Below are positions 1 through 64,000 of a stretch of DNA of 64,000 bases, piece after piece. The first letter of the stretch is position 1, and each line of letters starts with the position of its first letter. Origin of the DNA: Xenococcaceae cyanobacterium MO_167.B27 (lineage in GTDB: Bacteria; Cyanobacteriota; Cyanobacteriia; Cyanobacteriales; Xenococcaceae). The DNA lies in contig JASJCP010000024.1 in assembly GCA_030065935.1 (NCBI GenBank), positions 1-64,000 of the forward strand. The letters are read 5' to 3'. The notes beneath the pieces are model-generated. The model was not told the origin of the DNA. It worked only from the letters and a program-made list of their open reading frames with translations, and did not search any database. The position numbers and the translations under genes were made by a program.

Positions 1-111
1 GCCTTGCTTGGACTTGGAGGGAGTTTGTTGGAACACCCAATGAAGAGTCAACCCACTCCCTGGGTCTAACTCCAGTAGGAATCACTTTGCTTTAGTTAGG
101 TGAGGATGTCA
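1..111 (+). mobile_element. Possible 3' tail of an IS605/TnpB-type element
   Basis: An open frame enters from the left edge and stops at TGA 41-43, reading PCLDLEGVCWNTQ at its end. It is followed by about 60 bases ending in GAGGATGTCA (102-111). The same ten-base end is seen, inverted, at 48778-48787 beside a perfect hairpin. From memory, such a terminus is common behind tnpB genes of cyanobacteria, so I infer the right end of an IS200/IS605-type element whose body lies outside the window. The protein tail alone is too short to prove this. Confidence 0.3.
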
Positions 112-153
112 AAATGAGAAAGATAAAACAGCACGATAGGTGGAACAAGTACA

Positions 154-549
154 ATGACCACAGAAATAGAAACATCTCTATCGCAGAAACAAATCATAGA
201 ATTGCAACCTAACTATAAAATCCCCATCTTTTTAGTTATCTGTGCGATTCCTCTATCTTTGGTCAATATAATTGTTGCTGCTGTAATATCCATTTTGGGT
301 TTATTTCTCATGTTTCAGACAGTATTCATTAGACTACAATTTTCCGAAACAGCCTTAGAGGTCTATCGTTCAGGAAATTTAATTCGTAGTTTTCCCTATA
401 GTGACTGGTCAAATTGGCGTATTTTTTGGCAACCAGTGCCGATTTTATTTTATTTTAGGGAAATTAATAGTATTCACTTCTTACCAATTATTTTTGATGC
501 TAAAACTTTGGTTAGTTGTTTAGAGAAGTATTGCCCTCAAAAATCATAG
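154..549 (+). CDS. DUF3119 family membrane protein
   Basis: This 131-residue protein has a short polar N-terminus, two adjoining hydrophobic segments at about residues 23-52, and a C-terminal part rich in aromatic residues that resembles a small PH-like fold (LQFSETALEVYRSGNLIRSF, then the WSNWRIFW stretch). I recognise it as the DUF3119 family, which is conserved in cyanobacteria and plastid-bearing plants and has no known function. ATG at 154 is preceded by AGGTGG about ten bases upstream. The DUF3086 gene follows 48 bases later on the same strand; this pairing is common in cyanobacteria and suggests a shared transcript. Function is not known. Confidence 0.75.
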   Translation: MTTEIETSLSQKQIIELQPNYKIPIFLVICAIPLSLVNIIVAAVISILGLFLMFQTVFIRLQFSETALEVYRSGNLIRSFPYSDWSNWRIFWQPVPILFYFREINSIHFLPIIFDAKTLVSCLEKYCPQKS

Positions 550-597
550 TGAGAGTGATCCTCAAAGATAAAAATTGTTACTTAGTGGTTACTATCA

Positions 598-2001
598 ATG
601 AATTCTGAAAACAAGCCCATTCCTGAATTGAACTTATCTGTTAATGATGATGCTTCAGATTTAGCAGACACTAATGATGATGTTTCTGAAACTGAGACTA
701 GAACAGAATCAACCCCAGAAGAGACTGCTATTGCTTCAAACTCAGAGGGAATATTTCCAGAACCCATTACTGATATTTGGGCGGAGGATGAAGATAAAGC
801 AGAGGTTGTTTCTACCACTACAGAACCAGAAGCAGCAACTATAGACCAATCAGAAGGGGATTCAGAAACAGAAATCATTACTGAGGAATCAACAGAAACC
901 GCAATGAAAACAGAATTAGTTGCGGATAGTTGGCTAGAAGAATCGGAAACTGTAACTGATGAATCTGAGGTTCAACATTCTCAACCTGAATTGACGGTGG
1001 AGGAATATCCAACCACCGTGTTAACTTCTGATATTGCAGCCCTAGAACAGCAAAAAACAAATTTACAACAAGAAATCCAACAACTGCAAAGCCAAAAAGA
1101 AACCCTAATCTTGCAACAGGTTAGGGATACCCAAGAAACTATTGGGCGCATGGTAGAAGAGGGAATGCGGGAACTCAAAAGCCGAAAAAATGACTTGTTA
1201 GTTGACATTGAGAAACTAGAACGTAGAAGAGAAAGAATCCGTCAGGAAATGCGGACTAATTTCGCAGGAGCATCCCAAGATTTAGCAGTGCGAATACAAG
1301 GTTTTAAGGAATATCTTGTAGGTAGTTTGCAAGATTTGGCAACCGCAGCAGAACAGTTAAAATTACCTTCGCCAGAACCAAGACCTAGACCCCAATCCCG
1401 TGAACCAAGACGTTCGAGAAATTCTGAACCTCAACAAGCACCCCAACCCCAGTTTACAGAGCGAGCATTTGCGGAACAAAACCGAAGAATTCGTCAACTT
1501 TTAGACCAATATCGCACTCGTCCCGATTATTATGGCTCTCCTTGGCAACTAAGGCGAACTTTTGAGCCAATTCACACAGAAAGAGTACAAGATTGGTTTT
1601 TCACTCAGGGAGGAAGAGGCGCGATTAAAGGGATGGATACCCGTCTGCAAAATATCCTGGTGGCTTCGGCAATTATTTCTGTATTACACAAGCTATATGG
1701 CGATCGCTGCCGTAATCTGGTCTTGGTGGATACTCCTGAAAAACTAGGAGAATGGCGCAGAGGTTTACAAGACTGTTTGGGAATTTCTCGTAGTGACTTT
1801 GGCTCAGATCGAGGTGTCGTATTATTTGAGTCCCCCGAAGTTCTGGTACAGAGAGCAGAACGCTTATTAAGTGATAAACTTTTACCGTTCATTATTATTG
1901 ACGAGAGTGAAGGGTTAATTAACCTTTCCTTGCTCAAGTTCCCCTTATGGCTAGCTTTCACTCAAGAAATGCGCTCCTCACAATCAGGATACTTGTATTA
2001 G
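598..2001 (+). CDS. DUF3086 family protein with acidic N-terminus and coiled coil
   Basis: The protein has 467 residues. The first 145 or so are very acidic and Ser/Thr-rich and probably disordered. Residues 148-225 form a heptad-rich coiled coil (LEQQKTNLQQEIQQLQSQK and the basic stretch IEKLERRRERIRQEMR). A short Pro/Arg-rich linker follows, and residues from about 295 to the end form the conserved DUF3086 domain, containing YYGSPWQLRRTFEP and WFFTQGGRGA. The family is restricted to cyanobacteria as far as I know and is uncharacterised. It lies between DUF3119 and plsY, which may hint at a membrane or lipid-related role, but that is inference. No signal peptide is visible, so it is probably cytoplasmic. 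Confidence 0.75.
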   Translation: MNSENKPIPELNLSVNDDASDLADTNDDVSETETRTESTPEETAIASNSEGIFPEPITDIWAEDEDKAEVVSTTTEPEAATIDQSEGDSETEIITEESTETAMKTELVADSWLEESETVTDESEVQHSQPELTVEEYPTTVLTSDIAALEQQKTNLQQEIQQLQSQKETLILQQVRDTQETIGRMVEEGMRELKSRKNDLLVDIEKLERRRERIRQEMRTNFAGASQDLAVRIQGFKEYLVGSLQDLATAAEQLKLPSPEPRPRPQSREPRRSRNSEPQQAPQPQFTERAFAEQNRRIRQLLDQYRTRPDYYGSPWQLRRTFEPIHTERVQDWFFTQGGRGAIKGMDTRLQNILVASAIISVLHKLYGDRCRNLVLVDTPEKLGEWRRGLQDCLGISRSDFGSDRGVVLFESPEVLVQRAERLLSDKLLPFIIIDESEGLINLSLLKFPLWLAFTQEMRSSQSGYLY

Positions 2002-2110
2002 ACATCTTGCACCCTTTTGTAGCAAATAAAGATCTACTGCTATCATGCCTACAAGCTAAGATAAGAAGTTGACTTTTGCAAGATACCTATTAAATTTAAA
2101 GAGGAAATTA

Positions 2111-2761
2111 ATGATAGTTTCATTAACTATTAGTTTATTACTAGTTTTTGTGGCTTATCTGCTTGGTTCAACTCCTACTGGTTATTTAGCAGGAAAGTAT
2201 CTACAAGGAATTGATATTAGGGAACACGGCTCTGGTTCAACTGGTGCAACTAATATTCTGCGAACTATGGGAAAACTACCAGCGATCGCAGTATTTAGTA
2301 TGGACGTATTAAAAGGCACATTGGCAATTTTATTAGTAAAAGCCTTTTACGCCTACGATACCTCGGATTTGCTACCTCTGAGTTGGAAATTTTGGCTCAT
2401 AACTGTTGTCGCCCTATCAGCGATTTTAGGTCACAGTAAATCTATCTGGTTAGGGTTTACGGGAGGCAAATCTGTTGCAACCAGTTTAGGAGTTCTGATA
2501 GTAATGAATCCCCTGCTAGCTTTAGGGACATTTGCCACTTTTGCTTTTACATTAGCAATATCCCGTATCGTGTCTCTGAGTTCGATTATGGGTGCAGTAG
2601 CAGTTACAATTTGCGCCATCCTACTACATCTTCCTGTTCCCTATATTATCTTTGCTGCTCTAGCTGGTGGTTATGTAATCCTACGCCATCGCAATAATAT
2701 TCAAAGGTTAATAGCAGGAGAAGAACCCAAAATTGGGCAAAAGCTCCAAGAAAACAGCTAA
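2111..2761 (+). CDS. plsY: Glycerol-3-phosphate acyltransferase PlsY
   Basis: PlsY transfers the acyl group from acyl-phosphate to glycerol-3-phosphate, the first step of membrane phospholipid and glycolipid synthesis in the cytoplasmic membrane. The 216-residue protein shows the family signatures GSTPTGYLAGK, REHGSGSTGATNILRTMG, GHSKSIWLGFTGGKSVATSLG and the C-terminal RHRNNIQRLIAGEEPKIG, plus five or more hydrophobic segments. An in-frame TTG exists at 2069, but ATG 2111 has GAGGAAA just upstream and gives the usual length, so I chose it. It follows the DUF3086 gene by 109 bases. Its last four bases overlap the end of the convergent fibrillin gene. Confidence 0.95.
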   Translation: MIVSLTISLLLVFVAYLLGSTPTGYLAGKYLQGIDIREHGSGSTGATNILRTMGKLPAIAVFSMDVLKGTLAILLVKAFYAYDTSDLLPLSWKFWLITVVALSAILGHSKSIWLGFTGGKSVATSLGVLIVMNPLLALGTFATFAFTLAISRIVSLSSIMGAVAVTICAILLHLPVPYIIFAALAGGYVILRHRNNIQRLIAGEEPKIGQKLQENS

Positions 2762-3354
2762 ACAGTGGGTTTGTCCCGAGCTAACACAAACACATTCCCC
2801 TCATTCCCCCTACCAACTCGCATATCTTCATCTAGGTAGGTAATATCTAACCATCCCTTCTGTTCCCGATTTTCAATACCAAAATCAAAAGGAGGGAATT
2901 TTTTGCCTTGTTCTAATTCTTGAATAAACTTATTTGGGGAATTGTAACCTAACAACCTTTGTAAACCAATAATAGAACGCTCAAAAATCACGTTAATTCT
3001 ACGTTCGGACACTGGTTCAAAGCGAGCAGAAACACTCACAATAGCTTCTAACCAAGGTAATCCTACAACTTCCGCCACATTATAAACTCTCGCTTCTGCG
3101 GTACGAATACACTGATAGATTTGTCCTAGTTGAAATAAAGGAAAGCGATCTAGTCCTAAAATTCCTTTACTAGTAGTGTAAAGTAATCGCCAATCCCCTT
3201 CTAATAGTTCCTTAGCTTCAATCGGTTTAGGGGTAGGGTTATGATCCTCCAACTGCTGAATAGCAGAGAGAACCCTAACTTTATCAATCTCATTAGCCAA
3301 CAGACCCCGATTTTTTCCGGCTATCGCTTCTAACAGTTCGGCTTTAATACTCAT
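2758..3354 (-). CDS. PAP/fibrillin family protein
   Basis: This protein of 198 residues belongs to the plastid lipid-associated protein (fibrillin) family of cyanobacteria and chloroplasts. It has the N-terminal helix region (KAELLEAIAGKNRG), the strand LLEGDWRLLYTTSKGILGLDR, and the conserved end WLDITYLDEDMRVGRGNEGN followed by VFVLARD. Family members bind lipids or isoprenoids at thylakoids or plastoglobules; no enzyme activity is established. ATG at 3354 gives the usual MSIKAELL start; a GTG three codons upstream is possible. It converges on plsY with a four-base overlap. Confidence 0.85.
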   Translation of the reverse strand: MSIKAELLEAIAGKNRGLLANEIDKVRVLSAIQQLEDHNPTPKPIEAKELLEGDWRLLYTTSKGILGLDRFPLFQLGQIYQCIRTAEARVYNVAEVVGLPWLEAIVSVSARFEPVSERRINVIFERSIIGLQRLLGYNSPNKFIQELEQGKKFPPFDFGIENREQKGWLDITYLDEDMRVGRGNEGNVFVLARDKPTV

Positions 3355-3596
3355 AGATGTCACAATTTTAGCCTTAGCATATCTCTAGACATTGTATAAA
3401 GTCTCTTAGCTTTATGAAACTATTATCAATTATCAATTATTGGGTAACAGCTATTTTTTGGTTACTGTCTATTGTTTATCTGCTTTAACCTATTCCCGCT
3501 TTTATCAGTAATCCTCAGTCCCTATAATCAGCAAGAGCGCAATTAGGGATCCTCATCCCTCCTATCCGACTAGCCCTATTCCCTATTCCCTTTAAG

Positions 3597-4421
3597 TTAT
3601 TTCTGATTTTTCTCAGATAACCAAGATAGAGAATTCGATGAAGAAACTGGGGGCGGAGAAGGGAGAAAACTAGTTGTTTGTTCTGTGGTTTCGTCTTTGG
3701 TTTGACCAATAGCCTTGGCGACTTCTATACCAGCCTGTTCTAAGATGACTACTGGTGTAGGAAAACTAGTCTCGATCCGTTTGACTAAGACTTTTCCGTT
3801 AGATACATACTGTCCCACCTCCACATAGCGACTAGAAGTTTCTTCTGGTGCTTGAAGAATGATTTGGATGCGATCGCCTAACTGTACCAAACCAGTAATC
3901 AAAACATTTTCAGCCAAATCTGCTTTAGGGGAATTTTCGACTGTTTGTGTGTCTATAGTAGGAGTGCTAGTAATTTCTTCAGGTCTTCTTACTCTAGGGG
4001 GGGGAAGTACTCTAGACCGATTATTATTTTGATTCCTATTATTCCTATTAGTATTAGCTTGAGTCCTATTAGTATTAGTTGTTTTGGGGTCTTCTTTAAT
4101 CTGAATTGTTGGTGTTAAGGAAACCACTGCAAAGGGGTCTTTTCTGCCCCTAACATTACCTCTAATTCTAACATCAGGGTTGGTTGAAGGAATTAAACCC
4201 GCAACATCTTGAGTCCTACTAACACCTTCTTTTTCTGGAGTTTCAGCTAATTCCGCTTGTGCTTCTGGGTCTTTTTCAGAAGCTTCTGCTTGAACACTAG
4301 TAGAGATTGTGGGAGGATTTTCTATCTCCTTTCTTTGTTCCACAAACTCGGACATATAAGAGCAACCTTCTGCTGACAGAGCCAATGTCCCTGTTAAGAC
4401 TAACAATAAAGTTTTATTCAT
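3597..4421 (-). CDS. Putative lipoprotein with a PilP-like C-terminal domain
   Basis: The 274-residue product starts with a hydrophobic segment ending in SAEGC (residues 16-20), a plausible though imperfect lipobox. Residues 20-165 are low complexity, with an Asn/Arg/Thr-rich stretch around 118-135. RGRKDPFAVV (about 90-99) recalls the conserved (R/K)(N/D)PF of PilP. The final third (ITGLVQLGDRIQIILQAPEE, YVEVGQYVSNGKVLVKRI, VVILEQAG) has the pattern of the PilP beta-domain of type IV pili. It lies 120 bases downstream of sigF, a sigma factor linked to pilus formation in Synechocystis. The PilP link is my reading of the pattern; an unrelated cyanobacterial lipoprotein is also possible. Confidence 0.5.
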   Translation of the reverse strand: MNKTLLLVLTGTLALSAEGCSYMSEFVEQRKEIENPPTISTSVQAEASEKDPEAQAELAETPEKEGVSRTQDVAGLIPSTNPDVRIRGNVRGRKDPFAVVSLTPTIQIKEDPKTTNTNRTQANTNRNNRNQNNNRSRVLPPPRVRRPEEITSTPTIDTQTVENSPKADLAENVLITGLVQLGDRIQIILQAPEETSSRYVEVGQYVSNGKVLVKRIETSFPTPVVILEQAGIEVAKAIGQTKDETTEQTTSFLPSPPPVSSSNSLSWLSEKNQK

Positions 4422-4541
4422 CTTTAAGTAGTTAAATTTATCAAGATAAAATTGAACTTACCTTGAGATCATGTTCTAGTAATTATGCCGACTCCAAGAT
4501 AACAGTTGAAAAAGAGAACGGGTAGAGGAGAAGAGTGTTGA

Positions 4542-5315
4542 TTAATTTTCTTGAGTCATACATTGTTGCAGAGTATTAAGACCTTTTTTGATTTGACGTG
4601 ACACTGTAACCACACTAATACCTAGTCTCTTAGCAGTTTCTTTGTGGGTCAAATCCTGTAAAAATACAAATTCTAATACGTCTCTAGTACGGTCTTCTAA
4701 TTGAAATAAAGCTTGTTGCAGACGCAGACGGTCTTCTCTAACTAACTGAAAGCTACGATATTTGGGGTCGGGGACTAAATCACATAAGCTAGTCTGATTA
4801 TCGCTATCATTATTTACCGAAACATCTAAGCTTAATGGCACTCTATTTTGGTATGCGAGTTGAACGTCTTGCCATTGTTTTACAGAAATCTCTAAATACT
4901 GAGCTATTTCTGAGTCTGTAGGTTGAGCATTATAGGTTTGACGAAATTTTCTAATGAAGGAAACAGACTGCTGTCTCAACTCTAACCAACGTCTAGGAAT
5001 ACGAACAGTACAGCTTTTATCTCTAAGATAGTGTTGAATTTCTCCTCTGATATAAGGAATAGCAAAAGAACTAAAAGCACGACCTTTTTCGAGATCAAAC
5101 CTTTCAATTGCTCTAATTAAACCCAAAGAACCAACTTGAAGCAAATCTTCGTAGGTTTCATTGCATTGACTTAACCAGTGATATGCTTCTTTCCTTACTA
5201 ATCCAAAATTTAGTTCAGCAATTTTATTTCGTAAATTAGTAGAGGTATTTTCTTGATATTGGCGAAATAATTGTAAGGTATCGAGTTTAAGATTTTTGCT
5301 ATCACAAGTTTGCAT
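4542..5315 (-). CDS. sigF: Group 3 RNA polymerase sigma factor SigF
   Basis: A 257-residue sigma-70 family protein with regions 2, 3 and 4 but no region 1. Region 2 shows YEDLLQVGSLGLIRAIERFD and GRAFSSFAIPYIRGEIQHYL, region 3 RIPRRWLELRQQ, and region 4 the helix-turn-helix THKETAKRLGISVVTVSRQI. Length and sequence match the cyanobacterial SigF group, related to SigF/SigB of Gram-positive bacteria. In Synechocystis SigF is needed for type IV pili and phototactic motility. Here it stands upstream of a PilP-like lipoprotein gene and in the same window as a phototaxis locus. ATG 5315 has no strong ribosome-binding site; the upstream 419 bases hold the psbO terminator, so it probably has its own promoter. 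Confidence 0.9.
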   Translation of the reverse strand: MQTCDSKNLKLDTLQLFRQYQENTSTNLRNKIAELNFGLVRKEAYHWLSQCNETYEDLLQVGSLGLIRAIERFDLEKGRAFSSFAIPYIRGEIQHYLRDKSCTVRIPRRWLELRQQSVSFIRKFRQTYNAQPTDSEIAQYLEISVKQWQDVQLAYQNRVPLSLDVSVNNDSDNQTSLCDLVPDPKYRSFQLVREDRLRLQQALFQLEDRTRDVLEFVFLQDLTHKETAKRLGISVVTVSRQIKKGLNTLQQCMTQEN

Positions 5316-5650
5316 TATTATTATCCTTAGTTTTTGAGACTAATTAATAGTATTTATTTCAGCTGAAAGTTATTTTAAAAAATTGAATACAATAGATTTT
5401 CCCTTCACCATTTTCAGCTTATTACTTGCTCTAAACCTTGGACAACAGCATTTACACTATTATTTCTCTATTAAGTTCTGATTAATTTTTTGAGTAAACT
5501 GACCGCAGAAATATCTAATTTGTGTAAAAATACGGAGAACAATAGTAGGATTATCATTTCTTGTTTGGATTGGTTTACAGAGTCTTTAAATTTACTTAAA
5601 TAGAACTTCAAGATACAGTTACTTTAACTTGAGAATTAAAATTTTTAGCC
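5316..5650. other. Spacer between sigF and psbO terminator
   Basis: AT-rich sequence with no coding frame I would support on either strand. It must carry the sigF promoter, since the psbO terminator lies just upstream of it on the minus strand, but no clear -10/-35 pair stands out. Confidence 0.5.
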
Positions 5651-5674
5651 AAAAAAAACGGGGCAAATAGCCCC
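5651..5674 (-). terminator. Rho-independent terminator of psbO
   Basis: On the minus strand GGGGC, a five-base loop and GCCCC form a compact stem, followed by G and eight T residues. It lies about 60 bases past the psbO stop codon and ahead of sigF. Confidence 0.8.
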
Positions 5675-5734
5675 TAAATAATATTTTGGTTTATCAGTTG
5701 TAATTTATAGAAACAACTAAATTAGGAAGAGTAG

Positions 5735-6565
5735 TTACACTGCTGGCTCAACTCTGCCATAAAAAACACCACGAATTTTAACTTCTTCTGGCTCTTCTGC
5801 ACCCAAGTCAGTTGCAGAGGGTTGTTCGCTTTCAAATACTCCTGCAATCTCTCCTGTTTCAGCATCTACTTTAGTTACATTGAGAGACATAGTTCCTTCG
5901 CGGGAGACGAACTCTTTGACGTTAGCGCGAGTAAAATCTGTGTCATCAGCCCTTGCAGGTAAAGCTACAGCATTATCATAACCACTAGCAATACTACGAC
6001 CTTTGGGGTCTAAGAAAACTTGTCCCCGATAGGAAGGAACACGGAATTTCCCTTGAAAGTCGGTAGAAGAATTAATTACTGTACTATCTGGTTTAGTATT
6101 AGCAACTAAGCCTTTAATAGTAAACAAGAAAGGGACTTCCTCTCCACCTGGTAACAATACTGTTGCAGCTTGGAAATCAATACCATCTTTTTCAGTAAAA
6201 GTTAAGCTACCGTCGGAGTTGGCTTTGATATCACCTCTAATCTGATCGAGACTAGATGTATATCTAGTAAGTAGTTTACCGGAAACAAATTTTGCTTCTT
6301 GACGTTTATTAAGTGGTTCTTGCTTGACAAAATATTCTCTTGGTTCTACACACAAATCCCGTAAAACATAAGTCTGATCTGGATCAATAGCAATTGAACC
6401 ACGACTACTATCGGGAAGATCGAGACAGGAATTAGCAATACCAGTATTGAGAATGTCATCATAAGTTAGTTCTCTTTTACTAATATCACCGGGAGCTTCA
6501 CTACAAGCAGTTAATATTCCCAAGCATAAAGCTAGGAAAGCAGCAATTATGGCACGATACCTCAT
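5735..6565 (-). CDS. psbO: Photosystem II manganese-stabilising protein PsbO
   Basis: PsbO is the 33-kDa extrinsic subunit that stabilises the Mn4CaO5 cluster of photosystem II on the lumenal side. The 276-residue precursor has an N-terminal signal (RYRAIIAAFLALCLGILTAC), then the mature start region with LTYDDILNTGIANSCLDLPD and the disulfide partner in LRDLCVEPREYFVK. The domain order (FQAATVLLPGGEEVPFLFTI, FRVPSYRGQVFLDPKGR, GVFYGRVEP) is complete. ATG 6565 is preceded by AGAGG six bases upstream; a TTG two codons earlier is less likely. The gene is followed by a strong terminator and appears monocistronic, as is usual. Confidence 0.98.
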   Translation of the reverse strand: MRYRAIIAAFLALCLGILTACSEAPGDISKRELTYDDILNTGIANSCLDLPDSSRGSIAIDPDQTYVLRDLCVEPREYFVKQEPLNKRQEAKFVSGKLLTRYTSSLDQIRGDIKANSDGSLTFTEKDGIDFQAATVLLPGGEEVPFLFTIKGLVANTKPDSTVINSSTDFQGKFRVPSYRGQVFLDPKGRSIASGYDNAVALPARADDTDFTRANVKEFVSREGTMSLNVTKVDAETGEIAGVFESEQPSATDLGAEEPEEVKIRGVFYGRVEPAV

Positions 6566-7021
6566 GGTCAACCTCTTTTTATCAATTTTGGATTTAACAT
6601 CGAGCGCGAATATTTTTTTAAACCAACAGGTTGTTTGACGAATTGGGCTAGTTTGGATGGTATCTACTGTACCAAATACTGAGATCTTGCACCAGTATAT
6701 AAATACTTAACAAAAAGGTGGCGGGGTAGTAGGTAATAGGTATTAGGTTTCGGGATTTTTTAATTATTTTAAAGGTTGAGACAATAATTAATGGAACTTT
6801 TTGGATAAGAACTGGCTCTTTACTTCTTTTTTCTTAACCGAGCCACCCCAAGAGCTAAAAACTGAGATATTTTTGTTTCTAGCACAAAATATAAAGTAGC
6901 TTTTTAAGCACCTGGGTTTTAGCTACTGAGCTATAAATATCGACAAAATACTAACCAATCTACTTAAAATAAGCAAAGAACTAGGAAAAATTCACAAATT
7001 AATTGATATGGTGTGTCACAA
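6566..7021. other. Divergent spacer upstream of psbO
   Basis: 456 bases between psbO (minus) and a small plus-strand gene. It holds the psbO promoter region and a short direct-repeat patch (TAGGTAATAGGTATTAGG near 6730). I see no RNA gene and no coding frame I would defend. Confidence 0.5.
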
Positions 7022-7330
7022 ATGAATCAAAAGCCAGTAGATATGGAAAATTTGGATGCTAACCTCCACAAGATCGCTCTTGATCTCTGGGTTTTAGCGG
7101 AAAAAAATCAAAACGATAGTTTATTACTGTTATCTCTGTTGCGTAGTCTAGAAGAAATCCATCGTAAAATACGGACGGAGATGTTTGAGCCTTCTTTACC
7201 AACAACTCGTAATAAACTCTATCAGTTGGTTAAAGATATTGAAGAAAAAGGCGGTTGGCCCTATATTGAGAGGATGAAATTACAAGGGTTACTGCGAAAT
7301 ATGGAAACTGAAATTACACCAGATACTTAA
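7022..7330 (+). CDS. Small conserved hypothetical protein
   Basis: A predicted soluble helical protein of 102 residues: two long amphipathic helices (LHKIALDLWVLAEKNQNDSL and LLSLLRSLEEIHRKIRTEMF), then LYQLVKDIEEKGGWPYIERM and a final helix. I do not recognise a characterised family, but the well-formed composition and helix pattern argue for a real gene. Start is uncertain: ATG 7022 is used; a GTG at 7013 is three codons upstream and neither has a clear Shine-Dalgarno sequence. It stands alone, 121 bases ahead of the phosphohexomutase gene. Confidence 0.6.
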   Translation: MNQKPVDMENLDANLHKIALDLWVLAEKNQNDSLLLLSLLRSLEEIHRKIRTEMFEPSLPTTRNKLYQLVKDIEEKGGWPYIERMKLQGLLRNMETEITPDT

Positions 7331-7451
7331 TTTGAGATTAATCCTTATTTATTATGCTCCAAGACAAAATAACCTCCAGCTAGGTTTGTTTCTTTGATAG
7401 GAAAAAGTTAATCTGGAACAAGTTGTTGTAAGCTACTAATATATTGGTTTT

Positions 7452-8891
7452 ATGGCTTTTACTGTCAATCCTATCAAATTTGGTACTGATGGCTGGCGCG
7501 GTGTAATTGCTGCGGATTTTACGTTTGAAAGAGTAGCAATGCTTGCTCCTTTCGCAGCCAAAGTTTTGGCGGATAATTATAGAAAAATTACTGGTAGCAA
7601 TACTGTTATAGTTGGTTATGATCGCCGTTTTATGGCGGAAGATTTTGCTAAGGTAGCTGCTGAAGCCATACAGGAAGCTGGTTTTGATGTTCTGCTTTCA
7701 GAATGTTACGCACCTACTCCTGCTTTTAGTTGGGCAGCAAAGGCACAAAATGCTTTGGGTGCAATTGTTATGACTGCATCTCATAATCCAGCAGCATATT
7801 TGGGGTTAAAGGTTAAAAGTGCGATGGGAGGTTCGGTATCTCCTGAAATTACCCAGCAAATCGAAGCTTTACTCAATCAATCTCCAACTAGAGCCGAAAC
7901 ACCAGGTACTTTGGCTTATTTTGACCCTTGGTCTAGTTACTGTGAAGGTTTACAAGCAAAAGTTGATATTACGGCTATTCAAAAGGCGATCGCGTCTGGT
8001 AAGGTAAGAGTCTATGTTGATGTGATGCACGGTGCAGCAGCAACAGGTTTAGAGCGGTTATTAGATGCGCCTGTGGTAGAAATTAATAGCGCGCGGGATC
8101 CTCTATTTGGTGGAGGCGCACCAGAGCCATTACCGAAGAATCTACCAGAGCTTTTCCGTACTATTAAAGAAGCTGCTAAAGAATACCCTGAAAGTATTAG
8201 AGTTGGTTTAGTTTTTGATGGAGACAGCGATCGCATTGCTGCTGCGGATGGACAGGGACATTTCCTAAGTTCTCAAATCTTAATCCCCATTCTAATCCAG
8301 CATTTAGCCCAAAATAAGGGTTTTACAGGGGAAATCGTGAAAACTGTCAGTGGTTCAGACTTAATTCCCCGTTTAGCGAAACTATACAACCGTTCTCTAT
8401 ATGAAACTCCCATTGGCTATAAATATATTGCAGATCGAATGTTGAATGCAGAAGTCATGATCGGTGGGGAAGAGTCTGGCGGTATTGGTTATGGTACGCA
8501 CATTCCTGAGCGAGACGCGCTATTATCTGCCTTATACGTACTAGAAGCTGTAGTACAGTCGGGAAAAGACTTAAGTGATATTTACAGCGAATTACAGGAC
8601 AAAACTGGATTTACTGCCACTTATGACCGTATTGATTTACCACTAGCTAGTATGGATGTAAGGGCTAAGTTATTAGATCGTTTAACTAACGAAACTCCAG
8701 TTGAAGTTGCAGGAAAATCAGTGAAAGACTGTCTATCTATCGATGGTTATAAGTTTCGCTTAGAAGATGATAGCTGGCTGCTGATTCGTTTTAGCGGTAC
8801 TGAGCCTGTATTACGTCTTTATTGTCAAGCTGCTACTATGCCAGAAGTCCGTAAGACTTTGGAATGGGCGAGAGATTGGGCAAATTCTTAG
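7452..8891 (+). CDS. Phosphoglucomutase/phosphomannomutase family protein
   Basis: This 479-residue alpha-D-phosphohexomutase interconverts hexose 1- and 6-phosphates. All four family motifs are visible: the phosphoserine loop MTASHNPAAYLG (about residues 108-119), the metal-binding loop FDGDSDRIAAAD (about 255-266), the sugar-binding loop GGEESGGIGYG (about 338-348) and the phosphate-binding loop RFSGTEPVLRLY (about 448-459). The start KFGTDGWRGVIAADFTFE is also typical. It is the shorter, GlmM/ManB-like type found in cyanobacteria beside the larger Pgm; glucose, mannose or both may be substrates, which sequence alone does not settle. It appears monocistronic. Confidence 0.92.
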   Translation: MAFTVNPIKFGTDGWRGVIAADFTFERVAMLAPFAAKVLADNYRKITGSNTVIVGYDRRFMAEDFAKVAAEAIQEAGFDVLLSECYAPTPAFSWAAKAQNALGAIVMTASHNPAAYLGLKVKSAMGGSVSPEITQQIEALLNQSPTRAETPGTLAYFDPWSSYCEGLQAKVDITAIQKAIASGKVRVYVDVMHGAAATGLERLLDAPVVEINSARDPLFGGGAPEPLPKNLPELFRTIKEAAKEYPESIRVGLVFDGDSDRIAAADGQGHFLSSQILIPILIQHLAQNKGFTGEIVKTVSGSDLIPRLAKLYNRSLYETPIGYKYIADRMLNAEVMIGGEESGGIGYGTHIPERDALLSALYVLEAVVQSGKDLSDIYSELQDKTGFTATYDRIDLPLASMDVRAKLLDRLTNETPVEVAGKSVKDCLSIDGYKFRLEDDSWLLIRFSGTEPVLRLYCQAATMPEVRKTLEWARDWANS

Positions 8892-8911
8892 ACTAGTTAT
8901 CAGAATAAACG

Positions 8912-8938
8912 TAGGGTGGGCAGTGCATCGCCCTACAA
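8912..8938. repeat. Short palindromic repeat (GTAGGG...CCCTAC)
   Basis: GTAGGG, a spacer of about 14 bases containing GTGCATCG, then CCCTAC. A close copy of the right half (GCGGTGCATCGCCCTAC) is at 30533-30549 in another spacer. It looks like a dispersed cyanobacterial repeat and sits directly in front of the degraded HicB-like frame. Confidence 0.55.
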
Positions 8939-8939
8939 T

Positions 8940-9110
8940 GCTAATTATGAATTGCTGGAAGATGGAACATTTTATGGGGAAATAAAAGGATTTTCAGGTG
9001 TTTATGCTAATGCTGAGACTTTAGAAGCTTGTGGAGATTTGTTACAGGAAGTGTTAGAAGGCTGGATTATTCTGGGATTATTCATTATAGCTAACAATGG
9101 TATCTCATAA
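8940..9110 (+). pseudogene. HicB-like antitoxin remnant
   Basis: The frame reads NYELLEDGTFYGEIKGFSGV then TLEACGDLLQEVLEGWIILG, the N-terminal pattern of HicB-type (UPF0150) antitoxins. It has no good start codon of its own (the dispersed repeat runs into it), and after WIILGL it diverges into FIIANNGIS and stops, lacking the usual ending. No HicA toxin gene is adjacent. I read it as a decayed solitary antitoxin gene; a working 64-residue protein starting at 8919 or nearby cannot be ruled out. Confidence 0.5.
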
Positions 9111-9167
9111 ATTTTATCTTTGTATATTTCTAAAGGTTTTAAATTTTTTGATAAAAGAAATGAGTCA

Positions 9168-9920
9168 ATGATTTGGAAGAACAATAAATCAAAAATCAAT
9201 TTTCAAAACTATCAAAATATTGTTATCTTAACTGGTGCTGGTATATCTGTTGCTTCTGGTTTAAAAACTTATCGAGGAATTGGTAGTGATGGAGAATATA
9301 AAAATATTAGTGAGCAGGGTCATATAGATAGACTTAAAGATAATCCTCAAGCAATTTGGAAATTATTTAATTCTTTAAGAACATCTTGTTTATCAGCACA
9401 GCCTAATCCTGCTCATATTGTTTTAGCTAAGTTGGAAAAAAGTTTAAAACTATCTCAAAACTTCACTTTAATTACTCAAAATGTCGTTCAGTTACATAAA
9501 AAAGCAGGAAGCAATAGTGTTATTGAATTGCACGGAGTAATTACAGAAACTTGTTGTTCTAATCAACGATGCGATTTTGTTCCTTTTGAAGATAATTTAG
9601 AATATATTGATGAAACTCCTCTTTGCCCTAAATGCAATAATCCTTTAAGACCCAATATAGTTTTATATGGTGAATCTCTCCCCATAGATAAAGAATGGCA
9701 AGTTAAAAAAGTTTTGAGAAACTGCGATCTCTTTATAGCTATTGGAACTTCTGGAACAGTGTTCCCTGCTGCCAATTTTGTAAGATCGGCAGAATACTCA
9801 GGAGCAAGAACTATATTGATAAATCTTGAACCAACTAATCCCAAAAATCCATACTTTAAAGAAGAATATATCGGCAAAGCAGAAGCAATTTTACCAGAGT
9901 TATTTAAAATTAAAATTTGA
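9168..9920 (+). CDS. Sir2-family NAD-dependent protein deacylase, variant motifs
   Basis: A 250-residue sirtuin of the bacterial CobB type. Seen: the NAD-binding GAGISVASG (24-31), the catalytic-His motif ELHGVITE (His122), a zinc module with C129/C130, C135, C153 and C156, RPNIVLYGE, GTSGTVFPAANFV and the final NLEP. The motif normally TQN(I/V)D is TQNVV (103-107), so the aspartate is Val, and the SGxPxFRG loop reads SGLKTYRG. The Tyr-x-x-Arg acyl-specificity pair of class III sirtuins appears as FNSLR. Activity or substrate may therefore differ. ATG 9168 is preferred over TTG 9120; both lack a strong ribosome site. No operon partner. Confidence 0.85.
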   Translation: MIWKNNKSKINFQNYQNIVILTGAGISVASGLKTYRGIGSDGEYKNISEQGHIDRLKDNPQAIWKLFNSLRTSCLSAQPNPAHIVLAKLEKSLKLSQNFTLITQNVVQLHKKAGSNSVIELHGVITETCCSNQRCDFVPFEDNLEYIDETPLCPKCNNPLRPNIVLYGESLPIDKEWQVKKVLRNCDLFIAIGTSGTVFPAANFVRSAEYSGARTILINLEPTNPKNPYFKEEYIGKAEAILPELFKIKI

Positions 9921-9928
9921 TTTTATCT

Positions 9929-10048
9929 TAGAGGATATCTGAAAAGTAGTATCGGCTAAATTTCTACTGGTTTTTGCCCCTCGATCCACCTCTTAAAAAT
10001 CGGTTTGGGGGCTGTAATCAGCTAATTAAACTTCTCAGACAACCTCTG
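9929..10048. repeat. MITE-like element with imperfect inverted ends
   Basis: Left end AGAGGATATCTGAAAAGT (9930-9947) and the reverse complement of the right end, AGAGGTTGTCTGAGAAGT, match at 15 of 18 positions and weaker similarity continues inwards. The 118-base element fills nearly the whole gap between two convergent genes. The end resembles those of some IS5/IS4-like elements, from memory; no transposase is present. It might also serve as a bidirectional terminator. Confidence 0.45.
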
Positions 10049-10057
10049 ATGGCTATT

Positions 10058-10477
10058 CTATTTTAGTTCAGGGCAAAGATAAGAATTAGCAGTATTGTAA
10101 ATCGTGATTATTTGCTCTTCTGTTAATGACGTTCCTTGTGGTTCTAAAATCTGATTAGCAGTAGTAGAAATTGACGAAATTTGTTGTTCAATAAAAGCTT
10201 GAGCATCTAATCCTTGGTAATTTGCTTGTTGGATACCGTCACAGATTATATAACCGCCACTAAGCATCAGTTCAATGCTAGGGGATTTGAGATTGTATTG
10301 TTCTTCTAAGTAGCTAGCAACTTCAGGGGTAACTGTACCATAAAAATTTTTAAAAGAAGCTTTTAAGAAATTAAGTTCTAAGTCTCTAGGAGCTTTTGGA
10401 TAAGCCATTGTAGAGTTTTGGACTAAGACACTACCGATTACTAATGCTGTAGTTAATGCTGATTTTAAAATAGACAT
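10058..10477 (-). CDS. Secreted small protein, DUF732-like
   Basis: The 139-residue precursor begins with a Sec signal peptide (SILKSALTTALVIGSVLVQ, then an AYP region near residue 26). The mature part has two cysteines (ICDG and YLCPEL) that could form a disulfide, and the pattern of helices with a final CP resembles the DUF732 family of small exported proteins. That family resemblance is tentative. The gene stands alone and converges on the sirtuin gene across the MITE-like repeat. Role unknown. Confidence 0.6.
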   Translation of the reverse strand: MSILKSALTTALVIGSVLVQNSTMAYPKAPRDLELNFLKASFKNFYGTVTPEVASYLEEQYNLKSPSIELMLSGGYIICDGIQQANYQGLDAQAFIEQQISSISTTANQILEPQGTSLTEEQIITIYNTANSYLCPELK

Positions 10478-10906
10478 TATTATCTTTCATAATTGATTTT
10501 TTTAGTGTAATTTTAATTGATTTAATTACCTGTGATTAAGATCGTTGAAATCAGTAATCTTAAATGTTAATTATTTCACTACTAACAATATGATTATTAT
10601 TAATGCTCTAAGATGCCTCTTATGTAACTTTCAGAAAACAAAAGTAAAATGGGTATTATTTAATTGTTTATTTATCGAGAATAGAGGGATTTTTTTCTAA
10701 CGATAAATACAAAAAAAATGATGATTGTACTACGATAGCATTATCGGAGACTGACACAACAGAGATAATAACTTTTAATATCAATCATAGAAAAAGACAA
10801 CGGAGTTAAAGGCTAATTACTAAGTGATCCCCCTGAAAAGTCCAGAAAATTAATTGTAAGATTATTTTAATACTTGCAAATATGTGTAAACGAGGCATTA
10901 CTATCT
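10478..10906. other. Divergent spacer, no gene seen
   Basis: 429 AT-rich bases between the secreted-protein gene (minus) and the transketolase-like gene (plus). It contains the promoters of both; I see no distinct operator, hairpin or coding frame. Confidence 0.5.
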
Positions 10907-13105
10907 ATGACTGTTACCACTAGCATTCCCGAATTTTGTCAAGGAATTGATTATTTTCAAGATAAATTGCCTGGTTTCAAGGAATATGGGCAAAAACCAG
11001 CAATAGCAGCAGCGGAAAAAGCGATCGCATCTCCTACAGATAAAAATGCGGTTTACCAAACTATGCTCGCAGCAGATGCACTACGCTATTTAACATTACA
11101 AATTACAGCTAGCAAACAGTCAGGACACCCAGGAGGTTTTGCTAGTATTGCAGACGGTATCGCAGCTTTAGTGATGCTAGGCTACAAAAATATTATTACG
11201 GAAGTAGGACACCACGCCCCAGGATTTTATAGTAAAGTCTTTTTAGACCGTTCCCTTGAAGCAATGGGAATAAAAACTGTGCAAGATATGCGCGATCGCT
11301 ATAGGGAAATGCACGGACTACTAGGACACCTTTCAGGTCAAATCCCTGGTTTACTTAATCCTGCTGGACCTTTGGGACAAGGGCAACATTTTGCGATGGC
11401 AGGTGCTAAACTTCATCCTGGGGTATTATTTCCTGTAACCATTGGGGATGGTGGTTTGGGTGAACCCTATGTTATGAGTAGCTTTGGTCATTTTCATACT
11501 GCCTATCCCGAGGTTACAAACTTTTTACCAATTCTAGTTTGGAATGGTTACTCTCAAGAACACCACAGCATGGTATCTACCAAAACCAATGAAGAGATGA
11601 TTACCTACTGGAAAGGTAATGGTTTTACTGAAGTAATTTTAGTAGATGCCAAAGAATACAATGATACCAATCAGCCAGGAGACTATGTAGATAGTACTGA
11701 ATTCTCTTTTGAAGGCAGAATGGCATTTACTCAAGCACTTTTAGAAGCAACCGACAAAGCTGCAAAATCTGCTTTGGGTGGTAAACTTACAGTCTTAATC
11801 GTTAAGCAATTAAAAGGTGCAGGGGTTCACAAACGAGGTGCAAAAGCCCATAACTTATATCCAGGGGATACAGTAGATAAGGATTATATCTCTAGCGCGC
11901 TCAAAGACAGAGCCTTAACTCCTGAAGCTTGGGCGTTAGTGCGGACAAACTGTGTCAGAGCAGGTGGTGGTTCTTCCGTTGATACGGTAGTTACAGAACA
12001 AGAATTACCCTTACCAGATTTAGGAACAATTCCTCTAGAAGAGTTTACTGTTGGGGGAGAGAAAAAAGTAGCTACTACTGCGATGGGGGAAATTGTTGCT
12101 TATGTAGGACAAAAAGACCCCAATTTTGTCGTTACCAATGCAGATGGTAACGCAGCATCAGGTATCAACAACATCAATGTTGCCCTAAAAATTGTTCACC
12201 CCACTGTTGATGAAGATTATTTCCAGCAACCAAAAGGACAGGTTTATGAACCTCTCAGTGAAGATGCTTGTGCAGGTTTAGCTGCAGGTTTAGCTTTATT
12301 TGGGGCGCGTACTCTCTGGTGTTCCTATGAATCTTTTGTCATTAACGGTTTACCGATTTGGCAAACTGTAACTCAAGCAATGGCAGAATTACGCCGTTCT
12401 ACCCCCTCTACCATAACTCTCTTTACCGCAGGAGCATTAGAACAAGGGCGCAACGGTTGGACACATCAACGCCCAGAGATTGAAAATTACTTTGCTGGGA
12501 TGATGCGTAACGGAAATATTTTTCCCCTATTTCCTTGCGATGGTAATAGTATCCAGGTTTGTTATGAATGGGCGTTAGGTACAAAAAATAAAGGTATTAC
12601 TATCACTGCTAGTAAATCTCCCCTTCCCATCCGTACTACTTTTGACCAAACCAGAGAAGCTTTAGAAAAAGGCGCAGTAATATTACAGGAAATCCCTGGA
12701 GATAAACAAGTTGTCTTTGCTGTTATCGGTGATATGACGCTCATTCCTGTTTTTGAAGCAGCAGAAACCTTAAAATCTCAAGGAATTGGCTCTAAAATTG
12801 TCTCTGTAATCAATCCTCGTCGTCTCTATCGTTCTAGCGATGTGGCGTGGGAAACTTGTAGTGAAAAAGATGGCAATTTCCTCAGCGATGACGAATTTGC
12901 AACTATCTTTGATGGTGATGCTTTAATTGGGGTAACAGGTGGTTCAAGTGCCATGTTAGAACCTGTAATGTTACGTAGTAATAGTAAGCGAGATATATTC
13001 CCTTGGAAGCGTGGCGAAACTGGTAACAGTGCTAGTCAAATTATGGAGTTTAACGGTATAACTGGCGCGAATTTTGTTAAGCGAGCTATGGAATTAATTA
13101 GTTAG
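10907..13105 (+). CDS. Transketolase/phosphoketolase-like thiamine-diphosphate enzyme
   Basis: The 732-residue protein has the transketolase-superfamily order: an N-terminal TPP domain with QSGHPGGFASIADG, GPLGQGQHFAMAG and the TPP/Mg motif GDG (180-182) to Asn213 (LVWN); a pyrimidine domain with NADGNAASGINNIN and ALFGARTLWCSYESF; and a C-terminal domain. It is not the canonical transketolase, which is at 55826-57850. HLSGQIPGLLNPAGPLGQ and NGYSQEHHSMVS place it in a distinct cyanobacterial group, probably the one containing Synechocystis Sll0529, sometimes listed as a second phosphoketolase. It may cleave sugar phosphates to acetyl-phosphate, but substrate is unproven. ATG 10907 has CGAGG upstream; an ATG-less 11-residue extension to 10874 is less likely. 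Confidence 0.7.
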   Translation: MTVTTSIPEFCQGIDYFQDKLPGFKEYGQKPAIAAAEKAIASPTDKNAVYQTMLAADALRYLTLQITASKQSGHPGGFASIADGIAALVMLGYKNIITEVGHHAPGFYSKVFLDRSLEAMGIKTVQDMRDRYREMHGLLGHLSGQIPGLLNPAGPLGQGQHFAMAGAKLHPGVLFPVTIGDGGLGEPYVMSSFGHFHTAYPEVTNFLPILVWNGYSQEHHSMVSTKTNEEMITYWKGNGFTEVILVDAKEYNDTNQPGDYVDSTEFSFEGRMAFTQALLEATDKAAKSALGGKLTVLIVKQLKGAGVHKRGAKAHNLYPGDTVDKDYISSALKDRALTPEAWALVRTNCVRAGGGSSVDTVVTEQELPLPDLGTIPLEEFTVGGEKKVATTAMGEIVAYVGQKDPNFVVTNADGNAASGINNINVALKIVHPTVDEDYFQQPKGQVYEPLSEDACAGLAAGLALFGARTLWCSYESFVINGLPIWQTVTQAMAELRRSTPSTITLFTAGALEQGRNGWTHQRPEIENYFAGMMRNGNIFPLFPCDGNSIQVCYEWALGTKNKGITITASKSPLPIRTTFDQTREALEKGAVILQEIPGDKQVVFAVIGDMTLIPVFEAAETLKSQGIGSKIVSVINPRRLYRSSDVAWETCSEKDGNFLSDDEFATIFDGDALIGVTGGSSAMLEPVMLRSNSKRDIFPWKRGETGNSASQIMEFNGITGANFVKRAMELIS

Positions 13106-13415
13106 TTAGTTTTACAAGGCTTCCGCTCTTAAGGGATGAAGGATGAGGATTGAAAGATGAATTTGATTGGATATGGCGAAGTTTTCGACCCATCCCTCTA
13201 ATTCAAAACCAATCCTTATCCCTCATTTATGTATTACATTTCAGTTGATAGCTCAAAAGAGTTTAATCATAAGTTAATGTTTCTTAGTGGAAAGTTTTAG
13301 AGTTAATTCCCAGAAGGAAAAAAATGGGTTTGAAGGTAAAATATAGACAGCAGAAGACTCTTTAAAGTCAAAGAAAATCTTGCGGAATCGTTTATATTTT
13401 ATCCCTCATTTGCTC
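13106..13415. other. Spacer with short direct repeats
   Basis: 310 bases between two convergent genes. Near the start there are imperfect copies of GGATGAAGGATGAGGATTG, a repeat type that recurs elsewhere in the window (for example about 43900 and, inverted, 30150). No gene or clear terminator seen. Confidence 0.5.
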
Positions 13416-14144
13416 TTAGTTTAAGATAGAAACCTCTCCAGTTGTTAAGCTGTAATAAGCTCCCACAATTTTTAACTTGCCTTCTTTAACTAATTTATAA
13501 AGTAAGGGTGAAGAATAAAGCCTTTGAACTTGTAACAAGACATTTTGCTTAATAGTCTCGACGAAAAATTCTTGGGAGTCGTTTTGATTGTCTGTGTTGA
13601 TCGCTGGTTGAATTGCTGCTACAATACTTCCAATTTGCCCTGGAAGTGGCTTACCTTCCAAAGCAGCTTTAACAGCACCACAGCTTTCATGTCCCATTAC
13701 CATCAATACCTTAGAGCCTAAAATTGCTGTACCATACTCTAAGCTACCGATTTCTTCAGGGGTAGCAATATTACCAGCATCACGGACAACAAATAAATCT
13801 CCTATCCCTCGATCAAATACAATTTCTACTGGGACTCTTGAGTCAGCACAACTGAGAATAGATACTAAAGGGTTTTGACCTGTAGAAACTTCTCTTAACC
13901 TTACATAATCTTGATTAGGAGCTTCTGGTCTATTTTCAACAAATCTCTTATTTCCTTCTATTAATTCTTCTAAAACTTGCTCGGGAGTGGAGTTGTGATC
14001 CAGTTGTTGTAGAGCGATAATTGTTTCTTTGGCTTGAGCTTTTTCGGCTGAAGAATCTATTACTTTACTTACTACTCCTGCACCTAACGCAACTGATCCA
14101 AACTTGAGGAATTTTCTTCTTGCTACAGTTGAATTTATTTCCAT
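13416..14144 (-). CDS. Exported beta-class carbonic anhydrase
   Basis: This enzyme interconverts CO2 and bicarbonate. The 242-residue precursor carries a Tat-type signal (RRKFLKFGSVALGAGVVSK, residues 9-27), so it is expected in the periplasm or thylakoid lumen. The zinc ligands and dyad of beta-carbonic anhydrases are present: Cys99-x-Asp101-x-Arg103 (SCADSRVP), His152 and Cys155 (GHESCGAVKAAL). EGNKRFVENRP and GDLFVVRDAGN are also typical. It resembles EcaB-type proteins of cyanobacteria, so ecaB is a possible name. ATG 14144 has GGGAG upstream and puts the Tat motif at the N-terminus; an upstream extension to 14201 is not supported. Single gene. Confidence 0.9.
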   Translation of the reverse strand: MEINSTVARRKFLKFGSVALGAGVVSKVIDSSAEKAQAKETIIALQQLDHNSTPEQVLEELIEGNKRFVENRPEAPNQDYVRLREVSTGQNPLVSILSCADSRVPVEIVFDRGIGDLFVVRDAGNIATPEEIGSLEYGTAILGSKVLMVMGHESCGAVKAALEGKPLPGQIGSIVAAIQPAINTDNQNDSQEFFVETIKQNVLLQVQRLYSSPLLYKLVKEGKLKIVGAYYSLTTGEVSILN

Positions 14145-14517
14145 TAATTTTTTCTCCCAAACCAAACTAGTATAATCTAAAAATAAAAATACTAAATACA
14201 AAAATATTCAGGTAGTCTCTCCTTATACAATAATCAATAAAGAGGAACATTTTTACCTACGTATTTTTACTCAATGAAATTATATCATAGAAAAACAATA
14301 TAATAATTACCAATAAATAGTAATTCTGAATCAAAAAAGATACGTAGCTACGAAGCTGATTTTATATCAGATTTGTTTAAACAATTGAAGATAATGATTT
14401 ACCAATGGATAATGGACAATTGATAATCATCTATTTTTGGATTGAAAGGGAATTACCCTGTATGCTATGATACCTCTGCTATTTTAAAGTCTCTAAATTA
14501 TTGACTGATTAATCCCT
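14145..14517. other. AT-rich spacer, no gene seen
   Basis: 373 bases holding the carbonic anhydrase promoter (minus strand) and the downstream end of the chemotaxis locus. Repeat-like GGATAATGGACAATTGATAA near 14406. No convincing terminator for the CheW gene. Confidence 0.45.
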
Positions 14518-15012
14518 TTAGACTAATCTTTCTAGATCAAGAATAAAAATAGTTTTTGATGTGTCATCCTCTTGAGGAATAACAGCTACATGACTAGCTA
14601 TTCCTAGGGTATCTGCTTGACGATAAGTATTAGGAATAGTTCTGATTTGTGTCAGAGGAATATCCATTAATCTTGGGGTTTCATTTACCACAATTCCTAA
14701 AGGTTCACCAAGGAAGCTTTTGGTAATAATTAAATATTCTTTTTCCCTATCTAATTGGCTTTGACTAACTTTAAAAAGTTTTTGATGTAAATCAATAACC
14801 GTAATTTCTTGTTGGTCAATATGAGTCAAATGAACATGGGTCAAACCGCTACTATAGATAGTGCTTTTTTTAGTAACTTTTTTGACTTTAGCTACAGGTA
14901 AAGCTACGGTTAACTTGCCAATTGTAAATACAACTATTTTGAGGTAAGAATTAGATGTTTTAGCAGCAATGTATTCTAGAGAATCAAAAGTCTTAGATTG
15001 AGAATTAATCAT
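14518..15012 (-). CDS. CheW-like adaptor, last gene of the phototaxis locus
   Basis: A 164-residue single CheW domain (KIVVFTIGKLTVALPVAKVK, LTHIDQQEITVIDLHQKLF, PLGIVVNETPRLMDIPLTQI, IFILDLERLV). CheW proteins bridge receptor tips and the CheA kinase. It lies 141 bases downstream of the hybrid CheA gene on the same strand, with G-rich minisatellite repeats in the gap. The Synechocystis pix locus does not end with a CheW gene as far as I recall, so this copy may be an addition. The first 20 residues are not part of the domain. ATG 15012 lacks a clear ribosome site. Confidence 0.85.
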   Translation of the reverse strand: MINSQSKTFDSLEYIAAKTSNSYLKIVVFTIGKLTVALPVAKVKKVTKKSTIYSSGLTHVHLTHIDQQEITVIDLHQKLFKVSQSQLDREKEYLIITKSFLGEPLGIVVNETPRLMDIPLTQIRTIPNTYRQADTLGIASHVAVIPQEDDTSKTIFILDLERLV

Positions 15013-15100
15013 AATGGAGACTGGGGGAATGGGGGATGGGGGAATGGGGAATTAGTAACTAGTAATTAGTAATTAGTAATTAGTCATAGGCAAGAAGTGC
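15013..15100. repeat. Simple repeats: GGGGGAATG and TAGTAAT units
   Basis: Two adjoining arrays: several GGGGAATG/GGGGATGG units (about 15020-15049), then four or five units of AGTAATT (15053-15084). Similar G-rich arrays occur at 21521-21570 and 30012-30103, all inside the chemotaxis locus. Confidence 0.7.
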
Positions 15101-15153
15101 AATACTAAGATAGTATAGGCAGTTAGTTAATAAAATATTGGGTAAGATTACTG

Positions 15154-18100
15154 TTAATTTACTTGAGTAAAAGAATTTTTCTGAGCAATTAACTCTTCAA
15201 TTTGAACAATAAATTCTTCTTCTATGTAAGGCTTAGTAAAATAGGCGTTTGCTCCTAGTTGCTTGGCTAAATTACGATGTTTATCACTGCTGCGAGAAGT
15301 TAGCATTGCTACGGGAATTTGTTGTAATTGAGAATTTTTACGACGACTGTTGAGAAATTCAAACCCATTCATATTCGGCATTTCAATATCGCAAACAATC
15401 AAATCAATGTCTAATTGATTACGCAGTTGTTTCATGGCATCTTGTCCATCTTTAGCTTGGAAAACTTGATAGCCTTGATGTTGTAAGCTTAGAGCCATAG
15501 TACGGCGCAATGCAGAAGAATCGTCTATGATCATGATTTTGGTTTTGTTGTGAACTGTTTGAACAGTAGAATTAATACTGCCTATGAGTTCTGATGTTTG
15601 ATTTTTATTGCTATTGTCTAGAGATGTTTCTGGTTCAGACTCGGAATTAGAAATGGAAGACTGATTGACTCCCAAAAACTCATCAATTAGTGCTGCGCCA
15701 TTGAGTACGGGAATTAAAGTTCCATCACCCAAAATCGTGCAACCATAGGTATAGTTGGGAGCAGCCATGACTTTCCCAAAAGGCTTAATAACTAATTCTT
15801 GTTCTGTGATTAATTTTTTAATTTCTAAAGCAAAGAGTGTTGTTCCGCGACGGAGTAATAATAAGGGTAATTCCCAGTCTGGAGGTGCAGCAACCGAATC
15901 AAAGACTTTGCTACTGTTATCTATGGGCGGAAGGGTACAGTTATAGGGCAACATCCCCTTAAGATCACAAATAGGGATTAGGGCTTCATTCCAGAGGAAA
16001 AATCTTTGACCCCCTGAGAATTTGAATTGTTGGGGGAGAGGAATAATAATTTCTTCGATACTGTCTGAAGGGATAGCAAAGGTGGTAATACCCAGAGAAA
16101 ACACTAGTAATTTGGCAATAGTCAGAGTCAGAGGAAGACGTAAAGTAAAGGTGCTTCCTTTTCCTAGAACCGAACTAACAGTGATTGTTCCTTTGAGAGA
16201 TTCAATCTGCGATCGCACCACACTCATCCCGACACCGCGCCCTGAAATTTCACTTACTTTATCCGCCGTGGAAAACCCTGGTTCAAAAATGAGGTTGTAT
16301 AATTGTTGTTCTGAAAGATTATCAGCTTCTTCTTGAGTAATTAAGCCTTTTTTGACGGCTTTTTTGGCAATTTTGTTTAAATTTAGACCTTGACCATCGT
16401 CTTTTACTTCAATAACTGTTTGATTCCCTTGATAGTAAGCGTGAATCTCGATCTGACCTTGTTTTGGTTTCCCTTGTTGACGACGAATTTCTGGCGGTTC
16501 AATACCGTGATCGAAACCGTTGCGTAATAGGTGAAGTAGAGGATCATAGAGTTTTTCTAATACGGCTTTATCTACTAATACTCCAGTCCCAATCATTTCC
16601 AGATTTACGGGTTTTTTGTAGTTGTTGGATAAATCTCTGAGAGTACGAGGAAACCGCTTTAATATTTGCTCTAAAGGTAACATTCTCGCCCACATCAACT
16701 CATCTCGCATTTGTCCTAACATCTGACGTTGAGAATCGAGAGTTTTATTAGACTGTTGGGCAAAAAGAACCATATCATCTATACCTTCCTCTAACTGAAA
16801 TACCTCTTCGAGTATTTCCTGAAGTAGTAGATGAATATTGCTATAAGAATCCATTTCTAGAGAGTCAAATTCTTTAAAACTCTCGGATTTTTGCAGATAT
16901 TGATTTGGTTTAGAACCCTCGGATTCTATTAACATTTGGTCGGAAATTTCCCGTAATTTTCCTGTAATAGTCCTAAATCGCGCAAATTTTTCCGTTATCC
17001 CTCTGACATTATTTTGTAACTGTTCATTTTGTAGAGAGAGACTGTTACGGTTAATCACTAGCTCTCCTATCAAGTTATTCATGCGCTCTAGACGTTCAAG
17101 ATCGACTCTGACACTCAAGTTAGAGCCAGCAGCACTTTGTTGAGATTTTGTCTTGGGTTGGGAAGTTTTTGGAGTAGCTTTTACTGGAGTTGTCCTAGGC
17201 TTAGTTTCTAGTGGCGGTAACTGTTCAAAGATTTGTCCAATGGACTCTATGGCGGAGTCTAAGTTTTCTGGTGGTGCAAACTCTGCTTCTTGAGTTTCTT
17301 CTGTATTAGCTGTAACGGGTGGAGAAACGTCGGCAAAATCCAGATCGGAAGCTTCTAGGGAAGTACCAAAAATATCATCTAAAGCGGGTGTCTCAGAATC
17401 AAACAGAGAAACGGACTCTGGGCTATCTTCTAGATTTTGATATATTTCCCCAGTCTCATCATCGTCTGATCTTCCTGGTTCTGGAGGAACTAGGGCAAAA
17501 AGATCGAGACTGGCATTAGTATATAAGGCTTCTGATTCTTCTGGCTCGAAGTCTGAAACTTCACTAATATCAGCAAAAATATTATCTGCATCTAGATTGA
17601 GGCTAGGGTATGGGAAACTCTCTTCCTTATATTCATTGGCTTCTATGGGTGGAATTTCTCGATCTAGGCTTTCTATAGTTGTCCCAAATACATCATCAAG
17701 AGATAAGGGTTTTTCACTAAACGCTTCTGGAGCAAAAGCAATCTCTTCATCTGATGTTGTATCACCCAGAGAAAGATCTGAGTTAGCTCCTGCTAAAGTC
17801 ATCAAAGCAGAGGAAGGTTTACCACCTCTAGTGCGATCGCCTCCTAAAACCATATCCCTAGCAGCTTGACAATCATTAAGTAATACCTGAGCAATTTCGA
17901 GGGCGCGATCGGGACTATTCTGTAAAGCAGTATTAGTTAGTTGGATAATTTCACTAAAACCAGATAAGGTGAATAATTCGGCAAATCCTCCTAAAAGCTC
18001 AACCTGACTTTGTAATTCTCCTAATACATCAAAATTTTGCGGATTGCTGACTATTTGACTCAAAGTATCTAGAGATTGACCCACATCCACTTCAAAAATT

Positions 18101-18570
18101 GACGCGGTAATGTCTATTCCTAAGTCTGTCGCACTGGGAATATAGTTATCTGATTCTTGCAGAGCCTCCCCTAACATTTTCTCCAACTGCTCAAATATTG
18201 GTTCTGCTGTTGTGAGTGCTACAGTCTCATCAAATGACCCCATCTCCATCTGCTCAGTCAGAGGATTACGCAAACAATCATAAGCTTGTAATAATAAGTT
18301 CTCCAGTTCACTATCAAAGGTGACTTTTTCGCTATAGAGAGCTTTAAAAAAATCTTCTAAACGATGAGCTAAAGTTTTAATCCCCTCTAATTCTACACTA
18401 GCAGCCCCTCCTTTGATAGAATGAGCAGCCCTCATTAATTCGTGAACTTTAGGAGTACTATGATCTTGTTGAAGACTTAATAAACCATCTTCAAGTACCT
18501 GGAGAAGTTCTTGAGCTTCTTCAATAAAAAACTGATATGCTCGATCGCGAATATCGGGGTTGAGAGACAT
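15154..18570 (-). CDS. pixL: Hybrid CheA histidine kinase with C-terminal receiver (PixL-like)
   Basis: 1138 residues. Order: Hpt domain 1-110 with phospho-acceptor His50 in MRAAHSIKGGAA; an acidic linker with repeated DDIFGT motifs (about 260-440); dimerisation region near 485 (RLERMNNLIGELVINRN); HATPase about 640-800 (HLLRNGFDHGIEPP, GRGVGMSVV); CheW domain about 815-950; receiver about 1010-1130 with DD pair (IIDDSS) and phospho-acceptor Asp in VCDIEMPN. The kinase should phosphorylate its own receiver and the nearby CheY and PATAN regulators. It is 21 bases downstream of the second MCP gene, probably co-transcribed. Gene order matches Synechocystis sll0038-sll0043, hence the symbol by synteny. 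Confidence 0.9.
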   Translation of the reverse strand: MSLNPDIRDRAYQFFIEEAQELLQVLEDGLLSLQQDHSTPKVHELMRAAHSIKGGAASVELEGIKTLAHRLEDFFKALYSEKVTFDSELENLLLQAYDCLRNPLTEQMEMGSFDETVALTTAEPIFEQLEKMLGEALQESDNYIPSATDLGIDITASIFEVDVGQSLDTLSQIVSNPQNFDVLGELQSQVELLGGFAELFTLSGFSEIIQLTNTALQNSPDRALEIAQVLLNDCQAARDMVLGGDRTRGGKPSSALMTLAGANSDLSLGDTTSDEEIAFAPEAFSEKPLSLDDVFGTTIESLDREIPPIEANEYKEESFPYPSLNLDADNIFADISEVSDFEPEESEALYTNASLDLFALVPPEPGRSDDDETGEIYQNLEDSPESVSLFDSETPALDDIFGTSLEASDLDFADVSPPVTANTEETQEAEFAPPENLDSAIESIGQIFEQLPPLETKPRTTPVKATPKTSQPKTKSQQSAAGSNLSVRVDLERLERMNNLIGELVINRNSLSLQNEQLQNNVRGITEKFARFRTITGKLREISDQMLIESEGSKPNQYLQKSESFKEFDSLEMDSYSNIHLLLQEILEEVFQLEEGIDDMVLFAQQSNKTLDSQRQMLGQMRDELMWARMLPLEQILKRFPRTLRDLSNNYKKPVNLEMIGTGVLVDKAVLEKLYDPLLHLLRNGFDHGIEPPEIRRQQGKPKQGQIEIHAYYQGNQTVIEVKDDGQGLNLNKIAKKAVKKGLITQEEADNLSEQQLYNLIFEPGFSTADKVSEISGRGVGMSVVRSQIESLKGTITVSSVLGKGSTFTLRLPLTLTIAKLLVFSLGITTFAIPSDSIEEIIIPLPQQFKFSGGQRFFLWNEALIPICDLKGMLPYNCTLPPIDNSSKVFDSVAAPPDWELPLLLLRRGTTLFALEIKKLITEQELVIKPFGKVMAAPNYTYGCTILGDGTLIPVLNGAALIDEFLGVNQSSISNSESEPETSLDNSNKNQTSELIGSINSTVQTVHNKTKIMIIDDSSALRRTMALSLQHQGYQVFQAKDGQDAMKQLRNQLDIDLIVCDIEMPNMNGFEFLNSRRKNSQLQQIPVAMLTSRSSDKHRNLAKQLGANAYFTKPYIEEEFIVQIEELIAQKNSFTQVN

Positions 18571-18591
18571 GGTGTTGCTTCAGATAGGATA

Positions 18592-21456
18592 CTAGGTTTT
18601 AAATTTATCTATTCCTGTTTGTAGTTTGCCTGCTACTGTCAACAGTTGTTGAATTTCCTCAGATACTTGAGTTGCAGATTGAGAGTTTTCTTGAGCCGTT
18701 GCTGCTACATGGGCAATATTTTTACTTACCAAATTAGAAGTCTCTAACTGCTGCAAGGCTGACTCAGCAATTTCAGTTACCAGTTTTTGAATTTCATTAC
18801 TAGCAGCAGTTACACTATCAAGACTTTGACGGGTTTGTTCTACAAGCTCTGTTCCTTCTACTACTTGCTGTGTTCCACTAGACATGGCTTTTACCACCTC
18901 AGTAGTTTCTAATTGAATTTTGGCGACAAAATTTTCAATATCCGCCGTAGCGGTAGCAGATTGACTAGCTAAAGAACGAACTTCATCCGCGATAACTGCA
19001 AAACCTTTTCCTTGTTCTCCCGCTCTTGCTGCTTCGATGGATGCTTTTAGAGCCAGCAAATGAGTTTGAGCAGCAAAACTACTGATTGAATCTAAAACTT
19101 GAGAAATTTCTTGGGATGATTCTCCTAAGCGTTTTACTTTTTGTTCTGTTTCTGTAACTGTTTTTTGTAGAATATTGATTTTGAGTACTGCTTGGTTTGT
19201 GGCATGATCACCAATATCAATAGTTTGTCCTGCTTTTTTGACAATTTCTTGGGCTTGAGATGCTCGTTCTGAAACACTACGAATTGATGAGTCAATTTCT
19301 TGAATATAAGCAACTGTTTGGAAAATAGATTCTGCTTGTTCTACTGATTCTTGGGCGAGTTTTTCTACTATGTTTTTACTGTTGTCGGCGGTGGTTTCTA
19401 CATCTTTGGCGACGGTTTTTACTTGATTAACTAATTTTTGTAAGCTGGCGATCGCAGCATTATAAGAGTCAGCAATTGTACCAATTTCGTCTTGTGTTAC
19501 CTTGGCTCTAATGGTCAAATCTCCTTGAGAAATGGGGTCAACTTCTTGCAGTAGTTCTATAGCTCGCCATTGCAACTGTTCTTGAGCTTGCTTGGCTTGA
19601 ATCTCTGCATTTTTCTGCTGTTCTAAAAACTCTAACCGTTCCAGAACAAAACCGAGTTGATTGGCTATTTGCTCTACAAAACTAATTTCTTGGGGCTGCC
19701 AATTTCGAGGACGAAAACATTGATGAGTTACTAATAAAGCAATTGGTTTTCCCTGGATAAAAATCGGGATTATTAAACTAGCTTGAACACCAAAAGACTG
19801 TAGTTGCTGTAATTGTTCCTTACTAAGATTAGCTTGTCGAATATCGTTAATTACTTGTACTTGATTAGAATTTTGTGCGATATATTCTTGAAGCCAATTA
19901 GGAGTATAGATTGTTTCTCCTATAGTAGATGTATTACCTTGAGCTAGGGATTCTACTTGAGTTTTTCCGATAAATTGCTCATCAAATTTATAATAAATTA
20001 CTCGTTCTACCGATAAGACAGAGCGAATTTCTTGAACGACAGTCTTAATAATTAGTTGTGAGTCTTGTAAGTTATTAATCTTAAGAATTATATCTTGAGT
20101 CTTTTTCGCTTGCTGTGCTTCTTCTTGTTGTTGCTTGATTAGTTTATTGACTTGAAAAATTAAATTATTAAAACTATAGGCTAAAGTTTGAGTTTCTAAT
20201 GTACCTTGGGGTTTGGCGACAACATCTAAATTACCGATGGCAGCTTGTTCAGCAGTAGTAGCTAAATCTACTAAAGGTTGGGACAATTTATTGGTGACAA
20301 CAATAATAATAATTGTTAAAGATATTATTAATACTAATGCAATAGGGAAGAGAATAGGAAGTAACTCACCGCCAGCAGTTTGTAACGCTAACTTATCAAT
20401 GGAAGCCACAGCAACCAAGTCTTGATTAGGGATAGGCATTAAGGTGTAGTATTTTTTCTGATAAATAAAGCTAACAACGACAATATTTTTTTTAGCATTA
20501 TAAAATTCAACATTGACATCTTTTAAATAATTCTTTTGTTGAAGAGTTTTTAATAATTCTTGAGAATTAATTTGAGGTTCAATCAGTAGGGCTGCTATTT
20601 CAGTAATTTCACTACCCCCAATCAAGTCTAGATTATTACTTAATCCTTGGTATTTAATAGTTTGTATTACTTTATTGTCTCCTGGTGCAATAAATTGAAA
20701 TATTTGAGATTCATCTATTCTTAAATGAGATAAATTATCTGCCACTACGTCAAAATAACTTCCTGGCAAAATAGCTTTGATAACTCCTAAAAATTCTCCT
20801 GTTTTAGGATCTGTGATAGCTTGGGCTAATTCAAAACCAACTGTATTAGCTGAATCATCAAACTTTGGAGAACTCAGCCATTTAGTTTCACTTTTACCTT
20901 TTTGCCACCAAGTTTCATCTCGCTGCACAAAATCCGATGTAGGTTCACTATAAGCAATATTAAACCCATTACGGTCTGTGTAAAAAACTTCTTCTAAACC
21001 AGAAATTTCGACAATTTTTTGGAGATATTTATTTAATTGTTCATTGGGGGTTAATAATTTATTAGTAGCAAATTTTTCTTCTAATTCAGAGATAGATAAC
21101 CGATCTAGTTTATCTTGTTTGACTTTTTGCTGACTGTTAATAACGGCATTTAAAGTGTCAGAGTTGGCAGCAATTAACTCAGTAAGTCTTACTGCTTCTA
21201 CTAATTTTTGTTCAATAGTTTCTCCAGCTAAGGCTACTTCATCAACCAACTGTTGTTTAATTTCTGCTTGAGCTTTTTCTTGAACTAAAAATCTGTATCC
21301 CAAAAAACCAGATAAAGTTACAGTACCTAGCACTGTAGGCAAAATTAGGGATAAAAGACGATTCCGAAGACTTACTCTTCTAAAAGATGGAGAAGTATTG
21401 GGATTTATAGCATCAATCTCTTGTGGTGTCACCAATAACGATGGATTTTGAGTCAT
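18592..21456 (-). CDS. Methyl-accepting chemotaxis protein with a bilin-site-less GAF domain
   Basis: 954 residues: cytoplasmic N-terminus, TM1 about 36-58, a periplasmic sensor about 60-360 ([20 protein letters not shown]), TM2 about 365-388, HAMP, GAF about 455-610, a second HAMP-like segment, and an MCP signalling domain. The GAF aligns with that of the neighbouring PixJ-like protein, but where that has DPCF this has TPNW (518-521), and where that has ECH this has KEQ, so no covalent bilin is expected. The receptor tip reads [18 protein letters not shown], with two usually conserved Asn changed. Position corresponds to PixJ2. ATG 21456 is chosen; the upstream 42 codons translate G-rich repeats. 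Confidence 0.88.
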   Translation of the reverse strand: MTQNPSLLVTPQEIDAINPNTSPSFRRVSLRNRLLSLILPTVLGTVTLSGFLGYRFLVQEKAQAEIKQQLVDEVALAGETIEQKLVEAVRLTELIAANSDTLNAVINSQQKVKQDKLDRLSISELEEKFATNKLLTPNEQLNKYLQKIVEISGLEEVFYTDRNGFNIAYSEPTSDFVQRDETWWQKGKSETKWLSSPKFDDSANTVGFELAQAITDPKTGEFLGVIKAILPGSYFDVVADNLSHLRIDESQIFQFIAPGDNKVIQTIKYQGLSNNLDLIGGSEITEIAALLIEPQINSQELLKTLQQKNYLKDVNVEFYNAKKNIVVVSFIYQKKYYTLMPIPNQDLVAVASIDKLALQTAGGELLPILFPIALVLIISLTIIIIVVTNKLSQPLVDLATTAEQAAIGNLDVVAKPQGTLETQTLAYSFNNLIFQVNKLIKQQQEEAQQAKKTQDIILKINNLQDSQLIIKTVVQEIRSVLSVERVIYYKFDEQFIGKTQVESLAQGNTSTIGETIYTPNWLQEYIAQNSNQVQVINDIRQANLSKEQLQQLQSFGVQASLIIPIFIQGKPIALLVTHQCFRPRNWQPQEISFVEQIANQLGFVLERLEFLEQQKNAEIQAKQAQEQLQWRAIELLQEVDPISQGDLTIRAKVTQDEIGTIADSYNAAIASLQKLVNQVKTVAKDVETTADNSKNIVEKLAQESVEQAESIFQTVAYIQEIDSSIRSVSERASQAQEIVKKAGQTIDIGDHATNQAVLKINILQKTVTETEQKVKRLGESSQEISQVLDSISSFAAQTHLLALKASIEAARAGEQGKGFAVIADEVRSLASQSATATADIENFVAKIQLETTEVVKAMSSGTQQVVEGTELVEQTRQSLDSVTAASNEIQKLVTEIAESALQQLETSNLVSKNIAHVAATAQENSQSATQVSEEIQQLLTVAGKLQTGIDKFKT

Positions 21457-21514
21457 GAAAGAAACCAAGTAATTCGATAGATAAGTAGTCGGTGCATCAG
21501 TTAAGAGCGATAGT

Positions 21515-21575
21515 TGAGATAGGGGATTGGGGATTGGGGGAATGGGGAAATGGGGGATTGGGGATTGGTACTTAA
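21515..21575. repeat. G-rich minisatellite (GGGGATTGGGG-like units)
   Basis: Six or more units of GGGGATTG/GGGGAAATG. The same unit occurs at 15020-15049 and 30012-30103. It lies in the 161-base gap between the two receptor genes and would be read as Pro-rich nonsense on the minus strand, which argues against an upstream start of the 18592-21456 gene. Confidence 0.7.
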
Positions 21576-21617
21576 TGAACAATAAACTATGACTAGAACA
21601 TCTTGATTGGTATAGAA

Positions 21618-23837
21618 CTAGCTAACTTTAAACTTGGCGACACTTGCTTCTAAGTGTTGCGCTACGGTTAAAAGCTCTTTAAAGGAATTAGATACCTGTA
21701 TAGCTTCGGTGGCTGTTTTTTCGGAGATGGCTGCTACTTGAGTCATGGTGTTAGTTACTATTTCTGAGTCTTGAGACTGTTCTACGGTAGCTTGAGCGAT
21801 CGCATTAACTAGTTGATTAATTTGTTCACTAACTTCTGATATCTGATTGAGAGAAGAACGAGTTTCATCAACTAATTTTGTACCCATAACTACTTGTTCT
21901 GTACCAGATTCCATAGCTGCTACGACTTCGTTTGTCTCTGACTGAATCTCTGCTACTAAAGACTCAATTTCTGCTGTCGCGTCGGCGGATTGTTTGGCTA
22001 GGGAGCGAACTTCGTCAGCAACTACAGCAAAACCACGCCCTTCTTCTCCTGCGTGGGCTGCTTCTATTGAAGCATTCAACGCTAAAAGATTAGTTTGATC
22101 GGCAAAGTTACTAATCAAATTCACCACCTTAGAAATTTTTTGGGAAGACTCTCCTAAACGCTTCACTTTTTTGGCGGTTTCTGCTACTGTTTCTCGAATC
22201 GCTTTAAAGCCATCTACGGTTCGGTTCATCACTTCGTCTCCAGTTTTAACTGTGTTAGAAGCTTGTTGTACTGCTAGTTCTGCTGCTTCTGCATTAGCTG
22301 CTACAGCTTTGATAGAATTAGCCATCGCCGTAATCCGATCTATAGCGGTAACAATTTCTTGAGTTTGTTCTGAAGCATCTTGAGCTAATCCTTGAATCGA
22401 AACTTCTTTCGCGCTGGTTGTGCTTGATACCAGCATGGCTGCGGTTTTTACTTGAGTTACTAGTTTTCCCAGACTTTCTATAGTGGAGTTATAAGAATCT
22501 GCAATTGTGCCAATTTCATCCTCTTTTACTTTGGCGCGGATAGTTAAATCCCCTTGACTGACGGGATCGACTTCCATTAATAACTCTAAAGCTCTTTGTT
22601 GCAGTGTTTCTTTGGCTTCTCTTTCTTTCTCTTGAGCTTTTTGCTGTTGTTCTAGCAAAGTCACTTTTTCTATAGCATTTCCCGACTGATTGGCAATTTG
22701 AAGTAATAAGTCTATTTCTGTTTCTTCCCAGATTCGTGAACCAACGCACTGATGAGCAATCAGCAAGCCAAATAGTTTTTCTCTCACTAGTATAGGAGTA
22801 ACGACACTAGCTTTGACTTCAAAAGACTCTAGTTGTTGAAGATGACATTCGGTTAATTCTGCTTGGTAAATATCAGATATTACTTGATATCTTCCTCGGC
22901 GATACTTTTCCGTATATTCTTCAGCAAAACAAGGGTCATAAATTTCTGCACCCAGAGACTCGGTAAAGCCTGCTAAGACTGACTCTGCTAATACTGTTCC
23001 TCGCCACTGCTCATCAAAACTATATATAATAACGCGATCGCAATTTAAGGCATTTAGCGCATCTTCTACCGCAATTTGAAACACCGTATCAAGATCAATG
23101 GCTTCCCCAACACGAAAAGCAATCTCTTTTAGAACACGAGAGCGTTTGGCTTCTTCTCGCAATTTAGTTTCATTAGCTTCAATAGAATCAGCCAAAACAT
23201 TAAAAGTACTAGCTAGTAAGCCAATTTCATCATTGTTCCTGACTACCGCCCTAGCTTGTATATTACCTTGGGAAAAATCTTGGGTTACTTGTTGCAACTC
23301 TTGAATCGGAGCAGCAATCGCTTTACCTAAAAAGTCTGCCAATAAAACGATAATCGCCAAGACAATTCCCGCCACAATTATCTGAGTCAAAAAATTAATC
23401 CAAAATAAACCTGCATTTAAAGAACTACCATAAACAATTACCCCAATAATTTCTCCTAAATCATTTTTAATTGTTCTTGCTGCTAAGGCGTAATTTTCAC
23501 CATTAATTTTGCTTTCCCCAGTAACAGTCTTATCGGGTTCGTTCAATAATTTTTCTAACCATGATGTATCAGCTAAGGGGACGGAAGAAGTTTCATTGTC
23601 TGCTGATTCTAACGAAGATGTGGCTAGGGTCAATTCTCCTGTTGCTTGGCGTAGATATACCGCATTATAATCTTGTTTAAATTGTTGAGCTTTTAAACTT
23701 TGTCGAAGAATAAATCCTCCCCAGCCAACTACTATTGTCAAAGAAGCAACACTTAACCAAGAAATTAAATTAGTTTTGCGACTAATGGGAAGATTATAAA
23801 TTGTTTGCACTAGAGAAGTAGCTTTGCTATTAGCCAT
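21618..23837 (-). CDS. pixJ: PixJ-like phototaxis receptor with DXCF cyanobacteriochrome GAF
   Basis: 739 residues: TM1 about 26-46, a short periplasmic loop, TM2 about 147-168, HAMP 168-222, GAF about 235-392, a second HAMP-like segment (415-470) and an MCP signalling domain with the standard tip [18 protein letters not shown]. The GAF has the canonical bilin-binding Cys331-His332 (TECHLQQL) and the second Cys303 in DPCF (301-304), 28 residues apart, the hallmark of DXCF cyanobacteriochromes, which absorb blue and green light. PixJ1 of Synechocystis is the phototaxis photoreceptor of this class but has two GAF domains; here there is one. Flanked by pixI-like and second receptor genes in the Synechocystis order. 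Confidence 0.9.
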
Positions 23838-24006
23838 CTTTAAGAGATTGTAGTAGTAATTTTCTTTGAGATTAATTTAAGCAAAATATAAGATTAAATA
23901 TAATTTTTAAAAACCACAATAAATTTAGTCAGTTGATTAAGCGGTAACGGCGATAGACCTTATATTAGAAGCGTGGTTAGTATCCACAATTCATGAATAG
24001 CGGATT

Positions 24007-24564
24007 CTAGAAATTTAGTTGGTTTTTAGGCATAGCAGAAATAATAGCATTGCCATTTAAAACTAGAATCATTTGTTCATCAGGATTGATAAAATATCCC
24101 TCTAAAAAAGGGGCTAATTTAGTGGTAACAGCAGAATTAGGGGGAGAATGAATCAAATCAGGATTGCACCATTCAATATCTTCAACTTGAGTCACAATTA
24201 GACCGAGGCTAGAAGTAGCAGTTCCTTTTTTGTGATTTTTTCTTTCTGAAGAAATCACAACAACGCTATAGTTAGTAGTATTCTTTTGTTGCTGATGCCA
24301 AGTATAAAGACCAATTAAATGTCCTAAGTCTATTGTCCAAAGAATTTCACCACGCCAGTTATAAACTCCCATTACCCAGGGTGGCATTTTAGGGATGGGA
24401 ACGATTTTTCTTAACGGGATTTTGAGGACTTCTGTTACATCTAAGATAGGTAACATCGTCTTAGTTTCTGGTTCAAGATGAAATTTTAAAAATTTTTTTT
24501 CCTTGATTTTTTGAGGGATATTTTCAGTGGCTAAGTTTGAAAAATTTGCTTGAGTAATAGACAC
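24007..24564 (-). CDS. pixI: CheW-like adaptor (PixI-like)
   Basis: 185 residues; the CheW domain occupies about 25-180, with ILDVTEVLKIPLRKIVPIPK, GVYNWRGEILWTIDLGHLIG and SLGLIVTQVEDIEWCNPDLI. The start is GTG at 24564 (MSITQANF); no ATG lies nearby. It sits 32 bases after the CheY-like gene and 169 bases before the photoreceptor gene, the position of pixI in Synechocystis. It should couple the PixJ-type receptors to the hybrid CheA. Confidence 0.85.
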   Translation of the reverse strand: MSITQANFSNLATENIPQKIKEKKFLKFHLEPETKTMLPILDVTEVLKIPLRKIVPIPKMPPWVMGVYNWRGEILWTIDLGHLIGLYTWHQQQKNTTNYSVVVISSERKNHKKGTATSSLGLIVTQVEDIEWCNPDLIHSPPNSAVTTKLAPFLEGYFINPDEQMILVLNGNAIISAMPKNQLNF

Positions 24565-24596
24565 AGTATTATTTTTCTCTGAACTGTTGAACTTGA

Positions 24597-24956
24597 TTAG
24601 ATTAGTTGTTGAACAGTACGGACTAATTCCTCTTGATCAATAGGTTTAGGAATATAAGCATCTGCACCCTGTTTTTTACCCCAAAATTTATCCATTTCTG
24701 TTCCTTTAGTAGAACAAATAATGATGGGAATTTTATTAGTATCTTCTGTTCCTTTGAGTTGCCGACAAATTTCAAATCCACTACGCCCAGGCAAAACCAC
24801 ATCTAAGAGAATTAAGTCAGGGTTAATTTGTTTGATTTTTTCCAGTGCTTCTTCTCCACTGGTGGCGATAGAAACATCAATGCCAATTTCTTGTAAGCAG
24901 CTAGTTAGTATAGCTCTTTCGGTAGCACAATCATCAACGATTAGAGCGTGTCCCAT
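24597..24956 (-). CDS. pixH: CheY-like single-domain response regulator (PixH-like)
   Basis: A stand-alone receiver of 119 residues with an intact phosphorylation site: acidic pair in IVDDCATE, phospho-acceptor Asp in ILLDVVLPGRSG, Thr/Ser switch in IICSTKG and the conserved Lys in YIPKPID. Such PilH/PixH regulators act with the PATAN regulator in controlling type IV pili. A GAGG ribosome site precedes ATG 24956. The pixI-like gene follows after 32 bases, so the two are probably co-transcribed. Confidence 0.88.
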   Translation of the reverse strand: MGHALIVDDCATERAILTSCLQEIGIDVSIATSGEEALEKIKQINPDLILLDVVLPGRSGFEICRQLKGTEDTNKIPIIICSTKGTEMDKFWGKKQGADAYIPKPIDQEELVRTVQQLI

Positions 24957-25138
24957 AAAATTACCTCAATGAATTAACAATTTAACTGAGCTTTAATAAG
25001 ATGCTATCTAGTATTCTTAAAATTTAAGCGGATATTACCTATAATTCCCAATGGAGAATTGGAAACTAACAAAAATATTCAGAACAATACTGTTTTAGCA
25101 TCAGGATATACAGTAAAAAATATCAAGAAAAATAATTA

Positions 25139-26350
25139 TCAATCTTTCTTTTGCCCTTTCTGTGTGAGATATTTATTAATTACATTTAGGAGAATTTCCT
25201 GTGTGACGGGTTTGCTAATAAAATCAGTAGAACCAACCATCTTAGCTCTAACGCGATCGATAATTCCATCATTACCTGTCACAATAACAATGGGAGTATT
25301 CCGAAAGTAAGAAAGCTTGCGTAATTGGGCGCAAATTTCATAGCCATTGGTATGAGGCATTACCAAATCTAAAAAAATTAAATCTGGTTTCCGACTTAAT
25401 AAAACTGCGATGGCCCTTAAGCCATCCATTTCGCTGACAAATTGATAACCAGCAGAAGTGACAGTCTCTTTCATCGTTTTACAGATAGCAGGACTATCAT
25501 CAATACAAGCAATCAAAGTGCGACTTGGGGTAATAGTTTTAGATAATCTTTTGGCGATGGGAGTAGATATAGGAGGCGGTATATCTTCGATGGCTACTAA
25601 CTGAACTAATCCTAGTTGTATATAAGGTAGCAAGGAGCGAGTTACTGTTACAACATCTCGCCTCATGCGAATACTTAAATCTCTTAAACTTTGTTGTCCA
25701 TCCAGAAGTTGACTAAGATTTTGATAAATTTGATTAGAAGTTCTTTTCTGTAAAGCCTCTGGTTGCCGAATCACAGGTGCCATATCAGGAGAACGATCTG
25801 CTATTTTAGCAGCTTGCCAAGCTTGCCATAGTTTATTGGCTTCTGCAATGATTTGTTGTGCATCAATCAAAGTTAGCCTAGTAGATAGTAAGTTATCTTG
25901 GACTGTTTCACACACAACTTCCACTGCTTGAGTAATATCAAACAATATTTCTACAACAGTAGCTTTGATAAAGCGACCAGCTTGTTCAGGAGTGATTTTC
26001 TTCTGATCGATCCAAACAGATAATAGTTTGTATTGCCAAGAAATTCGACATTCCTCAAGAGGAATAGCAGCTAGTTCTGATTGAACTTTATTAAGATGAG
26101 CTAGTCTTTGGGGACAATAGGCTGCAAGATTTCTGCGCCAGCGTCTTACTGGATGTAGCCCGCCAGTAGCATAAACAATTCGACCAAGATATAAATGAAT
26201 TATCCAAGAAGTTTCTTGGGAGTCAGTCACAATTAATTGACCGCTAAATTTAGCATCTTTGAGGGATTCAAAAAACTCTGTTTGCTTGGTTGCAGTAAAT
26301 TGTTGAATTCGGGTACGAGCATGACTAATTCCATTTTTGGCAGTCGTCAT
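25139..26350 (-). CDS. pixG: PATAN-domain response regulator (PixG/PatA-like)
   Basis: 403 residues: N-terminal PATAN region about 1-265 (SLKDAKFSGQLIVTDSQETS, LYLGRIVYATGGLHPVRRWR) and a C-terminal receiver about 280-400 with intact residues (ACIDDSPAI, LIFLDLVMPHTNGYE, VIVTG, FISKPV). In Synechocystis and filamentous relatives such proteins (PixG, PilG, PatA) sit at the head of chemotaxis-like operons and transmit the signal to the pilus motors. It is followed by the CheY, CheW, receptor and CheA genes of the pix order. The 425-residue protein at 38419-39696 is a close paralogue with a damaged receiver. Confidence 0.88.
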   Translation of the reverse strand: MTTAKNGISHARTRIQQFTATKQTEFFESLKDAKFSGQLIVTDSQETSWIIHLYLGRIVYATGGLHPVRRWRRNLAAYCPQRLAHLNKVQSELAAIPLEECRISWQYKLLSVWIDQKKITPEQAGRFIKATVVEILFDITQAVEVVCETVQDNLLSTRLTLIDAQQIIAEANKLWQAWQAAKIADRSPDMAPVIRQPEALQKRTSNQIYQNLSQLLDGQQSLRDLSIRMRRDVVTVTRSLLPYIQLGLVQLVAIEDIPPPISTPIAKRLSKTITPSRTLIACIDDSPAICKTMKETVTSAGYQFVSEMDGLRAIAVLLSRKPDLIFLDLVMPHTNGYEICAQLRKLSYFRNTPIVIVTGNDGIIDRVRAKMVGSTDFISKPVTQEILLNVINKYLTQKGQKKD

Positions 26351-26518
26351 TACTGGTTTCCTATAATAAAAAACATTTTGAGGTTGGTGTTATCCTCATT
26401 TATAGAATTCCCAAAAAGCCTTTTAGAATTACAATTTTTGCTAAATTAATCAGTAATCTTTACTTGCTACTTGCTAAAAAGCTACTTGCTACTTGCTACT
26501 CCCCAATCCCTAAAACCA

Positions 26519-27088
26519 TTAACTAGCCTCTAGATTTTCTGCGGTTATTACAGATTTTGTAAGTTTCTCTGTATCTAGAAAAAACATAACTGGAGTTTCG
26601 GGAATTTCAATAATTTGAGAGCTAATATACTGGATATTAGTTTTTTCGAGATATATTTGGGGTAAAGCTTTAAAAGCAGATTGCTCAACACGATACATTA
26701 CTGGTTGAGAATCTATAGGTAATCCCACAAGATTAGTATTCTGATCTTCTAAGATGATTAGATATCTTAATTCCATTGCTTCAAAAGCTTGCAAGTCTGC
26801 CCTATTATCATCTGTTGTCTTTGTTTCAGGCGAATTAGAATTTGTCAGACCAGAAAAAATATATTTGGCAACATCAATTACCAATAACTCTTTATCGTCA
26901 TAGTTGGTAAAACTAATTCCCTTATTCCCTGGATCGCCATAGATTTTACCTAAAGGGATTACTTTATATACTGCTAAAATTGGGACAGCAAACCATTCTT
27001 CAAATAAACGAAAAGCAATGATTTGTTGTTTGGCTTGATTTTGACGATTGGCAAATTGTCGAGAACGCAGAGTTGAAAATATACTCAT
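26519..27088 (-). CDS. CheW-like adaptor
   Basis: 189 residues; residues 20-180 look like a divergent CheW domain (QIIAFRLFEEWFAVPILAVY, KELLVIDVAKYIFSG, YLIILEDQNTNLVGLPID, VMFFLDTEKL). It follows the dCache receptor gene by 45 bases and precedes the pixG-like gene by 168 bases, so it belongs with the receptor rather than with the pix set. The insert around residues 85-105 is unusual for CheW. Confidence 0.75.
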   Translation of the reverse strand: MSIFSTLRSRQFANRQNQAKQQIIAFRLFEEWFAVPILAVYKVIPLGKIYGDPGNKGISFTNYDDKELLVIDVAKYIFSGLTNSNSPETKTTDDNRADLQAFEAMELRYLIILEDQNTNLVGLPIDSQPVMYRVEQSAFKALPQIYLEKTNIQYISSQIIEIPETPVMFFLDTEKLTKSVITAENLEAS

Positions 27089-27133
27089 ATCTTTATCTAT
27101 AACAAGATATTTAAGTTAAAAATAAATTGATAT

Positions 27134-29386
27134 TTATACCGTAAAAGTATTAACAGATGTCTCTAACTCTTGAGCAATTTTAACAGTAGTTTCTAAAGAA
27201 TTAGATACGGATTGAGAAATATCAGAAGTACGTTGAGAAACTTCAACAACTTGTTCCATTAACTTAGTTACTTTTTGAGAAGTTTCCGCTTGAGAAGTGG
27301 TGGCACTAGAAATAGACTGGAGTAATAAATCAATCTCTTGGGAAACTTCAACAATGCGTTCTAAACTATTTTTTGTGTTTTCTACTAGCTTTGTTCCTTC
27401 TACTACTTGGGCTGTACCAATTTCCATTGCTGCTACTACTTCTTGAGTTTCTTCTTGGATATTTTCGACAATTTCTTCAATTTCTTTAGTTGCTTCGGCA
27501 CTTCTGGCTGCTAATTCTCCTACTTCTTCTGCTACTACGGCAAAACCTTTTCCTTCTTCTCCAGCATGGGATGCTTCAATACTAGCGTTAATTGCTAGGA
27601 GATTAGTTTGCATGGCAATTTGATTAATCAGAGATACTACTTTAGAAATTTCTTGAGAAGATTCCCCTAGACGTTTGACTTTTTTGGTGGTTACAGCGAC
27701 GGTTTCTCTTAACTGTAAAATGCTATCAACTGTTTGTTGGATCGCCTTTCCTCCAGAAGTAGCACTGACAGATGCTGAATGGGAAACACGAGCTACTTCT
27801 TGAGCATTTTGCGCCACTTGTTGAATAGAATGGGTCATTTGCTCTACTTGATTGAGGGTATCAGTAATTTGTGCTACCTGTTTGAGAGCTTCTTGGGTTA
27901 CATTGCCAATTGCAGTCTCATTTTCACCGATAGAAGAGTTTACTTGAGTGGTGGTGGTTTTTACTTGAATTACGATATCTCGCAAACTTTCAATAATAGA
28001 ATTAAAAAAGTCAGCGACTATACTTATAGAACTGTCACTGATATTTGCTCTTACGGTTAAATTTCCATCTGATACTTCTTCGATGCTAGAAATAAACTGC
28101 AATAATTCTTGTTCTATGGCTTCTTTACTCTGCTTTTCTTGTTTGGCGATCGCAATTTGAGCTTTCATTTGTTCAGCAGCAATTGTTTCTTGTTCTTGAA
28201 TTAATTGTTGAATACGCTCCGCCATCTGATTGATATTGGTACTTAAAGTAGCTAATTCATCAGAATTATCAATAGTTAGTCTTTGCTCTAAATCACCTTG
28301 ACCAATTTTTTCAACGGTTGAAGCTGCTTTAATAATTGGTTGAACTAGTTGTTGCGCGGTAAAAATACTAATTATAGCAACCAGAATTGTAGTAGCTACT
28401 GTACTTAAAATCACTGCTTGACCAACGTTGGTTTGAACACTGTAAGCAATTGCTTCTTGAGTAACAATAAAACCATCCCAACCAAGTTGAGCAAATTCTG
28501 TTTCAAATTGATTGGGAACATAACTCCCTACAACATATCTTTTTTCTAATGGTTCGTAAAATTCTAATGTTTTAATTGTTCGTGCTTGACGTAATTCAGC
28601 AAAAGAAGGTAAATGATCCTGTGCTGGTCTATTAACTCCTTCTCGATCGTTAGTTAGAAAAACTATACCGTCTCGGTCTGCTATATGATAAGTAGAATCA
28701 TCCTTCAAGTTAAATTTTTGTACAACTTTTTCTAGTTGCTGAATAGACATTCTACTGCGGACAACACCAACTAATTTATTAGTCACTGAATCTTTAACAG
28801 GAGCAGCAAAGTAAATAACTATTTCTCCCACAGATTTAGAAAATCTTGGTTGAGAAATGAACGGTTGACCTGTTTGAATCACAGATTGAAAATAGTCATC
28901 ATCAAAATGATTCCTAGGAGTCGTACCATCTGAAACTGCTAGATCATTCCCCTCTAAATCTATGAAATTAATACTGTCATAGAAAATTTTATTTTGAGCA
29001 AAATTGCTTAATTCCAAGCTCTTTTGCTGGTTTGTGGTAGTATTTCTTAATTTAGCATCTTGTAATATTGATAAATTAGCAACAATTTTAATATCCTGAG
29101 AACCCTCTTTCAGAAAACTTTGAACTTCATCTAACATTGCTTTGGTATCATTTTGCTGAACCTCATAAACTTTTTTGGTGATAGCTTTATCGGCAATCTG
29201 ATAGGCAATAAAACCAGTAAACATAGTGGGCAATGCTCCTATGGCGATCGCCATTAAAGTTACCTTGGTTTTGAGAGAAATATTTTTAGTAAAATTCACA
29301 TACTTATGAGCTTTTTTCTGACCAATAGAGTCGGTATTTGATGGAGTTGTACTCTGTTCTATAACTAGCTTATCTTTTTGATTCAT
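27134..29386 (-). CDS. Methyl-accepting chemotaxis protein with dCache sensor
   Basis: 750 residues: cytoplasmic N-terminus, TM1 about 40-62, a periplasmic dCache-type sensor about 65-320 ([47 protein letters not shown]-like strand), TM2 about 325-347, HAMP, a second HAMP-like segment, and an MCP signalling domain with tip [20 protein letters not shown] (about 600-619). dCache domains usually bind small molecules such as amino acids or organic acids; the ligand cannot be read here. It lacks a GAF domain, unlike the pix receptors. CheW genes flank it on both sides, 87 and 45 bases away, forming a small module inside the larger locus. Confidence 0.88.
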
Positions 29387-29473
29387 ACCAAAGTTAAATA
29401 GCCTAAATAATTAATAATTAAATAAACATAGAATATTAAACTGTATCTTATTCCCATGAACCCCGCTATAGTT

Positions 29474-29992
29474 TTATGATTCAGAAGATAAAATAGGAGA
29501 ATTAACAATCGCTTCCGCATCTAGAACTAAAAAAAGTTGGTCTTTTTGTAAAGAACAACCTTTTAAATAGGGTACTAACCTAGGAGAAACAGTACCTACA
29601 GGAGATTGTATTTCTTCGTGACTAAGATGAATAACCCCTTGAACTTCAGTAACTACCAAACCAAGAGGAATATTATTACTACGGACAATAGCCAAATGAT
29701 AACTTTGTTGATTTCTTGCTATTGGTTGCATTCCGAGCATATAAGGTAAATCAACTACCCAAAATATATGACTACGTTGATTGATTAAACCCAAAATATA
29801 ATTGGACATATTGGGAACTGGACTAATTCTTTGACTAGAAACCAATAATACTTCTTTAGCATTGTCCATGGGTAAAACAGCAAATTTATTTGCTTCTAAT
29901 GCTAGTTTGACATAAGGTTTGCTAGTATCTTGTTCAAGATTATCTGCCCATAAAGATTCTATTTCCGACCTAGTTAAAGTTATCTTGTTCAT
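29474..29992 (-). CDS. CheW-like adaptor
   Basis: 172 residues with a CheW domain at about 25-165 (KLALEANKFAVLPMDNAKEV, YILGLINQRSHIFWVVDLPY, PLGLVVTEVQGVIHLSHEEI, LFLVLDAEAIV). First gene of the CheW-dCache MCP-CheW module. It is separated from the upstream hybrid CheA gene by 561 bases rich in hairpins, so it probably has its own promoter. No clear Shine-Dalgarno sequence before ATG 29992. Confidence 0.85.
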   Translation of the reverse strand: MNKITLTRSEIESLWADNLEQDTSKPYVKLALEANKFAVLPMDNAKEVLLVSSQRISPVPNMSNYILGLINQRSHIFWVVDLPYMLGMQPIARNQQSYHLAIVRSNNIPLGLVVTEVQGVIHLSHEEIQSPVGTVSPRLVPYLKGCSLQKDQLFLVLDAEAIVNSPILSSES

Positions 29993-30371
29993 CTTTTTTT
30001 TGCTATCAGAATGGGGAATTGGGACTGGGGAATGGGGGGACTGGGGAGTAGGGAGTAGGGAGTAGGCAATGGGGAATTGGGGGAAATGGGGAATTGGGGA
30101 ATTAATTGTTATTACTGATTAGGTGATTACTTCCTCATCCTTAATCCTTAATCCTTCATCCTTCTTCATCCTTCATCCTTGGGAATAGGGAATTACCCTC
30201 TTACTAGGTACGCTCTTCAATTTACGCTGAACTGATGTTAAATAGGTCTTCGACCCATCCCTAAAATTCCCAGGTTGGGAGGAAAACTAACATTAAGTCT
30301 GATAAATCTTGGACAAAATAAATCGAATTTATAGCACTACGCTTTTGGATTAGGACATCATATTTAACAGA

Positions 30372-30399
30372 GTAGGGGTAATTCATGAATTACCCCTAC
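30372..30399. repeat. 28-bp perfect palindrome
   Basis: GTAGGGGTAATTCA is followed immediately by its exact reverse complement. It could extrude a cruciform or fold as a 12- to 13-bp hairpin in RNA. It looks like a member of a dispersed palindromic repeat family of cyanobacteria. Confidence 0.8.
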
Positions 30400-30440
30400 A
30401 CAGACTATGTCATAACCTAAATTTGTATAGCTATAGTGTC

Positions 30441-30490
30441 AGTCCTCTTGAGAGGACTTGATAGTATTAGCCAAGAAATTTATTTCTTGG
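30441..30490. repeat. Two consecutive perfect hairpins
   Basis: AGTCCTCT-TG-AGAGGACT (30441-30458) and, 12 bases on, CCAAGAAA-TTTA-TTTCTTGG (30471-30490). Both have 8-bp perfect stems. Lying just downstream of the hybrid CheA gene (minus strand) they may stop or process its transcript, though neither has a terminator T-tract. Confidence 0.65.
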
Positions 30491-30553
30491 TGATTTATCG
30501 CGCCTGGTGCAAAATTATGAATAAAGTAAAATAGGCGGTGCATCGCCCTACTA

Positions 30554-33500
30554 TTACTTTGAAGAAGTGGTGATTACTTCTTTGAGAATTGCTAATAATT
30601 CTTTTTCTTTAAAAGGCTTACTGAAATACGCTGTCGCACCTAAGCTCATTGCTAGTCTGCGATGTTTGTCGCCACTGCGAGAAGTAAGCATAATGACGGG
30701 AATATCTTTGTGTTGAGGTTGAGCTTGAATACGACTCAGGAAACCAAAGCCATCAAGACGAGGCATTTCGATATCACAAATTACGGCTTGGGGTACAATG
30801 CCACTAGTAATTTTATCGATCGCATCTTGTCCATCTTTTGCTTGTTCAACTCGATAATTGGCTTTTTCCAAGGTTAGAGCCAAAAATCGGCGCACATTGA
30901 TGGAGTCATCTACCACCATAATTGTTTTTTGGGAGGAAATTGCTTTTGTGACGGTGGTGTTTTTACTACTATTCTGGGAAGGTAATAAAGTAGCAGAATT
31001 GAAGACAGGGCGATCTCCATTAATCCAATTTAATAAAGCACTCGCATCAACCAACAGCACAACTCGACCATCCCCGAGAATTGTACAGCCAGAAAACCCA
31101 GGAGGAAGAGGAATATTTCCTTCTATGGAGCGAATTGTAACTTCTTGTTCTTGCCAATAACGGTCTATTTGAATAGCTACTAAATCATCGTCTTGAGCAA
31201 TCATCAATACTGTAGGTACTTCTATGGTAGGGGTGTCTTCAATATCGTTGAGGAAATTGGCACTATACTGAGGAAGATTTAACCATTGATTGAGACGAAT
31301 CAAACGGATCATCATACCTTCCCAATTCAGTACCTCTTGACCAGTTGATTCTAAAATATTATCAGAATCTAGTAAGAGCATTTCTTCTATTACGTTTGTG
31401 GGAAAAGCCAGCAACATTCCACCACTTTCCACCAATAACACTCGAACTACAGAAAGAGTCAAGGGAACAGTAATAGTAAATGTTGTTCCTACTCCGAATT
31501 GAGTATTGACATTGATTGTACCTTTTACGGCTTCAATGTTGGTTTTGACTACATCCATTCCTACTCCTCGTCCTGAGAGGTCGGTAATTGCTTCTGCTGT
31601 GCTAAAACCAGGTTCAAAAATTAATTCTAATAAGCCCTCATCTCTGGCTTGATTAATATCTTCTTCATCAATACCCATTAATATAGCTTTGGCTTTAATC
31701 TTGTTAAGGTCAATACCACCTCCATCATCAGCAATAGTAATGATGGTTTGATTTCCCCGATGAGTTGCACGAATAGTGATAGTACCCTGTTCAGGTTTAT
31801 TATTGACTTCACGAATGTGTGGTGGTTCAATTCCGTGGTCGAAAGCGTTACGGAACAAGTGCATCAAAGGATCATTTAAAGCTTCCAGAATTGAGCGGTC
31901 AATTAAAGTCGAAGCACCTTGTATTTCCAGCTTGACTTTTTTCTCATACTGTATTTCCATATCTCGCAAAGCTCGCGGAAATCGGTCTAACAAGTCGGAA
32001 AGAGGGCGCATCCGAACCCTAGTAATGGTGCTTTGTAATTGCTTAGTAGTACTATTTAACTGCCTAGTGTTTTTTTCGGTATCTTCAAGGTTAATTTCAA
32101 TATCTTGTGCAACTTCTTTGATTTGGACAACAGTTTCCATAACTTCTTGGGAAAGAAGATGGATATCACTGTAGTTATCCATTTCTAAGCTATCAAAATA
32201 TTCTGGGGTAAGACCCAGGGTAACTTTATTATTAAGCTCAGAAGCAATAGAAGTGACAATAGCTTGATTTACCAAAGCACCATTACTAGGAGTTACAACT
32301 TTTTCAATAGGGTGATTGCGCTTGTCGAGCTTTCCTCTACCAGCCTCACCGTCATAAGCAATTCTTAAATTAAAATTAGATTGTTCGAGGGTTTTAATTC
32401 TTTGACCAAGGAGATTAACTAGATTACGTAAGTTTTTCAGTTTTAACCCCAAGCCATTTCTTTGAATCGCTACTTCTCCAAATAAATCACTTAGTTTCTC
32501 TAGCTGTTTAACGGGGACTCGAATTGTCTGATCTTGTACAGAGGAATTGGAATCGTTAGAAGTTACTGGAACAGGATTGATAGTAGCAGAAGGGACAATA
32601 TTTTTTTCCTGTTTAGGAGATTGAGCAATAGGTAAGGAAGCAGCAGCAATAATCTCCAAGTCTTGAGGAATAGTGATATCTTCTGGTTGTTCTGAAACGG
32701 AAGATTCTGGGGTAATTTTTTCTAAAGACGAAAATAACTCTAATGCTTCTTGCTCTAGGTTATTAGTATCTAGTAAAGAGCCTAAAAAGTGTGAGTCTGG
32801 TAGCTCATCGACAAAATCAGAAGAGGATACCTGGGAGAAAAATCCAGTCTCACTTAAGACAAAGTCACTTTCAGTTTCTAAATTATCTAGTTCTAATGCG
32901 GTGGGAAGTACCTCTGTTTGTCCTACTAACACCAAAGCTTGGGAACGTCGCCATTCTTCTATAGCTGCTTGTGCAATGATTTCTACTTGTTCTGGAATCT
33001 GCTCTATCTGCTCAATTACTGATTGACAAAGCTCACAAAAGGGTTCTAGTTCTAGCATTTCCCCTAAACCGCTCAATTCTTGGGCTGCTGATAATAAATC
33101 CCGAGATAAATTGGTGGTGGTACTATTTTTTAAGCTATTTTCTAGTTGTTGTAGTAATTCTTCTACTTCGGTTTCAAAAATGAGAGTACTCATGTCCTCT
33201 CCCACTTCCGCAGAAAGAAGGGCTGCATCATCTTCTGGTTGGGGTTCTCCTATAATGTTATGAAGTTGCTCAAGTACAGGATTAACCGTCTGTTCCAGCC
33301 ATTGAGGATCGATAGTAGCCTTTTGCCGATTAAAATGAATAATTTGACGCAGAGAATCGACGGCAGTCAAAAATAGCTGTTCTACGTTACTGGAAACCCC
33401 CATTTTACGAGCTTTTAGAACTTTAAAGAAGTCTTCCAAGCGATGAGCTAAATGACTAAGTGCATCAAACCCCATCATCGCTGCGCCACCTTTAATGGAG

Positions 33501-33646
33501 TGAGCAGCACGTAAAACTCCGTCCATTTCTTGAGAATTCACCCCACCAGAGCTTAATCCCAATAATCCAGACTCAATATCGTTTAAGTACTCTTGTGCTT
33601 CTTCGAGAAACTGGAGTCTTACCTGAAGTTCTTTATCTTCTGACAT
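30554..33646 (-). CDS. Hybrid CheA histidine kinase with C-terminal receiver, second system
   Basis: 1030 residues with the same architecture as the PixL-like kinase: Hpt 1-110 with His49 in LRAAHSIKGGAAMMG; dimerisation region about 375 (KQLEKLSDLFGEVAIQRN); HATPase about 560-715 (HLFRNAFDHGIEPP, GRGVGMDVVKTN); CheW domain about 720-870; receiver about 908-1025 with IM-VVDDS and phospho-acceptor Asp954 in ICDIEMPRLDG. In cyanobacteria such kinases belong to PilL (tax3) or tax2 clusters. It follows the receptor gene by 38 bases, so they are surely co-transcribed. Sequence alone does not tell which Synechocystis system is closest. Confidence 0.9.
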   Translation of the reverse strand: MSEDKELQVRLQFLEEAQEYLNDIESGLLGLSSGGVNSQEMDGVLRAAHSIKGGAAMMGFDALSHLAHRLEDFFKVLKARKMGVSSNVEQLFLTAVDSLRQIIHFNRQKATIDPQWLEQTVNPVLEQLHNIIGEPQPEDDAALLSAEVGEDMSTLIFETEVEELLQQLENSLKNSTTTNLSRDLLSAAQELSGLGEMLELEPFCELCQSVIEQIEQIPEQVEIIAQAAIEEWRRSQALVLVGQTEVLPTALELDNLETESDFVLSETGFFSQVSSSDFVDELPDSHFLGSLLDTNNLEQEALELFSSLEKITPESSVSEQPEDITIPQDLEIIAAASLPIAQSPKQEKNIVPSATINPVPVTSNDSNSSVQDQTIRVPVKQLEKLSDLFGEVAIQRNGLGLKLKNLRNLVNLLGQRIKTLEQSNFNLRIAYDGEAGRGKLDKRNHPIEKVVTPSNGALVNQAIVTSIASELNNKVTLGLTPEYFDSLEMDNYSDIHLLSQEVMETVVQIKEVAQDIEINLEDTEKNTRQLNSTTKQLQSTITRVRMRPLSDLLDRFPRALRDMEIQYEKKVKLEIQGASTLIDRSILEALNDPLMHLFRNAFDHGIEPPHIREVNNKPEQGTITIRATHRGNQTIITIADDGGGIDLNKIKAKAILMGIDEEDINQARDEGLLELIFEPGFSTAEAITDLSGRGVGMDVVKTNIEAVKGTINVNTQFGVGTTFTITVPLTLSVVRVLLVESGGMLLAFPTNVIEEMLLLDSDNILESTGQEVLNWEGMMIRLIRLNQWLNLPQYSANFLNDIEDTPTIEVPTVLMIAQDDDLVAIQIDRYWQEQEVTIRSIEGNIPLPPGFSGCTILGDGRVVLLVDASALLNWINGDRPVFNSATLLPSQNSSKNTTVTKAISSQKTIMVVDDSINVRRFLALTLEKANYRVEQAKDGQDAIDKITSGIVPQAVICDIEMPRLDGFGFLSRIQAQPQHKDIPVIMLTSRSGDKHRRLAMSLGATAYFSKPFKEKELLAILKEVITTSSK

Positions 33647-33684
33647 ATCGTCTTTATGGTAGTAAAGTGTAGTTGTGATTGGTG

Positions 33685-36123
33685 TTAGACTTTAAAAGTA
33701 TCTACAGATGACTGAAGTTTATGAGCGATCGCAACTGTCTCTTCTAGGGAATTAGTGATATCAGAAGAAGCAGTAGAAGTCCGCTTCGATAGTTGAGCAA
33801 TTTGTTTCATTAGTTGTGTAACCGTTTCAGAGGTCTGCACCTGAGAAATAGTATTGTCGGAAATAGATTGAACCAATTTATCTATCTGATAAGATACCTC
33901 CACAATCTGTTGCAAACTGGTTTTAGTCTCCTCTACCAAACGAGTTCCTTCTAGAGCCTGATTTGTCCCAATTTCCATCGCTTCAACTACTTCAGCTATT
34001 TCTTTTTGAATTATGGCTACAATTATTCCTACTTCTTTGGTCGCTTCAGAAGATTGGTTTGCTAGTTGTCCTACTTCTTCTGCTACTACTGCAAAACCTT
34101 TTCCCTCCTCTCCAGCGCGAGCAGCCTCAATACTGGCGTTAATCGCCAAAAGATTAGTTTGCATCGCAATTTGGTTAATTAGAGAAATTACCCGTGAAAT
34201 TTGTTGTGAAGCTTCCCCTAATCGTTTTACTTTACCTCCTGTTTCATCAATGGTTTCTTGTAGTTGTAGGATACTACTTACAGTGCGATCCATACTTTGA
34301 CCTCCTGTTTCGGCTTTAACAGAGGCAATATTGGCAACTTTGGCAGCTTCTTTCGCATTTTGAGCCACTTGTTGAATCGAACTAGTCATTTGCTCTACAG
34401 AAAATAGAGTCTGATCGATTTGTTCTGCTTGTTTATTGGCTTCGGTTGCCAATTCATTAATAGCAGATTTATTATCATCTACAGATTCATTAACCAGATT
34501 TGCAGTTTGTTTAACTTGACCCACAATATCGCGCAGACTTTCAATAATTGAGTTAAAAAAGTCAGCAACAATGCCAATTTCTCCAGCATTAATTTGCGAT
34601 CGCACTGTTAAATTACCACTAGAAGCTTCTTCAACATCCTCTAGTAATTCTATTAACTCTTTTTGGATAGCTGCATTTTTCTGGCTCTGGTCTTTGGCTA
34701 AAGTTTCCGCTTGTTGACGGGCTTCTTCTGCTTCTTGTAGAGCCAACATTTGCTGTTGAAGAGATTGTTTAATCGTCTTCACCATACGATTAAAACTATT
34801 GCCTAAAAATTGCGTTTCTGTTGTTCCCGTGGGATTAACTACAATGTCTAAGTTACCTGATACTACTTCTTCTGCTTTGATTGCCAGGTCTTGAATCGGA
34901 TTAGATATTTTACGAGCTAGAATTACAATTGCAGTAACTATTATTAAGAATAAAGCAATAATCAAAACTAAAAAAGCGGAACGTAAATCATTAGCTGTAG
35001 CTCGAATTTCATCCTGAGTCACAGAAGCAGCTACTACAAAAGATGTTTGAGAAATCGGAGTTAAAGTGTATTGTCTATCTTCATGAGAGAAAGAGAAAGT
35101 AAAAGCTTTTGCTCCTGCTTGAGGTTCAAATTCTGCAACTTCTATATCTTCAACTCCAATGTCTTTGGGTAACATATTAGACACTTCTGCTGATGTAACA
35201 CTCATATCCTGAGTTACATTTTGAATTTGTTTGCTTATTTGAAAAAGTTTCTCCCCCCCAATAATTTCTGAATCTGTAGTAGATTCTGTAGGTCCAATAG
35301 TAGAAACGGCTCTCCCTGAATTAACATCAATTAATTGTATCTTTTGAGAACTCCCTATACTAGTGTGTTCGAGATAATTGCTCTCAATTTCATTCAAATA
35401 GCTGATGGGGAAAATAGCTTTAATAACTCCGACAAAATCTCCCGATTTGGGGTCTCTAATCGAATGTACTAGGGGAAGACTAAATACATTGCTAGAAGCA
35501 TCAAACTCAGGATTACCAATGAACTTTTCGTTACTTCTTGCCTTTTGCCACCAACCTTCATCTCGCTGTACAAAGTCTGAAGTTGGGTTACTATAAGCAA
35601 CATTAAAACCAAATTTTTCTGTTACAAAAATTTCACTGAATTGGCTATTATCAATAGTTACTTTTAAGTAACTATTGAGTTCTGGAATTTCCTGTAACAA
35701 TTTATTAGTAGCGAATTTTTTTTCAACTTGATTAATCGGTAGCTGGGTTAATTTCTCTTCAATTGCTCCCTCAGTACCACTCTTTACCGCTTCTAAAATT
35801 GCAGGATTGTTGGCAATAGTAATAGGAATTGCAAAAGCTTCTTCCATTGTTAATTCAAAAATTTCTTGAGTCAGTAAAACTATATTAGATAATCGATACT
35901 TAATATCGGTTTCTGCCTTGTTACTGATAAATTGATAGGCGAATAAAGTAGCACAAGATAAGGGAATTGCAAAAGCAGGGATAAACGTATAAAGTAACTG
36001 AAGGCGGAGAGAGATACTTTTTTGATTTGGGGAAAATGTGTCTAATTCTGATGTATTATTTTGCTTAACATTCTCTTCTAGTGGAGTTTTAATACTATTT
36101 TCTGGTAAATTTTCCTGAGTCAT
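33685..36123 (-). CDS. Methyl-accepting chemotaxis protein, second system
   Basis: 812 residues: TM1 about 45-68, a large periplasmic sensor about 70-380, TM2 about 385-405, HAMP, a second HAMP-like segment, and an MCP domain with tip [20 protein letters not shown] (about 660). The sensor is a paralogue of that in the 18592-21456 receptor: both hold [18 protein letters not shown] followed by WWQK. It has no GAF domain, so if it senses light it does so indirectly. It is 73 bases downstream of a CheY gene and 38 upstream of the hybrid CheA. A CheW gene, present between CheY and receptor in pil clusters, is absent at this place. Confidence 0.88.
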
Positions 36124-36196
36124 AGAATTGAAAAATAATTAGTATTAACTAATAGCTATTTATAAAATAATCTGGTTTTGTTTTAACCTTGTGCAA

Positions 36197-36559
36197 TTAA
36201 GTAGTTACTGATTTGACAGCTTCTATAATTTGTTCTTCTGTAAAAGGTTTGGTGAGATAAATATCTGCTCCTTGTTTCATTCCCCATAAACGATCTATGC
36301 TTTGGTTTTTAGAAGTACACACAACGATGCGGGAATTTTTAGTAACAGGATTTTTTTTCAAACTACGACATAATTCAAATCCATTCATTTCAGGCATTAC
36401 TATATCTGTTACTACTATGTCTGGTAAATTATCTATAGCTTTTGCTAGTGCTTCTTTGCCATTATTAGCTTCAATTACTTCATGACCTCTTTTTCGTAAG
36501 TAATTAGCAATTAATTCTCTAGCGGAAGGGGTATCATCTACAACTAAAATTTTCAGCAT
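36197..36559 (-). CDS. CheY-like single-domain response regulator, second system
   Basis: A 120-residue stand-alone receiver with complete active site: VVDDTPSA, phospho-acceptor Asp in IVVTDIVMPEMNG, VVCTSKN and Lys in YLTKPF. It resembles PilH/PixH regulators. CTCCTG-rich sequence (AGGAG on the minus strand) precedes ATG 36559 by about 12 bases. It follows the PATAN regulator by 50 bases and precedes the receptor by 73, forming the usual PATAN-CheY-MCP-CheA order. Confidence 0.88.
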   Translation of the reverse strand: MLKILVVDDTPSARELIANYLRKRGHEVIEANNGKEALAKAIDNLPDIVVTDIVMPEMNGFELCRSLKKNPVTKNSRIVVCTSKNQSIDRLWGMKQGADIYLTKPFTEEQIIEAVKSVTT

Positions 36560-36609
36560 GATTTTTAAATTCTCCTGTTATATTATATTTTTAAAATTAC
36601 AGAAACTAA

Positions 36610-37857
36610 TTAGCTTAGATATCTAAACACCATATCTAGTAAATCAGATTGTGTAAATGGTTTAGTCATATAATCTGTTGCTCCAGCCATTCTAGCTTTG
36701 GCTCTGTCTATTAAACTTTTATTTCCTGTTACCATCACAATGGGAGTATCTCTAAAAGCGGAGTATTTTCTAATAAGAGAACATAGTTTATAACCATCTA
36801 TATTAGGCATTCCTACATCTAAAAGAATCAAGTCAGGCTTGATTCTAATAATTTTCATGAGAGCTTTAAGAGATTCTGTAATAGTAAAAACCGAAAATTC
36901 GTCCCTATCTAAGAAACGACTAATTTCATTAAGAATCGTGGGACTGTCATCAATACATACAATTTTCCATTGTTTCTGGTTAATTTTTTCAGAAAGATTC
37001 TCAAGATTTATCGGTTCATTTTCTGTTGACTTATTGGTAATTTTTTGAAGTGATTTATTAATCTTTGATAGAGACTCTGGAGAAAAAATCGGTAATAAAT
37101 CAAAAGGGGGTTGAGGATTTCGTAAGATAATAGTTTTATTAACTATTAAAGGATAAAGTTTTTTGGCTACAGCCATTTTGTTTTGATTAAGTATAGCTGC
37201 TAATTGAAGAAAATTAAATCCTCGTAAAATCTTAGCTATTTTTTGTAATTCGACTGCTGCTCCTGGTTTACTAAAAAAGTAAGGTCTTTGATAAGGCGAT
37301 GTGACATGGGGGGATAAACTACACCAGTTTTGCAAAGATTTTTGACATTCTTGAACCAGAGAATTAAACTCAAACCAAGTAATTTTAGGAGATAATTTAA
37401 TATTAACATCTAGCTGAATTTGATAACATTTAGGCAACAGTAAATAAGTTTCAAATATTTCATAAACAATTTTATTAATTAAGATAATACTTTGCTCTTT
37501 GGACAAGTGATTTTGATTAATTAACCATTGAATACTCTGATAATCTAAAGGTTGACCTAAAGAGCTTTCGTTGCTATCTTCTAAATTTAAGCGTAATGAT
37601 GTACGTATTTCTTTATTGAGTTGTGGAAATTGATGGCTTAAATAGCGTAAATGTCTTTCTATTCTTTCTAAAGGTTCTAAGGAATTAGTTGCATAAACTA
37701 TCTTCCCTTGTTCTAAATAAATAAAGTATTTGAAAGATTTATAGTCTAGAGTGAGACAACCATTAGCTTGCTTACTAACTAAATCTGTTAATAAATCTAT
37801 CGGATAAAGTTCTGATGATTCTTGACTATTGAGTTTTCGGGAAGATAATTGGTTCAT
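36610..37857 (-). CDS. PATAN-domain response regulator, second system (PilG-like)
   Basis: 415 residues: PATAN region about 1-280 (DLVSKQANGCLTLDYKSFKY, YLEQGKIVYATNSLEPLERI) and receiver about 295-413 with intact site (VCIDDSPTI, LILLDVGMPNIDGYK, VMVTGNK, YMTKPFTQ). It heads the second chemotaxis-like set, 50 bases before the CheY gene. PilG in Synechocystis acts in the same position and affects pilus-dependent motility. Its PATAN half is clearly more diverged from the pixG-like copy than is the 425-residue protein upstream. Confidence 0.85.
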   Translation of the reverse strand: MNQLSSRKLNSQESSELYPIDLLTDLVSKQANGCLTLDYKSFKYFIYLEQGKIVYATNSLEPLERIERHLRYLSHQFPQLNKEIRTSLRLNLEDSNESSLGQPLDYQSIQWLINQNHLSKEQSIILINKIVYEIFETYLLLPKCYQIQLDVNIKLSPKITWFEFNSLVQECQKSLQNWCSLSPHVTSPYQRPYFFSKPGAAVELQKIAKILRGFNFLQLAAILNQNKMAVAKKLYPLIVNKTIILRNPQPPFDLLPIFSPESLSKINKSLQKITNKSTENEPINLENLSEKINQKQWKIVCIDDSPTILNEISRFLDRDEFSVFTITESLKALMKIIRIKPDLILLDVGMPNIDGYKLCSLIRKYSAFRDTPIVMVTGNKSLIDRAKARMAGATDYMTKPFTQSDLLDMVFRYLS

Positions 37858-38418
37858 AATTGAGTTGCTCTCAAATATACCATTTAATTACTGACTAAAT
37901 TTTTAATAAAAAGTAGAATAAAGAAGTTGATTAAATACCATTGAGTTAAAGAAAAAATTTCTAACTCTATGACCTCAACAATTAGCCAAGAACTACAGTT
38001 TTAGGTATATACTGTAGTCTATACAAAAACCAAACTACTATAAATCATAGTTATGCACTTGCTTGAGTCGATTTAATTAATCAAGATAAGTGATATATTT
38101 ATGATTCCCTAAATCCTTCCAGAACTAACATTACTCATACCTAAATTGGTTGGAGAGACCAACGCTCGTCGCTTCGCGAGTGGGTATTCGGTGTAGGGTG
38201 TGGGGTGTGGGGAGAATGGGGAGAATGGAGAGACTGGAAAATAGTGATTGCTAATTGCTAATTGTGAGCCAGCGCGTTCTTGGGCAGGGCTTTCAAGGTG
38301 CGGACCCAGGAGAATCCCTACCCGCACACAGCTCCTCGGCTTTCCCCCACTCGCTGTTGGCGAACCCGTAGGGTTAATTGCGCTGTTGTTGATTGAAAAA
38401 CTTGCTACTTATTACTTA
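37858..38418. other. Repeat-rich spacer between two PATAN genes
   Basis: No gene supported. It contains a hairpin TTGGTTGGAGAGACCAA (38138-38154), a GTGTGGGGTGTGGGGAGAAT array (about 38190-38235), a GCCAGCGCGTTCTTGGG motif (38268-38284) also present inverted at 48850-48885, CCGCACACAGCTCCTCGGC (38322-38340) and four TTACTTATTA units (about 38406-38437) running into the end of the next gene. Confidence 0.55.
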
Positions 38419-39696
38419 TTACTTATTACTTATTACTTTTGAATAAGGAATATATTTATTAAGAATATTAAGTATAGATTTAGTCTCGGTTGATTTACAA
38501 AAGAGTTCCGAACATCCTGCAATTTTAGCTTTTACCTGCTCAATGGCATTAATACTTCTACTAAAAAGGATTATGGGAGTTTCACGAAAACAATCAATTT
38601 GTCTCAATTGGGAACACAATTCATAGCCGTTGATGCCTGATAGTTCGATATCAATAAAGATAATGTCTGGTCTAGAATCTAGAAACATTGCGATCGCCTT
38701 CATGGGGTCTGTTTCACTTATTAAGCTATATCCAGAAGCTTTAATGACTTGTGCCATTATTTTAGACATCCTCGGATTGCGATTAACATAAGCAACTAGC
38801 TTGGTTTTTGAAGTTTCAGGTATAGATATTGATTCTGAAACATCGGACTTTTCTGAAGACAAAGAACAAAATTGTTGAATATTAGACTCAGTAGTAGAAT
38901 CGTTATTTGGTAAAGCAAAAGGTAAGAGAATATCAGAAACTTCTACTAGCTCTAATAATCCTAGTTGAAGATAAGGCGCGATGGAGCGAACAACAGTAAG
39001 AGGATTAGTTTTCTTTTGGACAGCTAAATCTCGTAGGCTATGCTTTCCATTTAATAATCGACTCATTACACCATAAGTTTTTTCAGAAGTATTTGTTTGC
39101 AGTTGCTCAGGTTTCATGATTACAGGTGCTAAATCGGGACTAATATCCGCTAAATTAGCTTCTTGCCATTTTTGCCAAAGTTTCCAAGCTTCTACAATTT
39201 GTTGCTCAGAGTCAATCATAGCCAATTGCTGAGAGTTTAAATTCTCTTGTGGTTTCAGACAGTATTTAATTTGTCCTACTTGAGAAATATCAAAGATTGT
39301 TTCAGTAATACCCGCGCGAATTACTTTAGTGGCTTTTTCTCGCTCAATTTTTTCTTGTTCAACCCAAAACTTTAACAGTTGGTAATCCCAAGTTATGGCT
39401 ACTTGTTTAAATATCTGAGGGTCGATACTTTCTAATTCTTGTTGTAGTTGAGAAGCTATTTGGGGTAGATGGCATACTAGATTTCTGCGCCATCTTCTAA
39501 CACTATGTAATCCTCCCGCTCCATAGAGTATCCTACCGACATATAGAAAAAAAACCCATTTTTTGGGTTGATTAATTTCTTGGATGTGTAATTGACCACT
39601 AAAATGCTCTTGCTTAAGTCTCTGAAATAAACTGATCTGCTCTGAAGCGGAAAAATCTTTAATCAGTGTGGTTTCAGAGTTCAAGTTTACAGTCAT
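38419..39696 (-). CDS. PATAN-domain protein with degenerate receiver
   Basis: 425 residues, clearly paralogous to the pixG-like protein over its PATAN half (FSGQLHIQEINQPKKW, LYVGRILYGAGGLHSVRRWR, LLNGKHSLRDLAVQKKTNPL). The C-terminal receiver has lost its acidic pocket: the usual CIDDSP is YVNRNP, and KPxT/V is KSTET. The phospho-acceptor position (FIDIELSGINGYE) keeps its Asp. Mg2+ binding and normal phosphorylation are therefore doubtful; it may be a pseudo-receiver regulated by binding. It is the most upstream gene of the chemotaxis locus, and its last codons run into TTACTTATTA repeats, so the C-terminus may be altered. Confidence 0.82.
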   Translation of the reverse strand: MTVNLNSETTLIKDFSASEQISLFQRLKQEHFSGQLHIQEINQPKKWVFFLYVGRILYGAGGLHSVRRWRRNLVCHLPQIASQLQQELESIDPQIFKQVAITWDYQLLKFWVEQEKIEREKATKVIRAGITETIFDISQVGQIKYCLKPQENLNSQQLAMIDSEQQIVEAWKLWQKWQEANLADISPDLAPVIMKPEQLQTNTSEKTYGVMSRLLNGKHSLRDLAVQKKTNPLTVVRSIAPYLQLGLLELVEVSDILLPFALPNNDSTTESNIQQFCSLSSEKSDVSESISIPETSKTKLVAYVNRNPRMSKIMAQVIKASGYSLISETDPMKAIAMFLDSRPDIIFIDIELSGINGYELCSQLRQIDCFRETPIILFSRSINAIEQVKAKIAGCSELFCKSTETKSILNILNKYIPYSKVISNK

Positions 39697-39832
39697 TTCA
39701 GTATCTTTACTGGAGTTTTATCGGTTATTGTGAATAGGCAATTTCATCTATAGCGACAATGTTAGCATAGGTCATTTCAAGTCTCTAACCTCATGTCAGA
39801 AGGTAATATAAAGTAAGTAACACCCAAACAAA

Positions 39833-39873
39833 AGAGGAAAGACATTGCTGAGTTGATTCAATGCCTTCCCTCT
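39833..39873 (-). terminator. Rho-independent terminator of petE
   Basis: On the minus strand a 15-bp stem (AGAGGGAAGGCATTG pairing with CAATGTCTTTCCTCT, two G-U pairs) with an 11-base loop is followed by TTTGTTT. It lies 43 bases after the petE stop codon. Confidence 0.85.
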
Positions 39874-39915
39874 ATTACTATTTACTATTTATAAAAGTTG
39901 TGATTCAATCGAATC

Positions 39916-40275
39916 TTATTTAACAATTACTTTTCCTGCCATACCTGCACCGCGATGGGGTTCACAGTAGTAGTTGTATTCTCCAGTACTAGAAAAAGTA
40001 GTTTCGTAAGATTCACCAGGAGAGAATACTAGTTGTTTATGAGATTTTAAGTTGTCGTCTTCAAATACTACATTATGGGGAGACATTTTGTTGTTAATCC
40101 ATTTAACAGTATCTCCTTCTTTTATTTCTAAAGTAGATGGTTCAAATTGCAACATTCCAGTGTCACTACCCATTTTTACTTCGTAGGTAGCTGCAACAGC
40201 AGGATTAGTAGTGAAGAAAAAGCTACTAACAACTAGAAGAATAGTAGAAAGTAATAAGCCTATTTTTTTGGTCAT
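39916..40275 (-). CDS. petE: Plastocyanin
   Basis: The copper protein that carries electrons from cytochrome b6f to photosystem I in the thylakoid lumen. The 119-residue precursor has a signal peptide ([19 protein letters not shown] to AVAA) and a type 1 copper site: His in MSPHNVVFE, then Cys, His and Met in [18 protein letters not shown] 40275 has GGGAG upstream; a TTG five codons earlier overlaps that ribosome site and is rejected. The gene is divergent from petJ, its functional alternative, with 319 bases between. A strong terminator follows. Confidence 0.97.
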
Positions 40276-40594
40276 TTTGTTGACTCCCAACTCTATATTA
40301 TGAATAGGTTTTGATTTAATTTTTTCTCAAGATTTAGGGTGAAAAGCAGAAGTACTACCCAACTTTGAGCTAAAGACTGAGCAGTCTTATAGCTATTTGC
40401 CCTATAGATAATACTACTACAAAAGTTTGACGACTTGTCAAAGTTAATGTCGCAGTCAATATACCAAAGTTGGGTGTCCAGGTTGCAGAAACTCACAATA
40501 ATTTTATAGCTTGTCTTTTGACAGGATTAACCAATATAATTAACCCTCGTGGATAGATTCAATAAATCATCTTTGAGATTTGAGAGGAGAAATC
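40276..40594. promoter_or_regulatory. Divergent petE-petJ control region
   Basis: 319 bases shared by the plastocyanin and cytochrome c6 genes. In Synechocystis copper switches between these carriers through the BlaI-type repressor PetR and the protease PetP. Two short dyads stand out here: TTTGAC-N5-GTCAAA (40426-40442) and TGTC-TTTT-GACA (40512-40523). They are candidate operators; I cannot confirm that either matches the PetR site. Confidence 0.5.
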
Positions 40595-40930
40595 ATGTTC
40601 AAGAAAGTATTGTTGGCATTTTTGGCTTGCATAACCTTGGCTTTTGTTAGTTTTTCTGGTACTGCATTAGCTGGAGATGCTGCTAACGGAGCGGGGGTTT
40701 TTGGCGCAAACTGTGCAGCTTGTCATATTGGGGGTAATAACGCGGTTAATCCGGCTAAAACCCTTAAAAAAGCTGATTTAGAAAAATACGATATGTATTC
40801 TCTTGACGCTATCAAGTATCAAGTAACTAACGGTAAAAATGCTATGCCAGCTTTTGGTGGAAGGTTAACTGCAACCCAAATTGAAGATGTTGCTACTTAT
40901 GTACTTTCTCAAGCAGATAAAGGTTGGTAA
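40595..40930 (+). CDS. petJ: Cytochrome c6
   Basis: A soluble lumenal haem protein that can replace plastocyanin between cytochrome b6f and photosystem I. The 111-residue precursor has a signal peptide ([19 protein letters not shown] to ALA), haem motif CAACH and axial Met in [14 protein letters not shown] 40595 follows GAGAGGAG by a few bases; an upstream in-frame codon at 40580 is part of that leader. Divergent from petE and followed by a strong terminator, so monocistronic. Confidence 0.97.
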
Positions 40931-40966
40931 GAATCTATAGCACTTTGCTATAATCTTGTCAATTTT

Positions 40967-41015
40967 TAATCTCCAATCTACAAGATATCAAGTCTTGGGG
41001 TTGGAGATTATTTTT
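40967..41015 (+). terminator. Rho-independent terminator of petJ
   Basis: TAATCTCCAA (40967-40976) pairs with TTGGAGATTA (41001-41010); inside it CAAGA pairs with TCTTG. TTTTT follows. It lies 37 bases after the petJ stop. Confidence 0.85.
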
Positions 41016-41146
41016 GTGATTCAAGAATAGGGAGACTGGGGAGGGAGTAGTGTTAACTGTAGCTATTATCTCTTCTTCGGAGTGGTAGGCTTCTCATTGC
41101 TTTTTGTGAAACAATAAGTATAAGTAACCAATTATAAGGAGTATAT

Positions 41147-41317
41147 ATGGATCGGGGAAAAATTGTGGCGATTGTTACAGGGGCAATCTCAGTGGTGATT
41201 GCGATCGCCTATCTATTAGTGGTATTATTGCTAGATTCTCGTGGTGAGATGATTCCTGCTCCTGTAAGTCAGCTTACACAATACGGCATAAATTCAATGC
41301 TATTAATACTATTATAG
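41147..41317 (+). CDS. Small single-span membrane protein
   Basis: A 56-residue protein with a strong ribosome site (AAGGAG, five bases before ATG 41147). Residues 5-29 form one transmembrane helix ([20 protein letters not shown] and on), followed by [12 protein letters not shown]. The pattern [15 protein letters not shown]...LLD.RGEM.PAP looks like a conserved small cyanobacterial protein, from memory; its function is unknown to me. The tail [16 protein letters not shown] may be atypical. It ends 34 bases before panD and may be co-transcribed with it. Confidence 0.65.
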
Positions 41318-41351
41318 AAATAATGTTGGTCTAGGAAGAATTGAAGAATTG

Positions 41352-41789
41352 ATGGCAACAATTAGGTTGATGCACGCTAAACTTCATCGGGTGACTGTGA
41401 CAGAAGCTAATGTTAACTATGTCGGCAGTATTACTATTGATCCTGATTTAATGAATCTAGTAGGGATACTACCCCTAGAAGAAGTGGATGTAATCAACCT
41501 TAATAATGGTAAGCGTTGGTCAACTTATGCTATTCCTGGTACAGCAGGGACAGGAGAAATTTGCCCTAATGGTGGTGCTGCGTTACTTTGTCAACCAGGA
41601 GACTTATTAATTATTATTGCTTATGAAGAACGTGATCGCGCTGAGGTAATGAGAGAAGGACATCAGGCTAAGGTATTGGTTGCTGATGAAAATAATCGTT
41701 GTAAAGACTTCATTAAGCAAAATTTGATTCCTCAAGTTGAGGGAGTAAAATTACACTCTACATCCTATAGCCATCAACTATTGCATTAG
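41352..41789 (+). CDS. panD: Aspartate 1-decarboxylase
   Basis: PanD makes beta-alanine from aspartate for pantothenate and CoA synthesis. The 145-residue proenzyme begins [20 protein letters not shown] and has the self-cleavage site Gly25-Ser26 ([12 protein letters not shown]), which yields the pyruvoyl cofactor. [19 protein letters not shown] and [17 protein letters not shown] are conserved. The C-terminal 25 residues extend past the usual end, as often seen in cyanobacteria. ATG 41352 is preceded by GGAAGAATTGAAG; the adjacent TTG at 41349 is less likely. thiO/thiG follows 84 bases later. Confidence 0.95.
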
Positions 41790-41873
41790 ATATTTTGCCA
41801 AAGTAAACTTTTCACAAGCTAAGTAGCAAGAGGCTAGAACACTTGCTACTTCAATTAACTAAGGCTGGAAAAA

Positions 41874-43877
41874 ATGAAACAAGCCAGAGAAATTATCATC
41901 ATTGGTGGCGGTGTAATCGGTTTAGCGCTCGCCATTGAGTTAAAACTACGAGGAGCAGAAGTTAAGGTAATTAGTAAAGATGGGCAACAAGCAGCCTCTT
42001 ATGCAGCAGCAGGAATGCTTGCACCGATGGCAGAAAATATTACTGTTGCTCCCATGCTAGATTTGTGCCTTAAGTCACGGTGGCTCTATCCAGAATGGAC
42101 CAGAAAATTAGAAGAATTAAGCGGAATTGAGACTGGTTATCTTCCCTGTGGAATTTTAGCACCTCAATCAGAAGCAGCAAAGCAAGAGCAGTCTTTAAAT
42201 AAGCCGAATCAGAAAATCTGGTTAGACCGCAATAGTATTGAATTTTATCAACCAGGTTTAGGAGAAAGTATTGTTGGTGGCTGGTGGTATCCCGAAGATG
42301 GACAAGTGGATAACTGTTGTTTAATGCGATCTCTGCTGCAAGCTGCACAGGCTCTTGAAATAGAAATACAAGAAGGAGTCACAGTAAAAGCCCTGCAACA
42401 AAAACAAGGTAAGATTGCTAGTCTTATTACTTCTGATGGAGAAATAGAAGCAGATAAATACGTCTTGGCTACTGGCTCTTGGTCAAGTCAATTATTACCA
42501 ATTCCTGTACGCCCCGTAAAAGGGCAAATGCTCTGTCTGAGAATGCCCAATGAAGCCCATCAACCCTATCCCCTGCAACGGTTGTTGTTTGGCGATAATA
42601 TCTATCTTGTACCCCGACAAGACGGCAGATTGATTATTGGAGCAACAGTAGAAGAGGTGGGCTGGACTCCCCATAATACCCCTGTAGGAGTACAAACTTT
42701 ACTAAATAAAGCCATATCTCTGTATCCTGCTGTCGCCAATTGGCAAATTGAGGAATTTTGGTGGGGTTTTCGCCCTGGAACTCCCGATGAGTTGCCTATA
42801 CTCGGTGCTAGTTCCTGCGATAACTTATATCTAGCTACAGGACACTATCGTAATGGGATTCTTCTAGCTCCTGTTACTGCTGCTTTGTTGGCAAACCTGA
42901 TTTTAGAAGGAAAGTCCGATCCTCTTCTGTCTCATTTTAGTTGGCAGCGTTTTTCTCATCCCAGTAATAATAGTATGACTCTTTTCAACAACTCTGCTTC
43001 TGACAATAATGGTCACAAAATGTCCTTGCAAGTTAAGGAAAGCTCCCCTTCTAAAGCAATAGTCAACTCAAATCAGCAAGCAGAAAATCAAGACACCCTA
43101 ACTATTGCAGGGCGAAGCTTCAATTCTCGTTTAATGACTGGTACAGGGAAATATCCCAGTATCCAAGCGATGCAACAAAGTATTGCTGCTAGTAATTGCG
43201 AGATTGTTACTGTAGCTGTGCGCCGAGTCCAAACTAAAGCAGAAGGACATGAAGGTTTAGCAGAAGCAATTGACTGGGGTAAAATCTGGATGTTACCCAA
43301 CACCGCAGGATGCAAAACTGCGGAAGAAGCTATTAGAGTAGCTCGCTTGGGGAGAGAAATGGCACGGCTTTTAGGACAAGAAGATAATAACTTTGTCAAA
43401 TTAGAAGTTATCCCTGATGCTAAATATTTATTACCTGACCCCATCGGGACTTTAGAAGCAGCAGAACAATTAGTTAAAGAAGGTTTTGCGGTTTTACCCT
43501 ATATAAATGCCGATCCTTTATTAGCAAAACGCCTCGAAGAAGTAGGATGTGCTACAGTGATGCCTCTTGGCTCTCCTATTGGTTCAGGACAAGGAATTAA
43601 GAATGCAGCTAATATTGCCATTATTATCGAACAGGCTAATGTCCCCGTGGTAGTAGATGCGGGAATTGGTGCGCCTAGTGAAGCAGCCCAAGCTATGGAA
43701 ATGGGAGCAGATGCGTTATTGGTTAATAGTGCGATCGCTCTAGCCCAAAATCCACCAGCAATGGCTCAAGCAATGGGTTTAGCAACACAAGCAGGAAGAT
43801 TAGCTTACTTATCGGGTAGAATTCCTGTTAAACAGTATGCTAGTGCGAGTTCTCCTCTAACAGGAACAATTAGTTAA
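41874..43877 (+). CDS. thiO/thiG: Bifunctional glycine oxidase ThiO / thiazole synthase ThiG
   Basis: A 667-residue fusion for thiamine thiazole synthesis. The N-terminal half (about 1-365) is a FAD-dependent glycine oxidase: dinucleotide-binding [35 protein letters not shown], and [14 protein letters not shown]. It makes the dehydroglycine that ThiG needs. After a Ser/Asn-rich linker the C-terminal half (about 404-660) is Thi[39 protein letters not shown], the Schiff-base lysine in [14 protein letters not shown], and [10 protein letters not shown]. The fused form is known in cyanobacteria (for example Nostoc). AAGG lies 10 bases before ATG 41874. The downstream spacer has no thi genes. Confidence 0.96.
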
Positions 43878-44012
43878 AGAAAGTATGAGGAAACACGGGA
43901 TGAAGGATGAAGGATGAAGGATGATGAAGTAATAAGTAATAAGTAATAAGTATTACTTCACCTCCTCTCTCCAGTCCCCTCACTCCTCAATCCTCGTAAA
44001 AATTTGATAAAT

Positions 44013-44108
44013 ATGTCTCCAAGAAAAAGTATTTCCATCAATATTCAACGTCGTTTATGGGCAAATTGTGCTGGTTATTGTCAAAATCCTAATTGCATTA
44101 AAAGATAA
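44013..44108 (+). pseudogene. HNH endonuclease-like N-terminal fragment
   Basis: A 31-codon frame reads SISINIQRRLWANCAGYCQN then PNC before stopping. The pattern RRLW..CAGYCQNPNC is that of the start of HNH-type nucleases with a zinc CxxxxC knuckle. The rest of such a protein is missing, so this is a remnant. Confidence 0.4.
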
Positions 44109-44137
44109 TAAAAGTTTTTTAAATTAAAACTTCAATT

Positions 44138-44356
44138 TTAAATCGATGTCTCATAACTCATAATCGTGTTGACTTTGAGAGATTACATCTTCAATATATT
44201 CAGGAAAATAAACAACATTCTGGGATTATTATTGTTCCTGAGAAAAATCCCTATGAAGTGGCTAAACGTATCAGTTTTTTAGTTAGAGCATTAACAATTG
44301 ATGAAATTAAAAATCAATTATTGTATGGTTGTTCAAGAGCGATCGCCAAATGTTAA
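44138..44356 (+). pseudogene. DUF5615-like (PIN-type) remnant
   Basis: An open stretch without a proper start reads NRCLITHNRVDFERLHLQYI then IIIVPEKNPYEVAKRISFLV and LTIDEIKNQLLYG. This matches the C-terminal half of DUF5615 proteins, which have a PIN-like fold and often belong to toxin-antitoxin-like pairs. The N-terminal part with the first acidic residues is absent, and no partner gene is seen. Confidence 0.5.
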
Positions 44357-44904
44357 AGATCGCTTTAAGATAATGCAAGAAGCAGTAATATGTATTCACA
44401 AAGCAGTTAGAAACTCTACAAAACCAAATTTATACCATCTTGGATAATACTGATTTTGAAAATCAAGCAGAATGCGATCGCTCTTGAACGAGTTAACTCT
44501 CGCGCTGTCAGCAATATAGAATCGAGGATTTATGGGGATGGGTTCTAATCGTCAGCATTTCTTGTGTAATATGACGATTAGTTCCTTATTCAAGTTGTTT
44601 TTGCCAGAAAAAGCTAAGTATTATGTTTTGGCTCTGAATCTACAACAAAGAAGGCTATTTCTCTTTTGAGAGATACATAACTTATTCAGTTTATCTCCAA
44701 AAATACTCTAGAATGAAAATCCAAGCCTGTCCAACCCCAGTACAGAGCATAACTTCAAATACTTTTGTATTTTCATAAGTCTTTTGGGCCTCAAATGCTC
44801 AGTATCAATACTGTTAGTTCAGGCACCAGAGAGAAAAAAAAATATTATAGGAACCTATCCCAGTAACAGCAGAAATATGATAATCTCCTCTTCAAATCAG
44901 AAAA

Positions 44905-45999
44905 ATGTCTCGTGGTATGCCTGAACGATTTGAAGGATTGAGTGACTTAGAATGGAAGTTGTTTGAAGAAATTAGAACTCAAGGTGCTAAAGGTCTTAAT
45001 CTGAGAGGTGCCAACCTCTCTGATGCCGACCTGAGTGATGCTAACCTGAGTGATGCTAACCTAAGTGGTGCCGACCTGAGTGATGCTAACCTAATTCGTG
45101 GCAATCTCAGAGGTGCCAATCTCTCTGGTGCCGACCTGAGTGATGCTGGTCTGAGTGATGCCAACCTGATTCGTGTCAACCTAAGTGATGCCAATCTCTC
45201 TGATGCGGATCTGAGTTATGCCAATCTCTCTGGTTCCCACCTAATTCGTGCCAACCTAAGTGATGCCAATCTCTCTGATGCGGATCTGAGTTATGCCAAT
45301 TTTTCTGGTGCCGACCTGAGAGGTGCCAATCTAAGTGATGCCCACCTGGGAGGTGCCAACCTGAGCAATGCAGACCTGAGTGGTGCCAATCTCTCTGGTG
45401 CCGACCTGAGAGGTGCCAACCTGATTCTTGCCAATCTCAGAGGTGCCAACCTGATTCTTAGCAATCTCAGAGATGCTAATCTAAGTAATGCAGACTTGGG
45501 AAGAACAAAAATTGATAAAAAGACCAAACTCGATTCTAAATGGCGTAAGGTTTGGGAAATTGTTAATCAAGACCCTAAAAATCAAAACCTCGCTGGTGTC
45601 GACTTGAGTGATGCCAATCTGAGTGATGCCGACCTCTCTGATGCCAATCTGAGAGATGCCAATCTAAGTTATGCCAATCTGAGAGATACCAACTTGAGTT
45701 ATGCCAATCTGAGAGATGCCTACCTGAGTTATGCCGACCTGAGAGGTGCTAATCTGATTGATGCCAATCTATCTGATAGCAACTTGAGTAATGCCAACCT
45801 GAGAGGTTCCAATCTGAGTGATGCCTACCTGAGTAATGCCAATCTGAGTTATGCCGACCTCAGTGATACAAATGTGGTAAATGCTACCTTTGGCAATAAT
45901 TCAGGTATTTCAGAATCCCTCAAACAAGATTTGATTGCACGAGGAGCAATTTTTAAAGATTCTCCAGGCTATCACTTGGGGGTTTTGAGTCCTTTTTAA
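44905..45999 (+). CDS. Pentapeptide-repeat protein with two repeat blocks
   Basis: 364 residues. After a short N-terminus ([20 protein letters not shown]) comes a long A(N/D)LSxA-type pentapeptide array (about 34-195), a helical spacer ([20 protein letters not shown]), a second array (about 232-330), and a non-repeat tail ([18 protein letters not shown]). Pentapeptide arrays fold as right-handed quadrilateral beta-helices. Cyanobacteria have many such proteins, mostly of unknown role. Unusually regular units ([10 protein letters not shown]) mean the DNA is itself a tandem repeat, prone to slippage. No signal peptide. Single gene in a region of decayed genes. Confidence 0.88.
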
Positions 46000-46207
46000 G
46001 CTCTACATAAAAAGTCAGCCCTAGTAATACCATTTCTATTTAGACTTGCTACAAATGGGGAGCAGGGGCACCGAAGGGGGGAAATATCCCAACAAATAAA
46101 CTGTGCAATCCAATATATAACTTAAAATCCCCCCTTTCCGGCAGGGGGAGTAATAGGTAGCTTAACTTTTCAGAATTGGTATAACTTCTAAACCTGCAGA
46201 TTCTAAA
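46000..46207. other. Spacer with C-rich hairpin
   Basis: Contains CCCCCCTTTCCGGCAGGGGG (about 46130-46149), a hairpin-forming repeat that may end the pentapeptide transcript, and an AGAATTGGTATAACTT motif at the junction with the next remnant. Nothing else seen. Confidence 0.45.
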
Positions 46208-46441
46208 GTGCTTTTGACTCAAGAAAACGAGCGTCTAGAGATTTATATTCTGCCAAAAGGTTTAACTCTTGATTTGTTACCTATAATTGTGTTTGCAATT
46301 ATCTGGAATGGATTTTTATGCAAATATAGTCTTCTTCGTATAAATCTTAAACGAAAAAAACGTTCTAAGTACCAAGGGCAAAATTATTTGTACATTGGAG
46401 CATTGCCTATTGCCTCTTACCTATCTCAACTATCTAATTAA
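46184..46441 (+). pseudogene. Remnant of a cyanobacterial membrane protein
   Basis: The frame reads TSKPADSKVLLTQENERLEI then YILPKGLTLDLLPIIVFAII and WNGFLC, the pattern of a conserved cyanobacterial protein with a short beta hairpin followed by a membrane helix ending in W(N/G)xF. Beyond WNGFLC the sequence becomes unlike a membrane protein (basic and low complexity) and there is no start codon with a ribosome site. I read it as the broken middle of a gene. Identification is from memory of the pattern and is tentative. Confidence 0.35.
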
Positions 46442-46461
46442 TTTTACGCAACTACTTAAAT

Positions 46462-48780
46462 TTGATAACTCCAAACTATAAACTCCCAATTCCTAACTTA
46501 CCTCTAATTAAATTAATACTGCTCAATGGGATTTTACTGCTTTTGGTAGGGGGTTCTAATGCACCAATCTATCGAGAACTCAAACCCCAAGCTTTGGATG
46601 GCAATATTAGTTTGACTCTGCGTCATGGAGTTTGGAAACTCTGGGAAGAAAAGCCGATCTATCAGGATATGACTCTAGATTTGATCTGTAATAATGGTCA
46701 ATGTGATTCGGAAATCTGGGGTTACGCGCCTCGTTTTAACAAAGATGTGGAACATCAAGGGGAAATAGTAGTTAAGCAGACGGAAAGAGCTTGGAAATTG
46801 CAAGTTAAGCTCAAGGTTCAATCTCATCCTGGTAATCCTCTATTAGAAGAAGCTCATTATAACTTGGAGATTATTCCCCACAAAGGTAACTTGATTGGTA
46901 GTTACGTCGGAAACTATCAACAACGTAAACTAGTAGGGAAGGTTACAGGAAATAAAAGTAAACTGCAATCTGCAACTATAGCTAATCATCAACCGATTCA
47001 ACCTCAAGAACATCCCCGTCTGATTTTTCGGAAGCAGGAACTTCCTTTATTAAGAGAAAAAGCCCAGACTCCTTATGGTAAAGCGATTATCTCACGCTTA
47101 GAAAAGGCTCTTGAAGCAAAAATTTATTATGAAGCTTATGTCCCTAATGGAGGTTATCACGCAACAGGACATTGTTTTCTTTCTCTTCTAAGAAATGACC
47201 CCAAATCAGCAGCAACAGCTTGGGAAATTGTCGAACAATCTTTGGCGCAACCAGGAAGAAGATTTTTAGAACACGCTCCTATTGTGGCAGGAGTTGCAAT
47301 GGCTTATGACCTTTGTTATAACGCTTGGGATGAAACTCAACGCAGTAAGATAACTCGCTGGTTAGGAAATCAGGCGGTTAAGCTAACTAAAGGAGATACT
47401 CCAAAAAGAGGCTGGAATAATAATCCTTGGAGTAATTGGTATGCTAGAGCTAGAGGGGCATCGGGATTAGCAGCTTTGGCTATTCTCTATGAACCAGAAG
47501 AGTATTTACCTAACAATAAATTTTTTACTAGTCCAGAAGAAGCTTGGCGGTTAACTAGAATTTCAGAAAGAGGTGTAGTTCGCTATCTGAATTGGGCTAT
47601 CGGCGATCGCGCTTTTGGTACGGAAGGAGATTTATATACTACTGAACCTTGGGTATTAACCATCATGCCTTTTATCCAAGCTTATCGCAATGTGATGGGG
47701 GTGGATTTAGCTCCCGATAAGACTCAGTGGATGTTACCGAGTTATATCTTGCGTTCAGTAGAAACTGATACGGGAGTTGCTTATGGTAAGGTGGGAACTG
47801 ATGGAGTATTTGCTGCTCCTAGTTACGGCAGACATCGTTTAAAAACTAATTATTCTCTATTTGCTGTGGGTTTACCTATTGTTCCTGATGAATTTTTGCC
47901 AGGAGTGATGGAATTTTATGACCGTAACTTAGGCTTAAATGGCGATCGCAATTTTGGCATTGGTCAACTTTTACCCTATGAAGCAATTTTCGCCCTCTTT
48001 GGTTATCAAGATGATGTGAAATTGCAAAATCCTGAAGCAATCTGGGGCAAAGTTTTAATAGACAGTCAAAAAGGTTTTTACTCCTTTCGCAATCAGTGGC
48101 AAGATAGCAATGATATTATTGCTAGTATTTATCTCAAAAAGCAGCATCTTGGAGGTTCTTGGTCATTTCCCGATGCTGGTAGCTTTCGGATTTGGGGTTT
48201 AGGAGAACAATGGGCGATCGCAGGAAAGAGTGAGGCAAAACCAGAGCATGAAAATATCGTAGTTACTCCAGATTCTAACAACAAAGGCAGCAAACAAGTC
48301 TATGAAAAGATTGCTTCTGATGGCTCGGGAATTGTCACCATGATTCAGGGTAAATGGCTACGCTCTTTCGCTGTGGATTATAGTAAGGCTTCGGGAACAC
48401 CAGGGTTATTTGCTGTAGTAGATCGCTTCAATCTCACACAAGAACAAGATTTTCAACCTAAAACCTGGGTGTTAAATGTTTCTGGCGCAGTAACAATTCA
48501 AGATTCTAGTTTTACAATTACCTCCCCTTCTGGTGCAACCCTAAAAGGTACATTTATCTCTCCTAAAGGAGTGCAAATATCTTATACCAAAACAGAAACA
48601 GGTGGTTTAATTAGTGCAGTAGGAATCAATGATTTTTTTGTCGTTATGAGTTTACAACAAGGAGCAATCCCTCAAGTGTCCGTTGAAGGTAGCGGTTTAG
48701 GTGCGATCGCAACAGTCGGAAATCAAAAGATTGCTTTTGATGGTAGTAAGATAATTTTGGGGGAATTTCCTCAGCCGTGA
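46462..48780 (+). CDS. Exported heparinase II/III-like protein
   Basis: A 772-residue protein with a hydrophobic N-terminal segment (LPLIKLILLNGILLLLVGGS), suggesting export. Residues 190-470 look like an (alpha/alpha)n-toroid (HPRLIFRKQELPLLREKA, MAYDLCYNAWDETQRSKIT, NNPWSNWYARARGASGLAAL) and the last 250 like a beta-sandwich (SFRIWGLGEQWAIAGK, GSGIVTMIQGKWLRSFAVDY). This is the layout of polysaccharide lyases of the heparinase II/III and alginate-lyase type. Substrate is unknown. The only usable start is TTG 46462, without a good ribosome site, so the true N-terminus is unsure. The stop codon overlaps the possible element end at 48778. Confidence 0.7.
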   Translation: MITPNYKLPIPNLPLIKLILLNGILLLLVGGSNAPIYRELKPQALDGNISLTLRHGVWKLWEEKPIYQDMTLDLICNNGQCDSEIWGYAPRFNKDVEHQGEIVVKQTERAWKLQVKLKVQSHPGNPLLEEAHYNLEIIPHKGNLIGSYVGNYQQRKLVGKVTGNKSKLQSATIANHQPIQPQEHPRLIFRKQELPLLREKAQTPYGKAIISRLEKALEAKIYYEAYVPNGGYHATGHCFLSLLRNDPKSAATAWEIVEQSLAQPGRRFLEHAPIVAGVAMAYDLCYNAWDETQRSKITRWLGNQAVKLTKGDTPKRGWNNNPWSNWYARARGASGLAALAILYEPEEYLPNNKFFTSPEEAWRLTRISERGVVRYLNWAIGDRAFGTEGDLYTTEPWVLTIMPFIQAYRNVMGVDLAPDKTQWMLPSYILRSVETDTGVAYGKVGTDGVFAAPSYGRHRLKTNYSLFAVGLPIVPDEFLPGVMEFYDRNLGLNGDRNFGIGQLLPYEAIFALFGYQDDVKLQNPEAIWGKVLIDSQKGFYSFRNQWQDSNDIIASIYLKKQHLGGSWSFPDAGSFRIWGLGEQWAIAGKSEAKPEHENIVVTPDSNNKGSKQVYEKIASDGSGIVTMIQGKWLRSFAVDYSKASGTPGLFAVVDRFNLTQEQDFQPKTWVLNVSGAVTIQDSSFTITSPSGATLKGTFISPKGVQISYTKTETGGLISAVGINDFFVVMSLQQGAIPQVSVEGSGLGAIATVGNQKIAFDGSKIILGEFPQP

Positions 48781-49240
48781 CATCCTCTCTCGGTAAACCG
48801 AGAGCTTCCCAACGTCGCCGTTAGGCATTCGAAGCCCTATGCCACGCCAGTCGCTCATGGGGGAAACCCCCAAGACCGCGCTGGCTTACTTATCTAGAAA
48901 CACAGCAGCTACCATGAATCCCCGACAGTACGACTTTACAGGCAATTTCTTTCCCCGTGAGTCCCACGGTACTAACGTATTCGAGAATACTCATACTCCT
49001 TTGTACGTTTGGAATTTTACCGACACAACTTCTGTGTCTAACCCATTTCCAAGTTGTCAAGGTGCGTTGCTTTGTGCCAATTTACAGCAATTTTTAGCTA
49101 GATTTCTGGCACTCGAAAGTATTATACAAAGGCTGAACCCCTTGGTATATAAAGATTATGTGTCTAAATTGTTAAGTTATCGCTCTGTAAATTCATCCCT
49201 TCAGTAAACAGAGGGACTTCTTTGGACAAGAAGTTAAACC
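48778..49240 (-). mobile_element. Possible non-autonomous IS605-type element or remnant
   Basis: Read on the minus strand it ends with a perfect hairpin CTCTCGGT-TT-ACCGAGAG (48787-48804) followed by GAGGATGTCA, the same end as at 102-111. Inside lies an imperfect palindrome from GCCAGTCGC (48847) to GCGCTGGC (48885) around GGGGGAAACCCCC. There is no intact transposase; a 122-codon plus-strand frame (48839-49207) has no recognisable features. It may be a decayed or cargo-less IS200/IS605-type element, but boundaries are guesses. Confidence 0.35.
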
Positions 49241-49245
49241 AATAA

Positions 49246-49479
49246 ATGTTTAATGATAAATGTTATAAAATTGTGTATTGGATCACACTTAAAACCACCA
49301 AAGCTCGCTGGGAAGCAGAACTGATGCAACAAATATTAGCAGCCCACGATATTCCCAGTCGTGTCCTAGACATTGGAGTAGGTGTTTACTTTGGACAGAG
49401 TAGTCAATCCGCTTTGCAAGTACTAAAACAAGACTTATGGACAGCTTTACTACTCCTTAGTTCTCCTGAAGAAGATTAA
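49246..49479 (+). CDS. Conserved small protein upstream of accD
   Basis: 77 residues. From WITLKTTKARWEAELMQQIL on it matches a small cyanobacterial family of DUF2007-like type (AAHDIPSRVLDIGVGVYFGQ and SALQVLKQDLWTALLLL). The first dozen residues (MFNDKCYKIVY) look extraneous; the normal start is probably near WITL, and the preceding repeat element may have replaced it, leaving ATG 49246 or GTG 49273 as start. It ends 38 bases before accD and is probably co-transcribed. Function unknown. Confidence 0.65.
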   Translation: MFNDKCYKIVYWITLKTTKARWEAELMQQILAAHDIPSRVLDIGVGVYFGQSSQSALQVLKQDLWTALLLLSSPEED

Positions 49480-49517
49480 TTAAAGACGTTAACAGAAAAT
49501 TATAAAGATAAATTAAT

Positions 49518-50432
49518 ATGTCCACCTTATTTGACTGGTTTGCTAATCTGAGAAAAACTGAACCTGCAATTCAAAAGCAGCAAGAACGAGAAATTGCTGA
49601 TGGACTATGGTCAAAATGTCAAGCTTGTGGTTCATTATCCTATACTAAAGACCTCAAAGCTAATCAGCTAGTTTGTCCTGACTGTGGTCATCATGCTCGG
49701 GTTGATAGTGACGAAAGAATTGCACAATTAATCGATCCTAACACTTGGAAAGCGATCGCTACAGACATCCAACCTACAGATCCTTTAGAATTTCGCGATC
49801 GCAAAGCTTACCGCGATCGTCTCAAAGACTATCAAAGCAAAACAGGTTTAACTGATGCGGTAGTTGCCGGAACAGGTTTGTTAGATGGTTTACCTGTGGC
49901 TCTAGGAGTTATGGACTTCCGTTTTATGGGCGGTAGTATGGGTTCTGTGGTAGGAGAGAGACTCTGTCGTCTCATTGAACACGCCACTAGTGAAAAACTA
50001 CCTGTAATCATTATTTGCGCTTCTGGTGGTGCCAGAATGCAGGAAGGAATGCTAAGTCTCATGCAGATGGCAAAAATTTCTGGTGCGCTGCATCATCATC
50101 AAGCAAATAGACTGCTATATATTCCAGTACTAACTCACCCTACTACGGGAGGAGTCACCGCTAGCTTTGCCATGTTAGGAGACATTATTTTAGCTGAACC
50201 CAAAGCTACCATCGGTTTTGCAGGAAGAAGAGTTATTGAACAAACTTTACGCGAAAAACTCCCCGAAGGCTTCCAAACTTCAGAATATTTATTACAGCAT
50301 GGTTTTGTGGATGAGATTGTCCCCCGTACTCAACTTAAGAAAACTCTAGCCCAATTGATTAGTATGCATCAGCCTTTTCATCATCTCATGTCACCTCTGA
50401 AAATGGAGACAGTTGTTGAACCAGAACAATAG
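49518..50432 (+). CDS. accD: Acetyl-CoA carboxylase carboxyltransferase subunit beta
   Basis: AccD with AccA transfers the carboxyl group from carboxybiotin to acetyl-CoA, forming malonyl-CoA for fatty acid synthesis. The 304-residue protein has the N-terminal zinc ribbon (Cys34, Cys37, Cys53, Cys56: CQACG...CPDCG), the CoA-binding and oxyanion segments ([55 protein letters not shown]) and [20 protein letters not shown]. Complete. It follows the small DUF2007-like gene by 38 bases. acpP and fabF of the same pathway lie at 57998-59587. Confidence 0.97.
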
Positions 50433-50712
50433 TGGCTGGTCAACTTGTCATATCATTTCTATTTAATTTCCTACATAAGGGTGAGGAGGGATAGAAGGGA
50501 GACTCCTCCCGTCAGGTCAGAGGGAAGAGGGAAATTACGCTCTTACTAAATACTAATTACTAATCCTATATAAAAATTAGAAAGAGCGAAATTATTATCG
50601 GTCAGGGGGATTGATTGTTATTACTTATTACTTACTACTTGCTACTTGCTACTTTCTTCTGAGTCCTTCATCCTGATTACTGATTACTGATTACTCTTAA
50701 CGCGAATTGTAT
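50433..50712. other. Spacer with short direct repeats
   Basis: Contains TTACTTATTACTTACTACTT (50620-50639), ACTTGCTACTTGCTACTT and three TACTGAT units (about 50676-50695). These resemble the arrays at 38406-38437 and 26461-26500. No gene seen. Confidence 0.5.
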
Positions 50713-51567
50713 ATGAGAAAATGGTGGCTGTTAATAGTCTTGGGATGGGTAATTGTAGCTCTAATTCACAAGTTTACTTTTGTTGCTGCGTCTCAAACAG
50801 AAATCAACTATCAAGTTTATCAGCAACCCAACAGTATTGTTCATGTGGTCACTATTTCCTCAGATAGTAATTATGTGATTGCTCCTGAAATAGCACCAGC
50901 AGGAACTTTAACTACTTTAGAGAGTTTTGTTACAGAACATAACGCGATCGCAGCCATTAATGGTGGTTACTTTGACCCTAACAATACCAAAACTACATCT
51001 TATATTACTCAGCAAGGAAATTTAGTAGCCGATCCTCGCATCAACGAAAGATTAATCGACAATCCCAATCTTAAAGTTTATCTGGGTAAAATCTTGAATC
51101 GTGGAGAATTTAGGAGTTACACTTGCGAAAATAGCAATTATTACGATATTACCTTTCATTACGCTCCTATTCCTCCCAATTGCAAACTACAGAATTCTCT
51201 TGGTGCTGGACCCCAAATCTTACCGCAAGATACTTCAATAGCAGAAGGCTTTGTAGCTTACAATGATGATGGTAAAGTGATTCGCAATGCCATCGGGACA
51301 ACTTCTCCAAATGCTAGAAGCGCGATCGCCATTACTGAGAAAGGGGATATTATTTTAGCGATGGTGGCTCAATCTCCTGGTAAATTAGGAATGTCTCTAG
51401 CAGATTTAGCCCAATTCCTGTCTAATCTAGGAGCAGTAAAAGCCATGAATCTCGATGGGGGAAGTTCCTCAGCTTTACATTATCAAGGAACAACTTTTTA
51501 CGGCAAACTAGACCGAGAAGGTCAACCTATAGTGCGTTCTCTAAAATCAGTATTATTAGTACATTAA
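50713..51567 (+). CDS. Phosphodiester glycosidase (NAGPA-domain) family protein
   Basis: 284 residues with an N-terminal signal or anchor (RKWWLLIVLGWVIVALIHKF). The domain is the NAGPA/DUF2233 type, named after the enzyme that uncovers mannose-6-phosphate: NAIAAINGGYFDPNN, SLGAGPQILPQD, PNARSAIAITEKGDIILAMV, and the conserved AMNLDGGSSSALHYQG. Bacterial members act outside the cytoplasm on phosphodiester-linked sugars or envelope polymers; the substrate here is unknown. ATG 50713 is preferred over TTG 50707. Stands alone between repeat arrays and tRNA-Pro. Confidence 0.88.
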   Translation: MRKWWLLIVLGWVIVALIHKFTFVAASQTEINYQVYQQPNSIVHVVTISSDSNYVIAPEIAPAGTLTTLESFVTEHNAIAAINGGYFDPNNTKTTSYITQQGNLVADPRINERLIDNPNLKVYLGKILNRGEFRSYTCENSNYYDITFHYAPIPPNCKLQNSLGAGPQILPQDTSIAEGFVAYNDDGKVIRNAIGTTSPNARSAIAITEKGDIILAMVAQSPGKLGMSLADLAQFLSNLGAVKAMNLDGGSSSALHYQGTTFYGKLDREGQPIVRSLKSVLLVH

Positions 51568-51629
51568 AAGTAAAAAGAGCCACAGGTTAACAAATTCAGC
51601 ATTAATATTTTTACTGTACAAATCAAGAG

Positions 51630-51703
51630 TCGGGATGACAGGATTTGAACCTGCGACCTCCGCTTCCCGAAAGCGATGCGCTACCAAGCTGCGCTACATC
51701 CCG
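51630..51703 (-). tRNA. tRNA-Pro (anticodon CGG)
   Basis: Read on the minus strand: acceptor CGGGATG pairs with CATCCCG, D-arm GCGCAGCTTGGTAGCGC, anticodon arm TCGCT-TTCGGGA-AGCGG with anticodon CGG and G37, T-arm with GGTTCAAATCC, discriminator A. CCA is not encoded. It lies antisense to its neighbours, 40 bases before lipA. Confidence 0.95.
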
Positions 51704-51743
51704 TAATCAAGACCTATAGTAGCATATACCCCATAGGAGAAAA

Positions 51744-52694
51744 ATGGCTTTCTTCCTTTCTAATAGAATAAGAAAGGTAACTAGTAATGTATATTGGAGT
51801 AATTACGGAGTGGTAGTTAAGCCTGATTGGTTACGAGTCAAAGCACCACAATGGCAGCGTGTTGGTAGTGTCAAAGAAATCTTAAGAGATTTAAACTTAA
51901 ACACAGTTTGCGAAGAAGCTTCTTGTCCCAACATTGGAGAATGCTTTAATGTAGGTACAGCTACTTTCCTCATTATGGGGCCTGCTTGTACTCGTGCTTG
52001 TCCTTATTGTGATATTGATTTTGAAAAAAAACCTCAAGCTCTAGATCCTAGTGAACCAGTAAGACTAGGAAAAGCAGTAAAAAGACTTCGAATAAATCAT
52101 GTGGTTATAACTTCTGTTAATCGGGATGATTTAGCTGATGGCGGTGCTAGTCAATTTGTTCGTTGTATTGAAGAAGTAAGAGCGCTCTCTCCCGATACGA
52201 CCATTGAAGTTTTAATTCCTGACTTGTGTGGTAATTGGGAAGCTTTGAAAATTATCCTTCAAGCTGAACCAGAAGTTCTCAACCATAACACAGAAACTAT
52301 ACCTCGTCTTTATCGTAAAGTACGTCCTCAAGGAGATTATCAGCGATCGCTAAAATTGCTTCAAAAAACTAGAGAGTTAGCACCTTGGACTTATACTAAA
52401 TCAGGTATTATGGTTGGCTTGGGAGAGACAGATGCAGAAGTCAAAGCTGTAATGCAAGATTTACGGAATACAGACTGTGATATTTTAACCATCGGACAGT
52501 ATTTGCAACCTTCTCAAAAGCATTTAGGAGTAAAAGAGTTTATTACTCCCGAACAATTTAAAGCTTGGCAAACTTTTGGGGAGTCTCTAGGGTTTTTACA
52601 AGTTGTTTCTACTCCTTTAACCCGTAGTTCTTATCACGCAGAACAAGTTAGGGAACTGATGAAATCTCATCCTCGAACCAAATCTGAATTTTAG
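51744..52694 (+). CDS. lipA: Lipoyl synthase
   Basis: A radical-SAM enzyme that inserts two sulfurs into octanoyl groups to make lipoate. The 316-residue protein has the auxiliary cluster motif ([12 protein letters not shown]), the SAM cluster motif ([12 protein letters not shown]), [16 protein letters not shown] and the C-terminal RSSYHAEQ supplying the last ligand. ATG 51744 follows AGGAG by five bases, so I keep it although it adds about 22 residues before the usual [12 protein letters not shown] start; a GTG at 51810 is the alternative. The last 80 bases of the gene and its downstream flank are repeated at 52880-52968. Confidence 0.95.
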
Positions 52695-52968
52695 AGTCAT
52701 TTTCTCACTACAACTGTTACTTATTGCCATTAATTTCAGTAATTTTGGGGACGCACATCAGTCCAAGGTACTCCGCCGTCCAACGGCGAAGCCTGCTTGG
52801 ACTTCATAAATGTGCGGATTTTTTTGAATAAAAAAAGACTATTAGCTATAGTTATTATCACGCATAACCAGTGAGAAAACTCATAAACTCTCATCCTCAA
52901 ACCAAATCTGAATTTTAGAGTCATTTTCTCACTACAACTGTTACTTATTGCCATTAATTTCAGTAATG
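52662..52968 (+). repeat. Direct duplication of the lipA 3' end and flank
   Basis: 52662-52744 (end of lipA plus about 50 bases past the stop) recurs at 52881-52967 with only a few differences: both read TCTCATCCTC, CAAACCAAATCTGAATTTTAG (one base changed), then an identical stretch through TTATTGCCATTAATTTCAGT. The second copy keeps the stop codon but has no gene in front of it. Between the copies lies a hairpin-forming GTCCAACGGCG/GCTTGGAC repeat. Confidence 0.85.
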
Positions 52969-53312
52969 TTTCGTAAAAATATCCGTAAATATGCGGATTT
53001 TTTTTTAGCTAAAAAACTGATACTAATAAAAATAATCTTGAGAATAATAGAAGATACAAAAAATTATTTTCTTATTCGGGAACATTTTAACCTTATTGTC
53101 TTACTCTTGTGAAAAAATTACTATTAAAGGTTTTTTTCTTTCTGTATTGCATAAATATGTTTTTAGCAATACAATCCCTGAAACCCTTGCTAATTCTAGA
53201 CTGAAAAAATTTTTTTCAGAATGTTCTTTTTTTTGTCTGACTTGGGCAACCTAATCCTGAGAGGAGTGATTCCTCCCAATTTTCATACCGATTCGTCATT
53301 GAGAAATTACTT
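52969..53312. other. AT-rich leader region of sigC
   Basis: About 340 bases with long A/T runs and two near-identical ATGCGGATTTTTTT tracts (also 52811). It must hold the sigC promoter; CCTGAGAGGAGTGATTCCTCC (about 53252-53272) can form a short hairpin in the leader. No gene seen. Confidence 0.45.
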
Positions 53313-54566
53313 ATGTTAGCTAGCTCACTATACGTTGAAGCCAAAGAAAGCAATCGTTCACTTGATTATCAATTAGAAGATATAGAAGGAAATAACTATG
53401 GTTCTAATAAATTAACTGATGATTTAGTAGAACTTGACCTTGATTCTGTAGAAACAGACAATTCTTCTACAAGAAGAAGCCGTACTACGACAGATTTAGT
53501 TCGATTATATTTGCAAGAAATTGGTCGAGTTCCTCTATTAGAAAGAGATGAAGAAGTTTCCGAAGCTCAAAAAGTTCAACGTCATATCAATATATTAGAA
53601 AAACGGGCAGAAGCTGCGGAGAAAGGAGACGAAGTATTAGCAGAATTCGTAAAATTAATTAATGTTCACGATCGCCTAGTTACACAACTAAGTCATCGTC
53701 CTTCTCTGAGAAGATGGTCAAAAGCTGTCGGACTTGGTATTCCTCAACTCCAAGAAATTTTAGCAAGAGGAAAACAACGTTGGGCAGAATTAATTGAATG
53801 TGATGTCAAAAATTTAGAGAGGATTCAAAGAGATGGAATCCGTGCTAAAGAACACATGATCAAGGCGAATTTACGTCTTGTTGTATCTGTAGCGAAAAAG
53901 TATCAAAATCGTGGCTTAGAATTGCTAGACCTGATTCAAGAAGGGACTTTAGGTCTAGAAAGAGCCGTAGAAAAGTTCGATCCGACTAAAGGATATCGTT
54001 TTAGTACCTATGCTTATTGGTGGATTCGTCAAGGAATTACTAGAGCGATCGCAACTCAAAGTCGCACTATTCGCCTTCCCGTCCACATTACGGAAAAACT
54101 GAATAAGATCAAAAAAGCACAGCGTAAGATATCTCAAGAAAAAGGAAGAACTCCTCGTATTGAAGATTTGGCGCAAGAATTAGATATGACAGCATCCCAA
54201 ATTCGAGAAGTGTTGTTGCGTGTACCTCGTTCTGTTTCTTTAGAAATTAAGGTAGGTAAAGAAAAAGATACAGAATTGGGAGATTTATTAGAAACTGAAA
54301 GTGCTTCTCCTGAAGAAACTTTAATGCGAGAATCTTTGCAAAAAGACCTACAATATCTCTTATCAGAATTAACTACTCGCGAAAGAGAGGTCATTCAAAT
54401 GCGTTTTGGTTTTGGTGGAGAAAAACCCTTCTCTCTAGCGGAAATTGGTCGCTGTTTGGAATTATCTCGCGAAAGAGTTAGACAGATTGAAGCTAAAGCT
54501 TTACAAAAGTTAAGACAGCCTCGTCGCAGAAATATGATTCGAGATTATCTAGAGTCTATGAGTTAA
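53313..54566 (+). CDS. sigC: Group 2 RNA polymerase sigma factor SigC
   Basis: 417 residues with all sigma-70 regions except a full region 1.1. Seen: region 1.2 (TTDLVRLYLQEIGRVPLLER), region 2 (IKANLRLVVSVAKKYQNRGL, GYRFSTYAYWWIRQGITRAI), region 3 (RLPVHITEKLNKIKKAQRKI) and region 4 (TREREVIQMRFGFGG, LELSRERVRQIEAKALQKLR). Length and the long N-terminal extension fit SigC, a non-essential cyanobacterial sigma factor linked to stationary phase, carbon/nitrogen status and heat. Single gene with a long AT-rich leader. Confidence 0.9.
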   Translation: MLASSLYVEAKESNRSLDYQLEDIEGNNYGSNKLTDDLVELDLDSVETDNSSTRRSRTTTDLVRLYLQEIGRVPLLERDEEVSEAQKVQRHINILEKRAEAAEKGDEVLAEFVKLINVHDRLVTQLSHRPSLRRWSKAVGLGIPQLQEILARGKQRWAELIECDVKNLERIQRDGIRAKEHMIKANLRLVVSVAKKYQNRGLELLDLIQEGTLGLERAVEKFDPTKGYRFSTYAYWWIRQGITRAIATQSRTIRLPVHITEKLNKIKKAQRKISQEKGRTPRIEDLAQELDMTASQIREVLLRVPRSVSLEIKVGKEKDTELGDLLETESASPEETLMRESLQKDLQYLLSELTTREREVIQMRFGFGGEKPFSLAEIGRCLELSRERVRQIEAKALQKLRQPRRRNMIRDYLESMS

Positions 54567-54943
54567 AGAAGTTGAAAGCGATTAGCCATTAGCTGTTAGC
54601 TATAGAAGTAGTAGTCCAAAAAATCTACACATTGAATAAGTAGAAGACAGGAGACAGAATCCAGAATTCACAATTACTTCTGACTCCTGATTCCAAATCC
54701 TGTTGTCAAAACCAACTTATAATTTACAGGTTGAAACAGCAGTGCTATACAAACAAAGTCTGCCTACGCAGACTAAAATAATAAAGGGGATATGAGAATC
54801 GGATTTAGTATGAGTTCTGAATCTCGGCTCTTGAGAATGTAGTTAATTCTGCTTAGTTACTGATTCTTAACTTTTAAGTTAAAAACATTGATAATTTAAG
54901 CTAAGAAGGGAACAGCTAATCTACATGAGGGGTGATTTAGGAT
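54567..54943. other. Spacer with an AGTCTGC palindromic repeat
   Basis: Between convergent genes. AGTCTGC-CTAC-GCAGACT (54757-54774) is a perfect 7-bp stem hairpin of a type dispersed in cyanobacteria. Upstream is a patch of GACTCCTGATTCC-like sequence. No gene and no clear terminator with a T-run. Confidence 0.6.
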
Positions 54944-55750
54944 TTATTGCAAACTATCTAGAGTATTTCGGCGAGTATAAGGATTCCAAGTAGTAAGCTC
55001 TTGACTAGAATAAGATGCTAAAAGTTTAGCGCGATCGCTGTCTGTTAAACCTTTAACCATTGTAAAGTCTGCTCCTGCGATATTAACTAGATTGCTTAAA
55101 TCTGCTCCTGTTAAATCCGAGGCTCTTAAGTCTGCTCCTTTTAATTCTGCATTACTTAAACGAGCATTACGTAAAGAAGCACCAGTGAGGAAAGCTTTTT
55201 GTAAATTTGCTCCGCTTAAAGAGGTATTGTCCAAAATAGCTTCTGTTAAGTCTGCTCCACTCAGATACGCTCCTATTAATTTTGCTCCTCTCAGGTCAAC
55301 TTTTCGCAGATTTGCTGTGTTCAAATAAGCTCCGTTAAGTATTGCGCCAGGACCCACTGCGCCAGAACTCTGATAACGAAAAGTATCAGGAAAAATTGTC
55401 GTGGAGTCATAAACAGCAAGATTGAGCTTGACATCTTTGAGGTTTGCTCCTGTTAGATTCGCCCCCCGTAAATCTCCTCGATTAAGATATGCTCCTTCGA
55501 GGTTTGCTCCTGTTAGGTTCGCCCCTTGGAGGTTCACTCCTCTTAGATCGGCTTTTTGGAGATTAGCTCCTGTTAAATTTGCTTGAGCTAGATTCCCATT
55601 AGTCAAAGTCGCATCCCTAAGATTTACTTGTTCTAGATTTACTCCGACAATAGCGATCGCATATAAATCTAGTTTACTAAAATCTGCGCCAGCTAGACTT
55701 TCTCCCGATTGAACTTTATTTAAAATGTCTATAGTTTTTAAAGGGGACAT
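54944..55750 (-). CDS. Pentapeptide-repeat protein
   Basis: 268 residues: N-terminal helix (SPLKTIDILNKVQSGESLAG), then pentapeptide arrays about 25-120 (LAQANLTGANLQKADLRGVN) and 140-235, split by an insert (AVYDSTTIFPDTFRYQSSGA), and a short non-repeat tail. The insert with TIFPDTF recurs in many cyanobacterial pentapeptide proteins. A start further upstream (55804) is rejected because the tkt terminator lies inside that extension. No signal peptide; role unknown. It follows tkt on the same strand but past a strong terminator. Confidence 0.85.
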   Translation of the reverse strand: MSPLKTIDILNKVQSGESLAGADFSKLDLYAIAIVGVNLEQVNLRDATLTNGNLAQANLTGANLQKADLRGVNLQGANLTGANLEGAYLNRGDLRGANLTGANLKDVKLNLAVYDSTTIFPDTFRYQSSGAVGPGAILNGAYLNTANLRKVDLRGAKLIGAYLSGADLTEAILDNTSLSGANLQKAFLTGASLRNARLSNAELKGADLRASDLTGADLSNLVNIAGADFTMVKGLTDSDRAKLLASYSSQELTTWNPYTRRNTLDSLQ

Positions 55751-55764
55751 AACTTGAGATTTTA

Positions 55765-55794
55765 TAAAAAAGTCCTCCTGAAAGTAGAGGACTT
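55765..55794 (-). terminator. Rho-independent terminator of tkt
   Basis: On the minus strand AAGTCCTC, a nine-base loop, GAGGACTT, then a T-run. The 8-bp stem is perfect. It lies 32 bases after the tkt stop. Confidence 0.88.
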
Positions 55795-55825
55795 GATTGA
55801 TCAAAAATGAATAATTCTGGAAAAC

Positions 55826-57850
55826 TTAACCAATGACTTCCTTAGCTTTGGCAACTACGTTATCAACATTGAAGCCAAAATTCTCTAGAGCAACACCACC
55901 AGGAGCAGAAGCACCAAAGGTATCTATACCAACAATTGCACCATTATCACCTGTATAACGTTGCCAACCAAAAGTAGTACCAGCTTCTACTGCTACACGG
56001 TTTTTAATAGCTTTAGGTAGTACTGATTCTTTGTATTCTTCGCTTTGAGCTTCAAATAATTCCCAGGAAGGAAGAGAAACTACACGAACTTTCTTCCCTT
56101 CTGCTTTCAGAATGTCTGCTGCTTTAACACAAAGCTCTAATTCACTACCAGTACCAATTAAGATTAGGTCTAATTCGTCTGGAGCAAAACCACAAGATAG
56201 GACGTAACCGCCTTTTTCCGCTTTCTCGATGGAAGAACCTTCTAGTTGTGGCAGACCTTGACGAGAAAGAGCTATAAGAGTGGGGTTAGATTTGCTTTCT
56301 ATTGCTACTTTATAAGCTGCGGAAGTTTCGTTACCATCAGCAGGACGAAAGACGCTGAGGTTAGGAATCATCCGTAAAGATGCAACGTGTTCTACGGGCT
56401 GGTGGGTGGGGCCATCTTCTCCTACTGCAATAGAGTCGTGGGTCATTACCCAAATAACTCTGGCTTCAGAAAGAGCAGATAAGCGAATGGCATTACGCAT
56501 ATAGTCGGTGAAGACTAAGAAAGTTGCACCATAGGGAATTAGACCACCGCCATGAAGAGCCATACCGTTACAAATTGCACCCATAGCGTGTTCTCTTACA
56601 CCAAAGTGTAAATTACGCTCTCCATAAGCACCTTTCTGGAAGTCTCCAGTAGATTTGAGGGCAGTTTTGTTAGAAGGAGCGAGGTCAGCAGAGCCACCAA
56701 TTAATTCGGGGAGAGTTTCGGCGATCGCATTTAAGATTTTACCAGAGATATTACGAGTTGCATCTGCTTTATCTGCTGGGGTATAGGTAGGTAAGCAATC
56801 AGTCCAGTTTTCAGGAAGTTCACCACTGACCATTCTTTCTAATAAAGCAGTATCTTCAGCATATTTAGCTTTGTAGTCGGCAAAAGTTTTATTCCATTCT
56901 GCTTCGTACTCTGCACCACGATCTACTGCTTTACGGAAATGAGCCAGAGCGTCTTCGGGTATTTCAAATTCTGAGTAATTCCAACCGAGATTTTCCCGAG
57001 TTAATTTGACTTCTTCTGCACCTAAAGCTGCACCGTGAACACCGTAAGTGTTTACTTTGTTGGGAGAACCATAACCAATCAGGGTGGTAATCTTAATAAA
57101 AGATGGCTTATCTGTAACTGCTTTGGCTGCTTCAATAGCTTTTGCCATTGCATCAAGACTTTCGTTGTCTTCTCCGTTACCTTTTTCTACGTGCTGTACG
57201 TGCCAGCCATAGGCTTCAAAACGCTTGTTAACATCTTCTGTAAAGGCAATGTCGGTACTTCCTTCGATCGAGATGCTATTGTCATCGTAAAGTACAATCA
57301 ACTTCCCTAAACCCAGGTGTCCTGCTAAAGATGCAGCCTCACCTGAAATTCCTTCCATATTGCAACCATCCCCTACAATGACATAGGTGTAGTGATCGAT
57401 GATTGTAGAGTCTGGCTTGTTGAATTTAGCAGCAAGATGAGCTTCTGCCATTGCCAACCCAACAGCATTAGCAATCCCTTGTCCCAAAGGCCCTGTAGTT
57501 ACTTCGATACCTTTCGTAACGTGATTTTCGGGGTGTCCTGGTGTTTTAGAATCCCACTGGCGGAATTGCTTAATATCTTCGAGGCTGACGCTGTCATAGC
57601 CTGTTAAATGTAGCAAAGCGTATTGCAACATACAACCATGACCAGCAGATAGGACGAAGCGATCGCGATTCAACCAAGATGGATTTTTGGGATTGTAGCG
57701 CATTAGGCGATCCCAAAGGACAAAAGCCATTGGAGCAGCCCCCATAGGCAGTCCTGGATGTCCTGATTTAGCTTTTTCTACTGCATCTATTGCTAAGAAG
57801 CGAATCGAGTTGATACAAAGTTGTTCTAGTGACTGGGTGGCAACTACCAT
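55826..57850 (-). CDS. tkt: Transketolase
   Basis: Transfers two-carbon ketol units between sugar phosphates in the Calvin cycle and the pentose phosphate pathway. The 674-residue enzyme shows [38 protein letters not shown], the TPP motif [20 protein letters not shown] to DDN, and in the second domain [32 protein letters not shown] and [20 protein letters not shown]-like sequence. It lies 147 bases downstream of fabF on the same strand, an order seen in other cyanobacteria, and ends at a strong terminator. A second, divergent family member is at 10907-13105. Confidence 0.97.
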
Positions 57851-57997
57851 AATTCTTATCTAACTAAACTACGATACATAATTTGAGCTTTCTCAAACCT
57901 GATGGTTGTGGGTTGCCCAAGGCTTACCCCATCATCCCACTCTTTGGGTTTGACGAGCAACATTCCATTGCTCTTTGGAGAAGTATAATTTCGGACA

Positions 57998-59266
57998 TTA
58001 TCTTGGTGCAATATCAGGGGACACCTTTTTGAATGCCAATGTAACATTATGACCCCCAAAACCGAAAGAGTTAGATAGAGCCACTGCTACTTCTAATTTT
58101 CTGCTTTGGTTAGGAACGTAATCTAAATCGCATTCTGGATCGGGATATTCTAGATTGATGGTGGGCGGAACTTGCTGATTGGCGATCGCCATTAGGGTAG
58201 CAACTGCTTCAATTCCTCCTGAACCCCCTAACAAGTGACCTGTCATCGACTTAGTCGAACTAATTGCTACATTATAAGCACTATTTCCCAGAGCTTTTTT
58301 AATAGCTTTAGTTTCAGTGGGATCGTTAGCAGGGGTACTAGTTCCATGAGCATTAATATAATTTATAGTTTCTGGAGCTAGGTTAGCGTCCTCAAGAGCT
58401 AGTTCCATTGCTCTAGCTGCCCCTAAACCTTCTGGAACAGGGGAGGTCATGTGATAAGCATCACAAGTCATTCCGTAACCCACCATTTCGCCATAAATTT
58501 TCGCTCCCCGATTTAGAGCTTGCTCTAATTCTTCAAGAATTAAAATTCCTGCGCCTTCTCCCATAACAAAGCCATCTCGTTTGTGGTCAAAGGGACGGCT
58601 AGCATGAGCAGGATCGTCATTACGAGTAGATAAGGCTTTAGCAGAGCAGAAACCAGCGAAGGATAAAGGAGTGATACATGCTTCTGTGCCACCGCAAATC
58701 ATGGTATCTGCATACCCTCTTTGAATCAGACGAAAGGCATCACCAATAGCGTGAGAACCAGCAGCGCAAGCTGTTACAGTACAAGAGTTAGGCCCTTTAG
58801 CTCCTGTATGAATTGCTGTTAAGCCAGCAGCCATATTAGCAATCATGGTAGGAATAGTGAAAGGACTAACTTTTCTTGGTCCTTTAGTTAGGAGAACTTC
58901 ATTTTGGGTTTCCATCACTCGAAGTCCCCCTACCCCAGTGCCAATTATTACTCCTACTCGGTCAGCGTTAAGATCGTCAATGACAAATTTAGCATCAGTA
59001 AGAGCTTGTTTACTGGCTGCAATAGCAAAATGAGCAAAACGATCTATGCGCTTTGCTTCTTTTTTTTCTAAATATTCATGAGGGTCAAATCCTTTAACCT
59101 CAGCAGCAATATGGCAGCTGTGTTGGGAAGCATCAAACTGGGTAATTTTATCAAAGCCATGACGACCATTTAATAAACTTTCCCAATATTCTTGGAGATT
59201 ATTACCAATAGGAGTAACTGAACCCAAACCAGTTACTACTACTCTTCTGTTTTGCCAATTTGTCAT
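57998..59266 (-). CDS. fabF: 3-oxoacyl-ACP synthase II
   Basis: FabF condenses malonyl-ACP with acyl-ACP in fatty acid elongation. The 422-residue protein has the start RRVVVTGLGSVTPIGNN, the catalytic Cys in SCTVTACAAGSHAIGDAF, and the two catalytic His in NAHGTSTPANDPTE and SMTGHLLGGSGGIEAVAT. Complete, with the usual C-terminal NSFGFGGHNVTLAF. It lies 72 bases after acpP on the same strand, a near-universal pairing, and before tkt. An AGAG site precedes ATG 59266. Confidence 0.97.
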   Translation of the reverse strand: MTNWQNRRVVVTGLGSVTPIGNNLQEYWESLLNGRHGFDKITQFDASQHSCHIAAEVKGFDPHEYLEKKEAKRIDRFAHFAIAASKQALTDAKFVIDDLNADRVGVIIGTGVGGLRVMETQNEVLLTKGPRKVSPFTIPTMIANMAAGLTAIHTGAKGPNSCTVTACAAGSHAIGDAFRLIQRGYADTMICGGTEACITPLSFAGFCSAKALSTRNDDPAHASRPFDHKRDGFVMGEGAGILILEELEQALNRGAKIYGEMVGYGMTCDAYHMTSPVPEGLGAARAMELALEDANLAPETINYINAHGTSTPANDPTETKAIKKALGNSAYNVAISSTKSMTGHLLGGSGGIEAVATLMAIANQQVPPTINLEYPDPECDLDYVPNQSRKLEVAVALSNSFGFGGHNVTLAFKKVSPDIAPR

Positions 59267-59338
59267 TTTCGCTCTCTAATCCTTATGCCAGAATGCTGCT
59301 TTGTTATGTCTTAATTACTTATCAAGATTAATTCAAAA

Positions 59339-59587
59339 TTATGCAGTTGTTTCTATATTGGAACTAATATAATCTACTGCTTTTCCTACGGTATCTATTT
59401 GTTCTGCTGCTTCATCAGGAATTTCTAGATCGAATTCTTCTTCTAGTGCCATTACTAACTCTACTGTATCCAGAGAATCTGCCCCCAAATCGTTAGCAAA
59501 GCTGGCTTCTGCTGTAACTGTGTCTTCTTCGACTTCTAGTTGTTCGATAACTATTTTTTTAACTCGTTCAAAGGTTTCTTGATTCAT
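59339..59587 (-). CDS. acpP: Acyl carrier protein
   Basis: The 82-residue carrier of growing acyl chains in fatty acid synthesis. It is acidic and has the phosphopantetheine site Ser38 in [18 protein letters not shown]. Helix 1 ([14 protein letters not shown]) and the final helix ([15 protein letters not shown]) are complete. It heads the acpP-fabF-tkt series on the minus strand. A stem-loop lies in its leader (59630-59656). ATG 59587 has only a weak ribosome site. Confidence 0.97.
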
Positions 59588-59629
59588 TGATTTTTTACCG
59601 CTAAATATCTCATTTTAAAAATCTGAGGT

Positions 59630-59656
59630 GGAAACGGGGCGGTTATTGCCGTTTCC
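59630..59656 (-). promoter_or_regulatory. Stem-loop in the acpP leader
   Basis: GGAAACGG (59630-59637) and CCGTTTCC (59649-59656) form a perfect 8-bp stem around an 11-base loop, 42 bases upstream of the acpP start on the minus strand. No T-run follows, so it is not a standard terminator. A regulatory or stabilising leader structure, or a dispersed repeat, is possible. Confidence 0.45.
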
Positions 59657-59796
59657 TAATAAAACAGTCATTGTTTCAGATCAGCATTTCTCATCTTATC
59701 TGAAAGAGGTACAATTCCCACCACCAGAATATACGTTTATTAAATTGTCACTCTTTCCAAAAACGATCAATAAAACTATATAGGACTTTCCTGGGT

Positions 59797-59832
59797 AAAA
59801 AAAGAAGCCTACAGATTTAATCTCTAGACTTC
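59797..59832 (-). terminator. Rho-independent terminator of the 59885-60397 gene
   Basis: On the minus strand GAAGTCTAGAGAT pairs with ATCTGTAGGCTTC (three mismatches or bulges) and is followed by TTTTTTT. It lies about 53 bases past the stop codon of the low-complexity gene and before acpP. Confidence 0.7.
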
Positions 59833-59884
59833 CTAACTCAGTGAACAATCACTTGAGATTCCATTCCGAGTCTTTATGCTATGG

Positions 59885-60397
59885 TTAGAATTTCTTTTGA
59901 CGTGCCATTTCTTTAAATTTATTTAAGCTAGGCCCGGGACGACGGCGAGAAGCAGATTTCCCCATCAGATATGTAGTGGCAAAAGTTGCTTCTGGCTCTT
60001 GTGGAACTTCAGAGGATTGGGAGCTAGTATCGTTATACATAGCTTTGACCCAGAAAGGCTGTTCCCAAGAAGAAGCACTTGAATCAGTTGGTGCAGCAGG
60101 TTTTTTTGCAGATTCTTTTTGGCTTGAGGTACTAGATTTTTCTTGATCCGCTTTCTTTCTGGCTTTAACTTTTTTGGCTTTAGAAGCGGTTTTTGCTTCT
60201 GGGGATGGGGTGGACTTAGTAGCTTCTTCTACTGTTTCTATGGTGGCTTCTGGGGATGGGGCGGACTTAGTAGCTTCTTCTACTGTTTCGACTGTTTTAG
60301 CCTCAGTTTTTTCGGTGACAGAGGGAGTTACTTCTGTTTCATTAAGTTCTAAATAAAATTCGCTTTTTTTGCCTTGATTCAATATTTTTCCAAGCAT
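59885..60397 (-). CDS. Low-complexity protein with conserved C-terminal motif
   Basis: 170 residues, rich in Glu, Lys, Ser, Thr, Ala and Pro. A 17-residue unit is repeated in tandem (TVETVEEATKSAPSPEA then TIETVEEATKSTPSPEA, about 35-68), followed by a basic patch (KAKKVKARKKADQEK). The C-terminus (WVKAMYNDTS, ATFATTYLMGKSASRRRPGP, SLNKFKEMARQKK) is ordered in character and looks like the conserved part of a cyanobacterial family, from memory. Mostly disordered; possible nucleic acid or ribosome association because of the basic motifs, which is only a guess. Single gene with its own terminator. Confidence 0.7.
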   Translation of the reverse strand: MLGKILNQGKKSEFYLELNETEVTPSVTEKTEAKTVETVEEATKSAPSPEATIETVEEATKSTPSPEAKTASKAKKVKARKKADQEKSSTSSQKESAKKPAAPTDSSASSWEQPFWVKAMYNDTSSQSSEVPQEPEATFATTYLMGKSASRRRPGPSLNKFKEMARQKKF

Positions 60398-61137
60398 CTT
60401 TAATTAATTCCTAGGTTGTTAGTGTTTTGGTGGAGATAAATATTGTTAACTGGGATTGACCAAGCCCCTTTAGATCAGGGGTTAGGGGGTAGGGTGTGGT
60501 GTGTGGGGTTTAGGCAAGAATAGCCCCGAAAATGGTTACAAGCTCCTCCCATCAGGGTTGAAAGAAAACAAACCCTCTTTCGAGAGAACCCTGGGGGAAT
60601 CTTTAAGCAATTCTCTATTACGAGGATCCCTCTCTTCTAGGGCGGTGTCCCCACACCCTCGTCCAAGGGGGCTTTTCATCTTAAGTTGCTGGTGCGCGTC
60701 CCTCAAATAAGAATTTTTGAAGCCCCCATCCCACTCCTACACCCTACACCTGCGAGCTAGGCTCGCTTGACCTTTGTCGCTTCAAACAAATCTTTACTTA
60801 GCTAGGTTGCAGCTTGATCTTGCAATGGATAAAACCTGCTACTAAGGATTTATGAGAAGGTAGTGTAACAAAATGTTTTGCTATTCTAATCAAGCCAGAA
60901 AAATAAATTATCCGCAATTAATATTTACAAAACTTAATTATTATGGGCTGTGTGGAAGTAGTATATCCCATGATTTATTAAGTTAAGTAACTATTTTTGG
61001 CGATCAATCTCATTTTTACCGATTAATAATTAGTAAGTACCATTTAGATAATTAACCGATGCAGAGAAATCATGGTTGTTTAATGTAAATAAAAATGCCA
61101 TTATTTTTAGACTTTCTTTATGGTTTGGAAAAAATTG
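60398..61137. other. Repeat-rich spacer, no gene seen
   Basis: About 740 bases. The first half is unusually GC-rich and contains TAGGGTGTGGTGTGTGGGG (about 60488), an ACCCTCTTTCGAGAGAACCC hairpin (60570-60589), GGGCGGTGTCCCCACACCC (60640-60658), CACTCCTACACCCTACACC (60731-60749) and GCGAGCTAGGCTCGC (60752-60766, a perfect 7-bp stem). A 69-codon frame inside it has no coding character. The second half is AT-rich. Confidence 0.55.
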
Positions 61138-61204
61138 TATAATCAGGTTAGGTGAGAGGAGAGTCGCCAGGTGTTCCTAAAGGAAGCAGGGGGTGTACAT
61201 TTTC
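61138..61204 (+). promoter_or_regulatory. Strong -10 box and GC-rich leader of the 61205 gene
   Basis: A perfect TATAAT (61138-61143) is followed by a leader of about 55 bases with GGTGAGAGGAGAGTCGCCAG, a TTCC-TAAA-GGAA hairpin and AGGAAGCAGGGGG just before the start. The -35 region is weak. The leader is far richer in G than its surroundings and may be structured RNA; see findings. Confidence 0.5.
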
Positions 61205-61492
61205 ATGAACCTAGATGAATACATAAAAAAGATGGAAGTGGGTGAGTTAGACCGTAAAACTATTCAAGAATTTTCTAAAAAAGCATCATTAAGTAGAATT
61301 TTTCGCCTTTATGGCTCTTATGGAGAGGCAAAAAAAATTCATATTTATGGGGATGAATCATTAAACTGGATACTTTCATCCTTGCAAAAAGCCTTAAAAT
61401 TATCTGAGTTTCATCAAGCTTCTGACCTCCTTAATACAGATATCAACGCCTCTTTTGCGTGCTTTTGGCAGGAAGTTCAACAACGTAATTAA
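61205..61492 (+). CDS. Small hypothetical protein
   Basis: 95 residues from ATG 61205 (NLDEYIKKMEVGELDRKTIQ, FSKKASLSRIFRLYGSYGEA, LNWILSSLQKALKLSEFHQA, ASFACFWQEVQQR). It is predicted all-helical and soluble; no family recognised. The G-rich stretch AGGAAGCAGGGGG 15-25 bases upstream may serve ribosome binding, or a GTG at 61193 may be the start. A perfect -10 box upstream argues that it is expressed. No close neighbour on its strand. Confidence 0.55.
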   Translation: MNLDEYIKKMEVGELDRKTIQEFSKKASLSRIFRLYGSYGEAKKIHIYGDESLNWILSSLQKALKLSEFHQASDLLNTDINASFACFWQEVQQRN

Positions 61493-61697
61493 ATTGCCAC
61501 AACTTTTAATAGCTTCAGTCAAACGGACTACCTGCAGTATAGAGACTATCCAGTGTCGGGGATTAATAGAAAATATCTTAATCTTTGCTTCGACTACTAT
61601 AATTTAAGAATTCCTAACCGCGCGCCTCTATTTGCTATGAGCTAAGACCTTTTATTCAGTATTTGTCTTGGGAGTGCAAGATATTAGTTTTTAATTC

Positions 61698-62345
61698 TCA
61701 CAAAATCTCTCCCTCTTCTCCCAAAGCAGGATAAGCCTCTCCTTTCTGACGACAAATAGCAGCTATTTCAGGATAAGCCCATTCAAAGATAACTTTGTTA
61801 AACATATCAGAATCAAGGCTCATACTGTCATACATCCCTGCTGCTAATCTTTGGCGTTGCGCTTCAAACAAAACTACTGCTGCTGCTACTGATACATTGA
61901 GAGATTGTACCATCCCCAACATGGGAATAATTATATGTCCATCACTCAAGTCGGCTGCTAACTGACTAACTCCGTGTTTTTCTGCACCTAATAAGATAGC
62001 TGTTGGTTGAGTATAGTCGATGGTGCGATAATCTAATGCTTCCTGACTCAGATGAGCAGCATAAACTTTAAAATTAGATTGTTGTAAATTTGCGATCGCG
62101 TCTTTAATATTAGGATAAGTATTAAGCTTTACCCATTTTTCACTACCAACAGCTACTTGAGAGTAAGTAGGCATTTCACTTTTACTATTAACCGCGTTGA
62201 CTTCAAATACTCCTACCGCATCACAAGTACGAATGATAGCTGATAAATTGTGGGGTTTATGGACATCTTCTGTGATGACGGTTAAATCAGGTTGTCTTTT
62301 ACTGAGAACTTGTTGTAATTTTCTGTATCTTCGCGGGATAACCAT
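61698..62345 (-). CDS. trmH: tRNA (guanosine(18)-2'-O)-methyltransferase TrmH
   Basis: A SPOUT-class enzyme that methylates the ribose of G18 in the tRNA D-loop. The 215-residue protein begins RRYRKLQQVLSKRQPDLTVI, has motif 1 with the catalytic Arg in NLSAIIRTCDAVGVFEV, motif 2 in AILLGAEKHGVS, and motif 3 in IPMLGMVQSLNVSVAAAVVL. The C-terminal extension (FEAQRQRLAAGMYDS and on) is typical of TrmH rather than TrmL. It is divergent from the TPR/CHAT gene, 41 bases apart. Confidence 0.94.
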   Translation of the reverse strand: MVIPRRYRKLQQVLSKRQPDLTVITEDVHKPHNLSAIIRTCDAVGVFEVNAVNSKSEMPTYSQVAVGSEKWVKLNTYPNIKDAIANLQQSNFKVYAAHLSQEALDYRTIDYTQPTAILLGAEKHGVSQLAADLSDGHIIIPMLGMVQSLNVSVAAAVVLFEAQRQRLAAGMYDSMSLDSDMFNKVIFEWAYPEIAAICRQKGEAYPALGEEGEIL

Positions 62346-62386
62346 AAAATGTTTATTTTTAAGTTTTAAATCGAAAATCTCTAATT

Positions 62387-64000
62387 ATGGCACAGCTTAA
62401 TAATATTCTTCAAAGTATTTCTGACTTAAAGATAGAATCAGTGGCAAAGGTTTTGGATTGGTGTTGGTTGGTGGATTTTGGTCAAGGTGATTTTGCTCAA
62501 GGGAAGTCTCTAGCAGAAATAGTTTTACTTGATGATTGGAATCCAGATACTTTAATAGTTCGTGCCATAATCCATCAACTTCAAGGAGAATATAATCAAG
62601 CTTTATCCTTATTTACAGAAGCTTTTTCTCTCCCATCTAGTTTAGAGCAAAAACTGATTATTGCTACTTTTGCTTATCTAACTGAGCAAAAAGCCCAAGA
62701 AACTCTAGCAGACGATTTTGCTGTCAGTTTGAATATCAGTTTTACTAGCAGTTGGCATAATAGAGTTCAAGCTCTCAAACAAAAAATATCCAATACGAAT
62801 CTGAGATTAAAAACTAATTTCATCGAACAGATTGCCAAAATATTACCCTATTTCCGTACTGTCCTAGTTAGACAAAGTAATTTTGTCCAAAAAGAACGAT
62901 ATTGTCAAAAAATCCAAAACAAGCTTAGTCAACAATTGGAAATATATCAAGATGCAGAAGTATATGCCATCGCCGAGTATTTGTATGGTGTCCTAGCCCA
63001 TATACTGAGTCTAGCAGGACAAATTAAACCAGGATGGGAGCTACTGTGCCATTTAACTGAAGCTTATAGTCATTCTGATAAATTTTTACAAACTGGTTGG
63101 TTTTTCCTCAACCAAGGGGATTTAGTCGTTAGCCTCAATTCTTTGGGTAAACCAATTTTATTTGGATATTGTGTCGCAGAAGTAATCACTAATCCCCAGG
63201 GTAAACGACTATTAGACCGCTCTTCTATTGATACTACTACCGCACAAAAACTCTACTCCCGAGCTAGAAGATATTTTAGTAAGGCTCAAGCACCAAGGGG
63301 AGAAGCTATGGCAATCATGAGATTAGCTTACCTTAATGCTGTAGGTGGTCAGTGGAATCTAGCTGCTTTCGGTTATGGGGAGGCTAAACAATATTTTACC
63401 ATAACTGGCGATCGCCTTAATGTCATGGCAGCCGAAATGGGTCGTCTTTGGAGTATTCTACAATATCAACCCCTAGACTCTGATTGTCTAGCAATTCTTA
63501 GAAAATGGACTCAATGGATTCACGAGCAAGGAGCTATTTCTTGGGGAATAAGTTTTGCTTTTGCTTTTGCTTTAGCTGCGGAAGAAGCTTTGTTAATAGA
63601 GCAAGATTTAGATGTAGCTCTACGCTTCATTAAAGTAGCCGAAATTCTAGTGAGCGAGTTAGAAATAGCACAACGTATTTGCTCTTCTGTTGCTTGTAAA
63701 CAACTGTGGCAAAGTTGTTTATTAATCCTTGAAAATGTCTCTCAAAAACTAGTACAAAAACTGGCTCTAAGCCATAAATGGGAACAAGCATTTTATCTAG
63801 CTGAAAAAGTTAGAATTTATGGAATTGATCCTTTAGAAAATACTGATTATTTAAAAAATATTTTCAACTCTATTCCTACTATTAATGATTTATCTAATCA
63901 ACTTAAATCCAAGGTTTTAGTACTAGCCTATTTAGTCACAGACGATAGTTTATTGATGTGGGGTATTACCAAACAAGGTTTAATCAAAACTCATGTCTGG
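62387..64000 (+). CDS. TPR/CHAT-domain protein, cut by the right edge
   Basis: An open frame of 538 codons runs from ATG 62387 to the window end with no stop. It is mostly helical and reads like degenerate TPR repeats (YNQALSLFTEAFSLPSSLEQ, AEYLYGVLAHILSLAGQIKP, KLYSRARRYFSKAQAPRGEA, LDVALRFIKVAEILVSELEI). The last part, SKVLVLAYLVTDDSLLMWGI then TKQGLIKTHVW, is the typical opening of a CHAT domain, a caspase-like peptidase or pseudo-peptidase. Large TPR-CHAT proteins are common in cyanobacteria; the catalytic His and Cys would lie beyond the edge. Divergent from trmH. Confidence 0.75.
   Translation, partial: MAQLNNILQSISDLKIESVAKVLDWCWLVDFGQGDFAQGKSLAEIVLLDDWNPDTLIVRAIIHQLQGEYNQALSLFTEAFSLPSSLEQKLIIATFAYLTEQKAQETLADDFAVSLNISFTSSWHNRVQALKQKISNTNLRLKTNFIEQIAKILPYFRTVLVRQSNFVQKERYCQKIQNKLSQQLEIYQDAEVYAIAEYLYGVLAHILSLAGQIKPGWELLCHLTEAYSHSDKFLQTGWFFLNQGDLVVSLNSLGKPILFGYCVAEVITNPQGKRLLDRSSIDTTTAQKLYSRARRYFSKAQAPRGEAMAIMRLAYLNAVGGQWNLAAFGYGEAKQYFTITGDRLNVMAAEMGRLWSILQYQPLDSDCLAILRKWTQWIHEQGAISWGISFAFAFALAAEEALLIEQDLDVALRFIKVAEILVSELEIAQRICSSVACKQLWQSCLLILENVSQKLVQKLALSHKWEQAFYLAEKVRIYGIDPLENTDYLKNIFNSIPTINDLSNQLKSKVLVLAYLVTDDSLLMWGITKQGLIKTHVW

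Follow-up and report, generated by a model that had tools for sequence, protein, structure and literature searches.

The gene at 21618-23837 of the window (the whole stretch of 64,000 nt that was analysed) encodes a chemoreceptor with a photosensor-like GAF domain, and it raises the question of whether this is a reduced form of the phototaxis receptor PixJ with a simple path from light to kinase, as the initial annotation had it, or a receptor of a known kind in a less simple system. We computed domains, cysteine positions, gene order, a tree, fold predictions and dN/dS.

The pix operon and its genomic setting

A same-strand run of genes for PATAN-REC, REC, CheW, PixJ1, a second GAF-MCP and CheA-REC surrounds the receptor, and the phototaxis (pix) operon context assigned earlier is borne out by the domains and the order of the pix genes, all on one strand:

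15154..18570, minus strand: pixL, Hpt-CheA-CheW-REC histidine kinase (Pfam)
18592..21582, minus strand: pixJ2, receptor with dCache-like N-terminus, TM, GAF, HAMP-like stretch and MCP
21618..23837, minus strand: pixJ1, TM-HAMP-GAF-(HAMP)-MCP receptor, 739 aa from ATG
24007..24564, minus strand: pixI, CheW (Pfam)
24597..24956, minus strand: pixH, CheY-like receiver (Pfam)
25139..26350, minus strand: pixG, response regulator with DUF4388 (here called PATAN) and receiver (Pfam)

We take the exact order pixG-H-I-J1-J2-L to be that of the Synechocystis locus tags sll0038-sll0043. The components of the operon match those given for the tax1 (pix) cluster of Synechocystis in PMC5812497 and PMC7076178. 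The window belongs to a draft genome (7.0 Mb, 282 contigs) whose closest named relatives are three Xenococcaceae MAGs at 81–88% identity, followed at 58–70% identity by Hyella patelloides, Xenococcus PCC 7305, Waterburya and Pleurocapsa.

A second chemosensory cluster (26519-37857) lies directly upstream of the pix operon on the same strand, with genes for an MCP (27134-29386), CheW (29474-29992), CheA-REC (30554-33646), another MCP (33685-36123), REC (36197-36559) and PATAN-REC (36610-37857). Both of its MCPs are without a GAF domain, and pieces of the same arrangement are also found before pixG at loci L041, L044, L045, L046 and L051. Near both clusters there is a third PATAN-REC response regulator (38419-39696, 425 aa). 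Two short ORFs, 14518-15012 (adjoining pixL on its downstream side) and 26519-27088, resemble divergent CheW by eye; neither is found with the CheW seed. The window also holds a FAD-dependent oxidoreductase (DAO) fused to ThiG in one ORF (41874-43877), a 772-aa ORF with a TTG start and no Pfam match at E≤0.001 (46462-48780), and a phosphoketolase-like, possibly divergent gene with partial, low-scoring matches to XFP and transketolase (10874-13105). Elsewhere in the same genome, another pix-like operon (L160:5229-8090) has a single-GAF receptor lacking both bilin cysteines (QLEY/GINH); L160-like receptors at L162, L163, L164, L166, L167, L168, L169 and L170 are Cys-less too. A further receptor of this genome, beside a CheA gene (L161:6471-9611), has three GAFs, each of which carries the DXCF and the canonical cysteine.

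The cyanobacteriochrome-type GAF domain of PixJ1

PixJ1 runs from two TM segments (25-43 and 153-171 in a hydropathy scan) through a HAMP domain, one GAF domain and a HAMP-like stretch to the MCP domain:

21726..22265, minus strand: MCP signalling domain, aa 525-704 (Pfam)
22458..22583, minus strand: second HAMP-like stretch, aa ~419-460 (homology to PixJ2 HAMP and TePixJ HAMPs)
22638..23120, minus strand: DXCF cyanobacteriochrome-type GAF, aa 240-400 (phmmer, Pfam, AlphaFold)
22842..22847, minus strand: canonical Cys331-His332 (aligned to TePixJ TECH)
22926..22937, minus strand: DPCF motif with the second cysteine, Cys303 (aligned to TePixJ DPCF)
23178..23333, minus strand: HAMP after TM2, aa 169-220 (Pfam)
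23325..23765, minus strand: TM1, shortened periplasmic loop (aa ~44-152) and TM2

Pfam matches comprise HAMP (169-220), one GAF (248-389) and MCPsignal (525-704), and residues 69-139 match sCache_3_3 under the Pfam cut-off (20.1 versus 28.8 bits). In the layout proposed earlier, with one GAF between two HAMPs followed by an MCP domain, the GAF, the first HAMP and the MCP thus stand on Pfam; the second HAMP has no Pfam call in PixJ1 itself and is accepted by homology only, since residues ~419-460 resemble PixJ2 684-715 (a Pfam HAMP) and TePixJ has two HAMP stretches.

The cysteines are exactly where they had been annotated, with Cys303 within DPCF and Cys331 before His332, 28 residues apart. 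A phmmer search gave the GAF domain of TePixJ from Thermosynechococcus (3vv4) as the top solved structure, with PixJ1 240-397 aligned gap-free to its residues 36-193 (E=5e-40), DPCF over DPCF and TECH over TECH, placing both cysteines on the DXCF and canonical sites and not outside them. This gap-free alignment, together with the retention of both cysteines in 18 of 23 family orthologues, indicates that the pair is beyond chance. The AlphaFold model of the PixJ1 GAF (23 family sequences, pLDDT 90.9) has the TePixJ GAF 4fof as its best PDB match (TMq 0.89), suggesting a cyanobacteriochrome GAF fold. The assignment of a DXCF-type cyanobacteriochrome GAF, with its second cysteine and a canonical cysteine next to a histidine, in a PixJ-type MCP is supported, and PixJ1 has the further marks of a PixJ: TM anchors, HAMP, MCP and a pixG-H-I-J-L operon. 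Judged by sequence, it looks like an ordinary TePixJ-type photoreceptor, a known kind of protein. The genome has three matches to PF05996 (bilin reductase family), so bilins should be available.

Our blue/green reading of this domain (see below) builds on the typical DXCF photochemistry outlined in PMC11284453. DXCF proteins can also have teal, yellow or orange photoproducts, according to PMC5240096, and identity to TePixJ is just 44% in the fold alignment, which leaves some room for another photocycle (blue/teal, blue/orange, or with phycocyanobilin unisomerised). We consider this unlikely, since no solved structure is closer in sequence than TePixJ, with which PixJ1 shares identical DPCF and TECH motifs.

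GAF number and the periplasmic region

A single GAF had been taken as the sign of a reduced PixJ, an idea that we reject because the prototype TePixJ is itself a single-GAF protein with the same core gene order, and because PixJ proteins are described as carrying one to five GAFs (PMC13383048, 2025). A search with the TePixJ GAF against 386 genomes of the window's phylum found matches at E≤1e-55 in four, in one case with 100% identity and in a frame of 941 codons (L156). This frame encodes a 940-aa protein with dCache, one GAF, two HAMP stretches and MCP, in an operon of the order PATAN-REC/REC/CheW/PixJ/CheA; 940 residues is also the TePixJ length given in a figure legend of PMC6955287. TePixJ (3vv4, 4glq, 4fof; L156) thus shares with PixJ1 one DXCF GAF, flanking HAMP stretches, MCP and the core operon order; it differs in having a full dCache (Pfam 86-319), whereas the periplasmic part of PixJ1 is shortened, and in the absence of a second receptor gene from its operon, where the window has the Cys-less PixJ2. 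PixJ1 of Synechocystis PCC 6803 (sll0041) is likewise described as an MCP cyanobacteriochrome of the tax1 (pix) cluster (PMC5812497), and that organism also has a pixJ2 gene, sll0042 (PMC7076178), but the Synechocystis protein is reported to have two GAFs and to bind bilin with the second only (PMC5812497), compared with one GAF in PixJ1 of the window.

PixJ1 matches at E≤1e-150 were present in 23 of 27 genomes of the window's family, and all 23 proteins have one GAF (two of them, from L040 and L053, are truncated where the contig ends, either upstream of TM2 or within the periplasmic part). At 14 loci from 13 genomes of the window's order but outside its family, the number of GAFs in the first receptor is one at three loci and two to six at 11.

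What is reduced in PixJ1, judged from the alignment, is its periplasmic region. Only 239 residues precede the GAF, versus 417 in the genus mates L038 and L039, and this shortfall of 178 residues lies in the periplasmic region, past TM1 and ahead of the region's C-terminal part. The GAF starts at 274-314 in ten other uncut family PixJ1 proteins, and for two of the ten, L042 and L050, an alignment shows gap borders that differ from those of the window protein, so that periplasmic shortening seems to recur in the family. The short periplasmic part in the window, a single copy, could also stem from an assembly error.

PixJ2, a receptor without bilin-anchoring cysteines

The gene that follows pixJ1 probably starts at the ATG at 21456 (chosen by eye from homologue starts). 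PixJ2 has a dCache-like N-terminus (30.8 bits, under the Pfam cut-off of 45) and is 44% identical to PixJ1 across the shared part; its GAF domain has neither the DXCF nor the canonical cysteine:

19627..20085, minus strand: Cys-less GAF of PixJ2, with TPNW and SKEQ at the two Cys sites

The sole cysteine of PixJ2 (996 aa), Cys622, lies away from both bilin sites in an HQC stretch, where sighted GAFs (those with both bilin cysteines, as opposed to blind ones with neither) carry a cysteine too, and a compensating cysteine was therefore ruled out. At the same time, the AlphaFold model of this domain (20 sequences, pLDDT 92.7) has TePixJ 4glq as its best PDB match (TMq 0.88), as would be expected of a cyanobacteriochrome GAF fold, and we predict that it is a cyanobacteriochrome-type fold without pigment anchors, which might also bind bilin non-covalently. 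That the operon holds a second receptor, Cys-less and presumably signalling to the same CheA, argues against the simple light-to-kinase path that had been proposed for PixJ1.

Cysteine loss across the family

When 43 receptor GAFs of the family were typed, 19 had both cysteines, 24 had neither and none had only one. The two positions in the operon differed: both cysteines were present in 18/23 first receptors (neither in 5/23), and neither was present in 19/20 second receptors (both in one, L048). Each of the 20 operons that extend to the gene after pixJ1 has a second receptor there, the remaining three of 23 being cut off by a contig end. In one family member, L055, a cysteine lies one place past the canonical site, and this receptor may not be wholly blind. 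Waterburya agarophytonicola (L050/L081), of the same family, also combines a single-GAF PixJ1 with both cysteines and a Cys-less second receptor; its pix genes are already published (PMC8580901).

In a tree of 74 rows, first receptors formed one group (23 rows) and second receptors another (20 rows), with support of 99 each (a quick tree with SH-aLRT support only and the cysteine columns kept). The five blind first receptors fell on three branches (L042 with L043, L054, and L058 with L059), and in L042 (L079, Xenococcus sp. PCC 7305) the second receptor is blind as well. PF05996 matches occur in all five genomes, and the 30 loci fetched from these include, for each genome, one or more further GAFs with both the DXCF and the canonical cysteine, indicating that cysteine loss is specific to the operon and not genome-wide. 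The five blind first receptors suggest that light sensing by the pix operon is dispensable in the family. A search of the open-licence PMC literature found no paper on cysteine loss in the second Pix receptor, which is weak evidence of absence.

Sighted and blind receptors beyond the family

We then compared 45 operons with at least two adjacent GAF receptors, 20 from the family and 25 from elsewhere, chosen by similarity to PixJ1 (duplicates were dropped and operons ending before the second gene left out, while L041 and L092 were kept despite their truncated second receptors). The full cysteine pair was present in the first receptor alone in 24 operons (14 family, 10 other), in both receptors in 15, in neither in six and in the second alone in none. 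By the canonical cysteine alone, the counts were 23 for first only, 0 for second only, 16 for both and 6 for neither. A quick tree of 93 receptors required a minimum of 11 changes between sighted and blind, four in first and seven in later receptors.

Because this set had been picked by PixJ1 similarity, the search was repeated with PixJ2, which gave matches at E≤1e-125 in 72 of 291 genomes of the window's order and 47 regions, 12 with receptors already counted and 35 new. At least two complete GAF-MCP genes were present in 23 of the 35; both receptors were sighted in 20 and only the first in two, while in L225 the first two receptors were blind and the third sighted. In a further counter-example, L219, a blind first receptor is followed by a truncated one that is sighted (L219 lies outside the 23, as what is visible of the second gene has no MCP). 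L225 and L219 rule out a strict order in which a blind receptor never lies upstream of a sighted one. With a sighted/blind pair in 12 of 48 operons outside the window's family, the order of sighted first and blind second is a tendency, strong only in that family.

Selection on the GAF domains

Pairwise NG86 dN/dS for 13 pairs (a crude measure, with some dS near or above 1) gave GAF values of 0.31, 0.16 and 0.25 between sighted first receptors, 0.20 and 0.26 between blind first receptors, 0.58, 0.67, 0.22, 0.28, 0.26 and 0.47 between blind second receptors, and 0.22 (first) and 0.30 (second) for mixed pairs. MCP values were 0.02–0.20 overall and 0.07–0.20 for second receptors. This suggests that Cys-less GAFs are still constrained, least so in the window's genus, where PixJ2 has the highest GAF values of the 13 pairs (0.58 and 0.67), which could also be read as slow decay. 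PixJ2 might accordingly be a functionless, decaying duplicate, but this seems rather improbable given that a second receptor is kept next to pixJ1 in every visible family operon, that the MCP domains of second receptors are this constrained and that the PixJ2 GAF has a confident fold model. That the pix operon has gone out of light use, leaving PixJ1 a chemosensor with a vestigial GAF, finds a precedent in the five blind family PixJ1 proteins but is very improbable for the window, where both cysteine motifs are intact and comparison with two genus mates gives GAF dN/dS values of 0.31 and 0.16.

Proposed mechanism

We favour a joint explanation, at a probability of roughly 85%, in which PixJ1 is a TePixJ-type blue/green photoreceptor and PixJ2 a light-blind co-receptor. 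The first part draws on the aligned cysteines, the TMq of 0.89, the GAF number, the core operon and PF05996, and the second on the single, off-site cysteine of PixJ2, the 19/20 Cys-less second receptors of the family and their GAF dN/dS of 0.22–0.67. From these we infer the chromophore, colours, signal direction, link to pili and role of PixJ2 as follows. The PixJ1 GAF would most likely bind phycocyanobilin at Cys331 and isomerise it to phycoviolobilin, switching between a dark state that absorbs blue, in which Cys303 forms a second thioether, and a photoproduct that absorbs green. The change upon illumination would reach the MCP coil by way of the second HAMP-like stretch and, via PixI (CheW), alter autophosphorylation of PixL (CheA), with PixG and PixH passing the signal on to type IV pili, in line with the model of PixJ1, PixL, PixG and PixH and the PixJ1 function presented for Synechocystis in PMC5812497. 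PixJ2 would most likely sit in one array with PixJ1 and either contribute an input other than light via its dCache-like domain or set the kinase baseline.

The literature is divided on how directly PixJ controls movement: in Nostoc punctiforme, PixJ is reportedly not responsible for phototactic motility (Harwood 2021, as cited in PMC9090330), and in Phormidium lacuna it is described as a down-regulator of photophobotaxis (PMC13383048). More tentatively, and with somewhat less than even odds, family pix operons may pair a light sensor with a functional blind sister, the first receptor later becoming blind in some lineages and leaving an operon for non-light taxis while other light sensors are kept.

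The claim of novelty for PixJ1 fails, since TePixJ has a single GAF and the same core operon and PixJ proteins with one to five GAFs are described (PMC13383048). PixJ1 itself is one more TePixJ-like protein; its blind partner is more unusual and is the modestly interesting part of this operon. If PixJ2 is functional, the family would offer a natural set of sighted and blind receptors with repeated losses, and such pairs could be used to test how a photoreceptor MCP merges light and non-light inputs, and to ask whether a bilin-less GAF has gained another ligand.
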